Shown here piece after piece: positions 1-64,000 of a DNA stretch of 64,000 nt (position 1 is its first letter; every line of letters starts with the position of its first letter). The notes beneath the pieces are model-generated. The model was given only the letters and a program-made list of their open reading frames with translations. It searched no databases and was not told the DNA's origin. Location of the stretch: the NCBI GenBank assembly GCA_030428385.1, contig JAUIDY010000014.1, forward strand, positions 1 to 64,000. The letters are read 5' to 3'. The translations under genes were made by a program, and so were the position numbers. This DNA is from Rhodothermia bacterium. GTDB taxonomy: Bacteria > Bacteroidota > Rhodothermia > Rhodothermales > JAAAOL01.

Positions 1-1139
1 GACCAGGACCAGCAATTCTTTGCGAACACGGACATCGCTGCCCATTCTTCGGCGGATACCGCCCCACACCGATGGCCCTGGATGCGGTAATAATCCCAGA
101 GGCCGCCGCTGCCTTTGCGAACGGGACGGGCTTCGGTTTCCCAGGTTGGCTGATACCACTGACGCCCCGTGGTAGAAGCCGCCACCTTCCGTCCATCCCG
201 AATCAGCCACACAAATTTGCTGTGCGGGACCAGCGCTGCCAGCAGCGAGACCATGTTAAACAGGTGATGGTCCGACTCACCGTACACGCCTTCGGGATAG
301 GGGCTGCTGTTGCCATACAACGCCTCCAGTTCCGCATTCACTTCGGCGTCGGTCTTGTCACCGTGCGCATATTCTGCGGACAGCCGCACCAGTTGAAAGC
401 GGCGCTCGTGATAACACGTCACGCTGGGATGTTGCGAGAGCACCCGGGCAATGGTGGTACTGCCAGACCGCCCCGTGGAAACGATAAAGACGGGCTGCAC
501 CTGCTCAATGGTGGAGCCATACGAAGCCACAACGGCCTCGGACAATAGTTGCCCGTCTTTCCCTCCGTACGCACCGCGCTGCTCAAGCTCGGCATAATGG
601 GCCGTGTCGCGCTGCCCACGGGATTGAGCAGGATGCCCGCCCACGATAGCTCCGGCAGGAACCTCGCCCTCCACCAGCGCTCCCAACCCAATCACCGCCC
701 CATCGCCGATGCGACTGCCCGGGGCAATCTTCGCCATGCGGTCGATCCACACGTTTTTCCCGATGAGCACCGGCTGATGCAGCGGTACATCGTCGAAAGG
801 AAGCGCCGTTCCCTCAATTCGGTGCGACACCGTTGCGATGGTCACTCTGTCGGCGATATGCGTATTGTCACCAACTGTCAGTCCGCCTTCGGTAATTAAC
901 TGGGCCTCGGTGCCGATGTGCACGTTATTGCCCAAAAAAACCATGGCCGGATCGGTGATAACCACGTCGTCATGCAACGCCACCCCCACCCCACAACCAC
1001 GCAGTTTTCGATAGAGGCTCCGCTTTCTTTTGGCCTCTTTTTTTGCGTTCAAACGGGTGACTTCTTGAACCACCGCCGGTGCCACCAGCCGAAGACCCCG
1101 GCGAAGCAGCCTCCGCACGGTCTGCTTAAGGTATGGCAT
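1..1139 (-). CDS. Hexapeptide-repeat acyltransferase fused to a sulfotransferase (3' end off the window)
   Basis: I translated this from the ATG at 1139 in one frame to the left edge without a stop (at least 379 residues). Residues about 55-172 are a left-handed beta-helix acyltransferase of the maltose/galactoside O-acetyltransferase type: repeated hexapeptides, a TVSHR segment with the likely catalytic His106, and the PVLIGKNVWID signature near 123-133. From about residue 216 a PAPS-dependent sulfotransferase follows, with the 5'-phosphosulfate loop STGRSGSTT at 221-229 and a 3'-phosphate motif FVWLIRDGRKVAAS near 310-325. Residues 173-215 are a linker. The start overlaps the end of the upstream Wzt-like gene by 14 bases, so it is the most distal visible member of the polysaccharide operon. 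A likely role is to O-acylate and sulfate the same glycan. Domain assignments are strong; substrates are unknown. Confidence 0.85.
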   Translation of the reverse strand, partial: MPYLKQTVRRLLRRGLRLVAPAVVQEVTRLNAKKEAKRKRSLYRKLRGCGVGVALHDDVVITDPAMVFLGNNVHIGTEAQLITEGGLTVGDNTHIADRVTIATVSHRIEGTALPFDDVPLHQPVLIGKNVWIDRMAKIAPGSRIGDGAVIGLGALVEGEVPAGAIVGGHPAQSRGQRDTAHYAELEQRGAYGGKDGQLLSEAVVASYGSTIEQVQPVFIVSTGRSGSTTIARVLSQHPSVTCYHERRFQLVRLSAEYAHGDKTDAEVNAELEALYGNSSPYPEGVYGESDHHLFNMVSLLAALVPHSKFVWLIRDGRKVAASTTGRQWYQPTWETEARPVRKGSGGLWDYYRIQGHRCGAVSAEEWAAMSVFAKNCWSW

Positions 1140-2442
1140 TAAATGCTTCGGCCTCTTGCTCCCAGGCAAAATCGACGAACACACCCTGCTTTTTTGATCC
1201 CGGCAAGATGCCCGTTCCGTAGTAATCTCCTAGTTCCACATCTATCGTGCCGGCCTCTTTCAGCCGGTCGAGAATGGTACTGCGCATGCGTGCATTAAGG
1301 TTAAAGCTAAACCGCCCCTGGCTGGTGGGCCACTTGGGGAAATAACAAAACACCTTGCCTTCCCCGGGCGTCACCGTAATCGAATGCCCGACCACATCAT
1401 TCCGGCAAGAGAACAAAAACGCATCACTATTCGAGAAAAAGCCAATCCCTATGTTGACGCCTTCCAATTCCTGATCGGCATGACACATGTAATCAAACTG
1501 AACCAGTACGGGTTGCCCTGAAAGCAACGTCGCAAGCGGAATGCGGGTCTCGGGGTCGAGGAAACATACCTGGGTGAACCGGAAAATCTCGCCGCCTTTG
1601 CGATCTGTACGTTCATCCAGGCGGTGACTTTTTTCTTGATCCTCGGCACCGGTGATGTAGCGATTCACTGCCTCGGTGACCGAGCCGTCGTAGCTAATGG
1701 TGCCTCGGTCTAGCAAAATACCCCGGTCACACAAGGATTGGACCATGGCCATGTGGTGACTCACAAACAACACCGTTCGCCCCTCGCCCGCTACCTCCTC
1801 CATCTTCCCCAAACACTTCTTCTGAAATGCCACATCGCCCACCGCCAACACCTCGTCGATCAACAACACCTCCGGCTCCAAGTGCGCCGCCACCGAAAAC
1901 GCCAAACGCACCTTCATGCCCGACGAATACCGCTTCACCGGCGTGTCGATGAACTGCTCCACCCCCGAAAACGACACAATCTCGTCAAACTTGCGGTCTA
2001 CCTCTACCTTTCGCATCCCCAACACCGTACCGTTCAAATACACGTTCTCCCGGCCCGTCAACTCGGGGTGAAACCCCGTGCCTACCTCCAGCAGACTCGA
2101 CACCCGACCGTTGATCCACGCCCGACCCACGGTCGGCTCCGTGATCCGAGAGAGGATCTTCAACAGCGTGCTCTTGCCCGCCCCGTTGCGACCGATCACG
2201 CCCACGACCTCGCCCTGGTTCACCGTAAAGGAAACCTCGCGCAGCGCCCAGATGATGTCCTCGGCTTCGGTCCCGTCGGCCATGTCGGTGAAGCGGCTGA
2301 GCTTGCGCAGGTTGCGGAAGTTGCGCAGCGGGTAGCTCAGCGCCGAGGTGATGGTTTGGAAGAGGGTGTCGTGTTTCTCCTCGGCCAGGCCGATGCGGTA
2401 GCGTTTGCCCAGACCCTCTACTTCTATGGCTACTTCACTCAT
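1126..2442 (-). CDS. Polysaccharide ABC exporter ATPase, Wzt-like (copy 1)
   Basis: This 438-residue protein has an N-terminal nucleotide-binding domain (about 1-265) with Walker A GRNGAGKST, signature YSSGM and Walker B VLLIDEVLAVGD. A C-terminal beta-sandwich (about 285-425) is of the Wzt carbohydrate-binding type. Such ATPases pair with an ABC-2 permease to export lipid-linked O-antigen, capsule or teichoic acid, and the C-terminal domain often recognises the modified chain end. The ATPase half is almost the same as that of the second copy at 19334-20659, down to the KRYRIGLAE start, but the C-terminal halves differ. The only permease seen is at 25595-26470. The gap upstream (2443-2597) is the longest inside this operon, so separate expression is possible. 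Confidence 0.93.
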   Translation of the reverse strand: MSEVAIEVEGLGKRYRIGLAEEKHDTLFQTITSALSYPLRNFRNLRKLSRFTDMADGTEAEDIIWALREVSFTVNQGEVVGVIGRNGAGKSTLLKILSRITEPTVGRAWINGRVSSLLEVGTGFHPELTGRENVYLNGTVLGMRKVEVDRKFDEIVSFSGVEQFIDTPVKRYSSGMKVRLAFSVAAHLEPEVLLIDEVLAVGDVAFQKKCLGKMEEVAGEGRTVLFVSHHMAMVQSLCDRGILLDRGTISYDGSVTEAVNRYITGAEDQEKSHRLDERTDRKGGEIFRFTQVCFLDPETRIPLATLLSGQPVLVQFDYMCHADQELEGVNIGIGFFSNSDAFLFSCRNDVVGHSITVTPGEGKVFCYFPKWPTSQGRFSFNLNARMRSTILDRLKEAGTIDVELGDYYGTGILPGSKKQGVFVDFAWEQEAEAFNAIP

Positions 2443-2597
2443 CGCACACTTCGTACTGATGCTTGGTTTATCACATCAACAATCAGGAAAACCGTTTCCT
2501 CAAGAAGACTCCAGGCATCCGCACCTGCCCTACTTCCGAAAGAGCCCATGATACGGGTGGATTGGTTCGTCATCAAGGATCTTTGGATGTAGTTTTT

Positions 2598-3728
2598 TTA
2601 ACCCTCGCGTTGCACAACCCGTTGCAACCCTTGTACCAGGTGTTTCCCGGCGGCCTCCCACGTCAACTCCTGTGCATAGCGCGTTTTTGCCTGTTTGCAG
2701 AGGGCATAATAACCGGCGGGATCATGCACCAGGGCGCGAATCACCTCCACATAGGCTTGCGGGGCACTCCCCTCTGGCAACACCACCCCCGACACCCCGT
2801 CTTTTACCGTCGTTGCCAACCCACCAGCGGCGTTGGTCAGCGTGGGGGTCGCGAAGGCCGCTGCTTCTGCCGGAACAATACCTGCTGGTTCGAAACGGGC
2901 GGGGTGCAGCAGCAAATGGGCGTCACGGTATAAGCCTACATACTGCTGCAGTTCGTCCTCTTTTGCTTTTTCAAACGGCCCGACGTAGCGGACAAAAGGA
3001 TGAGGCGGCCCAGCGGTGCCACACACCGTCAGTTCAGCCGCTATGCCTTCCTGATTCAACTGTTGCACCACGGCGGCAGCAATATCCACGCCCTTGCGCT
3101 CGTAGGCCCGCCCTACCAACAGCAACCGCAGGGGCCCTACCAACCGCTTGACCTCTTCCACCGCCACCTGGGCAGGAACCACATGGGGGGGCAAGGCAGC
3201 GGGAATAGGAAACACGTCGATTTTTTCCGGGGAAACCTGATAGGCGTGGGCGGCCTGTTGGCGGCACCACTCGCTAAAGGTGAAGATGAGGGCGCTGCGG
3301 CGAATCACGCGGCCTTCCATATACTGCAACAGCCGGAACGGAAGCCGTCCATAATCGGCCCAGCCCCCTTGCTTGCCCCACACGGTCGTGTCCATGCTCC
3401 ACACATAGGGCGCGGAACCCCGGTACCGGAAAAAAGGCGTGGCAAAAGAAAAGACCAGATCGGGGTTCCAAGACCTGGCTTCACGGGTCAAGGAACGCGA
3501 GGCTTTCAGCAGCGAGGAGAGGTCCCAGGGCAAGTAGTCCTTGCCCGTAACGCGGGTATATATGCGCCGCACCGCTTGCTCATGGCGGGGAAAGGGGCCC
3601 GGAAACGGCCCAACCACCCGCACCTCCACACCTTCCCGCTCCATGGCGCGGCAAAACTGATAGTCCGTGCCGCTGCCCGCATCCGGATCGCGTGGATCAT
3701 ACCGAAAAGCGCCATACAGCACTTTCAT
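2598..3728 (-). CDS. GT4-type glycosyltransferase
   Basis: This 376-residue protein has the two-domain GT-B layout. The N-terminal part begins MKVLYGAFRYDPRDPDAGSG and holds the acceptor side. The C-terminal half has the GT4 nucleotide-sugar region: LLLVGRAYERKGVD near 200-215, and the E-x7-E-type segment HPARFEPAGIVPAEAAAF near 275-295. It should transfer a sugar from an activated donor onto the growing glycan on the cytoplasmic side. Its ATG overlaps the stop of the upstream SGNH gene by four bases, pointing to translational coupling. Donor and linkage cannot be read from the sequence. Confidence 0.88.
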   Translation of the reverse strand: MKVLYGAFRYDPRDPDAGSGTDYQFCRAMEREGVEVRVVGPFPGPFPRHEQAVRRIYTRVTGKDYLPWDLSSLLKASRSLTREARSWNPDLVFSFATPFFRYRGSAPYVWSMDTTVWGKQGGWADYGRLPFRLLQYMEGRVIRRSALIFTFSEWCRQQAAHAYQVSPEKIDVFPIPAALPPHVVPAQVAVEEVKRLVGPLRLLLVGRAYERKGVDIAAAVVQQLNQEGIAAELTVCGTAGPPHPFVRYVGPFEKAKEDELQQYVGLYRDAHLLLHPARFEPAGIVPAEAAAFATPTLTNAAGGLATTVKDGVSGVVLPEGSAPQAYVEVIRALVHDPAGYYALCKQAKTRYAQELTWEAAGKHLVQGLQRVVQREG

Positions 3729-4939
3729 GGGCGTTCCTCCTGCGTCGTTGAAGGGGGAAACGCCGGTTGTGCCAAATAGGTGCGGATGCTGTCTGCGATC
3801 ATCCGGTTGCCACGGTCAAAAAGGTGGACGGCATCCATAAAGACAATGTCATCGGAAAGGTCATCAGGGCCTTGGCGCTGGTAGAAAGGCACGGCCTCAA
3901 AATAGCGATCAAAAAAGTTGCTGAAGTCGAGGTATTCCACATCAAGCTGGGGATCGTGCAGCACATAGCCATAAAAAGCCCGCGCGGCGCGTTCCACCGG
4001 GTGGGTGGTGTCGGCTTCGGCGATGTGTTGGTGCAGGCGCGTCGCGGGCTGATGGATCCCCATAAAACGCCCCCCCTCTGCTTCTACCAGATCACGCATG
4101 CGCCGAATATTCTGGACGTACTGGTGCGCAGCAGGTCGCAAGCGCTCGGTGGGAACGTCGACGGAGGAAGCAGCCGGGGTACGGTGCCCCAGCCGCTGGC
4201 GTATGCGCCGTGTCAGCTTCGGGAAGAACCGCTCATACCAGGTCGGCTTCGGAAGCCGTATCTGCCCTTCATCCACCACCCCCAGCAAGGCATACAGCCG
4301 ATCAAACCCTTCGGGGGCACCCAACGGATAGTGCCCCAAAGCCTTGCGTAAATAATAATGGGAAATGGTAAAATCATTGACCCCGTCATAGGCCACCACC
4401 AGATCAGGCTGATACGCCATCAGATCATGCGCAAGGCGAAAAAGCTCCTGGCTGGAATTCCACGAAGGCACCCCCGCATTCACAAAGTGGTACGTGTCCT
4501 GCATCCGGTTCAGGTACCCCGTGATGGTGGTTGAATCGGCGCTGGCATAATATCCAAATGCCGAGGACCCCCCCAGAAAAAACGCCAGCTTGCGCCCGTT
4601 GGCCTCCTCAGGTCCGCTGGCCCGGAATCCATCGGGGGTCAGGTGGCAATAGTCATTGCTGATCGCCAGTCGGGCCTCAGCCTCAAAGGGCATCGAAAAC
4701 AGGTAATGCGGATGCAGATGTTTGGTGGTAAAGGGCTCGTAGGCGGAATGGATTTCCTGAAACCGGGGCTTGGCGGTGGTTTCGGGATTGGCATCTCCAC
4801 GTGGGGCTTGCAACATCCACTCCAGCCCAATAGCCAGCACCAAGGCCCCCACAAGCCCCCACAACCCGATCATCAAGAGGGTGGCGGTTACCCGGACGCC
4901 CCGCGAAGGGGTGGGCGTGGTGTTCGTTGGCTCTTCCAT
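3725..4939 (-). CDS. Membrane-anchored SGNH/GDSL hydrolase-like protein
   Basis: I chose the ATG at 4939 (404 residues). A longer in-frame reading to 5089 would run into the neighbouring gene, whereas 4939 lies 5 bases past that gene's stop. One membrane segment (about residues 15-37) comes right after a polar start, so the domain probably faces the periplasm. SGNH blocks are visible: GGSSAFGYYA with the likely nucleophile serine, VVAYDGVNDF with the GxND asparagine, and DAVHLF with the Asp/His pair near the C-terminus. Members of this superfamily add or remove O-acyl groups on surface glycans. In this locus an O-acetyl esterase or transferase on the exported polysaccharide is plausible. Confidence 0.8.
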   Translation of the reverse strand: MEEPTNTTPTPSRGVRVTATLLMIGLWGLVGALVLAIGLEWMLQAPRGDANPETTAKPRFQEIHSAYEPFTTKHLHPHYLFSMPFEAEARLAISNDYCHLTPDGFRASGPEEANGRKLAFFLGGSSAFGYYASADSTTITGYLNRMQDTYHFVNAGVPSWNSSQELFRLAHDLMAYQPDLVVAYDGVNDFTISHYYLRKALGHYPLGAPEGFDRLYALLGVVDEGQIRLPKPTWYERFFPKLTRRIRQRLGHRTPAASSVDVPTERLRPAAHQYVQNIRRMRDLVEAEGGRFMGIHQPATRLHQHIAEADTTHPVERAARAFYGYVLHDPQLDVEYLDFSNFFDRYFEAVPFYQRQGPDDLSDDIVFMDAVHLFDRGNRMIADSIRTYLAQPAFPPSTTQEERP

Positions 4940-4944
4940 CTCGA

Positions 4945-5895
4945 CTAAACCGTCATGCGATAAACCAACCGCCGCCATGCTGGATCGGGGAGGTACTGGC
5001 GGCGGAAATAGAGTTTTAGCAAAAAGGCACTCACCAATGAACGCAACCGGGCACCCGCGGGACCGCCCCATGTCGCCAGGTGCGGCCACACCCGGATTCG
5101 CTTGCGGAGATGGTCATCTCCCAAGGCGGGGAGCACCCGGCCGTTTGCAATGATATGGGTGGCATCTGATGTTTCGAACCGATGGACCAGTTCGCCGACG
5201 GTCTCCCGCGCCAGTTGAATGTTGGCATCGCCCTCCGGGCCGTCCCATCGTTCGCCGCGCTGTTGGGGCACATGGCCGTAGTCGTGGTTCTGATGGATCG
5301 CCCAGATGGCCTGGGTGGCATCGATGACGGGCATGTGGTGGCGACGGGCGTGATAAACCATCCAGTTGTCCCACACGGGCCGCCCCACCGCAAACGTGGG
5401 CATTTCGGCAAAGAGGCGGCGGGGAAAGATAAAATAGTCCATGCCTTTGACCTCATGAAGTTCGCCTTCCGTCTGGGCCCGTGCCCTCAGTTGCTCGGCC
5501 CAATTGGCAGCGTCATAATCCACAGGTTCGTCCACATCCAGGTCCCAGCGTTGCCCCACCATCAGATAGGCGGAATACGGGACCTGGCGGACGGCCTCCA
5601 GCATATCCTCGCTCAGGATGATGTCTGCATTTACATAACACAATACGTCGTGGCGGGCCTGAGCGCGTACCTGGGCGAAGGCATCACTCAACAGCGGCGT
5701 GCCATACGGCGTGCAGGCGATATCGGGCAGGTGGGTGGCTCCATGGGCGGCTGCCACCTCGGCCACGCCGGGGTCGTTTCCACACAGGATCACCTCGCAG
5801 TCGTCACCAAGCCGCATCCAGCTTTGCAAGGCATTGCGCTGGATGAGCCCGGTGTGCCCGTCGAAGGCTTTGGGAATGGAAAAAAGGGTCAGCAC
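4945..5895 (-). CDS. Putative GT-A glycosyltransferase
   Basis: This 316-residue protein starts MLTLFSIPKAFDGHTGLIQ and continues with a nucleotide-binding Rossmann-like half. A CYVNADIILSEDM segment near residue 90 sits where GT-A enzymes keep their metal-binding DxD. Later come an aromatic, His-rich region (VWDNWMVYHARRHHMPVIDA) and a C-terminal basic tail. I recognise the fold type but not a named family. It sits between a sulfotransferase gene (13-base gap) and the SGNH gene, in the run of glycan-assembly genes, which supports a glycosyltransferase role. Confidence 0.65.
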   Translation of the reverse strand: MLTLFSIPKAFDGHTGLIQRNALQSWMRLGDDCEVILCGNDPGVAEVAAAHGATHLPDIACTPYGTPLLSDAFAQVRAQARHDVLCYVNADIILSEDMLEAVRQVPYSAYLMVGQRWDLDVDEPVDYDAANWAEQLRARAQTEGELHEVKGMDYFIFPRRLFAEMPTFAVGRPVWDNWMVYHARRHHMPVIDATQAIWAIHQNHDYGHVPQQRGERWDGPEGDANIQLARETVGELVHRFETSDATHIIANGRVLPALGDDHLRKRIRVWPHLATWGGPAGARLRSLVSAFLLKLYFRRQYLPDPAWRRLVYRMTV

Positions 5896-5907
5896 GAAAC
5901 GGTGGGT

Positions 5908-6921
5908 TCAGGTCTTGCGGCGCAGCCGGACCAACCCGGCGACGCCCTCTTTATACAGGACCGTTTTCATCTGCTGGCGCACCTGCTGCCAGCGCGGTTG
6001 ATTTTTGACATCCACGACTTCCTCAAACCCGAGGGTCCAACGCAAGGCACGGCGGGCGGGCCGCACAGCCTCCACCTGGGCGCGTAAGGAGGCCTCGTCG
6101 TATCCCATCTGTGCCACCAGTTCGGGTCCCAAGGCGTTTAGATAGCCGTCCATCAGCCGCCACACCTGGGGGTCTTGCAACGCATGCTTCCACTTTTCCA
6201 AGCTATGAGACACGGGCGCAGTCTGAGCATCAACGGTTATTTTATCCCCCAATGTCCAGGCGGGCGTTTCTCCTTCACCATAGCTGATTATGGACGGTTC
6301 ATAGGGTACCTGAAGATGTTCACATAAGGAGGTGAGGGCCCCTTCGGGCGTGGATACCAGGTCTTCATAGGAGAGCGTATGCGCAGCCTCACCGAGCGAC
6401 GTACGGGCTGCCACCAGTGCCTGCGGAGCATACAACAGGTCGTGCTGATAGCGGGCCAGTTTGTACCACTCTTGCTGCACCCAGGTGCTCAGAATGGAGG
6501 CCAGCACCGCCAACGGATTCCGCATCAGCAACACAAAGCGGGCTTGCGGAAACACTTGCTGTAATTCCTGCAGGATAAAATAATAGCGGGGCGTCTTGTC
6601 GAGAAAGAGGGTTTTCCCTGACCCTTCGAGGGCCTGGTTGTACAGATAGCTATACATGCGGCGCACGCCTTCTGCGTACGCCATTTCCTGTTCCGGGAGG
6701 GTGTCGAGAAACGCCGTCAGCGCCCGGTACGCCCACCGGGCGTCGTAGGGTGCCTTCATCGCTCGCTCGCGCAGGGCGTAGAGCGGATGCAGCATCACCC
6801 ACGGTTCGGCGACGGTATGAATCTGGGAATGCGCGCCCAGCATTCGTTGAAGCATCGTGGACCCCGCCCGCGGCTGCGAGACGAGGAAGATCAAGTTTTC
6901 TCCGTGGGAGCCTATCGCCAT
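5908..6921 (-). CDS. PAPS-dependent sulfotransferase
   Basis: This 337-residue protein carries both signatures of the family. The 5'-phosphosulfate-binding loop FLVSQPRAGSTMLQRML is near residue 12, and the 3'-phosphate motif FVLLMRNPLAVLASIL is near 130-145. The SYEDLVSTPEGAL segment near 195 is typical of carbohydrate or peptide sulfotransferases. It would move sulfate from PAPS to a glycan hydroxyl or amino group in the cytoplasm. It lies 5 bases downstream of a GT2 gene. PAPS would come from the fused ATP sulfurylase/APS kinase encoded at 28506-30227. Confidence 0.88.
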   Translation of the reverse strand: MAIGSHGENLIFLVSQPRAGSTMLQRMLGAHSQIHTVAEPWVMLHPLYALRERAMKAPYDARWAYRALTAFLDTLPEQEMAYAEGVRRMYSYLYNQALEGSGKTLFLDKTPRYYFILQELQQVFPQARFVLLMRNPLAVLASILSTWVQQEWYKLARYQHDLLYAPQALVAARTSLGEAAHTLSYEDLVSTPEGALTSLCEHLQVPYEPSIISYGEGETPAWTLGDKITVDAQTAPVSHSLEKWKHALQDPQVWRLMDGYLNALGPELVAQMGYDEASLRAQVEAVRPARRALRWTLGFEEVVDVKNQPRWQQVRQQMKTVLYKEGVAGLVRLRRKT

Positions 6922-6926
6922 CCGTC

Positions 6927-7916
6927 TTACCCCCGTACGCTACGCAATAGGTGCATCCCTTTTTCAAAGGCCTTCGGAAACGCATACCGTGCCACCAACC
7001 GGGGACGGCGCGTTTTCATCACATACTGGACGGCCTCAACCCAGTGCCGAGATGCTTCGCTCCGATGCCCCTGTTCCCGCGCCTCTTTCGCTGCCCGCAT
7101 GCTCAGCTTGGCCAACCAAACCCACAGGCTGTGCCACACCTGCCGCTGCGCTTCCTCCGGCAAGTCATCGAGCAGGTGTTGGTTTTTTTCGATAATGGCT
7201 TCCACGGCCCGCTTGTGCCGCGCCCCGTGCGTCTGCGACACCCCCGCTGGATGCAGGCGGTACTCAGACAAAGGCTCGGCGCAATAGGCCACGCGGTGGT
7301 GCTTGGTCAACCGAATCCGCAAGTCCCAATCGACATAGATGGAGAACTGCTCGTCGGTGAAGCCCACCTGCTGCAACGCCGCATACCGAATCAGCTCGCT
7401 ACGAAACACGGACCGATATGGAAAGCGACGCGCAAAGACCGCCTTGAAGACATCGCCAGCGGGAAGGGGCTCATCTGCCGGAGTTGCCCACATCCGCATT
7501 TGCGCACCGGCAGGGTCGATGTGGTAAACGTTGGAATATACCACATCGGCGTCTGGATGCTGGCGGGCGGTTTCCAACTCGCGCTCCAGTTTTTCAGGCA
7601 GTATGCGGTCGTCGCCATCCAGGTGACTCACCCAGGCACTACGCACTTGCCCCAGGGCAAAGCTTTTGTTGCGCGGGAAACCCAGGTTGATGCGGTGGCA
7701 GAACGGCCGGATGAGCGACGGATATTGCTCCGCGTAGGCTGCCAGCACAGCTTGCGAACCATCCTGCGAGGCATCATCCGCAACAATAATCTCATCGGGC
7801 AACCGCGTTTGGGCCAACACACTTTCGATGGCTTCCACCAGATAGTCTCTCTGGTTATAGGACGTGATACATACGCTGACGGAATAGGGATCGCTATGTG
7901 GCTGGATGGCATCCAT
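6927..7916 (-). CDS. GT2 family glycosyltransferase
   Basis: This 329-residue GT-A enzyme has VSVCITSYNQRDYLVEAIESVL at the N-terminus, IIVADDASQDGS near residue 45 and SHLDGDDRILPEKL near 95 (the metal-binding DxD). The acceptor half is followed by a helical, basic C-terminal region. It probably adds one sugar of the repeat unit. Its ATG directly abuts the stop of the GT11-like gene upstream, so both should be on one transcript. Donor specificity is unknown. Confidence 0.9.
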   Translation of the reverse strand: MDAIQPHSDPYSVSVCITSYNQRDYLVEAIESVLAQTRLPDEIIVADDASQDGSQAVLAAYAEQYPSLIRPFCHRINLGFPRNKSFALGQVRSAWVSHLDGDDRILPEKLERELETARQHPDADVVYSNVYHIDPAGAQMRMWATPADEPLPAGDVFKAVFARRFPYRSVFRSELIRYAALQQVGFTDEQFSIYVDWDLRIRLTKHHRVAYCAEPLSEYRLHPAGVSQTHGARHKRAVEAIIEKNQHLLDDLPEEAQRQVWHSLWVWLAKLSMRAAKEAREQGHRSEASRHWVEAVQYVMKTRRPRLVARYAFPKAFEKGMHLLRSVRG

Positions 7917-8930
7917 TCAGGACGAAGCAGCGGGTTGCTGCTGTTCGGCACGATGCACAACAGGCATGAGGGCTACCAGCGGGTTGGGCATTACGGATGT
8001 GGCGGTCAACGGATCGTTGATGTTGAGCAGTGGCAATAGGGGCACTTCCCCCAGAAAAGCCGCCCACGCACTAAACGTGCTGACGGGACTCAGAATCAGG
8101 TCGCACTGCATGAGTTCGGCAAAGCTTTCCATATAATGTCCCGCCGCGCCTTTGATCCCGCTCGTAAAGTGGGCCGACACGCCTTCAAAAAGCGCCGGGT
8201 CCTGCTCTTCGTCAGAGGCCACCACAAAGCCCACCCGTCCCCGGTCGGCAAACACGTCGGCGGCCTCGTGCATCCACCGTACGTACTGCGGCGTCTCGAA
8301 AAAGTACCGACCGTCTTGGTGTTGGCGGTAGTCGGTCTGCCGAATAAAAACGCCGATCAGATAGTCGTAGCGTTGCCGCAAGTCGTTGATAAACGCCTCG
8401 GCGATGGTTGTGAACCGAGGATGGATCGCCAGCGCCTCGCGGATGATGCCTTGGTGCCGCTCGAACAACGGCCAACTGCGCACGCCCCAACCGCCCAGCA
8501 CCGTCGTGCGCTTGCGCTGCAAGAGACGCAGGGCGTCTTCGGCATTTAAGTCTAGCTGATCGATCCTCTTGCCGGGCAGCCGCCCCTTCATCGTGTCGCC
8601 CACGAGCACCGATTGGGCCTGCGGCATCAGGGCGCCGTAGCGGTGCCAGAACCGCGCAACGCCTTTTCCGAGCTTGCCCTCTCCGCGCTTTCCGCTTCGC
8701 TTCAACTCCGTATAAACCCGGTGCAGGGTTCGGCCTGCTGATGCATCAAACGGATAGGTGCTTTCCGGGGCCACCTGCGCCATCAGCGAGGCATACGGCC
8801 AAAACGCGACGTTGCCCACCACAAAAGCACCGCGATGCTCCTCACAAAAGGCGATCAGGTGTCCAAAGTTGACCAGTTGGTTCGCGAAGCGCCCGCCTCC
8901 GTGGGTGAAGATGATGCGTCGTGGAGCCAT
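7917..8930 (-). CDS. GT11-like (fucosyltransferase-type) glycosyltransferase, tandem copy A
   Basis: This 337-residue protein has the features of alpha-1,2-fucosyltransferase-like enzymes: an N-terminal GGGRFANQL (GT11 usually GGLGNQ), IGVFIRQTDY in place of the HxRRGDY donor motif, VVASDEEQ, and a C-terminal SPVSTFSAWAAFLG resembling SNSSFSWW. The changes RR to RQT and D-x to T-D mean it could be a relative with another donor. It is a tandem paralog of the next gene upstream (8936-9931), and a stretch of about 100 bases is almost identical between them. GDP-fucose synthesis genes are present at 33704-35802, which supports fucose as the donor. Confidence 0.78.
   Translation of the reverse strand: MAPRRIIFTHGGGRFANQLVNFGHLIAFCEEHRGAFVVGNVAFWPYASLMAQVAPESTYPFDASAGRTLHRVYTELKRSGKRGEGKLGKGVARFWHRYGALMPQAQSVLVGDTMKGRLPGKRIDQLDLNAEDALRLLQRKRTTVLGGWGVRSWPLFERHQGIIREALAIHPRFTTIAEAFINDLRQRYDYLIGVFIRQTDYRQHQDGRYFFETPQYVRWMHEAADVFADRGRVGFVVASDEEQDPALFEGVSAHFTSGIKGAAGHYMESFAELMQCDLILSPVSTFSAWAAFLGEVPLLPLLNINDPLTATSVMPNPLVALMPVVHRAEQQQPAASS
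8206..8277. repeat. 72-base tract identical to 9192-9263
   Basis: This stretch matches 9192-9263 base for base, inside the donor-binding part of the two tandem GT11-like genes. The match continues 25 bases further after two mismatches. Flanking parts of the genes are clearly more diverged, also at synonymous sites, so recent gene conversion or recombination between the copies is the simplest explanation. Confidence 0.85.
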
Positions 8931-8935
8931 CAGGG

Positions 8936-9931
8936 TTATGCATCCTCGCGGTGCAGGTCCACGATATGGTTTGGCAAGGCATCACTCGCCTGAATGTGTT
9001 GATCCGACGACTGCAACTGAAGAAAGGGGCTATCGCCTGCAAACGCCGCCCAGGCACTAAAAGTGCTGATGGGGCTCATCACCAGATCGCATAGGGACAG
9101 TTCCGCAAGGCTTTCCATGTAGTGCCCCGGACCTCCTTTTATCCCCGTGGAAAAATGTGCCCCCACTCCCTGAAACAAGGCCGGATCCTGTTCTTCGTCA
9201 GAGGCCACCACAAAGCCCACCCGTCCCCGGTCGGCAAACACGTCGGCGGCCTCGTGCATCCACTGCACGTACTGCGGCGTCTCGAAAAAGTGGACCCCGC
9301 CTTTGGCGCGTCGGTAGTCGGTCTGGCGGATCAGCACACCGATGAGGAAGTCGTAGCGCTGGCGGAGGTCGGCCACAAATGCCTCGGCGATGGACATAAA
9401 ACGCGTATGGATCGCCAGCGTCTGACGGATGGTCTCCTGGTGCCGGTCAAACAATGCCCAACTGCGCACGCCCCACCCGCCCAGCATCGTCAGCGGCTTT
9501 TGTTGCAAAAGCGCAACGGTGTCCGGATCGGCCAGGTCCAGCGGCGGGCGCTTGTCGGCCTTGAGGCGCTTCCAGTTAAAAAGGTCGCCTGCCACAATGG
9601 ATTGGGCGCGACGCGCGCGGTGGGCATACGCGTGCAGCGTCAGCGCAACGTCTTTCTGAAGGGTTCGCGGATCCTGACGCAACCGCATCCGGCGGGCTAC
9701 ATTCCAGCAGCGCCGCAGCGCCCGGAGGCGCGTGTGCTCCGTAGGCAAGGTACACCGGGTCCCCGCCACATGCTCAAACAAGTCATCATACACCCAGAAG
9801 GCACTGTTCACAAAGTCAAACGCCGCAGGATGTTCGGCAAGAAACGCGATGAGATGGCCATAGCTCACCAGTTGGTTGCCCAGCCGCCCTCCGCCAAACG
9901 TGAACACCAGTAACGGTCGTTTTTCCTGCAT
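8936..9931 (-). CDS. GT11-like (fucosyltransferase-type) glycosyltransferase, tandem copy B
   Basis: This 331-residue paralog of the 7917-8930 product shares GGGRLGNQLVSYGHLIAFL at the start (closer to the GT11 consensus than copy A), IGVLIRQTDYRR, VVASDEEQDPALF and SPISTFSAWAAFAG. Sequence similarity is highest in the central and C-terminal donor-binding half and lower at the N-terminal acceptor half. That pattern suggests the two copies use the same donor on different acceptors. Spacing to copy A is 5 bases and to the upstream sulfotransferase gene 11 bases. Confidence 0.8.
   Translation of the reverse strand: MQEKRPLLVFTFGGGRLGNQLVSYGHLIAFLAEHPAAFDFVNSAFWVYDDLFEHVAGTRCTLPTEHTRLRALRRCWNVARRMRLRQDPRTLQKDVALTLHAYAHRARRAQSIVAGDLFNWKRLKADKRPPLDLADPDTVALLQQKPLTMLGGWGVRSWALFDRHQETIRQTLAIHTRFMSIAEAFVADLRQRYDFLIGVLIRQTDYRRAKGGVHFFETPQYVQWMHEAADVFADRGRVGFVVASDEEQDPALFQGVGAHFSTGIKGGPGHYMESLAELSLCDLVMSPISTFSAWAAFAGDSPFLQLQSSDQHIQASDALPNHIVDLHREDA
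9192..9263. repeat. Partner copy of the identical tract at 8206-8277
   Basis: This is the second member of the direct repeat, in the upstream GT11-like gene. It encodes the same residues (HEAADVFADRG through DEEQD). Recombination between the pair would delete about 986 bases and fuse the two genes in frame. Confidence 0.85.
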
Positions 9932-9942
9932 CGTCGCCTTGC

Positions 9943-10599
9943 TTACGCCTCCGACGAAACCGGATCGAAGGTATAGCCGAAGTACGCAATGTCTTCGTGG
10001 AAATGCTCAGCGATGAGCGCCGCCGTCTTGTCCGTGTAGTAGCTCCGGTAGTCGCGGCGCTTCGACTGGTTGAGGTGCGGCAAACGCGCCTGAAGCCCCA
10101 GATGCTCACAGACAGAGGCAAAGTCGTCGTTCAGCGTCTCGAACCGACCGATAAAATCCACAATCTCGCGCCCTTCGGCATCGGTGACAAAGTCTTTTTG
10201 CAGCTTGTTCGTCCGCGACACGCGCCAGTCGATGTAGGCGTCGAAGTCAGGGATCTCCTTGATGATGTCGTGTTCCTTGTGGTTGGGCATCCGCAGCATG
10301 TAGTGATACAGCGACACCTGCCAGTCCCACGGGTTGCGCACGAAGGCAAACTTGTAAAAGTTGTCGTACGTCTTTTTGGTGTAATACTCCTGAATGGCGC
10401 GCGCCATCGCGTGGCGGTGCGGCAGGGGCTTAAAGGTATCAAAGGGCAGCTTTTCTACGAGCCCCAGCCGCCGCAGCACCCGGTACCCCAGTTCATGCCG
10501 GGGCTTGTGAGCGTACGGCTCCAGCGCGTCTTTGACGCTGGTCCCCGCCACCTTAAAGACGTGGACAAAGATAAAACGATGTTCGAAGGAGATGACCAC
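9943..10599 (-). CDS. Sulfotransferase family 2 (carbohydrate sulfotransferase-like)
   Basis: This compact 218-residue protein is of the Sulfotransfer_2 type, related to HNK-1/chondroitin sulfotransferases. The 5'-phosphosulfate motif is FVHVFKVAGTSV near residue 12, the 3'-phosphate motif is FAFVRNPWDWQVSLYHYML near 85-103, and a final basic YYTDKTA segment is close to the end. It differs from the other three sulfotransferase domains in the window by its H-x-x-K-x-A-G-T loop, so it is a separate lineage and not a duplicate. A 16-base gap separates it from the upstream sulfotransferase gene, giving two such genes in tandem. Confidence 0.88.
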   Translation of the reverse strand: MVISFEHRFIFVHVFKVAGTSVKDALEPYAHKPRHELGYRVLRRLGLVEKLPFDTFKPLPHRHAMARAIQEYYTKKTYDNFYKFAFVRNPWDWQVSLYHYMLRMPNHKEHDIIKEIPDFDAYIDWRVSRTNKLQKDFVTDAEGREIVDFIGRFETLNDDFASVCEHLGLQARLPHLNQSKRRDYRSYYTDKTAALIAEHFHEDIAYFGYTFDPVSSEA

Positions 10600-10615
10600 G
10601 CGGGCAAGTAATGGT

Positions 10616-11605
10616 TTACGAAAAGGTCAACCCGACCCGTTCCAGAAGCTGATAGGCCGCCTCTACCTCAGGCGGCGTCAGAAACTTAAACGGGCGGTCA
10701 AGCTGGGCGGAGGTATCCCGGAAAATAGCGTGCGGATCATCCCCTTCGCCACGTGCCGAGAGGGTGGTCCGAAGAAAATCCTGTTCCTTTTTATCCCACG
10801 GGAGTCCGAAAAAGGCCGCCGCCTCGGCAAAAACGGTTTCTGGTTCGCTGCATTGCTGCTCGTATTCAACCAGCCGGGTGTGCCCATGCGCAGCCGCCAG
10901 CACCCGCAGGCTGGCCTGGAGCAGCGCAATCACCAGCACCCGCTCCTGCACACACCGCCGGCGCGTATCGGGGTGTTGCAAAATTTCGGCGTGTCGCTCC
11001 AACACCTGTTCGCGTTGTCCATCAACAAAACGCTGCAGATACGCCTCGTCGAAGATCAGTTCCGTTTCGCCCACCGCATACTGGCTCGATAGCCCGTCGC
11101 GGGAAAACAGGCTGTCGCACACCCGCACCGGATCGCGCACGACGAGCAGCGTGGGACACGGCAGCACCGCCAGCAACCCTTCGGTGGCCAGCAGGCTGTG
11201 CACTTCTTTTACGATACTCACTTCCCACTCGGCATCGTCACGCAGCAAGCAGCGGCGACCTTCTACCGACGCCCGGCTGAAGCCGTCGGCAGCAAGGAGT
11301 CGGTATTTCTTCACCAGCGGATGGTCTGGCTCTAACGACGGCTGGTACGCGATAACCGTATGGTCTTTCGCGCGCTCAAACGGCATCGTCGGCTGCATCT
11401 TGTAGATCGGCTCGTTGAAATACCGCAGCGACGCCGTGGAAGCCGCCAGCGTCTCGCCGAGCCAGTTGGTGCCACTGCGCGGCGTCCCGATGATCAGGCG
11501 CAGCCGCGACGCATCCACGGCTTCCAGGTCGGCCTCGGGGTGAAGCTGACGCAGGCTCCGGTGCCATCGGCCTTCGCGCAAACGCTGACGAATCGCATCC
11601 ATCAT
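10616..11605 (-). CDS. PAPS-dependent sulfotransferase
   Basis: I start this gene at the ATG at 11605, which overlaps the upstream stop as ATGA. A longer in-frame reading to 12109 is antisense-like padding over the neighbour. The product is 329 residues. LIIGTPRSGTNWLGETL (about 33-49) is the 5'-phosphosulfate loop and TLLVVRDPVRVCDSLF (about 170) the 3'-phosphate motif. A VEYEQQCSEPETVF segment near 260 is a typical late helix of the family. It is probably a glycan sulfotransferase of the same locus; the acceptor is unknown. Confidence 0.88.
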   Translation of the reverse strand: MMDAIRQRLREGRWHRSLRQLHPEADLEAVDASRLRLIIGTPRSGTNWLGETLAASTASLRYFNEPIYKMQPTMPFERAKDHTVIAYQPSLEPDHPLVKKYRLLAADGFSRASVEGRRCLLRDDAEWEVSIVKEVHSLLATEGLLAVLPCPTLLVVRDPVRVCDSLFSRDGLSSQYAVGETELIFDEAYLQRFVDGQREQVLERHAEILQHPDTRRRCVQERVLVIALLQASLRVLAAAHGHTRLVEYEQQCSEPETVFAEAAAFFGLPWDKKEQDFLRTTLSARGEGDDPHAIFRDTSAQLDRPFKFLTPPEVEAAYQLLERVGLTFS

Positions 11606-13362
11606 GCCACGCTCCCAACTGGTTCGCGGGCTTCTTTCTGCAACGCCTCCGCTACGGCTTTCATGTACGGAAACTTGGCCTCGTCGATGTACTGAAGCAA
11701 GGTGGGATGGGCGATAAACCGAGCAATGCCGTCGATTTCGGCCTGTGCCTGTTCGGGGTCGAGCCCTTCCAACCAAGCCCCGGCGTCGTTCCAGAACGCA
11801 TCCAGCCCGGTGCCGTGGTTGATGTTGATCTCTTTGAACACGCCTTTTTGGTGGTAGTGCGACGGATCCGGCAGGAAAAGAAACGGATCGTTCTTGAGCA
11901 TCCGCAGGTGGACGAACAACACCACCAACGCCCGCTCCCGCTGCGCTCGGGTCAGCGGCGCGATGGTGTCGATGGTGCGCAGACGCTCGGCGTAGGCCGC
12001 CGGGGTGTCGGGCTCGACGGTAAAGCCGTAGCCGCTGTAGGCGCTCTCGCCGCCCAGCAAACACGGGATGCCGACGGCGGAATACTCGATGCCGGCAGTG
12101 CCCAGACATGTCACCACTACGTCGGCCAAGAATTGCAACGAGCGGGCGTTAAAATCGGCCTGGTAGTCGATGAACACGATATGCTCCCCAGTATCGCCAA
12201 AAAGCGCGTCGAAGTCGAGGTCCTGCGTCTGATAAAACCGGGCCGCTGGGTGCTCCTTAAAAATCCAGTTGACGCTCGGGTTTTTCTTGGCCCCTTGCAG
12301 CGTCGCCAGCAGCCAGTGGTAATAATCTTGAAAGAGGATCGATTCGCGGCCCTGAAAATGTGGGTGGTCGTTGAATGCGTGGAGCATCACAAACACGTTC
12401 TTCCGGCTCGGATCGAGGCCGTGCTTTTGGGCAAAGGCATCGCGGTCGGCGAAGGTTTGTTTGTTGGCCTGGAACGCCAGCCCCGCATCGCGGTCGTCGA
12501 TCTTTTGCCCGAAGCGTTGCTCCAGGTACGCCGTGCCAGCTGCCACCACCGTTTCGCGGGCCTCTTGCTCGGCCACGTCGATATGCACCGCCAACGGGCG
12601 CAGCGGATGGTCCCACACCTGATCCAGCTGTTCGTGTTTGCGGAGCGTCGGCTGGGCGGCGCTGCGGCACAACAACACGGGAATGCCCGCCTTGAGCAAA
12701 TACCGCGCAAAGACGCCGGGATAACAGCCAATCATGTGGCTGAACACGGCGTACTGGATCGGGTACCGCGCCAGGATGTACTGCGCCAGCGCCCGATAGA
12801 GGAAAAACGTCTGGAGCGTCTGCAACACCCGCTCGTCCACCGCTGACAGCGTGGCGTATCCCATCTCGCGCAGGATTTCGTCGTAGACCAGCCCACCCAC
12901 GGGGATGCCGTCTATTTCGAGGCACAGCACATCGTCGGGCGTAGCCAAGGTTTGATACACCTGTTTGGCCTGCCGCGCCGCCGCCCACTCGAACCGGGCA
13001 AAGCGCCACCGCGAGATCTGGATGCCCTCCAGCGGGGCATACGAGCGCAGCACGTTGCCCGGATATACGTTGCGGTTGGGGACGGTGAGGGCGAGCACCT
13101 TCGCGTTCTTCACCGCCGCCGCGATACGGGTGATGCTTGCCGTGTAATGGGTGAAATACGCCACCGAATGCACTTCCATCAGCACATAGCCTTCTGGCTC
13201 TGCCTTGTAGGGCATCTGGCGATCCCAGAAGGCAGCGTTTTTTTGCGCAAACGCGGCCTCGCCGGGCGTGGCGGGCCGTTCGTCCATCAGACGAAACGCG
13301 CGGTAGTCGTCCAAGACCCGCCGCAGCTTCTTCCGCAGATTATAAAGGCGTTGTCGGAGCAT
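11602..13362 (-). CDS. Capsule-synthesis-like surface polysaccharide protein (GT-B-like)
   Basis: This 586-residue soluble protein starts with a basic helix. The C-terminal third has the pattern seen in Capsule_synth/polysaccharide-type transferases: VNWIFKEHPAARFY near 360-375, then a LADVVVTCLGTAGIEYSAVGIPCLLG block near 430-455. That block resembles the nucleotide-binding part of KpsC/KpsS and CDP-glycerol transferase-like proteins. The exact family is uncertain. It may add Kdo-like or other linker residues or act as a large glycosyltransferase. It overlaps its upstream neighbour by one base and its downstream neighbour by four, so coupling is tight. Confidence 0.6.
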   Translation of the reverse strand: MLRQRLYNLRKKLRRVLDDYRAFRLMDERPATPGEAAFAQKNAAFWDRQMPYKAEPEGYVLMEVHSVAYFTHYTASITRIAAAVKNAKVLALTVPNRNVYPGNVLRSYAPLEGIQISRWRFARFEWAAARQAKQVYQTLATPDDVLCLEIDGIPVGGLVYDEILREMGYATLSAVDERVLQTLQTFFLYRALAQYILARYPIQYAVFSHMIGCYPGVFARYLLKAGIPVLLCRSAAQPTLRKHEQLDQVWDHPLRPLAVHIDVAEQEARETVVAAGTAYLEQRFGQKIDDRDAGLAFQANKQTFADRDAFAQKHGLDPSRKNVFVMLHAFNDHPHFQGRESILFQDYYHWLLATLQGAKKNPSVNWIFKEHPAARFYQTQDLDFDALFGDTGEHIVFIDYQADFNARSLQFLADVVVTCLGTAGIEYSAVGIPCLLGGESAYSGYGFTVEPDTPAAYAERLRTIDTIAPLTRAQRERALVVLFVHLRMLKNDPFLFLPDPSHYHQKGVFKEININHGTGLDAFWNDAGAWLEGLDPEQAQAEIDGIARFIAHPTLLQYIDEAKFPYMKAVAEALQKEAREPVGSVA

Positions 13363-13943
13363 CAGGTGTTCATAAAAGGCGGCACCACAAATTCTCGCTC
13401 GGCCTGCGCGTAATCGTCGGCGGTATGCACGTCCGTCGATGGATCGGTGAGCAGGACGTCGGGGTGATGCACGCGGGGGTCGCCGTAGTTCATCAGCCGG
13501 TCGTGGCTAAACGCCCACACGGACCCGTTGTTGACGCGCCCGTCGGCATACACGGTCAGCAGTTCCGTACAGGTGGTGTGCCGCATCACCTCGATGGCGT
13601 TGCGGATGACGGCGGTGGTACACGACGGCGAGTTGGCCTGTACATTAACCACGGCCCCCGGCTCAAAGGGAAGCTGCTGCACGATGTTTTGGAAAAGCGG
13701 GACGCTGGGCACTTCGTGGCCACACAGGTGTTCCGGCCGCCTCAGCGGGATGGCCCCCAACGCCTTGGCTTCTTCGAGCATGTCGGGCGTGTCGGAGTCA
13801 AAATACACCGCCCCAGGCAACAGGTGGACCAGTTTGGCGAGGTTCCAGTGAAACAGCGGACGCCCATGAAACGACCGTCGGTTTTTGGACGGCAGCCGCA
13901 GGCTCGCGCCTTTCGCAATCATCACCCCGATTACTTTGCGCAT
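13362..13943 (-). CDS. Divergent acylneuraminate cytidylyltransferase-like protein
   Basis: This 193-residue protein, somewhat short for CMP-sialate synthetases (about 220-230), keeps the fold landmarks: VIGVMIAKGASLRLPSKN at the N-terminus, VYFDSDTPDMLEEAKALGA near 50, VVNVQANSPSCT near 100, and a terminal DVHTADDYAQAE. The nucleotide loop that reads ARGGSKGIPRKN in the complete enzyme at 24377-25543 is AKGASLRLPSKN here, losing several conserved residues. It may activate a different nonulosonate or other acidic sugar, or may have lost activity. It is followed 1 base on by the capsule-like gene and preceded by a methyltransferase gene. Confidence 0.7.
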   Translation of the reverse strand: MRKVIGVMIAKGASLRLPSKNRRSFHGRPLFHWNLAKLVHLLPGAVYFDSDTPDMLEEAKALGAIPLRRPEHLCGHEVPSVPLFQNIVQQLPFEPGAVVNVQANSPSCTTAVIRNAIEVMRHTTCTELLTVYADGRVNNGSVWAFSHDRLMNYGDPRVHHPDVLLTDPSTDVHTADDYAQAEREFVVPPFMNT

Positions 13944-13947
13944 GGGC

Positions 13948-14514
13948 TTATTTGTCGATGACGGCGATCAGGTTGGACATGTGCAGGTGCGGTAACGAAT
14001 ACGTCCGCACGCGGTGTTCGGGCGCGGCGCAGGCGTGAATCAACTCGGTGAAGTTGACGCGGTTGTACACCTGCACATGCGGCGACCCAAACGCTTTGGC
14101 CTGCACGTCGCCGTCAGGCACCACGATAAACGCCCGCTGCTTCGCCACGCGGATGATTTCGCGGACGGCGGCGTGGTCGTCGTGGATGTGCTCCACCACA
14201 TGCGAGGAATAGACGGTGTCGAAGCTGGCATCGGGAAAGTCAATCGCCGTCGCCGAGCCGACCTTCACGTTGATGCCGCGCTTTTCCCAGTAGGGTTTGC
14301 CATCGTCGGCGGGCTCGATGCCCGTACATTCCTTGTACGGATAAAACGCCTGCACCACGCTCAGCGCCAGCCCGGTGCCACACCCCACGTCCAGGATGCG
14401 GTCGCCGCGCAGGTTACGGATAATCTCGTGCAGCAAGCTCCACGCGTGGTCATAAAACAGCCAGCCTTCCTCTAACTTGCGGAGGCCATCTACATCAAAA
14501 GCTTCAGCGGGCAT
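13948..14514 (-). CDS. Class I SAM-dependent methyltransferase
   Basis: This 188-residue protein has the SAM-binding motif I ILDVGCGTGLAL near residue 40, an acidic CTGIEPAD after beta-2, and FDTVYSSHVVEHIHDDHAAV as motif II, which is typical of Methyltransf_11/23 enzymes. It lies 4 bases upstream of the cytidylyltransferase-like gene, among glycan genes. It may therefore methylate a sugar or cap the chain end, and chain-end methylation is a known recognition signal for Wzt C-terminal domains. Its acceptor is not visible. Confidence 0.82.
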   Translation of the reverse strand: MPAEAFDVDGLRKLEEGWLFYDHAWSLLHEIIRNLRGDRILDVGCGTGLALSVVQAFYPYKECTGIEPADDGKPYWEKRGINVKVGSATAIDFPDASFDTVYSSHVVEHIHDDHAAVREIIRVAKQRAFIVVPDGDVQAKAFGSPHVQVYNRVNFTELIHACAAPEHRVRTYSLPHLHMSNLIAVIDK

Positions 14515-14590
14515 GGGAATTTTTCAGGGTTCGGGTTTAAACAATGTTGAAAATGGGAAGCATCGTTTTGCAAGCCGGGAAACTCGGCTC

Positions 14591-14657
14591 GTGAAACGTA
14601 AAACGTGAGGGTGCCGGGCTTCTTCGTTCGGAAGCAAGTTCACGTTTTACGCTTCAC
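14591..14657. terminator. Inverted repeat downstream of the neuB-like gene
   Basis: Arms 14591-14608 and 14640-14657 match at 17 of 18 positions (AAACGTAAAACGTGA type) with a 31-base loop. The right arm overlaps the last codons of the NeuB-like gene by four bases. There is no clear T-run, so a strong intrinsic terminator is doubtful. It could be a pause or attenuation point, an RNA-stabilising hairpin, or a small dispersed repeat. The gap it occupies (14515-14653) is among the longer ones in the operon. Confidence 0.5.
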
Positions 14658-15718
14658 GTTTCAAGCACAGCCAAGTCTTCCCACTGCAACACATGATCGG
14701 CGTCGAGGTCGCGGCGCACGGTTCGGCCCAGCACGGCGTCCCAATACAGCGGGCTGATGCCGGTGCCGGGGCGTTTGTACGTGAGGGCTTCTTCCGTGAG
14801 CGCCGTGCCTGCGGGTAGCGGCTGCGCCAGCACGATGCTGCGCCGGGCATGGGCGCGTGCCGGATCTTCTGTGGGGATAGGCTGCTTGTGGGTGTCGGGG
14901 CCGAGCAGCGTGCGAATGTGTGCGAGCCGCTGCCAGAACCGTTTCAGGTCGTCCACATCCATCGCGTGGTAGTGGTCGTTGCCGGGCAGGGTTTTGTCGT
15001 GCGTAAAATGTTTTTCCAGAACCCGCGCGCCCAGCAAATACGCCGTCGTGAGCGAAGTCATCGCATCGTCGGGCAGCGTGTGATCAGAGTAGCCGATGGG
15101 GTACGTGGGATACGCGCGCTGGAGCCCGGTGATCATGGCGAGGTGCGCCTGTGGGTCGGGCGTGGGATAGTTGAGGATGCAGTGCAGCAGCGCGACTTCC
15201 TCACAACCAGCGGCGTGCAGGGTATGCAGCGCCATGTCCACTTCGCCCAGCGTCGACGCCCCCGTTGAAAGCACCACCGGTTTGCCCACCTGTGCGATGC
15301 GACGCAAAAACGGCAGGTTGGTGAGGTCAGCCGACGCAATCTTAAAAAACGGCATCAGCGGCGTCAGAAATTCCACCGCCGCGTCGTCGAAGGGCGTCGA
15401 GAGAAAATCGATCTCCTGTTCCTTGCAGTAAGCCGCCAGTTCGCGGTAGTCGTCGGGGCCAAAGGCGTCGTATTTCTGGAACAGCTTGTACTGGCTGGTG
15501 GTGGGCTCGGCGTTGAGGTCCCAGTACGCCGGACTGTGCCGCGAGGCGAGCGTATGGGCCTTGTAGGTTTGGAACTTGGCGGCATCGGCACCGCCTTCTT
15601 TTGCCAGCCGGATCAGTTCTTTGGCCTGCGCCAGCGAGCCTTCGTGGTTTACCCCGATCTCGGCGATGACGTACGGATCGCCCAGCGGGGTCAGGTCTTT
15701 GTTGCCCAGCCGCATCAT
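14654..15718 (-). CDS. neuB: N-acetylneuraminate/nonulosonate synthase, NeuB family
   Basis: This 354-residue protein has full family length. The N-terminal TIM barrel starts YVIAEIGVNHEG and contains AAKFQTYK, LSTPFDDAAVEFL, FFKIASADLTNLPFL, VVLSTGAST and YPIGYSDHTLPDDA, all NeuB/SpsE/PseI landmarks. Residues about 295-352 form the C-terminal SAF (antifreeze-like) domain (ARRSIVLAQPLPAG, YWDAVLGR). It condenses PEP with a hexosamine such as ManNAc or a 2,4-diacetamido sugar to give a nine-carbon acid. Whether the product is sialic, legionaminic or pseudaminic acid cannot be told. No NeuC-type epimerase gene lies in the window. It sits two bases downstream of a GT2 gene. Confidence 0.92.
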   Translation of the reverse strand: MMRLGNKDLTPLGDPYVIAEIGVNHEGSLAQAKELIRLAKEGGADAAKFQTYKAHTLASRHSPAYWDLNAEPTTSQYKLFQKYDAFGPDDYRELAAYCKEQEIDFLSTPFDDAAVEFLTPLMPFFKIASADLTNLPFLRRIAQVGKPVVLSTGASTLGEVDMALHTLHAAGCEEVALLHCILNYPTPDPQAHLAMITGLQRAYPTYPIGYSDHTLPDDAMTSLTTAYLLGARVLEKHFTHDKTLPGNDHYHAMDVDDLKRFWQRLAHIRTLLGPDTHKQPIPTEDPARAHARRSIVLAQPLPAGTALTEEALTYKRPGTGISPLYWDAVLGRTVRRDLDADHVLQWEDLAVLET

Positions 15719-15720
15719 GC

Positions 15721-16410
15721 TTATGCGTTTGCCTTCAAATAGGCCTCGACGCGCTCCTTGCCGTGTTTGGCTTCAAGCATTTCGAGGTAGGTGTCGAGCG
15801 AATCGGAGTCGTTGGTCATGTTGTCGCCGTGCTTGCGGTAGCGGTACAGCGGCAGCGCCACGCGGTGGACTTCGTACTTCTCGATGAACCGAATCATCAG
15901 GTCTTTGTCCTCGTGCACCTTCATGCCATCGTCGTACAGCCCCAACTCAATCAGGTGCTCGATACGAAACATGATGCCACACCCGATAGGCTCCTTCAGA
16001 CAGTGAACTTGCCGCAGGTGCTGTTCGGCGTCATCCACGAGGTAATAATCGCAGGCGGCGGCGTCCATGTGCGGATTCATTAGCAGGTGCAGCGTGAGGA
16101 TGTTCAGGTATTCGCTGTGCACATAGTCGTCGGCGTCGATGCGCACCACGAAGCGCCCCTTGGCGGCTTTGATGCCCACATTCAGCGAACCCGGCAGTCC
16201 TTTTTGCACCTCGTTGCGCAGCACCCGGATGTCGCTCTCAAAAAGCTCCAGCGCATAGCGCGTGCGGTCGGTGCTGGCGTCATCGACGATGATAATCTCA
16301 AAGTTGGATTCCGGGTATTTCTGGCTCAGCGCCGAGCGGATGCACCGCCCGATGTATTTCTCCTGGTTGTGCACCGGGATGATGACAGAAACAACAGGGG
16401 CGTTTTTCAT
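15721..16410 (-). CDS. GT2 family glycosyltransferase
   Basis: This 229-residue small GT-A enzyme starts [21 protein letters not shown] and has [16 protein letters not shown] near 40 and [15 protein letters not shown] near 90, the DxD segment. A short acceptor half ends in a helix, with no membrane segment. It is short for GT2 but has all core motifs. It is placed between an M28-like gene and the neuB-like gene, two to three bases from each. Confidence 0.9.
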
Positions 16411-16413
16411 GGT

Positions 16414-17730
16414 TCAGAAACTAGAATCGGTCGTGTCTTCAACCAGCAAGGCTTGCGCCAGCAGCGCATCGGCGGCGGCGCGGATGGTGGCAAAAGGAAG
16501 GTTGGCGCGTTCGGCAATGGCCAGCAGGCTGTGGGTCCCATCGGAGAAGTTAAGCACCCACATGATGGCTTCCTGTAACGAGGCGATTTGCTGTGCCCCC
16601 CCGACGGTGCGGTACAGCCCACGCCGCCCCAACTGAGGCTCGCCGTACGGATGGGTGTTGCGATATGTGCGGTTGCCTTCGAGCACGGCCACCACCTGCG
16701 CATACATCTCAAACGTCTCACCCAGATATTCGGGCTGCACCAACGCCAGGTCGTCTGCCGAGGTATGGTACTGCGAAAAGCGACCATACGGCGTCCGCAT
16801 GATAGAACCCACCGGCAGATTAAACCCCGGCGAGCTAAACTGCCGCTCGTCGCTCCCCAGCGGGTAGAAGTCAAGCACCGCATGGTCGAAGCCGCTGTGG
16901 GCCAGCACGTGCATCACGGTGTGGTCCAGTTCGGCCTCGCCCGCACGGGTTTTTTTGTACGTCAGCCGTCCCGGATCGCCGAGGCACGTCGCCACAATCC
17001 CGTGTTTGATGTGCGCTACCTGATCGCGGTTTTGCGCCAGCCACGTGATGGCCCCAATGGTTTCCGGGATAAACAGGAGCCGGTAGGTGTACCGCAGCGC
17101 CTCGCCTGCGGCCTGCATTTCTTGCAACACTTGCGCCAACTGCGCGGCCAGCACCACGCCCGACAGGTTGTCGTTGCACATCGAGGGATGGCACAGGTAA
17201 CAGGTGATGAGCACTTCGTCGGTGCTCGCACCCGGAATCACACATTCGCCATAGGTCAAGGCTCCGTCTTCCAGCGTGCTGTCGATCACTACCTCGTATT
17301 CGCCGTCGGGCAGCGTTTCAAACTGATGGTGCGTCAGGCAGAAGCCCCAGTTTTCATTGTAATACGACGTGCGGTACGGGATGATATCGGGTTGATCGGG
17401 CAGGGTGTGCAGGTGTGGACGGAGTGCCTCCAGCGACATACGCTGGCGCACGGGCACGCTGTAGCTCACCACATGCAGGTTGTGCGCCTGGAAGTCGGCG
17501 ATTTTGGTACCGTCGGGGGCAATGAGGTAGGCGTCGCGGATGTTCCATTCTTTCGGCACGTTCCAATCCAAGACGGGCGTCCCCGACGGCACCTCGTGGA
17601 CCGTGAGCGCAACCTTTTCCTGAATGATTTGCAGCGTCTCGCGCACGCCGTTGCCCGTAATGCTGCGGCAGATGGGATACAGCCGCCGCATCAGGTCATA
17701 CATCGCCTGTCCGTGTGCCTTATCCCCCAT
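16414..17730 (-). CDS. M28-like (DUF4910-type) metallopeptidase-fold protein with C-terminal winged helix
   Basis: This 438-residue protein begins AMYDLMRRLYPICRSITGNG, typical of the DUF4910/DUF2172 group. Zinc-site-like segments are CYLCHPSMCNDNLSG (about 172-186), FIPETIGAI and FSQYHTSADD (about 325). Residues about 375-430 look like a winged helix-turn-helix (AIMWVLNFSDGTHSLLAIAE). Such proteins recur in LPS and capsule loci without a firmly known reaction. A deacylase or amidohydrolase acting on an amino sugar or nonulosonate is a reasonable guess. Its start overlaps the AAC(3)-like gene by 11 bases. Confidence 0.78.
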   Translation of the reverse strand: MGDKAHGQAMYDLMRRLYPICRSITGNGVRETLQIIQEKVALTVHEVPSGTPVLDWNVPKEWNIRDAYLIAPDGTKIADFQAHNLHVVSYSVPVRQRMSLEALRPHLHTLPDQPDIIPYRTSYYNENWGFCLTHHQFETLPDGEYEVVIDSTLEDGALTYGECVIPGASTDEVLITCYLCHPSMCNDNLSGVVLAAQLAQVLQEMQAAGEALRYTYRLLFIPETIGAITWLAQNRDQVAHIKHGIVATCLGDPGRLTYKKTRAGEAELDHTVMHVLAHSGFDHAVLDFYPLGSDERQFSSPGFNLPVGSIMRTPYGRFSQYHTSADDLALVQPEYLGETFEMYAQVVAVLEGNRTYRNTHPYGEPQLGRRGLYRTVGGAQQIASLQEAIMWVLNFSDGTHSLLAIAERANLPFATIRAAADALLAQALLVEDTTDSSF

Positions 17731-18526
17731 GATGCGGCCGCACGTCGGCTTCGTTTTCGACGAGGCAATACGGATCGGCGGTGATTTTGTCCATCGCCAC
17801 GTCCACTAGGTCGCGGTACTTGCATACGTTCACAACGCCACTTCCCAGTTTGGTCTCATGCAACAAACCTGCTTCTTTTAACCCTTCGCCAATAATGGCA
17901 AAGTCGAGTTTGGGGCGGGGGCGCTCCCCATCGCCGAGGTCGCGCACAAACATGGTGTAGGTCCGTTCCTCGGCGTGGCCGTTGTCGATGTACGTGCTCG
18001 TAAACGACTTCCAGTAGCGATACGGCACTTCGGCCTTTTGCTCGGCGTAGTGCGCCACCGACGCCCACTGAATATCCACGCCCAGCAACAGCAGCCACGC
18101 GTCGTGGTTGATCAGTTGATCAAACGCGCTTCCCGGATCAAACGACGCAGGCGTGTCATTCGCGCAGATCTCCTCGGCCAGCCGCCCGACCACAGCAATA
18201 GACTGCATCGGGTGCGGACTGCGAATGCTCTGCGGCAACTGGCGCACGTACTCCGAAAGCTGCCCCACGCGGTCCGACGGCGTGTGCTGGCGGTCAAACG
18301 GCTCGCCCCGGCAAAACCCGAAGTTAAAAGCAGGTACCGCCAGCGTGCCTTCCGGCCCCAGGTAGTCGATCAGCGTCTCGGCGATGAGGCGCGGCGCTTC
18401 TCGGACGGGATGGCCCTGCAGCCGCCCCAGCATAAACAACGAACTATGGACCGACACGAGGTCTCCCGGACGGATGCCCGCGTCTTGCAGGACCTGGACT
18501 AGTTCTTCGATCCGATAACGCTTCAT
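17720..18526 (-). CDS. AAC(3)-fold N-acetyltransferase of the polysaccharide locus
   Basis: This 268-residue protein is of normal AAC(3) family length. Landmarks are GDLVSVHSSLFMLG (about 21-34), GPEGTLAVPAFNFGF (about 77), TPSDRVGQLSEYVRQLP and RSPHPMQSIAVVG (about 122-134). Relatives in surface-glycan loci acylate amino groups of sugars; drug resistance is not implied. The neighbours are an ACP gene and a GNAT gene upstream and the M28-like gene downstream (overlapping). The acyl donor could therefore be acyl-ACP or acyl-CoA, and this is inference. Confidence 0.83.
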   Translation of the reverse strand: MKRYRIEELVQVLQDAGIRPGDLVSVHSSLFMLGRLQGHPVREAPRLIAETLIDYLGPEGTLAVPAFNFGFCRGEPFDRQHTPSDRVGQLSEYVRQLPQSIRSPHPMQSIAVVGRLAEEICANDTPASFDPGSAFDQLINHDAWLLLLGVDIQWASVAHYAEQKAEVPYRYWKSFTSTYIDNGHAEERTYTMFVRDLGDGERPRPKLDFAIIGEGLKEAGLLHETKLGSGVVNVCKYRDLVDVAMDKITADPYCLVENEADVRPHHGG

Positions 18527-18542
18527 GAAGGAGTGGGGTGAG

Positions 18543-19019
18543 TTACAAAACCTTCCGCATCTGCAACAACTCGCGCTCGAAGCCCATGTGCTCCCAGAAG
18601 TCGATGGAGGCGGTGTTTTTCCAGATGGCGTTGAGTTCGCAGGCGTAGACCTCTTTTTTGCGAAACCATGCTTCCATCTGATCCACCATCCGCTTCGAGA
18701 CGCCTCTGGCGCGTCCCTCCGGGGCGACGTAGATGTGCGTGACGATACCCAGCCGGTAACTGCCCAAGTACGTCGGCCCTACGCGCAACACGCCCTGGAT
18801 AAACCCGATGGCCTTGCCGTCCTCCACGGCCACCGCCACCACGGCCAGCTTGCCCAGTGTCTTCTCGATGGAGCGCCGCCAGATTTTTTCGCCGCCGTCT
18901 ACCAAGGGCATCACCCAACCTTGCTCCACCATCCCGGCGTAAAAATCCACAAACAGCCCTTCTACCTGATCCAGCAACGGATCGCCCCGCTCCATCTCCA
19001 CGATGTTAATCTGTCCCAT
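18543..19019 (-). CDS. GNAT family N-acetyltransferase
   Basis: I start at the ATG at 19019 (158 residues, MGQINIVEMERGDPLL). An in-frame ATG at 19040 would add seven residues and deepen the overlap with the ACP gene. The GNAT core is visible: motif A region THIYVAPEGRARGVSKRMVDQM (acetyl-CoA pyrophosphate loop) near 95-115, then the ACELNAIWKNTASIDFWEHMGF block typical of the final strands. It would transfer an acyl group to an amine, probably on a nucleotide sugar of this pathway. It overlaps the ACP gene by 14 bases. Confidence 0.85.
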   Translation of the reverse strand: MGQINIVEMERGDPLLDQVEGLFVDFYAGMVEQGWVMPLVDGGEKIWRRSIEKTLGKLAVVAVAVEDGKAIGFIQGVLRVGPTYLGSYRLGIVTHIYVAPEGRARGVSKRMVDQMEAWFRKKEVYACELNAIWKNTASIDFWEHMGFERELLQMRKVL

Positions 19020-19293
19020 CGACGCCCTCCACGGCTCCATCCATCACACACCGCATCAGTCCCGACACCAGCGATAACTCCTCTGGGCGGTACGCTTCGA
19101 GGTCTACCTCCACGTCGAAGGTGTCCTCAATGTCGGCCACCAGTTCGATGAATCCCATCGAGTCGAGCACGCCCGTGTCGATCATGTTGAGGTCACGGGT
19201 GACATCGATAGAATCTACGTTCAGGTCCCGCAAGCGGGCCTGCAGGTGTGCTTCGATGAATCGGTATAAATCCTGCTCAAACGTTGGGGACAT
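19006..19293 (-). CDS. Acyl carrier protein
   Basis: I chose the ATG at 19293 (95 residues), preceded by a GAAGGAAG purine stretch. An earlier in-frame ATG at 19431 would overlap the Wzt-like gene. The phosphopantetheine site is TGVLDSMGFIELVADIEDTF with Ser45 in a DSM motif. Acidic helices surround it, as in FabD/AcpP-like and standalone carriers (DVEVDLEAYRPEELSLVSG). An ACP inside a polysaccharide operon, next to GNAT and AAC(3)-like acyltransferase genes, suggests acyl groups handed to a sugar as thioesters. No adenylating ligase or ketosynthase gene is in the window to load it, so loading by the host fatty-acid system is likely. Confidence 0.9.
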   Translation of the reverse strand: MSPTFEQDLYRFIEAHLQARLRDLNVDSIDVTRDLNMIDTGVLDSMGFIELVADIEDTFDVEVDLEAYRPEELSLVSGLMRCVMDGAVEGVDGTD

Positions 19294-19333
19294 AACTTCC
19301 TTCGGTTGATGAAAGCGAGGGCGGGTGCCAGAC

Positions 19334-20659
19334 TCAGGGCGATGAAACGGCTTCGACGAGGTTCTGTACGTGCAGCCGGGAGGTGACGTCGAAATAACCG
19401 GGGCGTCGTTCGTCGGTCTCCGCCTCCACAATTAACGGTGCCGTCAGGTCATCCACAATATCGTAGGGGCGGCGCTCCTCATAGCGGTGTTGCTCGCGGG
19501 TATCGTCGGCGCGGTTGCGGGCCAGGCCAAAATACAAGGGATACGTCCCTGGCCGTAGCGGCAAAGCGGGTACTTCCACCTGGATGGTGTTCTGGTGCCC
19601 CACCGAGAGGCTGCCCTGCGTCACACAATGCCGCAATTCCGCGAGGGGCTCCCGCGATTTGCCGGACCGGAACAGAATACCAACATCCAGCCCTTTTAAG
19701 TCTTCAAAGACTTCGTAGGAAAGCTCAAAAAACACGGGCTCGCCCTGATGAAAACGGTACCGTTCGTGTCCTTCGGCATCGCGCACCACAATCCGGGTGA
19801 ACCGGGCATGGCCCAGCCCCCGGCGGTGGCGCATGTTGTTCAGCGCGGTCTCGGCATCCACCTTCAGGTCTTCGAGGCTGGCGTAATACTGTTCCAGCAC
19901 GTCCGTCGTTGTGCCATCACACAACACCTTGCCATCCTTCAAAAGAATGGTGCGGGGACACAGCGTGTCGATCATCTGCATGTTGTGGCTCACAAAGAGC
20001 ACGGTCCGTCCGCCTTCCGCCACTTCTTCCATCTTGCCGAGGCACTTTTTCTGAAAGGCAAGGTCGCCCACGGCCAGCACCTCGTCAATCAACAGCACCT
20101 CGGGCTCTAGGTGTGCCGCCACGGAAAAGGCCAGCCGTACCGACATCCCCGAAGAATACCGCTTAACCGGAGTATCGATAAATTTCTCGACGCCGGAGAA
20201 GGCCACGATCTCGTCGAATTTCCGGTCGACCTCCTCCTTCCGCATGCCCAGCACGGTCCCGTTGAGGTACACGTTTTCGCGGCCTGTCAGCTCTTTATGA
20301 AACCCCGTTCCCACTTCCAACAGGCTCGACACGCGCCCCTGGATGCTGGCTTTTCCGTAAGTGGGTTCTGTGATCCGTGAAAGCACCTTAAGCAACGTGC
20401 TTTTTCCAGCCCCGTTGCGCCCGATCACGCCTACCACTTCGCCCCGGTTCACCTGGAACGAGATGTCGCGCAGGGCCCAGAGAATATCGGCGGCTTCTTC
20501 TTGTTTAAAGCTACTCAGTTTGCGCAGGTCACGGAAATTGCGCAACGGGCGGGCAAAGGCTGCCATCACCGCTTGAAACATGGTATCGTGTTGATCCTCC
20601 GCCAACCCGATGCGATACCGCTTGCTAATATTCTCTACTTCGATGGCGACGTTGCCCAT
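19334..20659 (-). CDS. Polysaccharide ABC exporter ATPase, Wzt-like (copy 2)
   Basis: This 441-residue protein has an ATPase domain (about 1-260) with GRNGAGKST, YSSGM and VLLIDEVLAVGD, nearly the same as copy 1 at 1126-2442. The C-terminal domain (about 280-430) is a Wzt-like beta sandwich (RIVVRDAEGHERYRF, FFELSYEVFEDL, GTYPLYFGLARNR) that aligns poorly with that of copy 1. It lies between a polyprenyl-phosphate GT2 gene and the ACP gene, closer to the lone permease gene (25595-26470) than copy 1, so it is the default partner. Different C-terminal domains may select different chain ends. Confidence 0.93.
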   Translation of the reverse strand: MGNVAIEVENISKRYRIGLAEDQHDTMFQAVMAAFARPLRNFRDLRKLSSFKQEEAADILWALRDISFQVNRGEVVGVIGRNGAGKSTLLKVLSRITEPTYGKASIQGRVSSLLEVGTGFHKELTGRENVYLNGTVLGMRKEEVDRKFDEIVAFSGVEKFIDTPVKRYSSGMSVRLAFSVAAHLEPEVLLIDEVLAVGDLAFQKKCLGKMEEVAEGGRTVLFVSHNMQMIDTLCPRTILLKDGKVLCDGTTTDVLEQYYASLEDLKVDAETALNNMRHRRGLGHARFTRIVVRDAEGHERYRFHQGEPVFFELSYEVFEDLKGLDVGILFRSGKSREPLAELRHCVTQGSLSVGHQNTIQVEVPALPLRPGTYPLYFGLARNRADDTREQHRYEERRPYDIVDDLTAPLIVEAETDERRPGYFDVTSRLHVQNLVEAVSSP

Positions 20660-20736
20660 ACTTATCTTTTTACCCGAACTGAAGGTGTGATTCCACTTGG
20701 TCGGAGCCGGTTGGTTTAACGGCCTCTTTGGTGATG

Positions 20737-21864
20737 TTAACGCACCGTTTCTGTTTCTTTGTCTGCCGTAAGCAGTCTCTCGCGAAGCTGCCGGTTTTCA
20801 CTTTGCAAGGCCGCGAGTTGTGCCTGCAGCCCTTCTATTTCGTGGCTTCCCCAACCTGGCGCAGGCAGGATGGGCGCGTCGTTGGCACGCCATACCTGCT
20901 TGAGCAAATACCGGGGCCGTCCTTTCACTTCCTCGTACACGCGGGCCAAATAGGTGCCGATAATCCCAAGCGAGAGCAGAATGATCCCGCTAAACAGAAA
21001 GATCGAAAGCATCAGCGACGCCCACCCGGCGACGGTCGTCTGAAAGATGAGCTTAACCACCAGCACCCGCACCAAGCCTACGATGGCAAACAAGGCCACC
21101 AGCGCGCCCAGCTTCATCGCTATCCGGAGTGGCTTGTCGGAAAACGAAGTCAGGCTCACGGTGGCAAACCGGATCATCTTCTTGAGATGATACTTCGTAG
21201 ATCCTGCGGCACGGGCGGGCTGCTCATACGACACGGCGATCTGGTTATAGCCCAGCCAGGCAATCAGCCCGCGCACAAAGGGCTGCTGTTCCGTTAATTG
21301 GCAGTAGGCCGCCACCACATGCCGCGAAAGCAGCCGAAAGTCGCCCGCGTCGATGGGGATGTCGATGTCGGTTGCCCAGCGGAAGAACCGGTAAAAAAGC
21401 CGTGCCGTGATGCGCTTAAAGGCTGTCTCGCCGCCGGTATACTCGCGCACTCCATACACCACGTCATAGCCCGCCTTCCACTTCTCTATCATCTCCGGGA
21501 TGGTGGAGAGGGGGTGCTGCAAGTCGCCATCCATCACCACCACACCGTCGGTGGTGGCCCAGTGCAGCCCCGCCGTAATGGCCATCTGGTGCCCGAAGTT
21601 GCGCGAAAACTCAAGCAGTAGATAGCCCTCGGTATCCTGGAGTAGCGTGCGGGCCAGCGTGGCCGTCTGGTCTTTGCTGCCATCATCAACGAGGATTACC
21701 TGCACCACTTCGGGGTGCTGCGCCCGGAAGGCCTCAATCTCTCGAATGAGCAGCGGGAGCACCTCCTCTTCGTTGTAAAGCGGAATCACCAGCGCCAGGG
21801 TATCCCGCCTCACGGTACCCGTCGAGGGAACGCCATCAGGAAGTGCCGAGGAGGTCATAGCCAC
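20737..21864 (-). CDS. GtrB/DPM1-like polyprenyl-phosphate glycosyltransferase with coiled-coil tail
   Basis: This 375-residue protein has a GT2 domain (LVIPLYNEEEVLPLLIREIE, VILVDDGSKDQT, VVMDGDLQHPLSTI, AGSTKYHLKKM) and two membrane segments near 240-262 and 278-302. This is the layout of GtrB, ArnC and YkcC proteins, which put a sugar onto undecaprenyl phosphate. Residues about 343-366 (EIEGLQAQLAALQSENRQLR) form a heptad-like coiled coil not usual in the family, perhaps for oligomerisation or docking. Its neighbour upstream is the large membrane protein, which could use the lipid-linked sugar made here in the periplasm. Confidence 0.87.
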   Translation of the reverse strand: MAMTSSALPDGVPSTGTVRRDTLALVIPLYNEEEVLPLLIREIEAFRAQHPEVVQVILVDDGSKDQTATLARTLLQDTEGYLLLEFSRNFGHQMAITAGLHWATTDGVVVMDGDLQHPLSTIPEMIEKWKAGYDVVYGVREYTGGETAFKRITARLFYRFFRWATDIDIPIDAGDFRLLSRHVVAAYCQLTEQQPFVRGLIAWLGYNQIAVSYEQPARAAGSTKYHLKKMIRFATVSLTSFSDKPLRIAMKLGALVALFAIVGLVRVLVVKLIFQTTVAGWASLMLSIFLFSGIILLSLGIIGTYLARVYEEVKGRPRYLLKQVWRANDAPILPAPGWGSHEIEGLQAQLAALQSENRQLRERLLTADKETETVR

Positions 21865-21882
21865 GCGATTGTCGGTGCAGGT

Positions 21883-24348
21883 CTACTCGTTGTTGTGCCC
21901 GCGTGCCCACGGGAGTGGTCGTTCATACCGGATACGCAAGGTATGAGGTTCGGCATGGCCGGGCAAGGCAACCCCCAAAAAGGCCCCGTTTGTCACCATC
22001 GTCGGCAGGCGTTCGCCCGTGCGCATGTCCTCCACCACCAGCCCCTGATAATAAGGGATGTTGGTGCACAACAAACCTGCTCCTTCAACGGTCACAGCCA
22101 CGGCATCGCCTTCATAGGCGACGGTTTGCACCTGTCCGGTTCCTGTCTCCACGGTCACCCCGCCCTCCACCACTGCCGTGGTCGCCAGGTCCAGCGACGG
22201 CTCAAATACCGCCCGGATGGCGGCATCAACCCCGGAGACGCGTCGCACAGTGGAGACTACCCGAAATGGGGCCACATCCAAATCCCGCGTCCAGATCTTC
22301 ACGCCTAACGTGTCGCGCACCAACTGCGTCCCGGCAACGGCGAGCGTATCGAGCGAACCCGATGCCAACAATGAGATGCCCGTGAGGTCGAAAAAGCGCT
22401 GGGTAGCCGGGGCATATGTTGCGGATACGGGCACAGGGAGCAAAAAGTCCTGCTTGATGGGTAGCCGGAGCTCGTCCTCGAGGTCGCCTTCGGGAATGCC
22501 TCCCGGCTGGTTGGATAACCATTGATACCAGTACAAATACGCGTAGCGGCGGGGATACGGATTGCGGTAGGCATGAATGCTCTTCACTCCGTAGTCGTAC
22601 CAGAAATGCGGGTGCAGCATCCCGCGTGGCTCCGCGGCATCCATCACCAATGCCCCCACTGAATGTGCATCTATATCGATGCCCACCAGCAAGTGTGCAG
22701 GCGGCTCCCCAACACGCATGGGATAGGGCCACACGGTCTGGTTTTCGGTCACAAAGCCTTTGGACACACTTACCGTACAAAGCAAGATGGCTACCACGGC
22801 CACCGAACGTCGGGCCTCCTCCTTTGTCAGGAAGAGGTAAAACACGCCGAGGACGAACAACTGCAGCGTGCCCTCGGCCCACACTTGCCCGTATTTGTAG
22901 CCCACAAAAAACACCTGAAACAGGGTGATCCCAAACACGGCATAGACCAGTCTTAGCAACCAAATCCGTTGCTTCTCGTGCAGCCCCTGATGCAGAGCAA
23001 ACACGGCGAGGAACATCACCATCACGTACACCACCTGAATCATGCGGATGCTGCTTTCGGTGGCAAACGGCCCACCCACCGAAATAGCCAGCAGATACTG
23101 CACCGGCCCCATGTGATAAAGGACAACGACCAGGATAAACCCTTTTAAGAACACATCTTTGAGCCGGGTCCACCCGATCAGGGCAAGCGCTGCGACCGGA
23201 AAACCGATGAAATAATGGGCACTTTTCCCCGACAAAAAACGGTGAACATCTACCAGGATCTCAGAACCGACATAGATGCTGCTTCGGGGATTAGCGGTCC
23301 GGTCAACGGCAAATTCGACAACGGGAAGTGGCATGATGCTTTCGATAGGGAACAAGGCATACCCCCGATCGAGCAGCGACGGCGCTTCGCCCACAGCTTT
23401 GCTGGAGGCGTTCAGCGTAGCAACAAGGTCCAGAAAAAAAGGCAACTCGATCACGTACCCCATCGCACAGCAAGTCCCAAAAAGCACATAAAAGCGCAGG
23501 GATACCTTGCGGATGAGATAAGGAGCCGCAAAGAGGTAGAGCAGCGGCAGATACAGATAAAACTGAGGCACGCCACCACGCGCCACCATCACTGCCCCCA
23601 ACATCCCTCCTACCAACGCCAGGAGGCGGGGCAGGCCTTTTTTCTGTTCTTCGGCACGCATCCCCCACATCACTGCTGTGGTCACCCCCAGCACCCCCAC
23701 AAGGGCGACCAAAAAGCTCTCCTCCACGCCAATGTACAACACCGGGTTGGCGGCAAAGCCTAACAGCGCCCCATACATCGGGCGGCCCCACCAGGCTTGC
23801 GCCAGGAGCCAGAGCAACGCAAAAGCCACCATGCCCCAGAACCCGGCCGTCAGGTTCATGGTGATGTAAGAAACGCGGTGGAGATTCATCTCGGGCCATG
23901 TACCCGCTACCCACCGCGCAAGAGGTGGCGACAGGCCCCGGCTAAAATCGGCTTCGGGTCCTTGCGGAAAGCCGAGAATGGTGGTATAGGAAAAGCGGGC
24001 AGGCTGCTGGTGCTGCATCACCTCAAGATGATCCCGCACGATGTAGGGAAATAAAAAGACCGCATCGCCATTTCGATAGTCTTTGTAATTCCACCCCCGC
24101 ACCTGCTTCATCTCCGTGCTTTGCTCGGCCCATGGGTTGTAATCACGGCGGGCATACTGGTCCACGGGCACCACCGTATAGCCAAGCAGGGAAAAGACAA
24201 CGGCGGCAACCAAAAAAAGCAAACCCAACGCCAGGGATGCCCCACGCTGTGCCCTGCTTCCTCCTGAAGTCATCGTCCTATGCGCCGCCATGCGCTTCCC
24301 TAACATCTGGTGTGGCTGCTGCACCCTTCCACAATCAGTTGCTGACAC
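21883..24348 (-). CDS. Large polytopic membrane protein, GT-C/YfhO-like
   Basis: This 821-residue protein has about eleven or more hydrophobic segments in residues 35-530 and a C-terminal soluble part of about 270 residues rich in beta structure. The segment ARRDYNPWAEQSTEMKQV after the first helix lies where GT-C enzymes keep an acidic periplasmic loop. I cannot name the family. Next to a GtrB-like gene, a periplasmic glycosyltransferase using polyprenyl-phosphate sugar fits best; a flippase or polymerase is possible. The start may instead be one of the in-frame ATGs at 24291 or 24273, since a GGGAAG stretch precedes 24291. Confidence 0.65.
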   Translation of the reverse strand: MSATDCGRVQQPHQMLGKRMAAHRTMTSGGSRAQRGASLALGLLFLVAAVVFSLLGYTVVPVDQYARRDYNPWAEQSTEMKQVRGWNYKDYRNGDAVFLFPYIVRDHLEVMQHQQPARFSYTTILGFPQGPEADFSRGLSPPLARWVAGTWPEMNLHRVSYITMNLTAGFWGMVAFALLWLLAQAWWGRPMYGALLGFAANPVLYIGVEESFLVALVGVLGVTTAVMWGMRAEEQKKGLPRLLALVGGMLGAVMVARGGVPQFYLYLPLLYLFAAPYLIRKVSLRFYVLFGTCCAMGYVIELPFFLDLVATLNASSKAVGEAPSLLDRGYALFPIESIMPLPVVEFAVDRTANPRSSIYVGSEILVDVHRFLSGKSAHYFIGFPVAALALIGWTRLKDVFLKGFILVVVLYHMGPVQYLLAISVGGPFATESSIRMIQVVYVMVMFLAVFALHQGLHEKQRIWLLRLVYAVFGITLFQVFFVGYKYGQVWAEGTLQLFVLGVFYLFLTKEEARRSVAVVAILLCTVSVSKGFVTENQTVWPYPMRVGEPPAHLLVGIDIDAHSVGALVMDAAEPRGMLHPHFWYDYGVKSIHAYRNPYPRRYAYLYWYQWLSNQPGGIPEGDLEDELRLPIKQDFLLPVPVSATYAPATQRFFDLTGISLLASGSLDTLAVAGTQLVRDTLGVKIWTRDLDVAPFRVVSTVRRVSGVDAAIRAVFEPSLDLATTAVVEGGVTVETGTGQVQTVAYEGDAVAVTVEGAGLLCTNIPYYQGLVVEDMRTGERLPTMVTNGAFLGVALPGHAEPHTLRIRYERPLPWARGHNNE

Positions 24349-24376
24349 GATACAGGTTTGGCCACTGACACGCGGC

Positions 24377-25543
24377 CTACCCGACGCTTCGCTGTGCCAA
24401 GATCAGGTCACAGATTTCATGGACGGCTCCTTCTCCTCCTTTCTTCAAGGTTACATAGCCTGCCGTTTCTTTTACAACAGAAACCGCATCTGCCACAGCA
24501 AGCGGGATCCCTACCCATTGCAGCCCCTGCAAGTCGTTTACATCATTGCCCATAAACGCGACCTGATGAGATAAGATACCGCGCTCTTCAGCCAGTCGTT
24601 TGAGGGCACTCAGCTTGTCATCACAGGCCTGGTCATAGGGCACATTCATGCGTTCACACTGGGCAGCAACAACGGGATTTCGTTCCGTCGACAACACCCG
24701 CACCTCTACCCCCGATCCTACCACGGCTGCAATTCCCTCGACATCTGCCCGATGGCACAGCACCGCCTCTTTTCCATGTTGGTCGATCAGCACCTGGTTG
24801 TTCGTCAGCACCCCGTCAAAGTCTAAAATAAATAGCTTGAGGCTTGAAAAGTCGGGGATGGCCCGTAAGGATTGCTGGGCTTGAAGAAAATAGTCAATTA
24901 CCACGAGGTCATTTTCTTCATCCACCTGCAACGACTCGATGGCCCCCATTCGGAAGGGGATGATCTTACCACCCAACCGATTGTGATACGTTCGCAAGAC
25001 CCAGGGCTTAAAGACATAGATCGAACCGTTTTCAATCAGGTCTTCGGGCGCATCTTGCCGCCGCATCCGATGGCGATAATCATAATTCAGCGACCGCAAC
25101 GTGCCGCCTTCATTGCGCCAAACAAATCCCTCCAAGGGTCCTACCGATAACAACGAGTCGGCCTCTTCCTCGACAAAGGCATTGAAGGCACGCTGCACAT
25201 CGTCTCGCTTCCGAATCGGTGACGTAGCTTGTAGAAAAATAACTTGCTCAGGTTCATACCCTTCCGTGTCGCGCAGGTAATCGAGCACATGCAAGAGGGC
25301 GGATTCAGAGGGCGCCGCATCACCGCTGATTTCGTGCGGGCGCAAAATGACCTCGGCACCATATTTTTTTGCAATGGCCGATATCTCAGGGCTATCGGTG
25401 GAGACCACCACCCGCGTCACCGCAGGCGTTTGTACGGCTATTTCCACCGTATGGGCCAACAACGGTTTTCCCGCAACAATGCGAATGTTTTTGCGCGGAA
25501 TCCCTTTCGACCCCCCCCGGGCTGGTATGATGCATAAAGCCAT
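24377..25543 (-). CDS. neuA: Acylneuraminate cytidylyltransferase fused to a KdsC/NANP-like HAD phosphatase
   Basis: This 388-residue two-domain protein has residues 1-225 as CMP-nonulosonate synthetase with the intact loop IIPARGGSKGIPRKNI, VVSTDSPEI, IFLQATSPIRKRDDV and ENGSIYVF. Residues 230-388 are a HAD phosphatase without cap: LFILDFDGVLTNNQVL (nucleophile and acid Asp), VLSTERNP, and FMGNDVNDLQGLQWVG. The synthetase activates the nine-carbon acid made by the NeuB-like enzyme. The phosphatase half would remove a 9-phosphate if the synthase uses a 6-phosphosugar, as in Kdn-type routes. Similar fusions are known in animals and some Bacteroidota. It lies between the permease gene and the large membrane protein gene. 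Confidence 0.9.
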   Translation of the reverse strand: MALCIIPARGGSKGIPRKNIRIVAGKPLLAHTVEIAVQTPAVTRVVVSTDSPEISAIAKKYGAEVILRPHEISGDAAPSESALLHVLDYLRDTEGYEPEQVIFLQATSPIRKRDDVQRAFNAFVEEEADSLLSVGPLEGFVWRNEGGTLRSLNYDYRHRMRRQDAPEDLIENGSIYVFKPWVLRTYHNRLGGKIIPFRMGAIESLQVDEENDLVVIDYFLQAQQSLRAIPDFSSLKLFILDFDGVLTNNQVLIDQHGKEAVLCHRADVEGIAAVVGSGVEVRVLSTERNPVVAAQCERMNVPYDQACDDKLSALKRLAEERGILSHQVAFMGNDVNDLQGLQWVGIPLAVADAVSVVKETAGYVTLKKGGEGAVHEICDLILAQRSVG

Positions 25544-25594
25544 GCTGGGCTCCGTTTTCTAGTGACTGACGCCGGATGTTGGAAAGATCTAAAG

Positions 25595-26470
25595 CTAGGC
25601 CACATCGGCAAACCGACGTTCCATCCGCTTAAAGTAAAAGGCTCCCGTCACAAAGAGGATTACGGTGGACAAGGTCCCCATTCCAATCAGGTCCCAGGGC
25701 ATAGGGGTGGTCCCAATAATAGAAGCCCGAAACCCTTCGATCACCCCAGCCATCGGGTAGAGTCCATAAATCAGCCGAATGGTTTCTCCTGTAATCGACC
25801 ATGTCTCGGTAATCTGAACCAGCGGAAACTGCTCAGTAATCAAAGAGACCGGCCATACCACCGGAGCCGCATACATTAAGATTTTGGCTAGAAAACCCGT
25901 CGCATGTTTAATGTCGCGGTATTGAATGGTCAACGCCGAAAGCCACATCCCAATTCCGCTGGCTGCCATGACCATTAAAAGAATCAGCAGGGGTAAAAAT
26001 ATGATATTGGATGTAGGAACCACCTTATACCAAATCATAAGGCCGCCAATAATTACAAACGCAATCGCAAAATCGACGAGCTTGGCCAATACCGGGGTCA
26101 TGGGGATCACGAGCCGGGGAAAATAGACCTTGGTCAACATGCCCGAGCTTCCAATCAGGCTCGTGGTAGAAGCAGACATGGACGACGAAAAGTAGGTCCA
26201 GGGCACCAGGGCCACATAGCTAAAAATGGCATAGGGAGCCCCGTCGCTGTCCACCTTTGCCATTTTCCCAAAGATGACCGTAAAGATGACCATCTGAAAC
26301 AGGGGCTGCATGATCGCCCACGAAAACCCCAGGACGGTCTGTTTATACAAGACCTTGATGTCTCGCAGAACCAAAAAATAAAAAAGGTCGCGGTATTCGA
26401 TGATTTCTTTCCAATCGATTACCTGCCACCCTTTTTTGGGCTCAATGATCGTTTGAATGGGCTTGCTCAA
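25595..26470 (-). CDS. ABC-2 type polysaccharide export permease (Wzm-like)
   Basis: This 291-residue protein has six hydrophobic segments (about 60-85, 95-115, 137-160, 170-195, 205-222 and 262-282) after a cytoplasmic N-terminus starting with a WKEIIEYRDLFYFLVLRDI amphipathic gate helix. The KVLYKQTVLGFSWAIMQPLFQM motif is typical of Wzm/TagG permeases. It forms the membrane channel that extrudes lipid-linked glycan with a Wzt ATPase. Two Wzt-like genes lie downstream in the same operon but only this permease, so both ATPases may share it. Confidence 0.93.
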   Translation of the reverse strand: MSKPIQTIIEPKKGWQVIDWKEIIEYRDLFYFLVLRDIKVLYKQTVLGFSWAIMQPLFQMVIFTVIFGKMAKVDSDGAPYAIFSYVALVPWTYFSSSMSASTTSLIGSSGMLTKVYFPRLVIPMTPVLAKLVDFAIAFVIIGGLMIWYKVVPTSNIIFLPLLILLMVMAASGIGMWLSALTIQYRDIKHATGFLAKILMYAAPVVWPVSLITEQFPLVQITETWSITGETIRLIYGLYPMAGVIEGFRASIIGTTPMPWDLIGMGTLSTVILFVTGAFYFKRMERRFADVA

Positions 26471-26515
26471 GGTGGGATGGATTAAGTGATTCAGAGAAGA
26501 ACCGGCATCCGGTTG

Positions 26516-27505
26516 TTAAACCGAAAGCACGGGGCGTGTTTCGATGTCTTTGGCCCATTCCCGATGGGTTTGATACCACGACACTAGGGCCTGCATGCCC
26601 GCTTCGAAGGACACCTGTGGCTGCCAGTCCAACAACCGCTTCGCCTTCGATATATCGGCCCAGGTAGCTTCCACATCGCTGCGGTGGCGCTCCTGGAATT
26701 CCAAGTGGGCGGGTTTGCCTAACTGACGCTCCAAGGTTCGGATCATGTCGAGCAACACAACGGGCGTATCGGATCCGAGGTTGACAACCTCGAAGCCCAC
26801 CGGGCGTAACCCGGCAATGGTACCCCGTGCGATGTCATCCACGAAGGTGAAGTCTCGGGATTGTGTCCCATCTCCATAGATCGTCAGCGGCACCCCTTCG
26901 GCAATCCACTGCACAAACCGCAACGGGCTCATGTCTGGCCGCCCCGCAGGCCCATACACGGTAAAATAGCGAAAGACGGTGATGTCAATATGATGTAAAT
27001 GATAATAGGCGTGGCACAGCGCCTCGGAGGCTTTCTTAGAAGCCGCATACGGTGACAAAGGGTGATCGGTAGGCTGGTCTTCGCTATAGGGAAGGTCGAC
27101 GCCATCGCCGTATACACTGGAACTGGACGCATGGACAAACTTGCGGATGCCATGCTCCCGGCACAGTTCAAGCAAGACCAGCGCCCCAGTGACATTGGTC
27201 TCATAATAGATCCAGGGGTTTTCTACGGAATACCGCACGCCTGCCCGGGCAGCCAGGTTAATGACGCCATCAAACGTATGTGCTCCGAAAAGCGACGCCA
27301 TCGCTGCTCGGTCACAAATGTTGCCTTCGAGAAAGGTGAAACGCGGCTGAGGACGCAGTTGTGCGACCCGCCATTGCTTAATCCGCACATCACATGAATC
27401 GTTCATGCTATCGACCCCAACCACCTGATGGCCTTCCTCAAGTAGCATCTGAGCCACCCGCGAGGCAATGAACCCTGCAACCCCTGTAACAAGATAGGTT
27501 TTCAT
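26516..27505 (-). CDS. NAD-dependent sugar epimerase, probably UDP-glucuronate 4-epimerase-like
   Basis: I start at ATG 27505 (329 residues), where the Rossmann fold begins at once (MKTYLVTGVAGFIASRVAQ); the ATG at 27568 would add a non-conserved leader. The NAD loop is G-V-A-G-F-I-A, the catalytic serine lies in VHASSSSVYG and the Tyr/Lys pair in SPYAASKKASEAL. Extended SDR epimerases of this type act on UDP-glucuronate or UDP-glucose. With UDP-glucose dehydrogenase encoded at 32108-33487, conversion of UDP-GlcA to UDP-GalA is the best guess. It is the first enzyme gene after the NusG-like regulator. Confidence 0.85.
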   Translation of the reverse strand: MKTYLVTGVAGFIASRVAQMLLEEGHQVVGVDSMNDSCDVRIKQWRVAQLRPQPRFTFLEGNICDRAAMASLFGAHTFDGVINLAARAGVRYSVENPWIYYETNVTGALVLLELCREHGIRKFVHASSSSVYGDGVDLPYSEDQPTDHPLSPYAASKKASEALCHAYYHLHHIDITVFRYFTVYGPAGRPDMSPLRFVQWIAEGVPLTIYGDGTQSRDFTFVDDIARGTIAGLRPVGFEVVNLGSDTPVVLLDMIRTLERQLGKPAHLEFQERHRSDVEATWADISKAKRLLDWQPQVSFEAGMQALVSWYQTHREWAKDIETRPVLSV

Positions 27506-27537
27506 GTATGTTGCGGTTTTTGTTAGCGTATCAAGGG

Positions 27538-28143
27538 CTAGGCTGCCGACCGTGCGGCATGCACCCACCCTGCAGGCACCTGCACCCGCAACGCCTGCCG
27601 GATCGCGGTAACCTGAACAATGAGATGCACCTGCCCCCGGTGTTCCATGACCTTGCCACGCAGGCCCCGGAGCGGTGCTTCGGTTATGGTGACCTCTTCG
27701 CCAATGCGCGGCAGCGGCCCCTCCAGTCGGCGTAACCGATGCGGATCGCGCTGGGCAATCTGCAGTTGTTCCATCTCGGCCTCGCTCACCCGTGCTGGTT
27801 TGCCATCAAACGACACACACCGCACAATGCCGGGGGTCTGGAGCACACGCAACCGCGTATCCTCGTCCACCTGAGCAAATATATAATTCGGAAAGAGGGG
27901 CTCGACGATTTTTTTCTTTCGGTCTCGCCATTGGCGAATGACCAGTTGTTTAGGCAAAAACACCTCAATGTCTCTTTCCTGCAGCAGTTCCTCACACTTT
28001 TTCTCTGCGCGCGCCCGGGTGTAAAACACCCGCCACACACCATCGGCACCGGCCGATGAAACAGAAAGGGAGACAACCTTGGAGTCAGGCATATACTTCG
28101 CGTAAAGGCAAGGCTCCGCTTTGTCAGTCACATGAAGGTACAT
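27538..28143 (-). CDS. NusG-like specialised antiterminator (UpxY/RfaH/LoaP type)
   Basis: This 201-residue protein (or 184 from the second ATG at 28092) has an N-terminal NGN domain, VWRVFYTRARAEKKCEELLQ and LFPNYIFAQVDEDTRLRVLQTPGIVRCVSF. A KOW domain follows near 145-195, RIGEEVTITEAPLRGLRGKVME. Paralogs of NusG that head capsule operons (UpxY in Bacteroides, RfaH, LoaP) keep RNA polymerase going through long operons. It is the first gene of the minus-strand block and follows a 362-base leader with several hairpins, so it probably controls its own operon of about 28 kb. It differs from housekeeping NusG by its divergent NGN linker. Confidence 0.92.
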   Translation of the reverse strand: MYLHVTDKAEPCLYAKYMPDSKVVSLSVSSAGADGVWRVFYTRARAEKKCEELLQERDIEVFLPKQLVIRQWRDRKKKIVEPLFPNYIFAQVDEDTRLRVLQTPGIVRCVSFDGKPARVSEAEMEQLQIAQRDPHRLRRLEGPLPRIGEEVTITEAPLRGLRGKVMEHRGQVHLIVQVTAIRQALRVQVPAGWVHAARSAA

Positions 28144-28205
28144 GACGGACCAACGCTGGAATACGCTTCCTAGCAGAACACAATTTGTCTTTTATGCAGC
28201 AGGCG

Positions 28206-28239
28206 AAGCCGTTGCTGCGCCGTGCCGCCATAACGGCTT
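28206..28239 (-). promoter_or_regulatory. Hairpin in the leader of the NusG-like gene
   Basis: The 8-base perfect arms (AAGCCGTT and AACGGCTT, 28206-28213 and 28232-28239) enclose an 18-base GC-rich loop, about 62 bases before the start codon. It is a candidate RNA signal for pausing or antitermination; nothing beyond the palindrome supports this. Confidence 0.4.
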
Positions 28240-28374
28240 TGGTTATGTCGGCGACAAAATATCTGTCACCTTGGAGGGTAGCAAGCGGTACCCCTGATTT
28301 ATTTCGGCGGAGACCAAACTCCTAATAAACAATCAGATAGCACCTGCGCTTTAAAAAAGAGGATCTCCTTTCGA

Positions 28375-28403
28375 CGTTTTTCCTACTTCAGGGAGGAAAA
28401 ACG
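28375..28403 (-). terminator. Hairpin downstream of the PAPS synthetase gene
   Basis: The perfect 10-base arms 28375-28384 and 28394-28403 (CGTTTTTCCT and its complement) enclose a 9-base loop. On the minus strand it is followed within about 25 bases by a TCCTCTTTTTT stretch. It could end transcripts of the sulfate-activation genes and separate them from the glycan operon. The distance between stem and T-run is larger than in a standard intrinsic terminator. Confidence 0.5.
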
Positions 28404-28505
28404 GCTATTCCCTCTTGGAGAACCTCAAGCCAGGAGGAGGGGGCCATCCGGATTGCCCCTGCGACGCCCCTCTCCCCATGGCTACCAAATAGCTTCTGCG
28501 TGTGT

Positions 28506-30227
28506 TTACACCAGATAGCCCAATTCGTATAACCGCGCAACCACCTTTTCGGCACTTTCGTCGATGGTTTCTTCGGCGGTGTAGCACGTCACCTCGGCAT
28601 TGACGGGAGCTTCGTACGGATCGTCGATCCCTGTAAACTCTTTAATGATGCCTGCCCGCGCCTTGGCATAGAGCCCTTTCACATCGCGTGATTCGCACAC
28701 TTCGAGTGGCGCATCGACAAACACTTCCACATAACCGCCATTGCTGCCAATGATTTCGCGGTTGGCGTTGCGGTCGGCTTCGTACGGGGCGATGGGAGCA
28801 CAGATGGCAATCCCACCGTGTTTGGTCACTTCGCTCGCCACATAGCCAATCCGGCGGACGTTGGTGGAGCGGTCTTCCCGCGAGAAGCCCAGCCCTTTGC
28901 TCAGGTGGGTCCGCACCACATCCCCATCCAGGATCGTGACAGGCCGCCCTGCTTTTTCGAGCAGCTTAATCATCACCGCATTCGCAACGGTTGATTTCCC
29001 AGAACCCGAGAGTCCGGTGAAAAAGACCGTGAAGCCTTGCTTCGAGCGGGGCGGATACGAGCGGCGCAACTCGGCCACAACGTCGGGATATGAAAACCAG
29101 GCGGGGATGTCTTTGCCTTCGCTCAGCAAGGCCCGCAGTTGGGTCCCCGAAATCATTTCGAACGCTTCGCCCCGTGCCTGCACTTCGTCAATCGGTTCGT
29201 AGGCGTCTTTGGCCGGAACGTACACCATCAGTTTGAAGGGCACCAGCTTGATACCAAGCTCTTCTTCATGCTCCAGCACCAGATCCTGGGCATCGTAGGG
29301 CCCGTAAAACGGCGTGCCGCTGCTGTCCTTGCCCGGCCCCGCATGGTCGCGGCCAACAACAAAGTGCGTACACCCGTGGTTCTTACGGATAATGGCATGC
29401 CACACCGCCTCGCGGGGGCCGCCCATACGCATCGCCAGAGGCAACAGGCTGATGGTGGCACGGCCTTCGGGGTAGTAGTCCAGCAATTCCTGATAACACC
29501 GAACCCGCGTAAAGTAGTCGATGTCGCCCGGCTTAGTCATCCCCACGACGGGATGAATCAGCAGGTGCCCGCCCACTTCCTCAGCGGCCCGGTCGGTGAG
29601 TTCTTTATGCGCCCGGTGCATGGGGTTGCGTGTCTGGAACGCGACCACCTGGTTCCAGGTCTTCGCCTCGAAGAGTTCGCGCAGGTCAGAAGGAGTACGG
29701 CGCAAGTCCCGGAAGTCGTAATGCGGCGGCAGTTGCAGCCCTTCCAGCGTCCCGCCCACGTAATAATCACCGGCGATGTTCATCAGGTAGTTGACCGCGG
29801 GATGCTCGGTATTGGTGGTGCCAAATACCTGCTCTGCTTCGCGGTCTTTGTCCACCTTCCACACATCGCCCACGGTAAGAATCGCCAGGAGCAAGCCCGT
29901 CTTTTCGCGCAGCGCCACGCGCTGTCCTGCCTCCAGCGTACCGGCGGTTTCTTCCGACACGTCCAGCGTAATAGGCATGGGCCAGATAGTGCCATCGGCA
30001 AGCCGCAGATTGTCCACCACGCTATCATAATCGTCTTTATTCTGGAAACCGCGCAGGGGCGAGAAGCCACCCGTGAGCAGCAGTTCGAGGTCACAAAGCT
30101 GGCGTTCACTTAGCGTAATCGATGCCAGGTCGCGGGCCTCGTCTTTGGCAGCAGCGGCATCGGCTTCGTTAAGCATGAGATCGCACAGGACCCCACCATG
30201 AGGTTCAATTAAGGTCGTGGTGTTCAT
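28506..30227 (-). CDS. Bifunctional sulfate adenylyltransferase / adenylylsulfate kinase (PAPS synthetase)
   Basis: This 573-residue fusion has ATP sulfurylase in residues about 1-390 and APS kinase in about 395-573. Sulfurylase motifs are VVAFQTRNPMHRAHKEL, VVGMTKPGDIDYFTR and VVGRDHAGPGKDSSG. Kinase motifs are VFFTGLSGSGKSTVANAV (P-loop), ILDGDVVRTHLSKGLGFSRE and RSTNVRRIGYVA, so the kinase looks active. It converts sulfate and two ATP to PAPS, the donor for the sulfotransferases encoded downstream. It lies 55 bases downstream of an anion permease gene. No PAPS or sulfite reductase gene is in the window, which fits use of PAPS for sulfonation and not only for cysteine synthesis. Confidence 0.95.
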   Translation of the reverse strand: MNTTTLIEPHGGVLCDLMLNEADAAAAKDEARDLASITLSERQLCDLELLLTGGFSPLRGFQNKDDYDSVVDNLRLADGTIWPMPITLDVSEETAGTLEAGQRVALREKTGLLLAILTVGDVWKVDKDREAEQVFGTTNTEHPAVNYLMNIAGDYYVGGTLEGLQLPPHYDFRDLRRTPSDLRELFEAKTWNQVVAFQTRNPMHRAHKELTDRAAEEVGGHLLIHPVVGMTKPGDIDYFTRVRCYQELLDYYPEGRATISLLPLAMRMGGPREAVWHAIIRKNHGCTHFVVGRDHAGPGKDSSGTPFYGPYDAQDLVLEHEEELGIKLVPFKLMVYVPAKDAYEPIDEVQARGEAFEMISGTQLRALLSEGKDIPAWFSYPDVVAELRRSYPPRSKQGFTVFFTGLSGSGKSTVANAVMIKLLEKAGRPVTILDGDVVRTHLSKGLGFSREDRSTNVRRIGYVASEVTKHGGIAICAPIAPYEADRNANREIIGSNGGYVEVFVDAPLEVCESRDVKGLYAKARAGIIKEFTGIDDPYEAPVNAEVTCYTAEETIDESAEKVVARLYELGYLV

Positions 30228-30282
30228 GAAGATTGGGTTTGTGATGTATAGGGTTACAGGCTTAGGTACAGAGGTAAAGGTT

Positions 30283-32061
30283 TTAAATCACCCACACGTA
30301 GTACACCACCGAAACGGTGATGGACATGACCAGAAGGCTTACAGGGACACCCGCCCGCATGTAGTCGCGGAAACGGTATCCCCCCGCCGACATGACCATG
30401 AGGTTGGTTTGGTAGCCAATGGGGGTTGAAAAACTGGCCGCAGCTCCCACGGTGACAATAATAGCCAGGGCTTTCGGATCGAGGGCAAGGTCGGTAGCAG
30501 TAGCCAGCGCAATGGGAAGCATGAGCACCGCCGCCGCCTTATGGGTGATGACTTCGGTAAGCACGTTGGTGGTAAGATACAGAATGGCCAACACAAGCAG
30601 CGGACTGGCGCCTTCGGTAGCGTGGGCCAGCCCACCCGCCAGGGCATCGGCCAGCCCAGTCTGGATAATGGCTTGGCCTAAACCGAGGGCGGCCGCAATT
30701 ACGATCAGTACCTGCAAGTTGACGGACTGGCGCGCTTCGGAGCCACTCAGGCAGCGGGTCATCAACATGCCCAGAGCCGCACAAAAAACTGCCGTCACCA
30801 GGGTCAGCACTTCAAAGGCCACCAGCAAAAACATCGCCGCCAGAAGCAACAGGGCCACGGGTGCCTTGCGCGGCAAGGCCCGCATCGCACGTGGCTTGCG
30901 GGCAGCGACTAAATAAAACTCATCGCGGTTGGCATTCCATCGTTTGTCGAAGCCATTCTGGGCTTCTACCAACAACAAGTCGCCGGCCTTGATGGGCACG
31001 CCACCAATGGTGTCGTGCATCCGCTCGCCCCGGCGCTGGATCCCCAGCACCACGCCGCCATACGTCTCCCTAAAGTGGGCCGACTTTAATGTCTTCCCGA
31101 CCAGGTTGGAGGAATCGGCCACCACGGCTTCGTAGAGCGGTAAGGTTTGCAGGGCTTCTTCGCCCACCACTTCGAGGGTACGCTCCAGGCCGGGGCGTGC
31201 CAGCAATGATTCGAGCGTTAAGGCATCTCCCACAAAGGCAAGAATATCACCGGTCCGAAGCACCTCACCGGGGGTTGCAGGCACCAACCGTTTGCCCCGG
31301 CGGATGTGGATCAAATACGCCCGCCCCAACGCCCGCAAGTTAGCCTCGTCGATGGATTGCCCGAGAAACGGCGCATTTTGCCCCACGCGCAACTCAAAGA
31401 GGCAGTCTTTGAGTCCGCCTTCAATGTCAGGGGCTTCGTCGCTTTGAATGGGTAACAAGCGATATCCCACAAAGGCCATAAACAAGATGACCCCCAACGC
31501 CGCCGGTATACCCACCCATGTTAAATCAAACATGCCAAAGGGGGCATATCCAGACTCCTCCAGCAACCCGGAAACAATAATGTTGGTCGAGGTGCCAATC
31601 AGCGTAATCAGCCCTCCCACGATGGCCGCGTACGAGAGCGGAATGAGCAGCCGCGAGACGGGAATGCCCACCTGTTGCGCCCACTGCTGCACCCGGGGGG
31701 TGAGCATGGCCACGATAGGGGTGTTATTAAGAATGCTGGAAAGCGCGGCGGTCGGTGCCATCAGGCGTATCAGCGCGGTGGTGGGCCTGGCCTTCTTTCC
31801 AAACAAGAGGCGGTCTAAAAAGCCCAGGGCATCGGTGCGCTGCACCCCTGCCGCCACTACAAACAGTGCCCCAATGGTAAGCACCGCGGTGTTAGAGAAG
31901 CCCGCAAACGCTTGATCCGGCGTAAGCACACCCGCCAGTAACAACGTGCCCAGCCCCCCCAAGAACACAAGGTCGGGGCGCGCAAGATCTCGCAACAATG
32001 CCACAGCAATAGCGACAATGACCCCCAGGGTCAGCCACGCTTGCCAATCCAGGGCATCCAT
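30283..32061 (-). CDS. SLC13-type anion permease with TrkA_C domains, probable sulfate importer
   Basis: This 592-residue membrane protein has hydrophobic segments in the first 185 residues and again from about 395 to the end. Two soluble TrkA_C (RCK_C) domains lie between them, at about 215-295 (FELRVGQNAPFLGQSIDEANL, TGDILAFVG) and 305-385 (LVGKTLKSAHFRETYGGVVLGI, IKAGDLLLVEAQ). The LNNTPIVAMLTPRVQQW segment and the GTSTNIIVSGLL segment match the family's hairpin motifs. Members import sulfate, phosphate or dicarboxylates with sodium or protons. Next to the PAPS synthetase gene, sulfate is the likely substrate. Confidence 0.87.
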   Translation of the reverse strand: MDALDWQAWLTLGVIVAIAVALLRDLARPDLVFLGGLGTLLLAGVLTPDQAFAGFSNTAVLTIGALFVVAAGVQRTDALGFLDRLLFGKKARPTTALIRLMAPTAALSSILNNTPIVAMLTPRVQQWAQQVGIPVSRLLIPLSYAAIVGGLITLIGTSTNIIVSGLLEESGYAPFGMFDLTWVGIPAALGVILFMAFVGYRLLPIQSDEAPDIEGGLKDCLFELRVGQNAPFLGQSIDEANLRALGRAYLIHIRRGKRLVPATPGEVLRTGDILAFVGDALTLESLLARPGLERTLEVVGEEALQTLPLYEAVVADSSNLVGKTLKSAHFRETYGGVVLGIQRRGERMHDTIGGVPIKAGDLLLVEAQNGFDKRWNANRDEFYLVAARKPRAMRALPRKAPVALLLLAAMFLLVAFEVLTLVTAVFCAALGMLMTRCLSGSEARQSVNLQVLIVIAAALGLGQAIIQTGLADALAGGLAHATEGASPLLVLAILYLTTNVLTEVITHKAAAVLMLPIALATATDLALDPKALAIIVTVGAAASFSTPIGYQTNLMVMSAGGYRFRDYMRAGVPVSLLVMSITVSVVYYVWVI

Positions 32062-32107
32062 GAATCACAAAGACGGGGTGGGCGGAGAAAAAGGAGATAA
32101 AACCAGT

Positions 32108-33487
32108 CTAGGCCTGGCCATTTTGTTCAAGGGTTAATGCGGCAGACGGGGCCGTGGTGGCAGCAGGGCGCCCAATGCTGAAATAGGTAAATCCGGCTTC
32201 ATACATCCGGTCAACATCAAACACATTCCGCCCATCAAAAATGACAGGCTGAGACAACAACGTCTTCATTTTTTCAAAGTTAGGGCGTCGGAATTCATTC
32301 CATTCTGTACAGATCACCAGGGCATCGGCTCCTCGCAGTGCCTGGTATGCATCGTCGGCATACGTCACGGTATCGCCCAGGACGGCGCGGGTCGTTTCAA
32401 TGGCTTCGGGATCAAAAGCCGCCACCTGGGCCCCGGCATCAAGCAAGGTCTGAATAACCACATGCGAAGGGGCCTCCCGCACATCATCGGTGTTGGGCTT
32501 AAAGGCGAGGCCCCACACCGCTATCGTGCGGCCTTCCAACGATCCGCCGAAGTGCGCAATCACCCGCTCGGCCAACACCCGTCGCTGCGTATCGTTGACT
32601 TCGAGCACTGACGTAAGAATACGGAAGGTGTATCCATAGGCATCGGACGTATGCTTCAGCGCCTTTACATCCTTGGGGAAGCAGCTCCCCCCAAAGCCAA
32701 TGCCTGCATACAAGAAGTGCTTGCCAATGCGGCTGTCCGTACCGATACCACTCCGCACTTTGTCAATATTAGCCCCCACCTGCTCGCACAGGTTAGCCAT
32801 TTCATTCATAAACGTGATTTTGGTGGCCAGGAACGCGTTGGCAGCATACTTGGTCACCTCCGCCGAGCGCTCATCCATAACCAGGATGGGGTTGCCCTGG
32901 CGCACAAAGGGTTCATAGAGCAGCCGCATCTTGTCTGCGGCCGTATCGCTGGAAGTGCCAATCACGACCCGCTCGGGCTTCATGAAGTCGCCTACAGCCA
33001 CGCCTTCCCGCAAAAACTCCGGGTTGGAGACCACATCCACATCATGAACAGGTGCAAGACCATGTTCGGAAAAAATGGCCTGCACCTTATCGGCGGTGCC
33101 GACGGGCACGGTGCTTTTGTTGACCACAATCTTGTGCGACCGGTTCGGATCCGCGTTCAGGAGCTTGGCAATATCCGCCGCCACCCCGAGCACATAGGAA
33201 AGGTCGGCAGAGCCATCTTCACCGGGAGGCGTAGGCAGCGCCAGAAAAATGATATCGCTCTGCTGCACAGCCTCCGCAAGTTCGGTCGTAAAATGCAGCC
33301 GTTCTTCCCGAAGGTTGCGGTGGAGATAAACATCGAGGTCGGGTTCATAAATGGGTAACTCGCCATTGCGCAGCATCTGCACCTTGCGCTCATCGATGTC
33401 AACACAAATAACATCATTGCCCATTTCGGCAAAGCACGTCCCTGTTACCAGGCCAACATACCCAGTCCCGACAATTGCTATATTCAT
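32108..33487 (-). CDS. ugd: UDP-glucose 6-dehydrogenase
   Basis: This 459-residue protein has normal family length. It shows the NAD loop MNIAIVGTGYVGLVTGTCFAEMG, the central VSNPEFLREGVAVGDFM, and the catalytic cysteine in GIGFGGSCFPKDVKAL. The C-terminal UDP-binding domain has VWGLAFKPNTDDVREAPS. It oxidises UDP-glucose to UDP-glucuronate, a precursor for uronic acids in the glycan and probable substrate of the epimerase encoded at 26516-27505. AAGGA about ten bases before the ATG may be its ribosome-binding site. A C-terminal tail of about 20 residues (TTAPSAALTLEQNGQA) is extra. Confidence 0.95.
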   Translation of the reverse strand: MNIAIVGTGYVGLVTGTCFAEMGNDVICVDIDERKVQMLRNGELPIYEPDLDVYLHRNLREERLHFTTELAEAVQQSDIIFLALPTPPGEDGSADLSYVLGVAADIAKLLNADPNRSHKIVVNKSTVPVGTADKVQAIFSEHGLAPVHDVDVVSNPEFLREGVAVGDFMKPERVVIGTSSDTAADKMRLLYEPFVRQGNPILVMDERSAEVTKYAANAFLATKITFMNEMANLCEQVGANIDKVRSGIGTDSRIGKHFLYAGIGFGGSCFPKDVKALKHTSDAYGYTFRILTSVLEVNDTQRRVLAERVIAHFGGSLEGRTIAVWGLAFKPNTDDVREAPSHVVIQTLLDAGAQVAAFDPEAIETTRAVLGDTVTYADDAYQALRGADALVICTEWNEFRRPNFEKMKTLLSQPVIFDGRNVFDVDRMYEAGFTYFSIGRPAATTAPSAALTLEQNGQA

Positions 33488-33703
33488 AAAAAGAGTCCTT
33501 CGTTTACGTACACGACACCCTTCCCCCCTAGCACAAACACGCTTAGTTTACAACAACAGCAGGGCTACATTTGCAGATTCTTTTTCAAGATTCTCTACGC
33601 TCCTGCTCTCCTTTGGACGGAGGCGAGTCTTTCCGAGGCGTGATCCGTTCTTTTTTTACCCTCATTTACCGTTGTCGCACGACCAGGGCCATCGGCACTC
33701 CCG
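33488..33703. other. Intergenic region between gmd and ugd
   Basis: These 216 bases have no convincing gene. On the minus strand they run from the end of the GDP-mannose dehydratase gene to the start of ugd, and they hold a purine-rich stretch shortly before ugd. A separate promoter for ugd, the permease and PAPS synthetase genes is possible. I found no clear promoter box or strong hairpin. Confidence 0.5.
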
Positions 33704-34780
33704 CTAGGCCGGAGAAGCAACCGCCTGCAAGGCTACCGCTTGCCGGGCTTCTTTGAGATCTGCTGCAACCATTTCTTGAACCATTGCCTCTAGCGAATAG
33801 CGGGGCGTCCATCCCAGGCTTTCTTTGGCCTTGGTGGCATCTCCCAAGAGCAGGTCCACCTCTGTTGGGCGAAAATAGCGCGGATCAATTTCTACACGAA
33901 TCGCGCCCGTGGCGGTATCAACGCCTTTTTCCTCGAGCCCTTCGCCCTTCCATTCCAGTTGGATATCGGCTGCCTTAAATGCTTCGTCACAGAAGTGACG
34001 AACGGAATGGGTTTTTCCTGTGGCCACCACATAATCGCCCGGGGTTTCCTGCTGGGTCATCAGCCACATGGCCTCTACATAATCCCGCGCATGGCCCCAG
34101 TCTCGCTGGGCGTCGAGGTTGCCCAGATACAAGCGTTCCTGCAGCCCGCACGCAATCCGCGCCACGGCACGTGTGATTTTCCGTGTCACGAAGGTCTCAC
34201 CGCGCAACGGACTTTCATGATTGAACAAGATGCCGTTGCTGGCATGCATCCCGTAGGCTTCGCGGTAATTGACCGTTATCCAGTAGGCATATAACTTGGC
34301 CACACCATAAGGGCTGCGTGGATAGAAAGGCGTCGTTTCGGTCTGCGGCACCTCTTGCGCCTTGCCATAAAGTTCGCTGGTAGATGCCTGGTAAAAACGA
34401 GCGGTTTTTTCCATTCCCAGAATACGAATGGCTTCGAGCAAACGAAGCGCTCCCACTGCATCGGCATTGGCTGTATACTCCGGGGTCTCGAAACTTACCT
34501 GCACATGGCTTTGGGCACCGAGGTTGTAGATCTCGGTAGGCTGCACCTCCTGGATAATCCGGATCAGGTTTGTGGAATCGGTGAGGTCACCGTAATGGAG
34601 CACAAACCGAACGCTTGCTTCATGCAAATCCTGATACAGATGATCGATGCGCTGGGTATTAAACAGGCTACTCCGCCGCTTGATACCGTGCACTTCATAC
34701 CCTTTGCCGAGCAGTAGTTCGGCGAGGTAGGCACCATCCTGCCCGGTAACTCCGGTGATTAAGGCAACTGGTTTTTGCAT
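33704..34780 (-). CDS. gmd: GDP-mannose 4,6-dehydratase
   Basis: I start at ATG 34780 (358 residues, [21 protein letters not shown]) because the fold begins there; the ATG at 34819 adds 13 polar residues. Signatures are [34 protein letters not shown], the catalytic Ser/Thr in [11 protein letters not shown], the Tyr/Lys pair in [11 protein letters not shown], and [17 protein letters not shown]. It removes water from GDP-mannose to give the 4-keto-6-deoxy intermediate for GDP-fucose, with the product of the next upstream gene finishing the pathway. A short alanine-rich tail follows the domain. Confidence 0.96.
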
Positions 34781-34836
34781 GCTTCCGCTTTTATCTAATG
34801 ATCCCGACTCGTTCCCCAAAGGCGAGGTGTTCGTAT

Positions 34837-35802
34837 CTACACCACCACCTCATGCTCTAAGAACCAGCGATACGTTTTTTCGAGGCCTTCCTGAAGTGAT
34901 GTTTGCGCCCGCCATCCCAGGGCGTGCATCCGTGAAACGTCCATCAGCTTGCGCGGGGTACCATCTGGCTTGGACAGATCGTGTTCGACAGGGTTGGTGC
35001 TACCAACAACGTGCTGAATGTGCTGGGCCAGTTCTCGTATTTCCAGGTCTTCGCCCACTCCCACATTGAGCAAGCCATCTGGTGCTTGTGTGTGCAACGT
35101 AGCCGCCTCCTGCTCCAGAATAAACGCGCACGCATCCGCCAGGTCTTCATTATACATAAACTCACGACGCGGCGTCCCGGTGCCCCACAAGGTTACGGGC
35201 CGATGTGGGCTCTCTTTGGCTTCGTGGAACTTGCGCAGCAGGGCTGGCAGCACATGGCTGGTTTCTAAATCAAAGTTATCCCCCGGCCCATACAGGTTGG
35301 TGGGCATCAGCGAGATAAAGTCGTCGCCATATTGCTTGCGGTAGGCGGCACACAGCTTCACACCTGCAATCTTAGCGATGGCATACCATTCATTGGTGGG
35401 CTCTAAGGGGCCCGTGAGCAGGTATTCTTCCTTCAGCGGCTGCGGGGCTAGTTTGGGATAAATACACGAACTACCGAGAAAGATAAGCCGCGTTACCCCC
35501 GCTTCATGCGCGGCTCGGATAACGTTGGTTTGAATGGCTAAATTATCACCAATGAAGTCAGCTGGATACTGATCATTGGCGAGAATCCCTCCCACCTTGG
35601 CCGCCGCGAGAATGACATACGTCGGCCTCACTTCCTGGAAAAAGGCCTCCACTTCCGCCTGTTTACGCAGATCAAGCGCTTCTCGGGTACGCAGAATCAG
35701 GTTGTGATATCCTGCGGCGGTAAGGCGACGGACCACGGCCGATCCGACCAAGCCGCGATGTCCGGCCACATAAATGCTACTGTTCCGCTGTCCTTCGCGC
35801 AT
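34837..35802 (-). CDS. fcl: GDP-L-fucose synthase
   Basis: This 321-residue protein has family-typical length. It shows [37 protein letters not shown] with the catalytic serine, [15 protein letters not shown] with the Tyr/Lys pair, [13 protein letters not shown], and [22 protein letters not shown]. It epimerises and reduces GDP-4-keto-6-deoxymannose to GDP-L-fucose using NADPH. With gmd downstream it completes the fucose donor pathway, and two fucosyltransferase-like genes at 7917-9931 could use it. Confidence 0.96.
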
Positions 35803-35812
35803 CCGCCACTAC

Positions 35813-36367
35813 TCAGCCCCCAAAAAAGGTGATCAAGCGATCAACTAGAAAGATGGATGCGGCCACCGATGACATGATATTGAGTGCATCCAACCACCCA
35901 AGTGTCCGGCGGTACTCGGTTTCCATCAACACCAGATCTCCATCTTCGAGCATGGGATCAACGGTGAGTGTCCCCAATTCGGACATGGTTTCTTCATAAA
36001 CCGTATCCCATGCATTTTCTCCGCTGGGACGCATGACCTTCAACGTCATCCGATTGATAATACGGCCACGTCCGGGACCAATGCCTCCTTGTCCACCACC
36101 CGCGAGCCGTTGTTCTCCTAACCGTGGACCGCCTGAAATAGTAAGGACCGTACTGAGGTGGGTTCCTTGCGTAATTTCATACAGACCACCGCGGGTAAAA
36201 GCACCCCACAGGCTGATGCGAATGGTAATGTCACCAGGTTCAGCAAAGCGGGTATAATTCGCTGCACTTCCCGTCAAGGATCCAATATCAGGGAAGGCTT
36301 GACCATGAGCAACGGGGGTCCCCAGTATACACAGGGCCAGAACTACTAAACTAAGGGATAAACGCAC
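35813..36367 (-). CDS. SLBB-domain polysaccharide export protein, short form
   Basis: This 184-residue protein has a signal peptide (LSLVVLALCILGTPVAHGQA, cleaved near residue 23) and no lipobox. An SLBB-like beta-grasp region covers about 45-150 (PGDITIRISLWGAFTRGGLY, THLSTVLTISGGP), with a C-terminal hydrophobic stretch near 160-182. Wza-type proteins are about twice as long and carry a Poly_export domain before SLBB, which is missing here. It lies 79 bases downstream of the Wzc-like kinase gene, so it may be a periplasmic adaptor of that complex; another true outer-membrane channel would then be encoded elsewhere. Confidence 0.75.
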   Translation of the reverse strand: MRLSLSLVVLALCILGTPVAHGQAFPDIGSLTGSAANYTRFAEPGDITIRISLWGAFTRGGLYEITQGTHLSTVLTISGGPRLGEQRLAGGGQGGIGPGRGRIINRMTLKVMRPSGENAWDTVYEETMSELGTLTVDPMLEDGDLVLMETEYRRTLGWLDALNIMSSVAASIFLVDRLITFFGG

Positions 36368-36446
36368 GATATTAACGTCAGGCGGCTTTAGAGGGTAAGA
36401 GGGATACGGGGAAACGCGTCGTCACCGCGTGCTACGGCCATAGCGT

Positions 36447-38840
36447 CTAGCGCTGCTTTCCACCATAATAGTAGTTGTTGTAGTAACTATACTCGTACCC
36501 ATAGCCATAGCCATACTTGTACCCTCCGTAGGCAGCCTTCAGGTCAAAGCGGTTGAGCAAGATACCCAGGATGTCGGTGCCGACACTCTGCAGCGATTCA
36601 GCACTCCGTTCGATGGCTTGCCAGTTGGTGTCTCCAGCAGCACACACCAGAACAGCGGTATCACAAAGAGAAGCCAGGATCAAGGCATCGGACACGACCA
36701 AGATGGGCGGGGTGTCTACCACAATCACATCAAACTCTTGCCGCCAATGGGCCAAGAATTTCTGCATCTTGCGCGACCCTAACACTTCTGCCGGGTTGGG
36801 CACGTCCCGGCCCGCAGGAAGCATATAAAGGTAGCTGTCGACGTTGGTGGTAAACTGCTCGACACTTTCAGGAACCGAGTCGAAAAGCAAATCCACGAGC
36901 CCGGGATCTCTTCCGATTCCCATCAAGCGATGGCCTTCCGGACGCCGCAAGTCAGCATCAATATAAAGGGTTCGACGTCCAGCCTGGGCCATGGTCACGG
37001 CCAAGTTAAGCGCCGTAACGGTTTTCCCCTCACTTGGGTTGGCACTCGAAATCATGATGACCCGCGATTCCTTGTCCGGCTGGCTAAACTGGATGTTGGT
37101 CCGCAGCCGGCGATAACCTTCTGCCACGGGCGACAACGGGTTCAGCAAGGAGATCAGGCGGGTACTGTAATTCTGCCCCTCAATGTCCACCCGGTCCTGC
37201 CCTTTGAAGTCCTGCTTGATGACGCGCTCCATGTCGGGCACAATACCAATCACGTTGTACCCACGGCGCCGCAGGTCTTCTGGCTTGCGCACCTTGTTAT
37301 CAAAGGCATTCCGCACGAAAGCCAAGCCGAGGCCCACCATTAACCCGATGATGGCTCCCAAGATCAGGTTGAGTTGGATATTGGGGCTCACCGGACGACG
37401 CGGGACCAGCGCCTCATCGACGATGTCGGCATAGCCAAGTTCTGACTGCTCGGCAACACGCGCTTCCTGCAGCTTCTGAATGAGTTGCATATAGAGTTGT
37501 TCGCGCGTGGTCAGGGAGCGCTGGAGCCGATTCAGAATAATATCCTTCTGTGGGATGGTGCTCAACTCGCTTTCATATTCCTGCAAACGCACTCCATACA
37601 AGTCCATGCGTCCTTCCAACCCGCGCAGTTGCACATTTTTCGCCATGATCTGCTGACGAAGGTTGGCAAGGTTTGACAACCGACCTTGCATGGTTTCCTC
37701 ACCGGTGCCTCCCAACACGACCAAGTCGCCAGAGGCCAACACATCCGAGACCATGGCCTGAATCCGTTCGTTGGCCCGTTCCTGATACTGCGCCTGCTCG
37801 GCCCGCAGCCGCACCAAGTCACGATCTAGTTCTGGGTTTTCCCGAAGCTCCGGGTTGCGGGCGATCTTCTGCTCAATGACAAGTTCGATCTGGGTAATCT
37901 GTTGGGTCAGGGCCTCAATAGCCTGATTATCTCCCGCGCTGAGTTGGCGGGTGAGCCCGGGCACGACTTCTTCCATTTGGTCTTCGAGGGCCCGAAGTTC
38001 GGCCTGAACCATACCCATTTCCAATTGGGTCTGGTATTGTTGCTCCTGCAGCGAAGACGTTTTCGTGATCAATTGGGACGCCTCAGCCTGGGGATTAATC
38101 ACACTTTGCTGGCTTAAAAACGAGGTCAGGTCGTTTTCGGCGTTTTCCAGTTCTTCTTCAAAGCTGCTCGTAATCTCAGACAGGAAATCTTTCGAGGCCG
38201 AAGCCTGGGAGCGACTCGTTGTACGGTTATACTCAACAAACTCCTGCGCATACAGGTTGGCTAGCAGGGCTGCTTCGGTAGGCACATTGCTTTGCACCGT
38301 CAGCCGAATAATATCCACATCACTTGAAACCGGACGCACCTGCATGTGCCCCTGTAAACGCTGAGCCACCTGAAGCTGGGTGGGCAGGGCTTCGGCTTGC
38401 CCAAGCAAGGTGAAGCGTTGATCCGTACCCGGGATGTTTTCAATATCTAAGAGCCGCTCGGCCACCCGCATCGCAATACGGCGAGACTTAATAATCTCGA
38501 TCTCATTGGCCATGCCGCGAGGCACACTGGCCCCGCCATCGTACAGGTCGAGTTGCGACGACGAACCGGGGCTGTTTACCAGAATGGTCGTCGAGGCCTG
38601 GTATTCCCGATCCTGCTGCAAGGTATAGAGGGCAACCCCACTCAGCACAAGAACGAAGCAGGCGAGAATAATCCACTTGTTCTTAAATAGGATTTCGACG
38701 ACTTCGTGCAGCGTGACCTCACCTCCCTCCTGGTCTAACGGAGGAGGGGCTGCGCTTACACCGTTCGTCCCATTCTGATACGGGGGCTGACTGAGTGCCT
38801 CAGGGAAATTTTTTCGTTCTGCCATGAACTTGGGATGCAC
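36447..38840 (-). CDS. Wzc-like polysaccharide co-polymerase and BY-tyrosine kinase
   Basis: This 797-residue protein has an N-terminal Wzz domain with membrane segments near 52-72 and 500-520 and a long periplasmic coiled-coil part between. The cytoplasmic BY-kinase (about 570-760) has Walker A in MISSANPSEGKTVTALNLA, Walker A' in LYIDADLRRPEG and Walker B in VIVVDTPPILVVSD. The tail (about 771-797) holds eleven or more tyrosines, the usual autophosphorylation cluster. It controls chain length and export of the glycan. It is first in the minus-strand block of export and sugar-nucleotide genes. A co-polymerase of this type together with an ABC exporter is an unusual mix. Confidence 0.94.
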   Translation of the reverse strand: MHPKFMAERKNFPEALSQPPYQNGTNGVSAAPPPLDQEGGEVTLHEVVEILFKNKWIILACFVLVLSGVALYTLQQDREYQASTTILVNSPGSSSQLDLYDGGASVPRGMANEIEIIKSRRIAMRVAERLLDIENIPGTDQRFTLLGQAEALPTQLQVAQRLQGHMQVRPVSSDVDIIRLTVQSNVPTEAALLANLYAQEFVEYNRTTSRSQASASKDFLSEITSSFEEELENAENDLTSFLSQQSVINPQAEASQLITKTSSLQEQQYQTQLEMGMVQAELRALEDQMEEVVPGLTRQLSAGDNQAIEALTQQITQIELVIEQKIARNPELRENPELDRDLVRLRAEQAQYQERANERIQAMVSDVLASGDLVVLGGTGEETMQGRLSNLANLRQQIMAKNVQLRGLEGRMDLYGVRLQEYESELSTIPQKDIILNRLQRSLTTREQLYMQLIQKLQEARVAEQSELGYADIVDEALVPRRPVSPNIQLNLILGAIIGLMVGLGLAFVRNAFDNKVRKPEDLRRRGYNVIGIVPDMERVIKQDFKGQDRVDIEGQNYSTRLISLLNPLSPVAEGYRRLRTNIQFSQPDKESRVIMISSANPSEGKTVTALNLAVTMAQAGRRTLYIDADLRRPEGHRLMGIGRDPGLVDLLFDSVPESVEQFTTNVDSYLYMLPAGRDVPNPAEVLGSRKMQKFLAHWRQEFDVIVVDTPPILVVSDALILASLCDTAVLVCAAGDTNWQAIERSAESLQSVGTDILGILLNRFDLKAAYGGYKYGYGYGYEYSYYNNYYYGGKQR

Positions 38841-39325
38841 AACTAGGGAGGATGCGAATTGGGTACTTCAACAAGGAAGTGTGCTCAAAATAGCACAGAA
38901 CGTATGCCATCTCACAAGGGCCGTGCCGTTTCGGCACGACAGATACATGGGCCTCTTTCATTCAACGCATGATTCACTACCTTACCGGCAGCAACCATAT
39001 CAAGGCACAAGCATAAGTTCATAAAGTAGAAATCTTTTAGGACGAAATCTTTGGGGTTGTGTAAAAAAGCGATGTGCTCTGTTGACATGATGCTGAAATA
39101 TCCACATTCCCATGCGCTATCGCAACAGCATGTGGGATAAGATTATTGAAACAAATGCACCAATTTTGTTTTCTACGCCCCGTGCTCAAAGTCAACGATG
39201 ATTCATGTCTTAATGTTGTAGCCTTTCTGACTTTTAAGACTAACCTATGTATTTTGTTGGTGTGTTGCCGTCCTGCCCATGCTGTATCCAAACGCCGCAT
39301 AGACTCCTAGCTTAGGTTTTACCCG
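38841..39325. promoter_or_regulatory. Divergent intergenic region, wzc-like / aminotransferase
   Basis: These 485 bases are visibly richer in A and T than their flanks, with no gene I can support. On the kinase side are two perfect palindromes, 38880-38897 (6-base arms around CAAAAT, giving TATTTTG on the minus strand) and 38922-38938 (7-base arms, 3-base loop). On the plus strand, TATTTTG occurs again near 39250, about 75 bases before the aminotransferase start. Promoters for both divergent units are expected here. Confidence 0.5.
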
Positions 39326-40483
39326 TTGTATAACATTCCGTTATCCCGCCCCGATATTAGTTCCTTGGAGCGTCAATACGTCCAGGAAGTGTTGGAGTCT
39401 TCCCGTTTATCCCTCGGTCCTCGGCTCGAACAGTTCGAGGCCCTGATGGCCACACAATGTAAGGTGCGTCATGCGGTTGCCGTAAACAGCGGCACCGCCG
39501 CCCTGCACCTAGCCACCCTTGGCCTTGGCCTTAGCGCTGCCGACGAAGTCATAACAACGCCTTTCAGCTTCGTCGCCTCCACCAACGTTTTGCTCTATGA
39601 AAACATTTCGTTTCGTTTTGTAGACGTTGACCCTGACACGTACAACATCAATCCCGACGCGGTTGCCCGAGCGATTTCGGGTACCACCAAGGCCATCCTT
39701 GCGGTCGATATCTTTGGATTACCTGCTGATTGGCCCCGGCTCTCCCATCTAAGTACTCAACACAACCTGTCTCTCATCGACGACGCCTGCCATGCCCTCG
39801 GCGCACGCTTGGGTGAACAGCCAGCGGGAAGCTGGGCCGATGTTTCTTGTTTTGGCTTCTACCCGAACAAACAAATCACAACGGGCGAAGGTGGGTGTTT
39901 GGTCACGAACTCGGATGCGCTGGCTTTACTGAGCCGTTCGCTCCGCAACCAGGGTCGCGCCACCGATGCGCGTATGGAGCATATCTACCTGGGCTATAAT
40001 TACCGCATGAGCGAACTCCAAGCCGCCCTCGGCTGTGCCCAGTTAGAACGGCTGGATGAATTGCAGGCAAAGCGCCAGCAAATCGCCCAGTGGTACCATG
40101 AAGCCCTTGCTCCGCTGCAAGATGATCTGGTGCTTCCCTTGCAGCCTGCCGACGCGACCCGGAGTTGGTTTGTCTATGTGGTTCGTTTACAAAACCACTT
40201 CACCACGGAAGCCCGTGACCGCTTGATGCAACAGCTTCAGGCGCACGGGATTGGCTGTTCGCCTTATCTTCCCAGCATCCACTTGCAGCCCTATTACCGC
40301 CAGCGCTTTGGCTTCAAGCCAGGCGATTTCCCCATTTGTGAAGGCATTTCGGCACGTACCCTGGCCCTGCCCTTCTTTTCCTCCCTCACCCAGGACGACG
40401 TTCAGACCGTTGCCGAAGTGCTTCAAGAGTCGCTTGCGACGTTGCCCCAGTACACCTCCTCGTTCGTGACAAACGTTTCGTGA
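39326..40483 (+). CDS. DegT/DnrJ/EryC1-type sugar aminotransferase
   Basis: This 385-residue PLP enzyme has NSGTAALHLATLGLGL, SLIDDACHALGA and the PLP lysine Lys182 in CFGFYPNKQITTGEGG. The only usable start in frame is TTG at 39326, since a stop lies 18 bases before it and no ATG comes before the conserved IPLSRPD. The family transaminates keto sugars (for example PglE or PseC) or acts as dehydratase. Directly downstream is a PglC-like priming transferase gene, so the product may be the amino sugar that starts the chain. No matching dehydratase for a UDP-keto sugar is seen nearby. Confidence 0.92.
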   Translation: MYNIPLSRPDISSLERQYVQEVLESSRLSLGPRLEQFEALMATQCKVRHAVAVNSGTAALHLATLGLGLSAADEVITTPFSFVASTNVLLYENISFRFVDVDPDTYNINPDAVARAISGTTKAILAVDIFGLPADWPRLSHLSTQHNLSLIDDACHALGARLGEQPAGSWADVSCFGFYPNKQITTGEGGCLVTNSDALALLSRSLRNQGRATDARMEHIYLGYNYRMSELQAALGCAQLERLDELQAKRQQIAQWYHEALAPLQDDLVLPLQPADATRSWFVYVVRLQNHFTTEARDRLMQQLQAHGIGCSPYLPSIHLQPYYRQRFGFKPGDFPICEGISARTLALPFFSSLTQDDVQTVAEVLQESLATLPQYTSSFVTNVS

Positions 40484-40514
40484 GGCGTAGCTTGCGAAAG
40501 GCCCTCTTCAACAC

Positions 40515-41165
40515 ATGATGCCCATGGACAGGTTGAAGAACACCGTTCCGTCATCAGACGTGCTGAAACGAGTGGTAGATTGTGTAGGCGCAGGGTTGCT
40601 CATGCTGCTGATGTGGCCCGTTCTGGGTGTGTCTGTGCTCGCTATTCTGGTAGATAGCGGACGTCCCGTCTTTTTTACCCAACAGCGTGCGGGTAAGCAT
40701 GGCATCCCCTTTACGGTCTACAAACTACGTACCCTGCATATCCAGACCCACAACCCGACACTTCCCCAAGCCCTCGCCACCCGCGTCGGAAGGGTCTTGC
40801 GGCGGTGGGCCATCGATGAATTGCCTCAACTCTGGAATGTGCTTAAAGGCGACATGAGCCTCGTGGGGCCGCGCCCTACGCTTCTGGACCAGGTGGCCCA
40901 CTATAGTGCTTATGAGCGCCGCCGCCTTGAGGTTCGCCCTGGCCTTACCGGGTGGGCCCAGGTTAATGGCCGCAACGCGCTGTCATGGCCCGAACGCATC
41001 CGACTGGATGTGTGGTATGCGGACAACCAAAGCTTCTGGCTGGATGTTCGCATCTTGCTCCGTACGCCCCTCGTCTTGCTCGCTGGAGAGGGTGTTTATG
41101 GCCAAGCAGGCCGCAACGAATCGTTCGGGCCTACAGAACCTCCCACCGAGCCCGCAGCCCCGTGA
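40515..41165 (+). CDS. Polyprenyl-phosphate glycosyl-1-phosphate transferase (PglC/WbaP-type)
   Basis: This 216-residue protein has one membrane-entering hairpin near residues 18-45 (KRVVDCVGAGLLMLLMWPVLG). The catalytic core follows: FTQQRAGKHGIPFTVYKLRT, RRWAIDELPQLWNVLKGDMSLVGPRP (Asp-Glu pair in IDELPQ) and RPGLTGWAQVNGRNAL. It moves a sugar-1-phosphate from UDP-sugar to undecaprenyl phosphate, starting repeat-unit synthesis on the inner leaflet. Length matches small monotopic PglC-like enzymes. It overlaps the next gene by four bases. Confidence 0.93.
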   Translation: MMPMDRLKNTVPSSDVLKRVVDCVGAGLLMLLMWPVLGVSVLAILVDSGRPVFFTQQRAGKHGIPFTVYKLRTLHIQTHNPTLPQALATRVGRVLRRWAIDELPQLWNVLKGDMSLVGPRPTLLDQVAHYSAYERRRLEVRPGLTGWAQVNGRNALSWPERIRLDVWYADNQSFWLDVRILLRTPLVLLAGEGVYGQAGRNESFGPTEPPTEPAAP

Positions 41166-42112
41166 ACGTGCTCCTCACCTGTGCTGGCCGCCGTGTTTCC
41201 TTATTGCGGTCGTTTCAAGAGGCCGTGGCCCCTTTCCACGGGCAGGTGTTGGCCGCGGACCACGATCGGATGGCTCCCACCCTGCCCCTGGCCGATCAGG
41301 CAATCCATCTGCCGCCCCTCTCAAACGACGCCTATCTCCCCACCCTTTTGGAGATTGTCCAGACCCATCAAATTTCCCTGATCGTTCCCACCATCGACAC
41401 CGAATTGCCGCTACTGGCGCAGGCGTCTGCTGCGTTGGCCCACCATGGCTGCCACATTGCCACGTCTACGCTTGCCTTCGTGCAACGTTGTGCCGACAAA
41501 TATGCCGCCGTGCAAGCGTGGCAGACAGCTGGTATACCGACTCTTCCTACCTGGTTGCCCGATCAGCTTCCGGACGTACTTCCCGACGACCTCTTCACCA
41601 AGCCCCGCCGTGGAGCCGCCAGTTCCCTCGCCTTTCGTGTTTCCGCCGCCCAGCTTGCCCATGCGCTGGCGCTTGTTCCTGACCCCATCGTGCAGCCTTT
41701 CATCGACGCTCCTGAAATCACCGTTGATGCCTTGTTCGATTTTTCGGGCCGCCTGCTTCACTACGTGCCCCGGCTCCGGGTCCGCACGCTGGCGGGCGAA
41801 TCGATTCAGGGCATCACCCTCGACGATTCGCCTTTCCACCAGACGCTGCAACATGCCTTAACACACGCCGGAGAAGCTGGTGCGCGTGGCCCGATCACCC
41901 TTCAGGCTTTTCAGACCACTAACGGGCTCGTATTCTCAGAAATCAACCCGCGCTTCGGGGGCGGCTTTCCGTTGGCTAAGGATGCCGGTGCGCAGTATCC
42001 GCGCTGGCTGGTGCAACTGGTGCGCGGCGAAACGCCCGATGCCGTCTGTGGCGTCTACCAGCGGGGGCGTACCATGACGCGCTATCACTCCGAGTTGTTT
42101 GGCGATGAATAA
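41162..42112 (+). CDS. ATP-grasp enzyme, carbamoyl-phosphate-synthase-like
   Basis: I take the GTG at 41162, whose GTGA overlaps the stop of the priming transferase gene; an in-frame start further up (40985) lies inside that gene. The 316-residue protein starts NVLLTCAGRRVSLLRSFQEA. It has a pre-ATP-grasp Rossmann half, FTKPRRGAASS as the ATP loop, and the metal-binding end VFSEINPRFGGGFPLAKDAG. ATP-grasp proteins of this kind ligate a carboxylate to an amine, for instance an amino acid to an amino sugar. Behind an aminotransferase and PglC-like gene, it may decorate the amino sugar. Confidence 0.83.
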   Translation: MNVLLTCAGRRVSLLRSFQEAVAPFHGQVLAADHDRMAPTLPLADQAIHLPPLSNDAYLPTLLEIVQTHQISLIVPTIDTELPLLAQASAALAHHGCHIATSTLAFVQRCADKYAAVQAWQTAGIPTLPTWLPDQLPDVLPDDLFTKPRRGAASSLAFRVSAAQLAHALALVPDPIVQPFIDAPEITVDALFDFSGRLLHYVPRLRVRTLAGESIQGITLDDSPFHQTLQHALTHAGEAGARGPITLQAFQTTNGLVFSEINPRFGGGFPLAKDAGAQYPRWLVQLVRGETPDAVCGVYQRGRTMTRYHSELFGDE

Positions 42113-43262
42113 GCCGCGTGCCACACCGAAGCGGGTGCTGCTGCTTGCCCGGTACCTGGATGCCGGAGGCATCACCTCGCACCTGGCCGCCCTGGCCGAA
42201 GGCCTCCAGCAACGTGGTATCGAGGTGGTCCTGGCCAGCCGAGGCCGCGTCGAAAACCATCCGCGCGACGCCCACTGGTTTGAAGCACGCGGCATTCCGC
42301 ATATATCGATTCCTTTTCCTTTGCGTGGGGTATCGCAGGAATCTTTGCGTGATGCCGTGCATGCCCTTCCCGCTTTCCTTCAAGCCATACGTGCGTTTCG
42401 CCCGGACTTGATCCATGTCCACTTCCGCTCGGTGAGCCTGTATGCCGGACTTGCCCGCTGGATCTGGCGCATTCCGTGTGTCGCCACCCTGCACGCCGAG
42501 CGCATCGCCGCGTCACCGTTGCGGCGACTGCTGTCGTACTGGGGCGATGCCGCCATCGGCGTGAGCCACGGCGCGTGTGCCTTCCTGCAACAGCATTTTT
42601 GCCTTCCCAAACACCGCATCCACTACATTCCAAGCGGCATCGACGCCATGTTTTTTCGCCCGCCGACCGTGGAAGAAAAAAAGGCAGCAAAACAACACTT
42701 CCAAATCCCGCCGGAAACGCCTGTGGTGGCGATGGTGGCCAACTTGTATCCCAACAAACGCCACGCCGACCTCCTGCAGGCGCTCGCGGCATTATCCCGG
42801 CGCGGCGTCAAACCCCTGGTTTTGTTCGCGGGATCGGGCGATGCCACGCCTTTTCAGCAGCTTGCCGACACGCTGGGTATCACGAAACAGGTGCGTTTTC
42901 TGGGTCACACAGCCGTGCGCCCGGTTCTCTGGGGCGCCGATGTATTCGTTTTGCCTAGCCATGCGGAAGGGTTTCCGGTTTCGGTGATCGAGGCGATGGC
43001 GTGTGGCGTCGTTCCCATTCGCACGGACGCAGGCGGAGCCGATGCACAAATTGAGCAGGGCGTGACGGGCTTCCTGACACCGTTCAACAACCCCCAAGTG
43101 TTGGCCGACACCCTCGAACGGCTGTTAGCCAACGCGCCGCTCCGCCAACAGATGGGCGAAGCGGCACGAAAAAAGGCGCTTGATGCGTTTAGTGCCGACC
43201 AGATGGTGGGCCGCACCCTCGCGCTTTATGAAGCGGTTCTTGGCGCTAGAACGTTGGGGTGA
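42105..43262 (+). CDS. GT4 family glycosyltransferase
   Basis: This 385-residue protein, taken from ATG 42105 (a TTG at 42099 would add two residues), overlaps the ATP-grasp gene by eight bases. It shows RVLLLARYLDAGGITSHLAAL at the N-terminus (GT-B glycine loop), HYIPSGIDAMFFRP, VVAMVANLYPNKRHADLL and FVLPSHAEGFPVSVIEAMACG with the E-x7-E pair. It would add the second or later sugar to the primed lipid. Its stop runs 17 bases into the convergent Omp85-like gene. Confidence 0.93.
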   Translation: MNKPRATPKRVLLLARYLDAGGITSHLAALAEGLQQRGIEVVLASRGRVENHPRDAHWFEARGIPHISIPFPLRGVSQESLRDAVHALPAFLQAIRAFRPDLIHVHFRSVSLYAGLARWIWRIPCVATLHAERIAASPLRRLLSYWGDAAIGVSHGACAFLQQHFCLPKHRIHYIPSGIDAMFFRPPTVEEKKAAKQHFQIPPETPVVAMVANLYPNKRHADLLQALAALSRRGVKPLVLFAGSGDATPFQQLADTLGITKQVRFLGHTAVRPVLWGADVFVLPSHAEGFPVSVIEAMACGVVPIRTDAGGADAQIEQGVTGFLTPFNNPQVLADTLERLLANAPLRQQMGEAARKKALDAFSADQMVGRTLALYEAVLGARTLG

Positions 43263-45072
43263 GGCGCAGCCACAGCGACGGGCTCAGACCATCGCCAGCG
43301 TCGCGGAGGGGCCACGCCATCTCCAGCCGCACGGCGCGGTCGGCAAAGCCCAGACCCACACCTGCCGACGAATAGATGTCGTCAAAGTCGAAGTCTTCGG
43401 CCTCAAAGCCGTTCGTCCACCCCGCGTCGAAGAAGCCGATGATCTGGAAGTCGTCGATCAGGTCATCGAACATCGAGAGGTCGTCGATGATGTATTCGGC
43501 GTTGCCGAGCAGCATCTCGGTGCCAGAGAAAATGTTCTGATGGTAGCCGCGCATGCTGCCGATGCCGCCCAACGTGAACTGCTTCTGGAATGGAATAAGG
43601 TCACCCTCTACTTTGCCTCCACGCACACGCAGCGCGAGACTGCTTTCGCGGGACATGGGGATGTAGAGCCGCCCGTCAGCGATGTAGCGATTGTAAGAAA
43701 AATCTCCGCCGACGCCATCGCCGATCTCGGCGACGAACCGGAAGGCACCGCCACGCGGCAGGTCGTGCAGGTTTTTGACATGCCCGCCTTCCACCGCCAC
43801 GGAAAACGTCTGCACCTGCCCCTCGTTGATAAACGGGTTGGCTGCAAAGCCGCCGCCATCAAACAGGGACCAGTGCGTGTTGGTGTTCAAGCTGCGATGT
43901 TCTTCACTGCGATACCCGGCGCTAACTTGCACAAACGGGGTGATGCGCTGCACGGCGTAGATCGTCCACCCTTCGGCTTCGTAATAATCAAAAAAGTCGT
44001 TCTCGAAGAAAAAGGCCGCCAGGGAGTTTTCGGTCCACGACGTTTTCCACAGGTCGTCCGTGGTGGTGTTATGCCGGTAGCTTGCGCCCACCTTAATGGC
44101 ATACTCTTCATTGCGACGGCGGTTGTTGTCCAAGCGCGTTTCGACGCCCAGTTCATAACGCCAGTCTTCGAGCGCAAAGCCATAGGCAAGCTGCCCATAA
44201 ATTCGGCCCCGGTAATAATCGTCCCAACTCATCGGGGTCCGGCCAATGCCCAGCACCAGCCCTTCGACGCGGTTGTAGCGGATGGCGGGGATAGGTCGGT
44301 AGAGGGCAGTTTCGCCACGGTACGGCCACTTGTAGCCCCACATCTCGCCGACGAACGCGCCCCGGTAGCCACTGCGTCCACGAAATGGTCCAGTCCGCCA
44401 GTTGCGGTTGCGCCAGTGGTCATCCCACTCGTCGTCGTCCCACTCGTCATCATCATCGTCCCAGCGGTCATTGTCCCACTCATCATCGTCGTCGCGGGTA
44501 CTGCGGCGTACTTCGCGGCGGCCATCGCGGTATACCCATTCGCCTTCAATGCGCTCGGCGCGCTCCGTGCGATCAATTTCATCTAGCGACCGCGCATCGG
44601 CGAGGGATTCGCCTGCCACCAAGTCGTCGGCGAGGCGGGTGGCTCGGCCCATGTCGCGCCCGATGTTTTCGATGCGGCCCGCGATGCTGTATTCATCTTC
44701 AGCTTCTAATTCGACCCGCAGGATCTCCATGTCTTCTTGGATATCATAGAGCAGCCGGCGCAACGCCTCCAGGTCTTCTTGCGAGAACGTGAGGTCACGG
44801 TTTCCATCGGCAGGAGTCATCACTTTGGTGGCCTGCACAAGCCGAGACGTGATGTCGCGGAGCCGGTCGCTGAGTGAGCCGGAGGCATTTTCGCCCAGGG
44901 TGGTTTCCTGAAGCACCGCCACCACGGTTTCGAGGGACGCCTCGATGAGGTCGCGTTCGTGCTGGTAGCGATAGGGTTCTTCGGCGGTGCGCAGGCTATG
45001 GCGTTGCTGGGCCATTGCGGGAAGCACCACAACGGCCAACAACACACAAAAAAGTCGAATCATTCGGGACAT
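43246..45072 (-). CDS. Omp85-superfamily outer-membrane protein with Asp/Trp-rich tract
   Basis: This 608-residue protein has a signal peptide (MIRLFCVLLAVVVLPAMAQQ), then a helical part (about 35-165) with heptad-like spacing and a tract at residues 194-220 made of 16 Asp, 5 Trp and 3 Glu. The C-terminal part is a beta-barrel with alternating aromatic strands and a final Phe. GGIGSMRGYHQNIF near 500 matches the RGY/F motif of BamA, TamA and FhaC barrels. No POTRA domains are evident, as the N-terminal part is helical. A role in outer-membrane insertion or secretion is possible but not shown. It is convergent with the GT4 gene. Confidence 0.78.
   Translation of the reverse strand: MSRMIRLFCVLLAVVVLPAMAQQRHSLRTAEEPYRYQHERDLIEASLETVVAVLQETTLGENASGSLSDRLRDITSRLVQATKVMTPADGNRDLTFSQEDLEALRRLLYDIQEDMEILRVELEAEDEYSIAGRIENIGRDMGRATRLADDLVAGESLADARSLDEIDRTERAERIEGEWVYRDGRREVRRSTRDDDDEWDNDRWDDDDDEWDDDEWDDHWRNRNWRTGPFRGRSGYRGAFVGEMWGYKWPYRGETALYRPIPAIRYNRVEGLVLGIGRTPMSWDDYYRGRIYGQLAYGFALEDWRYELGVETRLDNNRRRNEEYAIKVGASYRHNTTTDDLWKTSWTENSLAAFFFENDFFDYYEAEGWTIYAVQRITPFVQVSAGYRSEEHRSLNTNTHWSLFDGGGFAANPFINEGQVQTFSVAVEGGHVKNLHDLPRGGAFRFVAEIGDGVGGDFSYNRYIADGRLYIPMSRESSLALRVRGGKVEGDLIPFQKQFTLGGIGSMRGYHQNIFSGTEMLLGNAEYIIDDLSMFDDLIDDFQIIGFFDAGWTNGFEAEDFDFDDIYSSAGVGLGFADRAVRLEMAWPLRDAGDGLSPSLWLRLTPTF
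44413..44493 (-). repeat. Low-complexity Asp/Trp tract within the Omp85-like gene
   Basis: These 27 codons (residues 194-220) encode repeats of the pattern WDDD(D)E. It lies between the helical region and the barrel, so it should be periplasmic or extracellular. The regular acidic and Trp spacing suggests calcium or cation binding, or a spacer that grows by slippage. Confidence 0.8.
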
Positions 45073-45312
45073 GGATCGCAGAGGTTATTTCCATTGGTTG
45101 GGCGAAATACGCATCCCGAACGGGAAGGGTTACACCGGGCGGAAATTGTCTGACCTTCGTCTGGCTGCTCATCTATTGTGATGTCCCCACAGTCATAGCA
45201 AACGCTCCGGTGTGGATCTCGTGACCAGCAGCGACAAACTACTGCCTTTCCAAATGAGGAATCATAAGGTACTTTTTAAACCAACGGTATAGCTTCACTC
45301 CGGGGAAACAGC
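45073..45312. promoter_or_regulatory. Divergent intergenic region, Omp85-like / lipoprotein
   Basis: These 240 bases lie between two divergently transcribed envelope genes and contain no gene. A promoter for each is expected, but I see no clear consensus boxes or long palindromes. Confidence 0.45.
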
Positions 45313-45750
45313 ATGATGCACCGCCTCTTTTTGATTGCCCTCAGCCTTCCCTTTTTTACCGGCTGCTCCGTCCTTGAGGCCGAAGACCAACAAAAAGTCG
45401 GCGGTGAAATCGTGATGGACGAGGACCCATTCTTTAACCTTCCGACCACCATCCAGGCAGGCGTTCCCTTTACGATTTCCTTCAATACAATGGGAGGCGG
45501 ATGTTTCGACGGCGGCCCAACAAAGGTTGCGTATGATGACAAGGGCGCATTGGTTATCGCTTTCGATTATGTTACGACTGACTACCAAGATGCCATCTGT
45601 CCCAGTGTTTTAAAATACTTTCCCCATGAAGCCACGGTTCAACTCGACCAATCGGGCTTTTCAGAATTGCGGTTTTTAACGTGGAACCGTCAAGACGCAT
45701 ACCCTTGGGGGAATCCTCAGGTTATCGCGTTTACCATTCAGGTTGAGTAA
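45313..45750 (+). CDS. Small lipoprotein of unknown function
   Basis: This 145-residue protein has a type II signal peptide, basic start then LFLIALSLPFFTGC with the lipidation cysteine at residue 18. The mature part is acidic and probably all beta. Two Cys residues (GGGCFDGG and AICPSV) are 37 residues apart and could form a disulfide. I do not recognise the family. It may sit in the outer membrane with the neighbouring Omp85-like protein. Confidence 0.75.
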   Translation: MMHRLFLIALSLPFFTGCSVLEAEDQQKVGGEIVMDEDPFFNLPTTIQAGVPFTISFNTMGGGCFDGGPTKVAYDDKGALVIAFDYVTTDYQDAICPSVLKYFPHEATVQLDQSGFSELRFLTWNRQDAYPWGNPQVIAFTIQVE

Positions 45751-45788
45751 CCCCCATCCTTAACCGCGAGACTAATCGTTTATCCGTT

Positions 45789-45938
45789 CTTTTGGATTGA
45801 TCCAAAAAAACCAAAAGATCAAGGCTGCACCAAAATCGGCTGACGCTGCGCCGCGGGAGCGGCACAGCTTCAAACTCGCTGCGCTCAGACAGGAGCGCTC
45901 GTCGCTCCCTGCGCTCCGCGTCCGAGCCACCGATTTTG
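45789..45938. repeat. Palindromic intergenic element
   Basis: It contains a 7-base hairpin at 45790-45807, outer arms 45831-45839 and 45930-45938 (CAAAATCGG and its complement), and an inner 6-base hairpin at 45892-45908 in a GC-rich stretch repeating CTGCGCTC-like words. The whole is about 150 bases and lies between the lipoprotein gene and the end of the alpha-2-macroglobulin gene. This layout is typical of dispersed bacterial intergenic repeats; a double-sided terminator is an alternative, as it separates two convergent genes. Confidence 0.55.
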
Positions 45939-46026
45939 CTAAGGCCCATTTTTAATTCTCAAATCCCGCACTCTCTCTTTCTCAAACTCTCCTTTTCCCC
46001 ACTCCCAAACTCTTTCACTCCCATCC

Positions 46027-49000
46027 TCAATCATCCCCCGCCACCGCTTCTTCCGACGTTTCCGGGGCGGCGACCTGAATGCGCGTGCCTTCGGAGTGGG
46101 CGCTGAACTCGGGGGCGTACATGCACTGCACGGTGGTGATACCATTGGAGAAGTCCCCGGCATGCGCCACGCGGAGTGGATATTCGAAGACGTACGTGCC
46201 CTGCGGCAGGTAGCCGAAGAAAAAGTGCGTCGCGGCGTCGCGGGTGCTCTCGTAGTAGCCGAGGCCGTCCTGCCACTTGTACTGCGACAGCACATTCACC
46301 GGCTCCAGCCCGGACGCCCGCATGTCTTTCATGTGCACATATTCGAGGTTGCGGTCGGTGCGGAGGACGACGCGAACCTTCAGCAAATCGCCGGGGGTGA
46401 GCGTCGTGCCTTCGTCCAGCGAAACCAGTTGCGGCCCTGTTGGGGTGTTGCGTTGCAGCATCACCTCTTTTTCGATGCTCAGCGGCGTCTCGGCGGGCGT
46501 GATCTTGTCGAGCTGTTCAAAATATTGCCAGTACACCGCGCCCCAGCCGATTCCTTCGCCCTGCTTTTGGACACTGATGTCGCCCATTTCGGGCGTGACG
46601 CTGCTGCCGTCCCAGGCCGTCTGGAAGTAGCCCGTTCCGGCTTCGCGGTCCTCGCGCTCGCTGCTGTCAATGACGTATTCGCCGAGTGTGATGACGACGT
46701 CGGAGTCAACCGCCGTGAGGTCGGTGCCGCGCAGCAACAGGGCATAGACAGCGGCGGCGGTCGCTTTGGTCGTGCGCCAATCCTGCGTCTGCTTCTGCTT
46801 GAGGAGCCACTGCTTCATTTCCTCGACGGCGTCTTCGTCCTGCGCGACTTCGTGGAAGACCTCGATCAGCAGCGACTGCGTCTCGATGGGGGCCTGGTAC
46901 CAGTAGTAGCCGTAATCGCGCTTCCAGTACATGCCCAGTTCGTCGTCGTGCAGCGCAAACTCACGCAGCGACGCAACGATGGCGTCTGGCGTCTCGGCAT
47001 CGGCGGTGCGGTGCAGGGCCAGCGCGATCATGCCTTGCAGCAAGCGATTGTGGTTGAGCCAGTATTCCTGCGCCTGCCCGCGGTAGTAGGCGTGCGCCTC
47101 GCGCTGCGCATCGGTCATCGACAGGTCGGGGAAGAGGCTGCGTGTGTAGAGGTAATGGATCTGCATCCCATTCAGATGATGCTTCTCCAAATCTATGTTG
47201 GCTTCGAGCAGGCGGTCGTAGTCCTCGCGGATCTTCACATCGAGAAATCGGATCGCGCTGTTCAGCATCCCGATGACGCGGTCTTCCGACGCAGGCGTCA
47301 GCACGTCGAGCGTGAGCAGGTGCCCCAGCCCTTTGGCGATGTGCTGCGTGATGTAGCGGTCGGGCCGGCCGCCGTTGAACCACGGCCACGAGCCGTCGCC
47401 GTACTGCATCTGTTCGAGCTTGCGCAGCGCCGACTGCATCTCGCCGTCCATGCGGCGGGTGTCGAACAGCGTGGCGATGCGCTGCTTGCGGGCGGTTTCG
47501 TCCTGCGCGTGCAGCACCCACGGCGTCGCGTCGAGCATCAGCCCCTTGAGGTCCTGGTTCTTTTCGAGGTTAGAGACGAGCGCCTCGGCCCCGTCGCGCC
47601 GCCACTGGTCGTACACCTGCTCGATGCGCGGGTTTTTGCGCACAATGCCGGTGGCAATGCTGTTGGCGTAGAAGCGGCTGAACGTCTGTTCGGCGCACTC
47701 GTGCGGAAACTCCATCAGGTACGGCAGCGCCTGCACGGCATACCACACCGGGTTCGGCGTGTATTCGAGCGTGAAGCGGTGGTGCCGCAGCGTGCTCGAC
47801 GTGCTGGTGCGCAGCTTGTCGAAGCTAAACGTTTTGGTCTCGTTGCCCCGAATCGGAAGCGGCAGCGTCTCGGTGACGAGCGTGCGGTTCGTGAGTACGG
47901 GAACGACGTTTTCTTCGCCATCGGAGAAGGCCCCGGCTTCGGCCACGACGCGATAGGTGACCGCCGACAAGCCTTCGGGGATGTCGAGCGTCCAGGCGAG
48001 CGGCGTGCTGCGTCCGGCGTCCACGTCAAAGCGCAGGAGGGCGTCGTCGTTGCCCAGTTCGTCGTCCAGCGGCTCCATCGTCAGCGCGTCGAACAGCAGC
48101 AGCCGGGCGTAACCGACCAGCGTGGTGTCCGACAGGTTGGTGACTTTGGCGGCGAAGCGGATCTCGTCGTTTTCGCGGAAGAAACGCGGCGCGTTGGGCA
48201 CCACCATCAGTTCTTTCTGCGTGACGACTTCATGCTGAAGCTGCCCGTATTTTAAGTCTTTGCTGTGCCCAAACGCCAGCAGCTTCCACCGCGTGAGCGC
48301 CTCGGGCATGGTGAACGAAAAGACCACCTCGCCCGCCGCGTTGGTTTCGAGGTGCGGGAAGAAGAAGGCGGTTTCGTCCAGGTTGGTGCGCGCCTGCACG
48401 TCGGCGAGGCGTTCGTCTACCGGAGCCACGACGTTTTCGTCGAGCCGGGCATCGTCGTCAGCCAGCGCCTTCTGGGCACTTTCTTCGCCCTCTGCACTTT
48501 CTTCCAAACTCAATGCGGCATCTGCATTTAACGCTTGCCGCTCCATCGGCGCAGGCGCAGCGGCGGGAGGTGGTGCCGATTCTGCTACCGCTCCGGCCAT
48601 CCGTGCATACCGCCGCCGTCCATAAAAATCGAATCCAAACCAGTTGAGTTGGTCGTACGAGCGGTGGCTGAAACCGTAGCGCGGGTTCCAGTTGTCGGCC
48701 TGAAGCTGTGTCGTGATGGTCTGCCGCAGGCTCGCATCGCCCCAACCCAACCGCGCGCCGTGGTAGCTCAGGATGTTGAAATACCAGTTGTGCGGACGGA
48801 AGGAATCCAGCGAGGCATCGTACATCGCTGCAACGAGTTCGGCAGCGACGGCATCCCCTTGCGCTCCCGCTACGGTGATCTTCCATTCTTCTTCCGAGCC
48901 CGGCTTTAACTTATCACGGAATGTCGCGAGCTTCAGTTCAAGCTGGCGGTTGGTGTACGGCACCGAGATCGTCTGCGAATGGCGGTAGGCGCGGTTGTCG

Positions 49001-52000
49001 CGCACGAAGGCGATATGCACGCCGAAGTTGCCCCGGTGCTGTTCTTCAATCGGCACGGTGAGGATTTCGGTGCTGTTGGACAGCCGGATCCACCGCGACT
49101 CGGTGATTTCGCCGCGATGCTCCACCTCGAACAACACCCGCACGTTCTCAGCGCTGGTCCCAATCAGAAAGGACGCCGTTTCGCCGGGTTCGCCCCCACT
49201 TTTGAGCGGTACAAACCAGTCGGCGAGCGGCACAGGCGGTGCGTCGTCGGTCGGTGCAAAAAGCGTGGTGACCTGCTGAAAACTAACCGGACGGCCCTGC
49301 GGATCGTTGGCGCTTAGTTCAAGCCGGTACGCCCCGCTGTCCCATTCGTCGATCTGCGAGAGATCCAGCATGGTGCTTTCTGCCGTGTCGAAGTCCAATG
49401 TCAGCACGGTTTCGGCCACCTCCCAGTCGGCGGGGTCGTCTTCGCCCGCGTAGTCGTCTAGTGGAAAGGCATCCGTAAACGTGGCTTCGGACAGGACGTG
49501 TTCATCCGGCGTATCCCACAACTCGGCGCGGAAATAATGCGCTGGCGGTTGCAAACGCACGACGGTCAGTTGTCCCTGCGTCGGCTGGGGCTTGCCGTTG
49601 AGGTTGTTCGCGCTGACGACGAGTTCACCAAACGTGGTTTTGTCCAGCCGATCCGGCACGTTCAGGCCCAGTACCAACGAGCGGTAGCCGACGGTCACGT
49701 TGGTGGTGGCGCTGTGCGTCTCGCCGGTGATGTCGGTCACATCGGTGGTGATGCGATAGTTAAACTGCAAGCCTTCGCTTTCGGGCAAAGAGCGGTCAGG
49801 CAGCGCCTCAAATTGAATGGTGAATGCCCCCACTTCGTCGGTCGTTGTGGTACCGTGGGCGATTTCCACTTCCTGACCGCCTGTGGGCCAATACCAGCGA
49901 CGGTACCACGGCAGCCAGCGCGGCGTGCGCACCACACGGTATGTCACCTCGGCCCCGTCGATGTTGGCTCCCGCATACGATTCGGCCTTACCCGTTACCG
50001 TCGCGAGGTCGTACAAGGCGGGCGCATCGGCGGGCGGCTCCATTGTCACCTCGAAGCGCGGGCGTTTGTATTCCTCTACTGAGAACGAGGTGGAACCGTA
50101 GCCATTGTTGATGCTCATGTTGCCCAGCAACCCGCCCGACGGGGCCACAAACGAGCCGCTGAACGTTCCGTATTCGTTGGAGACCAGCGTCATCGTCTCC
50201 ACCTGTTGATGGTTCACATCATAAAAGGTGACGACGGTGCTTTGCTCAGGGCGGATTTCGTAGCGCTCGCCCTCCTGATACATCAGGATGCCCTTGAAAT
50301 AAATCGTCTGCCCCGGGCGGTAGATGGCGCGGTCAGTGAAGAAGTGCGTGACGAGGCGACTTGTCTCCGATCCCCGGTAGCCGTAGCCATAAAACGACTC
50401 GTTGGAGATCAGGCTGTCGCTGCGGTGCGAAAAATGCAGCTTAAACGAGCGCTGTTGCTGCGGCTCGATACGCACAAAGCCGTTGCTATCGGTCCGTTCG
50501 CTGCCACTCCAAAGCTGCGTCACCACATCCCACGCGCCCCGGCTGTCCTGATACCGCAGCCGCACCTGCGCCCCAGGAAGCGGTGCGCCCGTTTCCCGGT
50601 TCAGCACGTACACATCATACGTCCCATCGTTGTGCCGCCGCGCGAGGTAGCTGATGTTCGAGACCTGGAAAAACGCATAGCCGAGCGCTTCCTCGTTGAA
50701 GGAATAGTCGGCGTTGGTGGAGGCGAGCAACAGGTAGCTGCCCCGTTCCAGCGCAGGCACACTCAGTTCCGTGCCATGGCGCTGGTAGTCGCCTTCGTTC
50801 GGAATCAGGTACGACGTCTCGACAACAGCGGGGCGGGCGGCCAACCGCCGCAGAATCTCTAGCCGCTGCTGATAGTTGGCCCGCTGGAGTTGCTGCTGAT
50901 CTTCGGGTGTGGCATGCACCGCTTTGACGTACACGTCGCGCAGGTTGCGGAAGTTGAGCCGCGCCAACAGCGGCTGCCCCGGCACCTGCGCTTCTTCCGT
51001 GGTCAGTTGCAGTTCTTTTTGCCCGATGCTGGCCTGCAGCGCCCGGCAATTGCTCGCGCCCCACGCCTGTGGAAATGCCTCGATGGCTTCGCCGCACAGG
51101 TTGTAGGCATCGCGTCGCTTCCAGCGGTACGTTTCGGGACCGCCGGGTTGGTACTGGTTCGCTTGTTCGTCGTACAACTGCGCTAGCGCAAACGTCGCCT
51201 CGGTGCCGGCAGGATCGTCGGCGTAGGTCTGTTGGAGCGTTTCGAGCGCCTGCTGATACAGCGCGTCTTTGTCCGGAATTGCGGCGTGGTCATACACCAG
51301 CTTGAGCCGTTTTAAATCGGCGTCCACCAGCGCGGCGGGGTCGTCATCGTCCAGATGAAAAGTGAGCAGCATTTGGAGGATGCGAACGGCATTTGGTGCC
51401 GGTGCCAGCGCATCGGGTTCGGGCTCTACGAGTCCGGCAAAGGCGGCGGCAGGCTCGAAGTAGGCCGGATCGTCGAGCACAAACGTCTGCTCCGGCGTGA
51501 TGAGGCTGGCTTCCGAGTTGCTCAGGAAATCGACGGCGCGGAAGGCGAGCAGGTCGTAGAGTGTGGGCCGCAACGCGCGGCTGTATTCGTACGCCGACAG
51601 CACGGCGGCATACGCTTCCACGGGCGTGGCTTGCAGGATATCGACGGACGCGACGGATTGCAGATAGGCCGCTACGGCGCGCGAAAGGATCGTGTGGGTG
51701 TCCCACGTCTCCACGTCGCCCTCGTCCACCGTGTCGGTGGTGGTGCGGTTGTGGAATTGCCAGCGTTGCTGCTGGTAATAGCGGAAATACAGTTCACCGA
51801 GGTACGAATGGAGCACCGCCTGGACAGGCGGTTCGCTGGCGGCAACTTCTTCGCGGATCCGTGCCATGACGGTGTTCACGGCGTCCTCTTCCAGGTACAC
51901 CACGTACTTCACCTGATACAGCAGTGCCTTGATGACCTGCGGCTGGTGGCCTTCGGCCTTGGCGTCGGCGTAGATGGTATCCACCACCTCGCGGGCGGAT

Positions 52001-52146
52001 TCGGGAAGCCCTTCGCGTTCGAGCGAGTCGGCCCGGGCCCAGGCCGCGTTGTAATCAGAAGAGGGCGTCATAACGTTTTGCGCCTGTGTCGTCGATCCGC
52101 CGAGGCTCCACACGAGCACCAGCAGCAACCATGTATGAATTCGCAT
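46027..52146 (-). CDS. Bacterial alpha-2-macroglobulin-like protein with thioester
   Basis: This 2039-residue protein has a type I signal peptide (WLLLVLVWSLGGSTTQAQ) and no lipobox. An N-terminal helical region (about 25-350) is followed by macroglobulin domains, including MG2-like GRGSETSRLVTHFFTDRAIYRPGQTIYFKGIL-type sequence near 585-620. A Pro/Ala/Glu-rich linker is at about 1180-1240, and the A2M segment DETAFFFPHLETNAAGEV near 1270 comes next. The thioester motif is HECAEQTFSRFYA with Cys1484 and Gln1487. After it come the alpha/alpha thioester domain and a receptor-binding-like end. It probably traps attacking proteases in the periplasm or at the surface. No penicillin-binding protein 1C gene, a frequent partner, is next to it. 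Confidence 0.92.
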   Translation of the reverse strand: MRIHTWLLLVLVWSLGGSTTQAQNVMTPSSDYNAAWARADSLEREGLPESAREVVDTIYADAKAEGHQPQVIKALLYQVKYVVYLEEDAVNTVMARIREEVAASEPPVQAVLHSYLGELYFRYYQQQRWQFHNRTTTDTVDEGDVETWDTHTILSRAVAAYLQSVASVDILQATPVEAYAAVLSAYEYSRALRPTLYDLLAFRAVDFLSNSEASLITPEQTFVLDDPAYFEPAAAFAGLVEPEPDALAPAPNAVRILQMLLTFHLDDDDPAALVDADLKRLKLVYDHAAIPDKDALYQQALETLQQTYADDPAGTEATFALAQLYDEQANQYQPGGPETYRWKRRDAYNLCGEAIEAFPQAWGASNCRALQASIGQKELQLTTEEAQVPGQPLLARLNFRNLRDVYVKAVHATPEDQQQLQRANYQQRLEILRRLAARPAVVETSYLIPNEGDYQRHGTELSVPALERGSYLLLASTNADYSFNEEALGYAFFQVSNISYLARRHNDGTYDVYVLNRETGAPLPGAQVRLRYQDSRGAWDVVTQLWSGSERTDSNGFVRIEPQQQRSFKLHFSHRSDSLISNESFYGYGYRGSETSRLVTHFFTDRAIYRPGQTIYFKGILMYQEGERYEIRPEQSTVVTFYDVNHQQVETMTLVSNEYGTFSGSFVAPSGGLLGNMSINNGYGSTSFSVEEYKRPRFEVTMEPPADAPALYDLATVTGKAESYAGANIDGAEVTYRVVRTPRWLPWYRRWYWPTGGQEVEIAHGTTTTDEVGAFTIQFEALPDRSLPESEGLQFNYRITTDVTDITGETHSATTNVTVGYRSLVLGLNVPDRLDKTTFGELVVSANNLNGKPQPTQGQLTVVRLQPPAHYFRAELWDTPDEHVLSEATFTDAFPLDDYAGEDDPADWEVAETVLTLDFDTAESTMLDLSQIDEWDSGAYRLELSANDPQGRPVSFQQVTTLFAPTDDAPPVPLADWFVPLKSGGEPGETASFLIGTSAENVRVLFEVEHRGEITESRWIRLSNSTEILTVPIEEQHRGNFGVHIAFVRDNRAYRHSQTISVPYTNRQLELKLATFRDKLKPGSEEEWKITVAGAQGDAVAAELVAAMYDASLDSFRPHNWYFNILSYHGARLGWGDASLRQTITTQLQADNWNPRYGFSHRSYDQLNWFGFDFYGRRRYARMAGAVAESAPPPAAAPAPMERQALNADAALSLEESAEGEESAQKALADDDARLDENVVAPVDERLADVQARTNLDETAFFFPHLETNAAGEVVFSFTMPEALTRWKLLAFGHSKDLKYGQLQHEVVTQKELMVVPNAPRFFRENDEIRFAAKVTNLSDTTLVGYARLLLFDALTMEPLDDELGNDDALLRFDVDAGRSTPLAWTLDIPEGLSAVTYRVVAEAGAFSDGEENVVPVLTNRTLVTETLPLPIRGNETKTFSFDKLRTSTSSTLRHHRFTLEYTPNPVWYAVQALPYLMEFPHECAEQTFSRFYANSIATGIVRKNPRIEQVYDQWRRDGAEALVSNLEKNQDLKGLMLDATPWVLHAQDETARKQRIATLFDTRRMDGEMQSALRKLEQMQYGDGSWPWFNGGRPDRYITQHIAKGLGHLLTLDVLTPASEDRVIGMLNSAIRFLDVKIREDYDRLLEANIDLEKHHLNGMQIHYLYTRSLFPDLSMTDAQREAHAYYRGQAQEYWLNHNRLLQGMIALALHRTADAETPDAIVASLREFALHDDELGMYWKRDYGYYWYQAPIETQSLLIEVFHEVAQDEDAVEEMKQWLLKQKQTQDWRTTKATAAAVYALLLRGTDLTAVDSDVVITLGEYVIDSSEREDREAGTGYFQTAWDGSSVTPEMGDISVQKQGEGIGWGAVYWQYFEQLDKITPAETPLSIEKEVMLQRNTPTGPQLVSLDEGTTLTPGDLLKVRVVLRTDRNLEYVHMKDMRASGLEPVNVLSQYKWQDGLGYYESTRDAATHFFFGYLPQGTYVFEYPLRVAHAGDFSNGITTVQCMYAPEFSAHSEGTRIQVAAPETSEEAVAGDD

Positions 52147-52264
52147 AAGACGTGTCGTCCTAAGTTGTGTGCCAAGATAGGGTCCTAACGGCTAACGAGA
52201 TGCGATTATGATGCCACGCCCCATCGAAGCGGGTATTATTTGTTTGATACCGGCTCGGGGATGG

Positions 52265-52289
52265 CAAAAATAAGAGTTGTAAAAACAAC
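52265..52289 (-). terminator. Small hairpin and T-rich stretch, or promoter box, upstream of the macroglobulin gene
   Basis: On the minus strand a 5-base stem (GTTGT/ACAAC, 52276-52289, 4-base loop) is followed by TCTTATTTTTG. This could terminate the NucS-like gene that ends at 52313. The same end also matches TAnnTTTG (52265-52272), the minus-7 box of Bacteroidota promoters, about 120 bases before the macroglobulin start. I cannot decide between the two. Confidence 0.35.
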
Positions 52290-52312
52290 CACATCTTAGA
52301 ACCCTTCATCTA

Positions 52313-53398
52313 TTAAGAGAACGTGGCTGCCACCTCCAATATGCCCCGTTTTAATACCAACATTAGTTCCTCAAAACGTGCTGACCATCTCTCTACCGAC
52401 ACTGTAATGTATGTGTTTAGAATATCTTCTGACACAGGTCGATCTGAGAATTGCCGCACACTCTCTCCAAGTTGCTGTATCGGTTCAACCACTCCTTCCA
52501 TCCACTTGAAGTTGAAAACGATATCACCATTTGAACGCACCGAAATGATAGATCGCGTTGGGTGGATGAAATCAAATATCAAATTAAATGAGCCGGTTAG
52601 CGCACCTGTCCCCCAAGATATGCTATCCGCTTCGTCTGCCGACCATTGGTAGAGTTGCCTAAGCTTTTGCACATTCTCAGAACCCATGCGTCGCTGTGCA
52701 TCTTCAAAGAACTTTTCTTTACTCCACTTTTGACGGACACGGCCGGAGGTACTACTGACTTCTTTCTTTACTTCGGCCCCATAAATATTGGGAATCAGTA
52801 TTTCTAAATCTTCATGCTGATAAAAATCCAACTCAATGCCCAACACATCAAACCGGCTGTTTTGATTGACGAAACGGATCAAGTCCTTAAGGCGATCATC
52901 CAGCCGATCCATTAATACGACGAAGCGGAAGTTACCTTCATTTATGTTTTGTTTTAAGGTGTGCAAAAGCTCCGAGACATCCTCACTGCCGCATCCATAG
53001 AAGTCCTGTAGCTTCTCCTCCAGGCTCATGTTAAAACCAGAGGCGACCAATTCTGCAAGCTTGGAAGAAAATTGGGCAGGATCAGCATAGCGACTCCAAA
53101 GAGACGCACCGTAATCAAGCATTTGAGCTATCACCCGCCTTTTGTCGGCATTCTTGTAAAGTTTCGTCTCTATGATGTAGATGTCGCCATCTTGGTCTAT
53201 CCCGAGAGCATCAATTGGCCCACTTTCAGTTGGGAATTCGCGGGCGAGGATCAGTAATTGGATGTCTTCTTTCACCTCGTGAAGGGGCAAGCTTTCGGGA
53301 TTGTTATAAATGTATTTTTGTAGATATTCCTCCTCCTGGATCACGGTGCGCTCCAGCCGTTGTGCTTCTTTCCCGCGTTTTGAAATAATGATGCTCAT
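52313..53398 (-). CDS. NucS/DUF91-like PD-(D/E)XK domain protein
   Basis: This 361-residue protein has a nuclease-like core in residues about 30-110: ESLPLHEVKEDIQLLILARE, then PIDALGIDQDGDIYIIETKL with the D, E and K of PD-(D/E)XK, and KRRVIAQMLDYGASLW. The rest (about 120-361) is an unknown alpha/beta domain with FRFVVLMDRLDDRL and a C-terminal region that may bind a partner or substrate. Its DNA is visibly richer in A and T than both neighbours, suggesting recent transfer. Proteins of this type are often annotated as hypothetical; a DNA repair or defence role is possible. It diverges from the PhyH-like gene. Confidence 0.75.
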   Translation of the reverse strand: MSIIISKRGKEAQRLERTVIQEEEYLQKYIYNNPESLPLHEVKEDIQLLILAREFPTESGPIDALGIDQDGDIYIIETKLYKNADKRRVIAQMLDYGASLWSRYADPAQFSSKLAELVASGFNMSLEEKLQDFYGCGSEDVSELLHTLKQNINEGNFRFVVLMDRLDDRLKDLIRFVNQNSRFDVLGIELDFYQHEDLEILIPNIYGAEVKKEVSSTSGRVRQKWSKEKFFEDAQRRMGSENVQKLRQLYQWSADEADSISWGTGALTGSFNLIFDFIHPTRSIISVRSNGDIVFNFKWMEGVVEPIQQLGESVRQFSDRPVSEDILNTYITVSVERWSARFEELMLVLKRGILEVAATFS

Positions 53399-53538
53399 CC
53401 CTTTGCTCGCTTAGAAAACGCAATTCCCTCGCTAAGCTGCACAAAAGCACACTCTTTTTCGAGCATGTGCAGTGTTTTTTTTGATCGATTTCCTATTATT
53501 TCCCACCCATTCCGTCCACCACCCCAAACCCTGTCTTC

Positions 53539-54528
53539 ATGCTCCGAACGCTGCGGCGTAATCTTGTGCATCGCCCCATCAACAAGCTTCATCGCGATTA
53601 TGACGCCTGGCTGGGCATCGACAACACCATCCGGCTCTCGAAGGCCATCAACCGGCTGCTCCACGGGGGCGAGCAGCGGCGCTATGATCGGGCCTACCGC
53701 GAGCAGTTCGATGCATTGCTGGCCGAAAACGGCCCGCTGCTGGACGGTGCTGCGCCCCGCAACACCATGCGCGACGGGTGGGCCATCGACCGGTCGGGCA
53801 CGCTTCCGGGCATCGCGGAGTTGCTAAAAGACACCGCGCCCTTGATCGAAACACGAGGTGGACTCACAGAAGAAGAAGCACAAGCAGAGAAAAAGCCGTT
53901 TTTCTACAGCCTGTTCGAAAAAGACGACCTGCATCGGTTTCCTTCCTTTATGGACTTTGTCCTGTCCTCGGAGGTGATTGCGACGGTGGCCCACCACATG
54001 GGCACCATCCCCGTCCTCTCCCGCACCCGTCCTCCGGGCGTCCGCTTTATGGAATCCAACGAGGCCTATAACCCCAACCCGGGCGGACCACCTCAGCAAA
54101 GCCAGAACTTCCACCTCGACATCCACGACCGCCCCGTCGTGTACGTCATCGTGCTACTTCGCGACACCACGGAGGAATCAGGACCATGGCACTTTTTGCC
54201 TGCCTCGGCCTCCGAACGCGCCGCGAAGGCGCTCGACTACCAAAAGCGCGGCCAACCCTACCGCATCACCGATGAGCAGATGTATGCCGTGGCCGACCCC
54301 GACGACGTGATTCGTTTTACAGGCCCGGCAGGCTCGGTCCTGTTCATTGAGTCGGGGCGTTGTTTCCACTATGGCAGCCGCAAGGCCATCATTCCGCGCT
54401 ACCAGATGATGTATGGCTTTACGACTGTGTGCCGGGGCGATCTCACCGAACTCGTATCGCAAGGGCAACAACATCCATCCGCTGCCAGCGACGCCACGCT
54501 CAGAAAAATGGTGCTGCGACACGAATAA
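53539..54528 (+). CDS. PhyH-like Fe(II)/2-oxoglutarate dioxygenase
   Basis: This 329-residue protein has the iron-binding HxD in SQNFHLDIHDRPVVYV near residue 195, a distal His in SGRCFHYGSRK near 275, and a following Arg that could hold 2-oxoglutarate. The N-terminal 100 residues are helical and specific to this protein. The family hydroxylates lipids, amino acids or natural products. No pathway neighbour points to a substrate. Assignment rests on the facial triad and overall length. Confidence 0.7.
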   Translation: MLRTLRRNLVHRPINKLHRDYDAWLGIDNTIRLSKAINRLLHGGEQRRYDRAYREQFDALLAENGPLLDGAAPRNTMRDGWAIDRSGTLPGIAELLKDTAPLIETRGGLTEEEAQAEKKPFFYSLFEKDDLHRFPSFMDFVLSSEVIATVAHHMGTIPVLSRTRPPGVRFMESNEAYNPNPGGPPQQSQNFHLDIHDRPVVYVIVLLRDTTEESGPWHFLPASASERAAKALDYQKRGQPYRITDEQMYAVADPDDVIRFTGPAGSVLFIESGRCFHYGSRKAIIPRYQMMYGFTTVCRGDLTELVSQGQQHPSAASDATLRKMVLRHE

Positions 54529-54562
54529 TCCGATACTCGCGACGCCGGCGAAAGCGTTTGGG

Positions 54563-55537
54563 TTATTTGATGGGACGCCACGCGGGTTGTCCGTCTAGCC
54601 CGGCGCGATGGGTAATCCGCTGCACCTCGCTTCCATCGCGGCGGGCGACAAATAGCTCGCGGTCACCTTCGATGTCCCGGCTAAACACGATCCACTGTCC
54701 ATCGGGCGCATAGCTGGCACGGTACTGCTCGGTGGCGCCCCAGTTGTTGTCCCACGGATTTACAAACGCCGTCTGCTGAAATCCGGCGGCAGCACGTTGG
54801 GCCTGGGTAAATACCGGATGCACCGCTTCGCCGTCTTTCGTCATCTCATACAGTTCGAAGCTGCCGCCTCGGTCGGAGTAAAACAGCAGGTGCTCCCCAT
54901 CGGGCGACCAGGATGGGGAGAAGTTCCTGCCCTGCCCTTGGGTTAATGCCCGCATCCCCGTTCCATCACGGTTGAGGAGATAGAGGTTCCAGCTATCCGT
55001 CTCGTCATCGTTCCCAACACATACGAGGTGGCGGCCATCGGACGAAAACGCCGGGGCGGTTTCCCAAACCCCATTGTTGGCAGGCGTAACACGTTGAGGC
55101 GTGAGATCATCCAGCGTAACCGTCCACAAGTCATCACCCTGCGAGAAGATCACCGTCTGGTTGTCGGGCGCAAAGCCCGGGTCGAACTCATAACTCCGGG
55201 TGTTATAATCGGGCAGGTTGCTCAGGCGGCGGGCGTTCTCGCCATCGGCATCGGCCACCCACACATGCCACCCGCCCTGGCGGTAAGACTCAAACGTGAT
55301 TTTACGTCCGTCTGCGGACCACGATGGGAAATGATCGGGCCGCGACCCCGATTGCCCCACCTGTCGCTTTTGCCCCGTGCTTAAATTCAGAACAACGAGG
55401 TTTCCGCTCCCCTGCCGCGTCTGTTCATAATAGAGAATCTCCCCCTCAGTAACGTCGCCAATGCGCGTGTTGCTTGTCCCAAGCAGGATCAGTCCACTGG
55501 CAACAACTCCAAACAGAACCAGCAGCGCATACTTCAT
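54563..55537 (-). CDS. TolB-like beta-propeller protein
   Basis: This 324-residue protein has an N-terminal hydrophobic segment (about 3-20) serving as signal or anchor. At least five PD40/WD40-like repeats follow: HFPSWSADGRKITFES, DPGFAPDNQTVIFSQ, APAFSSDGRHLVCVG, FSPSWSPDGEHLLFY and RASYAPDGQWIVFSR. The spacing is typical of TolB-type six-bladed propellers, acting in the periplasm as interaction modules. No tol/pal genes are close by, so it is probably a standalone propeller. It lies 66 bases downstream of the LysM transglycosylase gene. Confidence 0.85.
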   Translation of the reverse strand: MKYALLVLFGVVASGLILLGTSNTRIGDVTEGEILYYEQTRQGSGNLVVLNLSTGQKRQVGQSGSRPDHFPSWSADGRKITFESYRQGGWHVWVADADGENARRLSNLPDYNTRSYEFDPGFAPDNQTVIFSQGDDLWTVTLDDLTPQRVTPANNGVWETAPAFSSDGRHLVCVGNDDETDSWNLYLLNRDGTGMRALTQGQGRNFSPSWSPDGEHLLFYSDRGGSFELYEMTKDGEAVHPVFTQAQRAAAGFQQTAFVNPWDNNWGATEQYRASYAPDGQWIVFSRDIEGDRELFVARRDGSEVQRITHRAGLDGQPAWRPIK

Positions 55538-55603
55538 GGGTTTCCGCTTTTAGGGAATTCCTTCAGACAGCCCACCCAAAAGAGACACCACGATTGCCCC
55601 GTC

Positions 55604-57787
55604 TTACCGGTACACCTTCAGCTTCTGCCCCGGATAGATAGTGTTGCGCCGGAGGCTATTCCAGCTTTTCAAGTTGCTCACCGACACACTGTAGCGCGTG
55701 GCGATTTTGCCCAGGCTGTCACCGCGACGCACGGTATGGGTGACATAGCTCGGGGCGCTTTGCCCAGGATGGATGGTGAGGCGCTGACCGGGACGGATGG
55801 TGCTTCCGCTCAGGTTGTTCCAGCTTCGGATGCTCGACACCGATACGCGGTACTGTTGGGCAATTTTGCTGAGGTTGTCGCCGCTTTTCACGCGATAGAC
55901 GATGCGTTCGGGCTCGGCAGGGGTGTTGGAGGTGTACAGGTAGAGCCGCTGCCCGGAGTTGATGCGGCTGCCGCTGATGTTGTTCCACTGCCGGATATCG
56001 CTCACCGACACGCCATATTTGGCGGCAATTTCGCTCAGCGAGTCGCCGCGCCGCACCCGATACACGATGCGGGTCTCGGTGGTGGCAGGCTCAGGGGTTG
56101 CCGTCGGCTCAGCAGATTCGGTGCTGGGCCCGGCTGTGCTGGTCGTACGCACGGGCGTATCGGGCGCAGGTGTCGGGGTGGCGATGGTAACCGGGCTCGC
56201 AGGCGCAAGCGGACGCACCGTACGGGAGCCATACTGCACCCGCACCGGCTGGGCATCAGCAATCGACACATCGCTGTTGATGCGCGGCACCGGCACAATG
56301 AGTTCCTGCCCCGGATGGATGGTGTTGCTTCGTAGTCCATTGGCATCCTTCAATGCCGTCACCGAAATCCCAAACTGGGCCGCAATTTTTCCGAGGCTGT
56401 CGCCACGCCGGATGGTGTACGAATCCACGCCCCGCTTTTTCTCATCGGGCAGGGCTTCGAAGGCAGCCGCAAACTGGTCGTAGCTGCCCAGCGGGATGCG
56501 AAGCATGTACATGCCATTGGTGGCAGGCAAGGTGTTGCGGCGCAATTCAGGGTTTAGCGCCTTGATGGTGGCTGTGGTGGTGCCCGCCATCTCTGCCACG
56601 TCGCGTAAGGCCAGCATGCCTTGCACGGGCACCAGTTCATATTCATACGCCGGACCTTGCGGGGCCGGACCCAGGTCAAACGCACCGGGGTTCGACATCA
56701 CCAGCGCCGTGGCGATAAACATCGGCACGTAGTTGCGGGTCTCGCGGGGCAGGTACTCGTACATCTCCCAGTACGTCGGGTTTTCCTTGCCCGTCTGGCG
56801 CATGGCGCGGCGGATGCAGCGCGGGCTGCAGTTGTACCCCGCGATGGCCACGTGCCAGTCTTCATTGTACATCTCGTACAAGTCCTTCAGGTGCTTCGCT
56901 GCGGCACGGGTGGCTTTTTCCGGGTCCATGCGCTCGTCCACCCAGGTGTTCACATCAAGACCGTAGGAGCGGCCTGTTGCCGCCACAAACTGCCACATGC
57001 CCACCGCTTTGGCCCAGCTTGCCGCCCGGGGGTTCAGCGTGCTTTCGATGACAGCGAGGTATTTCATCTCGTCGGGCACACCTTCTTCCGCCAGGATCTG
57101 CTCGATCATCGGGAAATACGTGTCCGAGCGGCTGCGCCATTTCTCTACGCTCGACGTCCGCTCGCGCAGCAAAAACTGGATGCTTTGCTCCACCAGGCGG
57201 TTCATCGTCATTGGCACCGTCGCGGCCATCGGCTCCAGCGGGGGCAGCATCACGTCTTCGAGCAGCGGGGCCTCCAGGTTGTCGAGTGCCGCAAACATAT
57301 CGGCTCGCAGTTGGAAGATGTCTTCGTGCGGAATGGTAAGCGTGGGGTCTGAAATGCCGTAATACCGCTCGTATTCGGTGACGATGGTGCGGTACAACTC
57401 GCGGTAGCGGGGACGCTCCATGATGCCGGGCTGCAGCGAAAGCGTGCCCAACTCGGTCATAGCCAGTTCAAGGAGCCCTTCGGCATGTTCGCCGTCCTCT
57501 TCGGCTTGCGCGGCCAAGATGTCGGCCTGATACCGGTAGAGCCGGCTGATGCGTCGCAGGATTTGTGCATCGGAGAGGGTGTCAGACGCCAAGCCATATT
57601 CACTCCCGAGAACGCCACGCAAACCGGCAGCGGTAGCGCCTTGCGGAAGCAATTCAGGCGGCTTGCTCTCGGTCCGCGTCAACGGGACTTGCTCAACGGT
57701 AGAGGAGGAAGTGTTCGCTTCTTGTTGGGCCGCTGCAGGCAGCACACACCAAGCGAGGACAAGCATCAATAGAAGCAGTCGCTGCAC
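55604..57787 (-). CDS. MltD-like lytic transglycosylase with four LysM domains
   Basis: I chose the GTG at 57787 (727 residues): a TTTTTGGAG Shine-Dalgarno-like stretch lies just before it and the signal peptide VQRLLLLMLVLAWCVLPAAAQQ begins there, whereas the ATG at 57838 adds 17 residues. The SLT domain covers about 205-345, with the catalytic Glu in YLAVIESTLNPRA, GMWQFVAATGRSYGLD and AIAGYNCSP. Four LysM repeats are at about 430-475, 555-600, 610-655 and 680-727 (RRGDSLGKIA, IYPGQKLKVY), joined by a Thr/Pro/Ala linker. It cleaves peptidoglycan in the periplasm; the LysM units bind the glycan. Confidence 0.93.
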   Translation of the reverse strand: MQRLLLLMLVLAWCVLPAAAQQEANTSSSTVEQVPLTRTESKPPELLPQGATAAGLRGVLGSEYGLASDTLSDAQILRRISRLYRYQADILAAQAEEDGEHAEGLLELAMTELGTLSLQPGIMERPRYRELYRTIVTEYERYYGISDPTLTIPHEDIFQLRADMFAALDNLEAPLLEDVMLPPLEPMAATVPMTMNRLVEQSIQFLLRERTSSVEKWRSRSDTYFPMIEQILAEEGVPDEMKYLAVIESTLNPRAASWAKAVGMWQFVAATGRSYGLDVNTWVDERMDPEKATRAAAKHLKDLYEMYNEDWHVAIAGYNCSPRCIRRAMRQTGKENPTYWEMYEYLPRETRNYVPMFIATALVMSNPGAFDLGPAPQGPAYEYELVPVQGMLALRDVAEMAGTTTATIKALNPELRRNTLPATNGMYMLRIPLGSYDQFAAAFEALPDEKKRGVDSYTIRRGDSLGKIAAQFGISVTALKDANGLRSNTIHPGQELIVPVPRINSDVSIADAQPVRVQYGSRTVRPLAPASPVTIATPTPAPDTPVRTTSTAGPSTESAEPTATPEPATTETRIVYRVRRGDSLSEIAAKYGVSVSDIRQWNNISGSRINSGQRLYLYTSNTPAEPERIVYRVKSGDNLSKIAQQYRVSVSSIRSWNNLSGSTIRPGQRLTIHPGQSAPSYVTHTVRRGDSLGKIATRYSVSVSNLKSWNSLRRNTIYPGQKLKVYR

Positions 57788-58099
57788 GGAAATCTCCAAA
57801 AATGGCTGTGGAAGGGGCAAACACGTAGAGAACGTCAACGCAAAAACATCAACACGGGGCGAAAAAAGCGGGAGCGTGCACCTGGAAAACCCCGTGACGG
57901 TTCAATTAGCGCACTCTTAAAGTTATACCTGAGTTCGGTTCCCGTAGACGTTTTTATTATCGGCACTTGCCCGGTTTTCCGCAAGTAGAAATGTTATTTT
58001 TTTAGCAGCAGTGGTCTTATCTATTTTCCCCTCTTCTTCGTGGTCAATGAAGTTGTGTCACATATCGGCCTACTGGTAGGCGACAAAAATGCCTCTTCT
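57788..58099. other. Upstream region of the LysM transglycosylase gene
   Basis: These 312 bases have no gene. On the minus strand they include the TTTTTGGAG ribosome-binding stretch just before the GTG start. Toward 57950-58060 the DNA is A/T-rich with several T- and A-runs, where a promoter could lie, but no box is convincing. Confidence 0.45.
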
Positions 58100-58305
58100 T
58101 GTCATCTCGACGAACACTGAATCAAGTTCAGCACAGGCTCCGCGAAGAGAGATCTCCCTCGATTGAATTGTCACAATCGAGGGAGATTTACTTACGTCAG
58201 TCGGCTACGCCTCGTGTCTCACATGCGTTTAGCTCCGCTTTGCTCCGTGACACGAGCCAAAGGCGACTGATGAACTCATCTCCCGTTGGTCGATTTGAGA
58301 TGACA
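58100..58305. repeat. Nested palindromic repeat element of about 206 bases
   Basis: Outer imperfect arms TGTCATCTCGACGAAC (58100-58115) and its near-complement (58285-58305) enclose two hairpins. One at 58152-58187 has perfect 14-base arms and an 8-base loop. The second, 58197-58270, has paired blocks TCAGTCG/CGACTGA and CTCGTGTC/GACACGAG. Coding potential is absent. The architecture suggests a MITE-like or REP-type mobile repeat, or a structured RNA. It lies between the carboxylase gene end and the transglycosylase gene start. Confidence 0.75.
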
Positions 58306-58369
58306 TGGCTCAACGTTTTCTTGTCTATTGAGCCTTTTGCCCGAAATCAGGCCACGGGTGCCTGCAAGC

Positions 58370-59923
58370 TTACAGCGGGATGTTGCTATGCTTCTTCTTG
58401 GGGTTATTCACGACCTTGTTTTTTAGCATCTCCAGGCCGTTGATGAGCTTTTGCCGCGTCCGCCGGGGTTCAATCACATCGTCGATGTAGCCAAACTCGG
58501 CGGCGACGTATGGGTTGGCGAACTTCTCGCGGTACTGTGCGATGAATTCATCCTTGACGGTCTGGGGATCATCGGCCTCGCCGATTTGCTTGCGGTAGAT
58601 AATCTCGACGGCCCCCTGCGGCCCCATCACGGCGATTTCGGCGGTGGGCCACGCAAAGTTGAGGTCGCCGCGGATGTGCTTCGAGTTCATCACATCGTAG
58701 GCACCGCCATACGCCTTGCGGGTAATCACCGTCATTTTGGGCACGGTGGCTTCGCAGAACGCATAGAGCAGCTTGGCGCCGTGGCGAATCACGCCGCGCC
58801 ATTCCTGATCGGTACCGGGAAGGAAACCAGGCACGTCCTCGAACACGACCAGTGGGATGTTAAACGCATCGCAGAAACGCACAAACCGCGCTCCCTTAAT
58901 CGACGTATTGAGGTCGAGCACGCCCGCCAGCACCGCCGGTTGGTTTGCCACAATGCCGATAGACCGCCCGCCGAGGTGCGCAAACCCGACGATGAGGTTG
59001 GAGGCATAGTCTTCGTGGATCTCGTAAAACTGCCCGTCGTCCACCACCCGCCGGATCACATCGTGCATGTCATACGGCTTGTTCGGGTTTTCGGGCACCA
59101 GCGTGTCGAGTTCGGCGTCGGCCCGATCTGCGGGGTCGTTGGTGGCCCGGGCAGGTGGCGGGTCCTCGCAGTTCTGAGGAATATATGGCATCAGGTCACG
59201 GATCTTCAGCAAACAATCCACGTCGTTCGCCGCCGTAACATGGCAGACGCCGCTTTTGGTGGCGTGCGTGTCGGCACCGCCCAGTTCTTCCGCCGTCACA
59301 TCTTCCTGGGTCACGGTTTTTACGACGTTGGGGCCCGTGACAAACATGTAGCTGGTGTTTTTCACCATGTACACGAAGTCAGTAATGGCTGGGCTATAGA
59401 CCGCCCCCCCGGCGCAGGGCCCCATAATGGCAGAAATCTGGGGCACCACGCCCGAGGCCAGCGTGTTGAGCAGGAAAATGTCGGCATAGCCCCCAAGTGA
59501 GTTCACGCCTTCCTGGATACGTGCGCCGCCCGAGTCGTTCAGCCCGATGACGGGCGCGCCATTCTCCAGCGCCAGGTTCATAATCTTGACAATCTTCTGG
59601 GCATGCGCTAGGCCCAGCGATCCGCCAAACACCGTAAAATCCTGGCTAAACACGTAGACGAGCCGCCCATGGATGGTGCCGTATCCCGTCACCACGCCAT
59701 CGCCATAGGGGCGGTTGTTGGCAAGGCCAAAGTCGGACACCTGATGCCGCACGAAGGTGCCTAGTTCCTGGAACGACCCTTCGTCGAGTAACACATCGAG
59801 GCGTTCGCGGGCCGTGAGCTTGCCTTTTTCGTGCTGTTTGGCAATGCGTTTTTCACCACCGCCGAGTTGAGCTTCGGCGCGGCGTTGGTCGAGGTCGGGA
59901 AAGAGAGAGCGTGGGCTTGACAT
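58370..59923 (-). CDS. Acyl-CoA (propionyl-CoA) carboxylase beta subunit
   Basis: This 517-residue carboxyltransferase has family-typical length: [63 protein letters not shown] and [18 protein letters not shown] in the N-domain; [41 protein letters not shown] and [19 protein letters not shown] in the C-domain. It moves the carboxyl group from biotin to propionyl- or methylmalonyl-type substrates. The biotin carboxylase and biotin carrier genes are not in the window. It is preceded by a 132-base gap, so it probably has its own promoter. Confidence 0.95.
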
Positions 59924-60055
59924 AAGGAAAAGCAGAAATCATCAGCAGGCAGTGTGGGACAAACGTCCGCCGCCATAATAATGACCCGCGCGTCCTTGAT
60001 CCACCAGAAAAAGCGCCGCTACTGTTACAGGGAAACCCTTACACGGGCCCCGCGG

Positions 60056-63000
60056 CTATTTCATCAGCAGCACCCGGCGTGTTTCAGCAAGGCCATCGCC
60101 TTCCAGCCGCAGCAGGTAGGTTCCGGTTGCCAGCCCCGAACCGTCGATGTGCACTGTTTGTGTTTGCTGCGCCGTAGTGGTCCCGGTATACAGAACCTGA
60201 ACGGCACGGCCCAGCAGGTCGTAGAGCGTAAGCTGCACCGGCATCGCCACCGCCGTCGAGAAGGTCACGGTGGCTTCAGGATTAAAGGGATTCGGGTAAA
60301 CTTCGCTCAAGTGAAAACGGCCAGCCAATTCCACTGCCACCTCTAACGTCGGCGAGTATTCAAACGCGCCGTCGAAATCTACCTGACGCAGCCGGAAGTA
60401 ATGAACCCCCGGTGTCAGGTTTTCGAGTGAGAACGCATACGCCTGTGGCTCAAGCGTGGTGCCGTTTCCGTCGACAAAACCAACCATGTCCCAACTCTCC
60501 ACGTCATCGGTTTCGACTTGTCGCTGCACCTCAAACCCGGCATTGTTGGTCTCCGACGCCGTCGCCCATTCCAACCGCACCGTTGCCCCATCTACGAGCG
60601 CATCGAACGCCACGAGTTCTACGGGGAGTAGTTGGGGCGTGCTCATAAACTCGCTGGTGTTGCCGTTGGCATCGGTGGCAGTGGCAACGATGTTGTCGGT
60701 GGGCAAGAGTTCGGGAGAAAGCGTGGGCGGTGTAAACACGACCGATTTCTCAGAACCTGCCATCACTTTGTTGGCGGCTGCCGTTCCCGCGTAGTCGCTG
60801 GCGGTATAGGTATCCGAGCCCAGCCAATCCTGGCCTTGCCCCAAAGTACCAGCGCGGTAAAAGTCGATGCGCAGCGGATAGACTGAGTTGGTCGGATCAG
60901 AATCGACGTCGTAGATGACAAACACGTTGCCGTTGGCCAGCACTTCTGAACGCGAGATGTCGGGGAAGTTTTGGAGGTCATTTGGTCCGCCGTCGGGATC
61001 GTCGGGATCAGAATCATTCGGCGTGGCCCCGTCGGGCGCATCGGTTACACTCAAATCTATCCCAAGTCCCCCCTCAATAAATCCGTTAAAAAAGATGGAG
61101 TTGAACACAACCTGGATGCCTGTAGAGGTATCCGTCACCTCCACGCCGTTGTTGCCGTTGTACGCGATGATGTTGGTCTCAGCGGTGTTTTCGGTGGTCG
61201 AGCCGATAACCGTGTTCGAGCCCTCTGCCACATCCACGCCGTCATCCACATTGCCCCGTGGCGTGGTGCCATTCGCAGCGACCCCGATATAGTTGCCCGC
61301 AATGGTGTTGCCAGATGCACCGGCGGTCAGTTCTACGCCATCGTCGCCGTTGCTCGAAATCACGTTGCGCTCGCCCGCGTCGTTGGTGCCATCGCCATCG
61401 GTGCCCACGCGGGTACCCGATGAGGCATCCAGCACGACACCTTCCTCGCCATTGCCCATCGCTGCAGCCCCATCGGCAGCCAGGCCGATGATATTCCCGG
61501 CGATGACGTTGCCGATCGAGGCATCATCAAAGATAACAACACCGAACTCGTTGTCCGAGATCACATTGCCTTCGTTGGCCTCGCCGGTACTGCCATCGCT
61601 GTTTGTACCGATGACGTTGCTGGGAGCGTCATCAACAAAAACACCCAGGAAATTGCCAATGCCAACGGTGCCCGCCGCATTGGTCCCGATGTAGTTGCCA
61701 GCCACGATGTTGTTCTGGGCCAGGATAGCAATGGCGGCATCGCTGTTGACAATATCCACGCCACTGTCGTTGTCCGAGATCACGTTGCGTTCTCCGGTGT
61801 CGTTGGTCCCATCGCCGTCGGTGCCCACCCGGTTCCCCGGCGCATCGACGATTTCAACACCGCCGCTGCTGTTCCCTAGCCCGTCGGTTCCCACCGCGTT
61901 GAGACCAATCACGTTGCCTGCGATAACATTTCCTGTTGACGCGGCCCCATCAATGACAATTCCGTCTTCGTTGTCGGAGATGACGTTGCCTTCATTGGCC
62001 TCGCCAGCGCTCCCGTCGCTGTTGGTGCCAATGATGTTGTTCGGTGCTTCATCAATCTGGATGCCGTCCTCAGCATTGCCCAGGCCCACTGCTCCATTGA
62101 TGTCGGTGCCAATGTAGTTTCCAGCCACCGTGATGTTAAAGGCGAAAATACCATCGTCTGGATCCTCATTTGAGATGTAGACGCCAAAATCGTTATCTGA
62201 GATCACGTTGCGCTCACCGGCATCGTTCGTGCCATCGCCATCGGTGCCGATGCGGATGCTGTTGGCTTCAAAGATCTCGATGCCATCATCGGAGTTGCCG
62301 AAGCCCGCACTGCCAGCAGCGTTGGTGCCACTCAAGTTGCCTGCGATGACGTTGCCCGTGGACGCAGGGCCTTCGATTAACACGCCGTTGTCGCCGTTGT
62401 CCGAGATGACGTTACCTTCATTGGCCTCGCCAGCGCTCCCGTCGCTGTTGGTGCCAATGATGTTGGACGGCGACTGAACCATGTATACACCGTCAACGGC
62501 ATTCCCCAATGCGGCCGCTCCTGTTACATCGGTGCCAATGTAGTTCCCGGCAATGGTATTCCCCGACCCTCCGTAGATGCCAATTCCATCGAAGTCATTC
62601 CCCGATATCACGTTGCGCTCGGCCACATCCGAGGTGCCATCACCATTGGTTCCGATGCGGGTGTTGGTCGCCTCCACCAAATAAATTCCCTCGTCGACGT
62701 TGCTGAGCCCGGTCGTTCCCGCTGCATCGACGCCGATCAGGTTACCCGCGATGACATTGCCCGAAGCCACCCAAGTTTTCCCCGCCCGGCCTGCCGAAGC
62801 ATACCCTGCACTCTTTGCCACACGTACGCGGGTTTGCCGGGACGCGGTGTCCACCCGGCGTTGGTTCTGGGTCGTTTTCCGAGAGACCCGTGTATGCCGC
62901 CGCGTCTGGAATTTTTGCCCAACCGGCATGGCCGCCGCATCTTCATCAATCACACTGATGCCTCCAAACCCATTGCTGGAGATCACATTGCCCTCGTTGG

Positions 63001-63871
63001 CGTCGCCCGTGCTGCCATCGCCATCGGTCCCAATGATGTTGGAGGGCGCACCAAACAGAAAAATGCCATCCCCGCCGTTGCCAGCCCCCGTCGCCCCGTC
63101 TGCCGCCACGCCGATATAGTTGCCCGCGATTACGTTGCCCGTCGCCAGCCCTTCTTCGACGTAGATACCGTTTTCTACGTTGTTGGCGATGACGTTGCGT
63201 TCGCCCGCATCGCCTGTTCCATCGCCGTCGGTGCCGATCCGGTTCGACGACGCCTCAATAATCGCAACGCCATCAATGCCGTTGCCTCCGGCCGTTGTGC
63301 CATCGGCGGCCACCCCGATATAGTTGCCGGTCATCACGTTCCCATCGTCAACGACCAACACCCCTGCTTCGGTGCAGTTAATAATAGCCATTCCCCGGAG
63401 GGTGTTGCTGGCCGAATCCAGAACAAAACAACTGGTTGCCGCCGTGCCATCCACTTCAATGAGCAGCACCGCATCGGTACCAACTGCTTGTGTGTTGGCG
63501 CTCGCCCCAGGCTGGGTGTAGCCGTCCACGGTGACATTTCCTGCCGTCAGATCAGGCAGGTCGCCGCCGAGCGTAATCGTACACACGTTGGTCGTGCCGT
63601 CGCAGCCACTGCCGATGTTGAAGGCAATGGTGTCAAACGTACCGCCTCCATCCGGGCAGTCACCGCCGCTTTGGTCACTTCCCGCGTTGGTAGCTTCGAT
63701 GGCTTCACGCAACGAACAAACCGTGTCGGTCGCATCGGTATCGTCAATGGTGGTGACGGTGACCTGGGCCAAGGCAGGAACCGCAGCGCCGGTAAAAAGG
63801 GCAACCACAATTACCAGACAGGTCGTTCGGAAAAAAGGCAACCAGTCGGTACGCAATAAAAAACCAAACAT
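60056..63871 (-). CDS. Secreted parallel beta-helix repeat protein with type IX sorting domain
   Basis: Taken from the ATG at 63871 (1271 residues), which places a signal peptide (FFRTTCLVIVVALFTGAAVPALAQ) at the start; in-frame ATGs reach 63997 close to the window edge, so the true start is not certain. After CSLREAIEATN comes a right-handed beta-helix of about 25 units with recurring words such as GNVIAGNYIG, RIGTDGDGT, ERNVISDN and NEGNVISDN. A fibronectin-like region (VELVAFDALVDGATVRLEWATASETNNAGFEVQR) follows, then the Por sorting domain (VYPNPFNPEATVTF to the end). It should be exported by type IX secretion and anchored on the surface. A 55-codon basic insertion interrupts one unit. 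Confidence 0.92.
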   Translation of the reverse strand: MFGFLLRTDWLPFFRTTCLVIVVALFTGAAVPALAQVTVTTIDDTDATDTVCSLREAIEATNAGSDQSGGDCPDGGGTFDTIAFNIGSGCDGTTNVCTITLGGDLPDLTAGNVTVDGYTQPGASANTQAVGTDAVLLIEVDGTAATSCFVLDSASNTLRGMAIINCTEAGVLVVDDGNVMTGNYIGVAADGTTAGGNGIDGVAIIEASSNRIGTDGDGTGDAGERNVIANNVENGIYVEEGLATGNVIAGNYIGVAADGATGAGNGGDGIFLFGAPSNIIGTDGDGSTGDANEGNVISSNGFGGISVIDEDAAAMPVGQKFQTRRHTRVSRKTTQNQRRVDTASRQTRVRVAKSAGYASAGRAGKTWVASGNVIAGNLIGVDAAGTTGLSNVDEGIYLVEATNTRIGTNGDGTSDVAERNVISGNDFDGIGIYGGSGNTIAGNYIGTDVTGAAALGNAVDGVYMVQSPSNIIGTNSDGSAGEANEGNVISDNGDNGVLIEGPASTGNVIAGNLSGTNAAGSAGFGNSDDGIEIFEANSIRIGTDGDGTNDAGERNVISDNDFGVYISNEDPDDGIFAFNITVAGNYIGTDINGAVGLGNAEDGIQIDEAPNNIIGTNSDGSAGEANEGNVISDNEDGIVIDGAASTGNVIAGNVIGLNAVGTDGLGNSSGGVEIVDAPGNRVGTDGDGTNDTGERNVISDNDSGVDIVNSDAAIAILAQNNIVAGNYIGTNAAGTVGIGNFLGVFVDDAPSNVIGTNSDGSTGEANEGNVISDNEFGVVIFDDASIGNVIAGNIIGLAADGAAAMGNGEEGVVLDASSGTRVGTDGDGTNDAGERNVISSNGDDGVELTAGASGNTIAGNYIGVAANGTTPRGNVDDGVDVAEGSNTVIGSTTENTAETNIIAYNGNNGVEVTDTSTGIQVVFNSIFFNGFIEGGLGIDLSVTDAPDGATPNDSDPDDPDGGPNDLQNFPDISRSEVLANGNVFVIYDVDSDPTNSVYPLRIDFYRAGTLGQGQDWLGSDTYTASDYAGTAAANKVMAGSEKSVVFTPPTLSPELLPTDNIVATATDANGNTSEFMSTPQLLPVELVAFDALVDGATVRLEWATASETNNAGFEVQRQVETDDVESWDMVGFVDGNGTTLEPQAYAFSLENLTPGVHYFRLRQVDFDGAFEYSPTLEVAVELAGRFHLSEVYPNPFNPEATVTFSTAVAMPVQLTLYDLLGRAVQVLYTGTTTAQQTQTVHIDGSGLATGTYLLRLEGDGLAETRRVLLMK
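62768..62932 (-). other. In-frame basic insertion in the beta-helix protein
   Basis: About 55 codons encode a stretch starting AMPVGQKFQTRRHTRV and ending AGKTWVA, with about 14 Arg or Lys and one Asp. It sits where the repeat unit should read DEDAASGNVIAGN without a break, and the repeat resumes exactly after it. Composition and pattern are unlike the Asp/Asn/Gly-rich helix. No clear target duplication or terminal palindrome was found. Confidence 0.75.
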
Positions 63872-64000
63872 AGGGTGGAGCATGAGGGAGCAGATGCTTA
63901 ACAAAAAGAACTTGGCCAATACAAAGATCGGCTCGTCGTTCAGAATACTAAGTGCCTGCTTAACCGTGTCGGACATTGGAATGACGAAATCGGACATTTC

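Follow-up and report, generated by a model that had tools for sequence, protein, structure and literature searches.

Introduction

DUF4910 proteins were listed by Das 2014 together with genes for an acyl carrier protein (ACP), an N-acetyltransferase and NeuB, and transacylation was suggested for them because their peptidase residues are lost (PMC4000134). In Campylobacter jejuni, the DUF4910 homologue Cj1295 is needed for the 5-N-(2,3-di-O-methylglyceroyl) group on pseudaminic acid; m/z 391 was absent in the Cj1295 mutant, and Hitchen 2010 proposed that Cj1295 first removes the N-acetyl group (PMC3068675). The mass that we computed for di-O-methylglyceroyl replacing acetyl is 391.17, as opposed to 433.18 for simple addition. 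Table 1 of the same study gives Cj1296/7 (N-acetyltransferase) as out of frame in both variants (PMC3068675), so a transferase at that position may be dispensable. In addition, cj1302 of the Campylobacter locus is of the FkbH type, and strain 12664, in which cj1302 is a pseudogene, does not carry the di-O-methylglyceroyl group (Sacher 2020; PMC7099621).

In this study we analysed a 64-kb stretch of DNA from a Rhodothermia bacterium, hereafter the window, in which a similar gene set occurs. The original prediction for this set held that its reaction was, as far as known, not described. For the gene association such a statement is wrong, as Das 2014 and Hitchen 2010 precede it.

Results

All four genes, ACP-GNAT-AAC(3)-DUF4910, were confirmed with Pfam on the minus strand of the window, where they lie close together with GT2 and NeuB genes after them. 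The first encodes an acyl or aminoacyl carrier protein of 95 aa (19006..19293; PF00550, 28 bits against a cut-off of 20.8) with Ser45 in the motif GVLDSMG. It overlaps by 14 bp the gene of a 158-aa GNAT-fold acyltransferase (18543..19019; PF00583, 7.6e-12), and after a 16-bp gap comes the gene of a 268-aa AAC(3)-fold (Antibiotic_NAT) N-acyltransferase (17720..18526; PF02522, 6e-40). The latter overlaps by 11 bp the gene of a 438-aa DUF4910-DUF2172-HTH_47 protein (16414..17730; PF16254 3e-109, PF09940 1e-41, PF16221 2e-29). The set was thus as originally predicted, including Ser45 of the ACP and the DUF4910-type zinc-like site; the interval given for it, 17720-19293, holds the ACP, GNAT and AAC(3) genes but leaves the DUF4910 gene just outside.

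The surrounding genes, likewise on the minus strand, fit a surface-glycan locus. Downstream lie a GT2 glycosyltransferase (15721..16410; PF00535, 7e-31), a NeuB/SpsE-type nonulosonate synthase with a SAF domain (14654..15718; PF03102, 2e-74), a SAM-dependent methyltransferase (13948..14514; PF08241, 6e-18), a short cytidylyltransferase-like protein (13362..13943; PF02348, 4e-5) and a 586-aa protein without a Pfam match that is glycosyltransferase-like by context (11602..13362). A weak homologue of the last (8e-9) stands immediately after DUF4910 in the related locus L139. Upstream, the cassette adjoins an ABC ATPase with a Wzt C-terminal domain for polysaccharide export (19334..20659; PF00005, PF14524), and further genes encode a CMP-sugar synthetase fused to a KdsC-type HAD phosphatase (24377..25543; PF02348, 3e-23) and an ABC-2 polysaccharide export permease (25595..26470; PF01061, 9e-11). 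The structure nearest to the synthase is SpsE 1vli (1.9e-54), and the protein scores under the NeuB and PseI equivalog cut-offs; the fused protein is under the cut-offs of the KdsC and KDN-9-phosphatase models. A search of the source genome for PseB, the pseudaminic acid precursor gene, gave no match above cut-off.

The exact gene order recurs in a genome of another Bacteroidota family (G157, locus L139), where the genes overlap or touch and an adenylation ligase precedes them. Since the order is repeated in an unrelated genome, it is more than chance. In L175, ligase, ACP, GNAT and AAC(3) genes run to the contig end. Altogether, the ligase-ACP-GNAT trio was found in five genomes (L139, L175, L195, L196 and L197) with the ligase directly upstream each time, and only the window is without it. 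The same five loci hold the module-specific relatives of the window GNAT; a further GNAT match, in G721, was rejected as a module because no carrier or ligase adjoins it, and no match to the GNAT was found among the plasmids searched. The parts of the cassette are separable, as L197 has the trio while AAC(3) and DUF4910 are both absent within the 18.5 kb read. The 394-aa proteins of L195 and L196 are candidate AAC(3) enzymes, aligning with AAC(3) by phmmer (2e-7 and 4e-6) with no Pfam Antibiotic_NAT match. In the six loci that combine AAC(3) with DUF4910, NeuB was always within about 10 kb; one of them, L138, has an ACP, an acyl-CoA-type ligase and a reductase adjoining the pair. The loader type differs among loci, being an amino-acid ligase, an acyl-CoA-type ligase or FkbH. 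Thus, the four genes do co-occur elsewhere, which the original prediction had made a condition of its survival.

We give an even chance to the reading that the window genes form a carrier-dependent N-acyl replacement cassette in a nonulosonate-type surface-glycan locus. For the source organism we infer four steps, as well as the amino-acid donor, the acceptor and how the two transferases share the work. An adenylation enzyme, encoded directly upstream in the relatives and elsewhere or missing for the window, would charge the DltC-like carrier on the phosphopantetheine of Ser45; the cargo would be a small acid and most probably an amino acid. DUF4910, a single-zinc protein derived from M28, would then release or swap an N-acetyl group that the sugar already bears, in line with the proposal for Cj1295, and the GNAT, the AAC(3)-fold enzyme or both would move the carrier-borne acyl group to the amine. 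Finally, the CMP transferase would activate the sugar, glycosyltransferases would add it, and the Wzm/Wzt-type ABC transporter would export the glycan. A parallel is offered by the butirosin-type pathway, in which an aminoacyl-carrier serves as the amide donor. The earlier expectation of an acyl-decoration module with a carrier-borne donor is supported, and so is its amino-sugar or nonulosonate setting, with NeuB in the same gene run. Its suggestion that DUF4910 removes an acyl group coincides with the hypothesis of Hitchen 2010.

The window DUF4910 protein has the three-domain architecture, each domain above cut-off, and matches the structure 3k9t at 1e-154 with the HPS..D and H zinc ligands conserved. 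The single-zinc ligands of 3k9t are His189, Asp195 and His324, and the window protein keeps CHPSMCND and YHTSAD; in some DUF4910 relatives Asn replaces the ligand Asp. The catalytic Asp and Glu of M28 are Ser and Pro in the window protein, as in 3k9t. Hydrolysis by this protein is therefore uncertain. Two residues divide the family: they are Glu/Ser in all 11 proteins with NeuB nearby and different in all 72 without it, and the window protein, with PETIG/GSDERQ, is of the NeuB (NulO) type. The closest 80 DUF4910 relatives were rejected as support for co-occurrence, since none has AAC(3), GNAT, ACP or NeuB nearby; their neighbourhoods hold C-methyltransferase, RmlC and PIG-L genes. Nor does the DUF4910 tree show a single module clade: the one formed by L138, L139, L144, L145 and L147 excludes the window protein and 3k9t, with weak support. 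Among the phages searched, DUF4910 had no match.

These features bear on an alternative in which DUF4910 itself is the acyl-exchange enzyme, its one zinc site swapping N-acetyl for the carrier-borne acyl group, while the AAC(3)-fold enzyme and the GNAT perform other N-acetylations with acetyl-CoA. It would agree with the transacylation suggested by Das 2014 (PMC4000134) and with a Campylobacter modification that depends on Cj1295 although Cj1296/7 is out of frame (PMC3068675); moreover, Cj1298 is elsewhere named LegH, an acetyltransferase. However, the carrier is packed with two N-acyltransferase-fold genes in the window, L139 and L175, and DUF4910 frequently occurs without any carrier nearby. 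We therefore hold this alternative to be unlikely, at perhaps one chance in five.

The absence of a nearby ligase or ketosynthase noted in the original prediction was borne out. No homologue of the relatives' partner ligases and no FkbH homologue occurs anywhere in the 64-kb window, and the contig has no ketosynthase (PF00109). A search of the whole source genome for FkbH gave no match, in a search whose control also matched nowhere. There is no close genomic homologue of the relatives' ligases; the best, at 31%, lies in a prolyl-carrier cluster. The ligase on contig C209 was rejected as a dedicated partner, because it is accompanied by a carrier of its own and by a neighbour resembling a prolyl-carrier dehydrogenase. 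The carrier may thus be orphaned or not charged by such an enzyme, and the best reading is that the loader acts in trans or is missing. Loss of the ligase present upstream in all five relatives could also mean a decayed cassette whose remaining genes make no modified sugar now. We consider this improbable, since none of the four genes is disrupted, their starts overlap or touch, active-site residues are retained, and the GC3 of the AAC(3) and DUF4910 genes (0.74-0.77) is similar to that of adjacent genes.

As to the cargo, the carrier resembles DltC and peptidyl carriers more than a fatty-acid ACP. Among solved structures, 2my5, which is a peptidyl carrier (2.7e-6), and D-alanyl carriers (4.5e-6) come nearest to it, whereas well-known fatty-acid synthesis (FAS) ACP structures scored 0.0085 or worse. 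In the NCBIfam ranking AmcB and DltC stand above FAS ACP models, all under cut-off (for the DltC equivalog, 32 bits against 68), and the phosphopantetheine Ser lies in a DS motif. The partner ligases of the relatives are DltA/A-domain-like, with matches to TIGR01733 (316 and 308 bits) and to structures of DltA and gramicidin synthetase. All five have FD[LP]S[VI]HD, including the Asp with which A domains contact the alpha-amino group, and this FD-x-S motif suggests that the substrate is an amino acid. The original prediction drew the acyl chains from fatty-acid synthesis, a model akin to the 'liposugar' of papers on Aeromonas and enterobacterial flagellin islands. Those islands contain ACP, AMP-ligase and 3-oxoacyl-ACP reductase genes (PMC7874193, PMC4875605), and the neighbours of AAC(3)-DUF4910 in L138 are comparable. 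However, the DltC/PCP-like carrier leaves the fatty-acid donor unsupported, and its closest co-operonic relatives adjoin amino-acid adenylation enzymes. The genome keeps a separate FAS-type ACP beside FabF on another contig (C169), and no KAS or reductase gene adjoins the cassette. A fatty-acid source thus appears very doubtful.

The AAC(3)-fold enzyme has the Antibiotic_NAT profile, the fold (Foldseek 6mn5, 3.7e-19) and the catalytic His, His159 aligning with His154 of AAC(3)-IVa 6mn3; its scores are far below the AAC(3) equivalogs of aminoglycoside resistance (94 bits vs 420; 86 vs 270). The GNAT model (AlphaFold, pLDDT 76) is nearest in fold to AAC(6')-Iy. The fold searches of both returned the expected folds only and nothing on the donor. 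The CoA pyrophosphate loop of the GNAT is altered in the window (RARGVS) and L175 and no longer present in L195 and L196, as would suit a donor that is not CoA. That both transferases simply acetylate with acetyl-CoA, as their folds would allow, while the ACP serves another pathway is the least probable reading, since ACP and GNAT genes were never apart in six genomes and overlap or touch.

Discussion

New in this work are the recurrence of the cassette order with a ligase, the DltC/PCP-like carrier, the split of DUF4910 into two types and the variety of loaders. A tentative possibility, rather less probable than the reading of the window itself, is that bacteria possess a general pathway for replacing the N-acyl groups of nonulosonates. 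Small carriers would be charged by loaders of interchangeable kind (an amino-acid adenylation enzyme, an acyl ligase or FkbH), Glu/Ser-type DUF4910 would remove or exchange the N-acetyl group derived from UDP-GlcNAc, and GNAT and AAC(3)-fold enzymes would use the carrier-bound acyl or aminoacyl group and not acyl-CoA. If this is true, N-glycyl in the place of N-acetyl would account for the so far unexplained pseudaminic acid of +15 Da in C. jejuni 12661/12664. It would also be explained how bacteria vary the N-acyl groups on sialic-acid-like sugars of their surface, structures open to recognition by immune receptors and phages. DUF4910, with a structure more than a decade old and no function, would gain a reaction that can be tested, and its nonulosonate type a residue signature, and an AAC(3)-fold enzyme would be placed in carrier-dependent sugar biosynthesis instead of antibiotic resistance.

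Among known systems, the C. jejuni Cj1295-Cj1302 region is like the window in having DUF4910 and N-acetyltransferase genes in a nonulosonate locus (PMC3068675). It differs in its FkbH-type loader cj1302 and in placing pseudaminic acid on flagellin (PMC7099621), whereas the window lacks a loader, its genome gives no PseB match above cut-off, and export of its glycan is of the ABC type. In Clostridium acetobutylicum CA_C2186-CA_C2199, DUF4910, an aminosugar N-acetyltransferase, ACP and NeuB/SpsE are clustered (PMC4000134), and CA_C2195 (PDB 3k9t) shares the PETIG/GSDERQ type with the window protein; unlike the window, that cluster has a GNAT+HAD gene, FkbH-like by description, and an ATP-grasp ligase. 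The flagellin islands of Aeromonas and enterobacteria resemble the relatives in combining a carrier and a ligase in nonulosonate loci; their ACP, FabG-like reductase and AMP-synthetase are termed fatty-acid or 'liposugar' genes, and the available portions of the reports contain no DUF4910 or AAC(3) (PMC7874193, PMC4875605). With the aminoglycoside AAC(3) acetyltransferases (PF02522) the window enzyme has the fold and catalytic His in common, but unlike the resistance enzymes it lies beside a carrier in a glycan operon, far under every equivalog cut-off. Finally, compared with DltA/DltC D-alanylation and amipurimycin-type systems, the window carrier is similar to DltC and AmcB and the relatives' ligases to DltA, whereas the window, in contrast to the Dlt system, has no DltB/DltD and no ligase and encodes cytosolic AAC(3) and GNAT folds.

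The gene set and its surroundings

The four-gene set is real and recurring, and its association has been published previously. All four genes lie on the minus strand where the original prediction had placed them: the ACP (19006-19293), the GNAT (18543-19019), the AAC(3)-fold gene (17720-18526) and the DUF4910 gene (16414-17730), with overlaps of 14 bp between ACP and GNAT and of 11 bp between AAC(3) and DUF4910. The AAC(3)-fold protein keeps its catalytic His159, and the zinc ligands are kept in the DUF4910 protein. Downstream of the cassette are genes for a GT2, a NeuB/SAF protein (nonulosonate synthase), a methyltransferase and a short cytidylyltransferase. A Wzt-type ABC ATPase lies upstream, as do more glycan genes, a CMP-transferase/KdsC-type fusion and an ABC permease. 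The window NeuB is nearest to SpsE, no PseB match above the cut-off was found in the window's genome, and the UDP-GlcNAc 2-epimerase family has one gene there.

The fusion of a CMP-sugar synthetase to a KdsC/KDN-9-phosphatase-like HAD domain (24377-25543) is a hint of a nonulosonate route of the phosphorylated (KDN-like) kind. The window has two paralogous Wzt-type ABC ATPases (1126-2442 and 19334-20659), which lie 17 kb apart and differ at their C-terminal ends; with a single permease (25595-26470), one exporter is perhaps common to two glycans. An ATP-sulfurylase/APS-kinase fusion (28506-30227), a CitMHS-type transporter (30283-32061) and three sulfotransferase-family genes (5908-6921, 9943-10599 and 10616-12109) suggest sulfation of the exported glycan. 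The window also encodes a bacterial alpha-2-macroglobulin-like protein of 2039 aa with high GC3 (46027-52146).

Recurrence of the gene set in other genomes

The four genes occur together elsewhere, as the original prediction required. The exact order ACP-GNAT-AAC(3)-DUF4910 recurs in locus L139 of genome G157 (AAC(3) match 3e-65, GNAT 2e-33), which we read as another Bacteroidota family, with the phylum taken from control and named loci. There, NeuB and CMP-transferase genes lie upstream and an adenylation ligase immediately precedes the ACP. In L175 (genome G388) the row ligase-ACP-GNAT-AAC(3) runs to the contig end, and the locus holds NeuB and a KdsC-type HAD. The trio ligase-ACP-GNAT is also present in L195, L196 and L197, with no DUF4910 within the stretch read. 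In L195 and L196 there is also an FkbH homologue, accompanied by a carrier of its own, which gives two loader-carrier sets per locus (MaoC-SDR, FkbH and ACP beside ligase, ACP and GNAT); both loci further encode a protein of 394-396 aa that has a glyoxalase-like domain and weakly resembles AAC(3). Other arrangements were AAC(3)-DUF4910-ACP-acyl ligase-reductase (L138), an AAC(3)-FkbH fusion (TIGR01686, 290 and 281 bits) with a MaoC-SDR gene, DUF4910 and NeuB (L144 and L145), and AAC(3) and DUF4910 with a full pse set (L147). Few genomes carry the module: its type of GNAT was detected in 3 of 395 genomes of the phylum (the window genome, G157 and G388) and in 3 of the 341 genomes of another class sample.

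Two types of DUF4910 proteins

Within 10 kb of the best 80 of at least 585 genome-collection matches to the window DUF4910 protein we found no AAC(3), GNAT, ACP or NeuB. This implies that DUF4910 has other uses. We scored a two-residue signature in 83 DUF4910 proteins with neighbourhoods, counting NeuB within about 10 kb. All 11 NeuB-linked proteins, the window's included, carry Glu in P-E-T and Ser in G-S-DERQ; in all 72 proteins without NeuB the second place is Tyr and the first a non-Glu residue, mostly Gly (unscored in four). The association of Glu/Ser with NeuB gave a Fisher value of 6e-14, not corrected for kinship. The solved DUF4910 structure 3k9t, which comes from a NeuB cluster, likewise has Glu/Ser. 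In the DUF4910 tree the window protein and 3k9t stand apart, with weak support, from the other Glu/Ser proteins, and thus the signature does not simply reflect a single clade. The signature Glu sits directly after the Pro that took the place of the M28 general base. The other DUF4910 type (L046-L125), which occurs in Nitrospira, Streptomyces, cyanobacteria and others, lies beside C-methyltransferase, RmlC-like isomerase, PIG-L deacetylase and class III aminotransferase genes.

The carrier protein and its loading

The nearest structures to the window carrier were a peptidyl carrier (2my5, 2.7e-6) and D-alanyl carriers (4.5e-6), compared with 0.0085 or worse for well-known FAS ACPs. For the carriers of the window, L139 and L175, the NCBIfam models AmcB and DltC ranked first, both below the cut-off. 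The partner ligases, the five adenylation enzymes directly upstream of the ACP in L139, L175, L195, L196 and L197, resemble A domains and DltA and all contain the motif FD[LP]S[VI]HD, with the Asp that in A domains contacts the alpha-amino group of an amino acid. The GNATs of L195 and L196 have lost the pyrophosphate loop, and those of L175 and the window have an altered one; a carrier-bound donor would fit such changes, which are suggestive only.

In line with the original prediction, which saw no ligase or ketosynthase gene nearby, the 64-kb window has neither a partner-ligase homologue nor an FkbH homologue, and its contig has no ketosynthase. The window's own genome encodes a FAS ACP and FabF on contig C169. 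Its best match to the partner ligases is an A domain on contig C209, which we rejected as a dedicated partner of the window carrier because it comes with a carrier of its own and has a prolyl-carrier dehydrogenase-like neighbour. On C209 (2769-5808) the carrier, the A-domain ligase and the PigA/prolyl-carrier dehydrogenase-like gene stand in a row, and with the NRPS-type matches around them they may form a pyrrole or prodigiosin-like cluster.

Proposed N-acyl replacement and comparison with known systems

The observed genes, their order, recurrence, families and catalytic residues are most simply covered by a model in which an N-acyl group is replaced on a nonulosonate or on the amino sugar that precedes it. 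The carrier would be charged, DUF4910 would clear or exchange the N-acetyl group, and GNAT and/or AAC(3) would install the carrier-borne acyl; the donor, the acceptor and the acting transferase are what we infer here.

In Campylobacter jejuni genetics has shown that a DUF4910 gene is needed: there the 5-N-(2,3-di-O-methylglyceroyl) form of pseudaminic acid requires the homologue Cj1295, proposed to cleave the C5 acetamido group and so make room for a new acyl (Hitchen et al. 2010, PMC3068675). The oxonium ion that we computed for replacement of the acetyl (391.17) matches that observed, compared with 433.18 for addition onto the acetyl. Table 1 of that study gives Cj1296/7 as out of frame in both its variants, and DUF4910 itself or the GNAT may therefore transfer the acyl. 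The fkbH-domain gene cj1302 lies in the Campylobacter flagellin locus; the modification is absent from strain 12664, where cj1302 is a pseudogene, and likewise from strain 12661, without cj1301 (Sacher et al. 2020, PMC7099621). In both strains a pseudaminic acid ion shifted by +15 Da was left unexplained (PMC7099621). N-glycyl in place of N-acetyl would fit this ion, a reading that we propose from the mass match (computed 332.145, observed 332.15).

The reaction of the gene set had been thought undescribed; the association itself has been published. Das et al. (2014, PMC4000134) solved the DUF4910 protein CA_C2195 (3k9t), with a single zinc bound by His189, Asp195 and His324 and the M28 catalytic Asp and Glu lost. 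Its cluster holds NeuB/SpsE, SpsF, an aminosugar N-acetyltransferase, an ACP and a GNAT+HAD protein, and acyl or peptide transfer onto an amino sugar was proposed (PMC4000134). To this our analysis adds the ligase-carrier-GNAT trio, the differing loaders between loci, the DltC-like nature of the carrier and, for DUF4910, a two-residue signature of the nonulosonate type.
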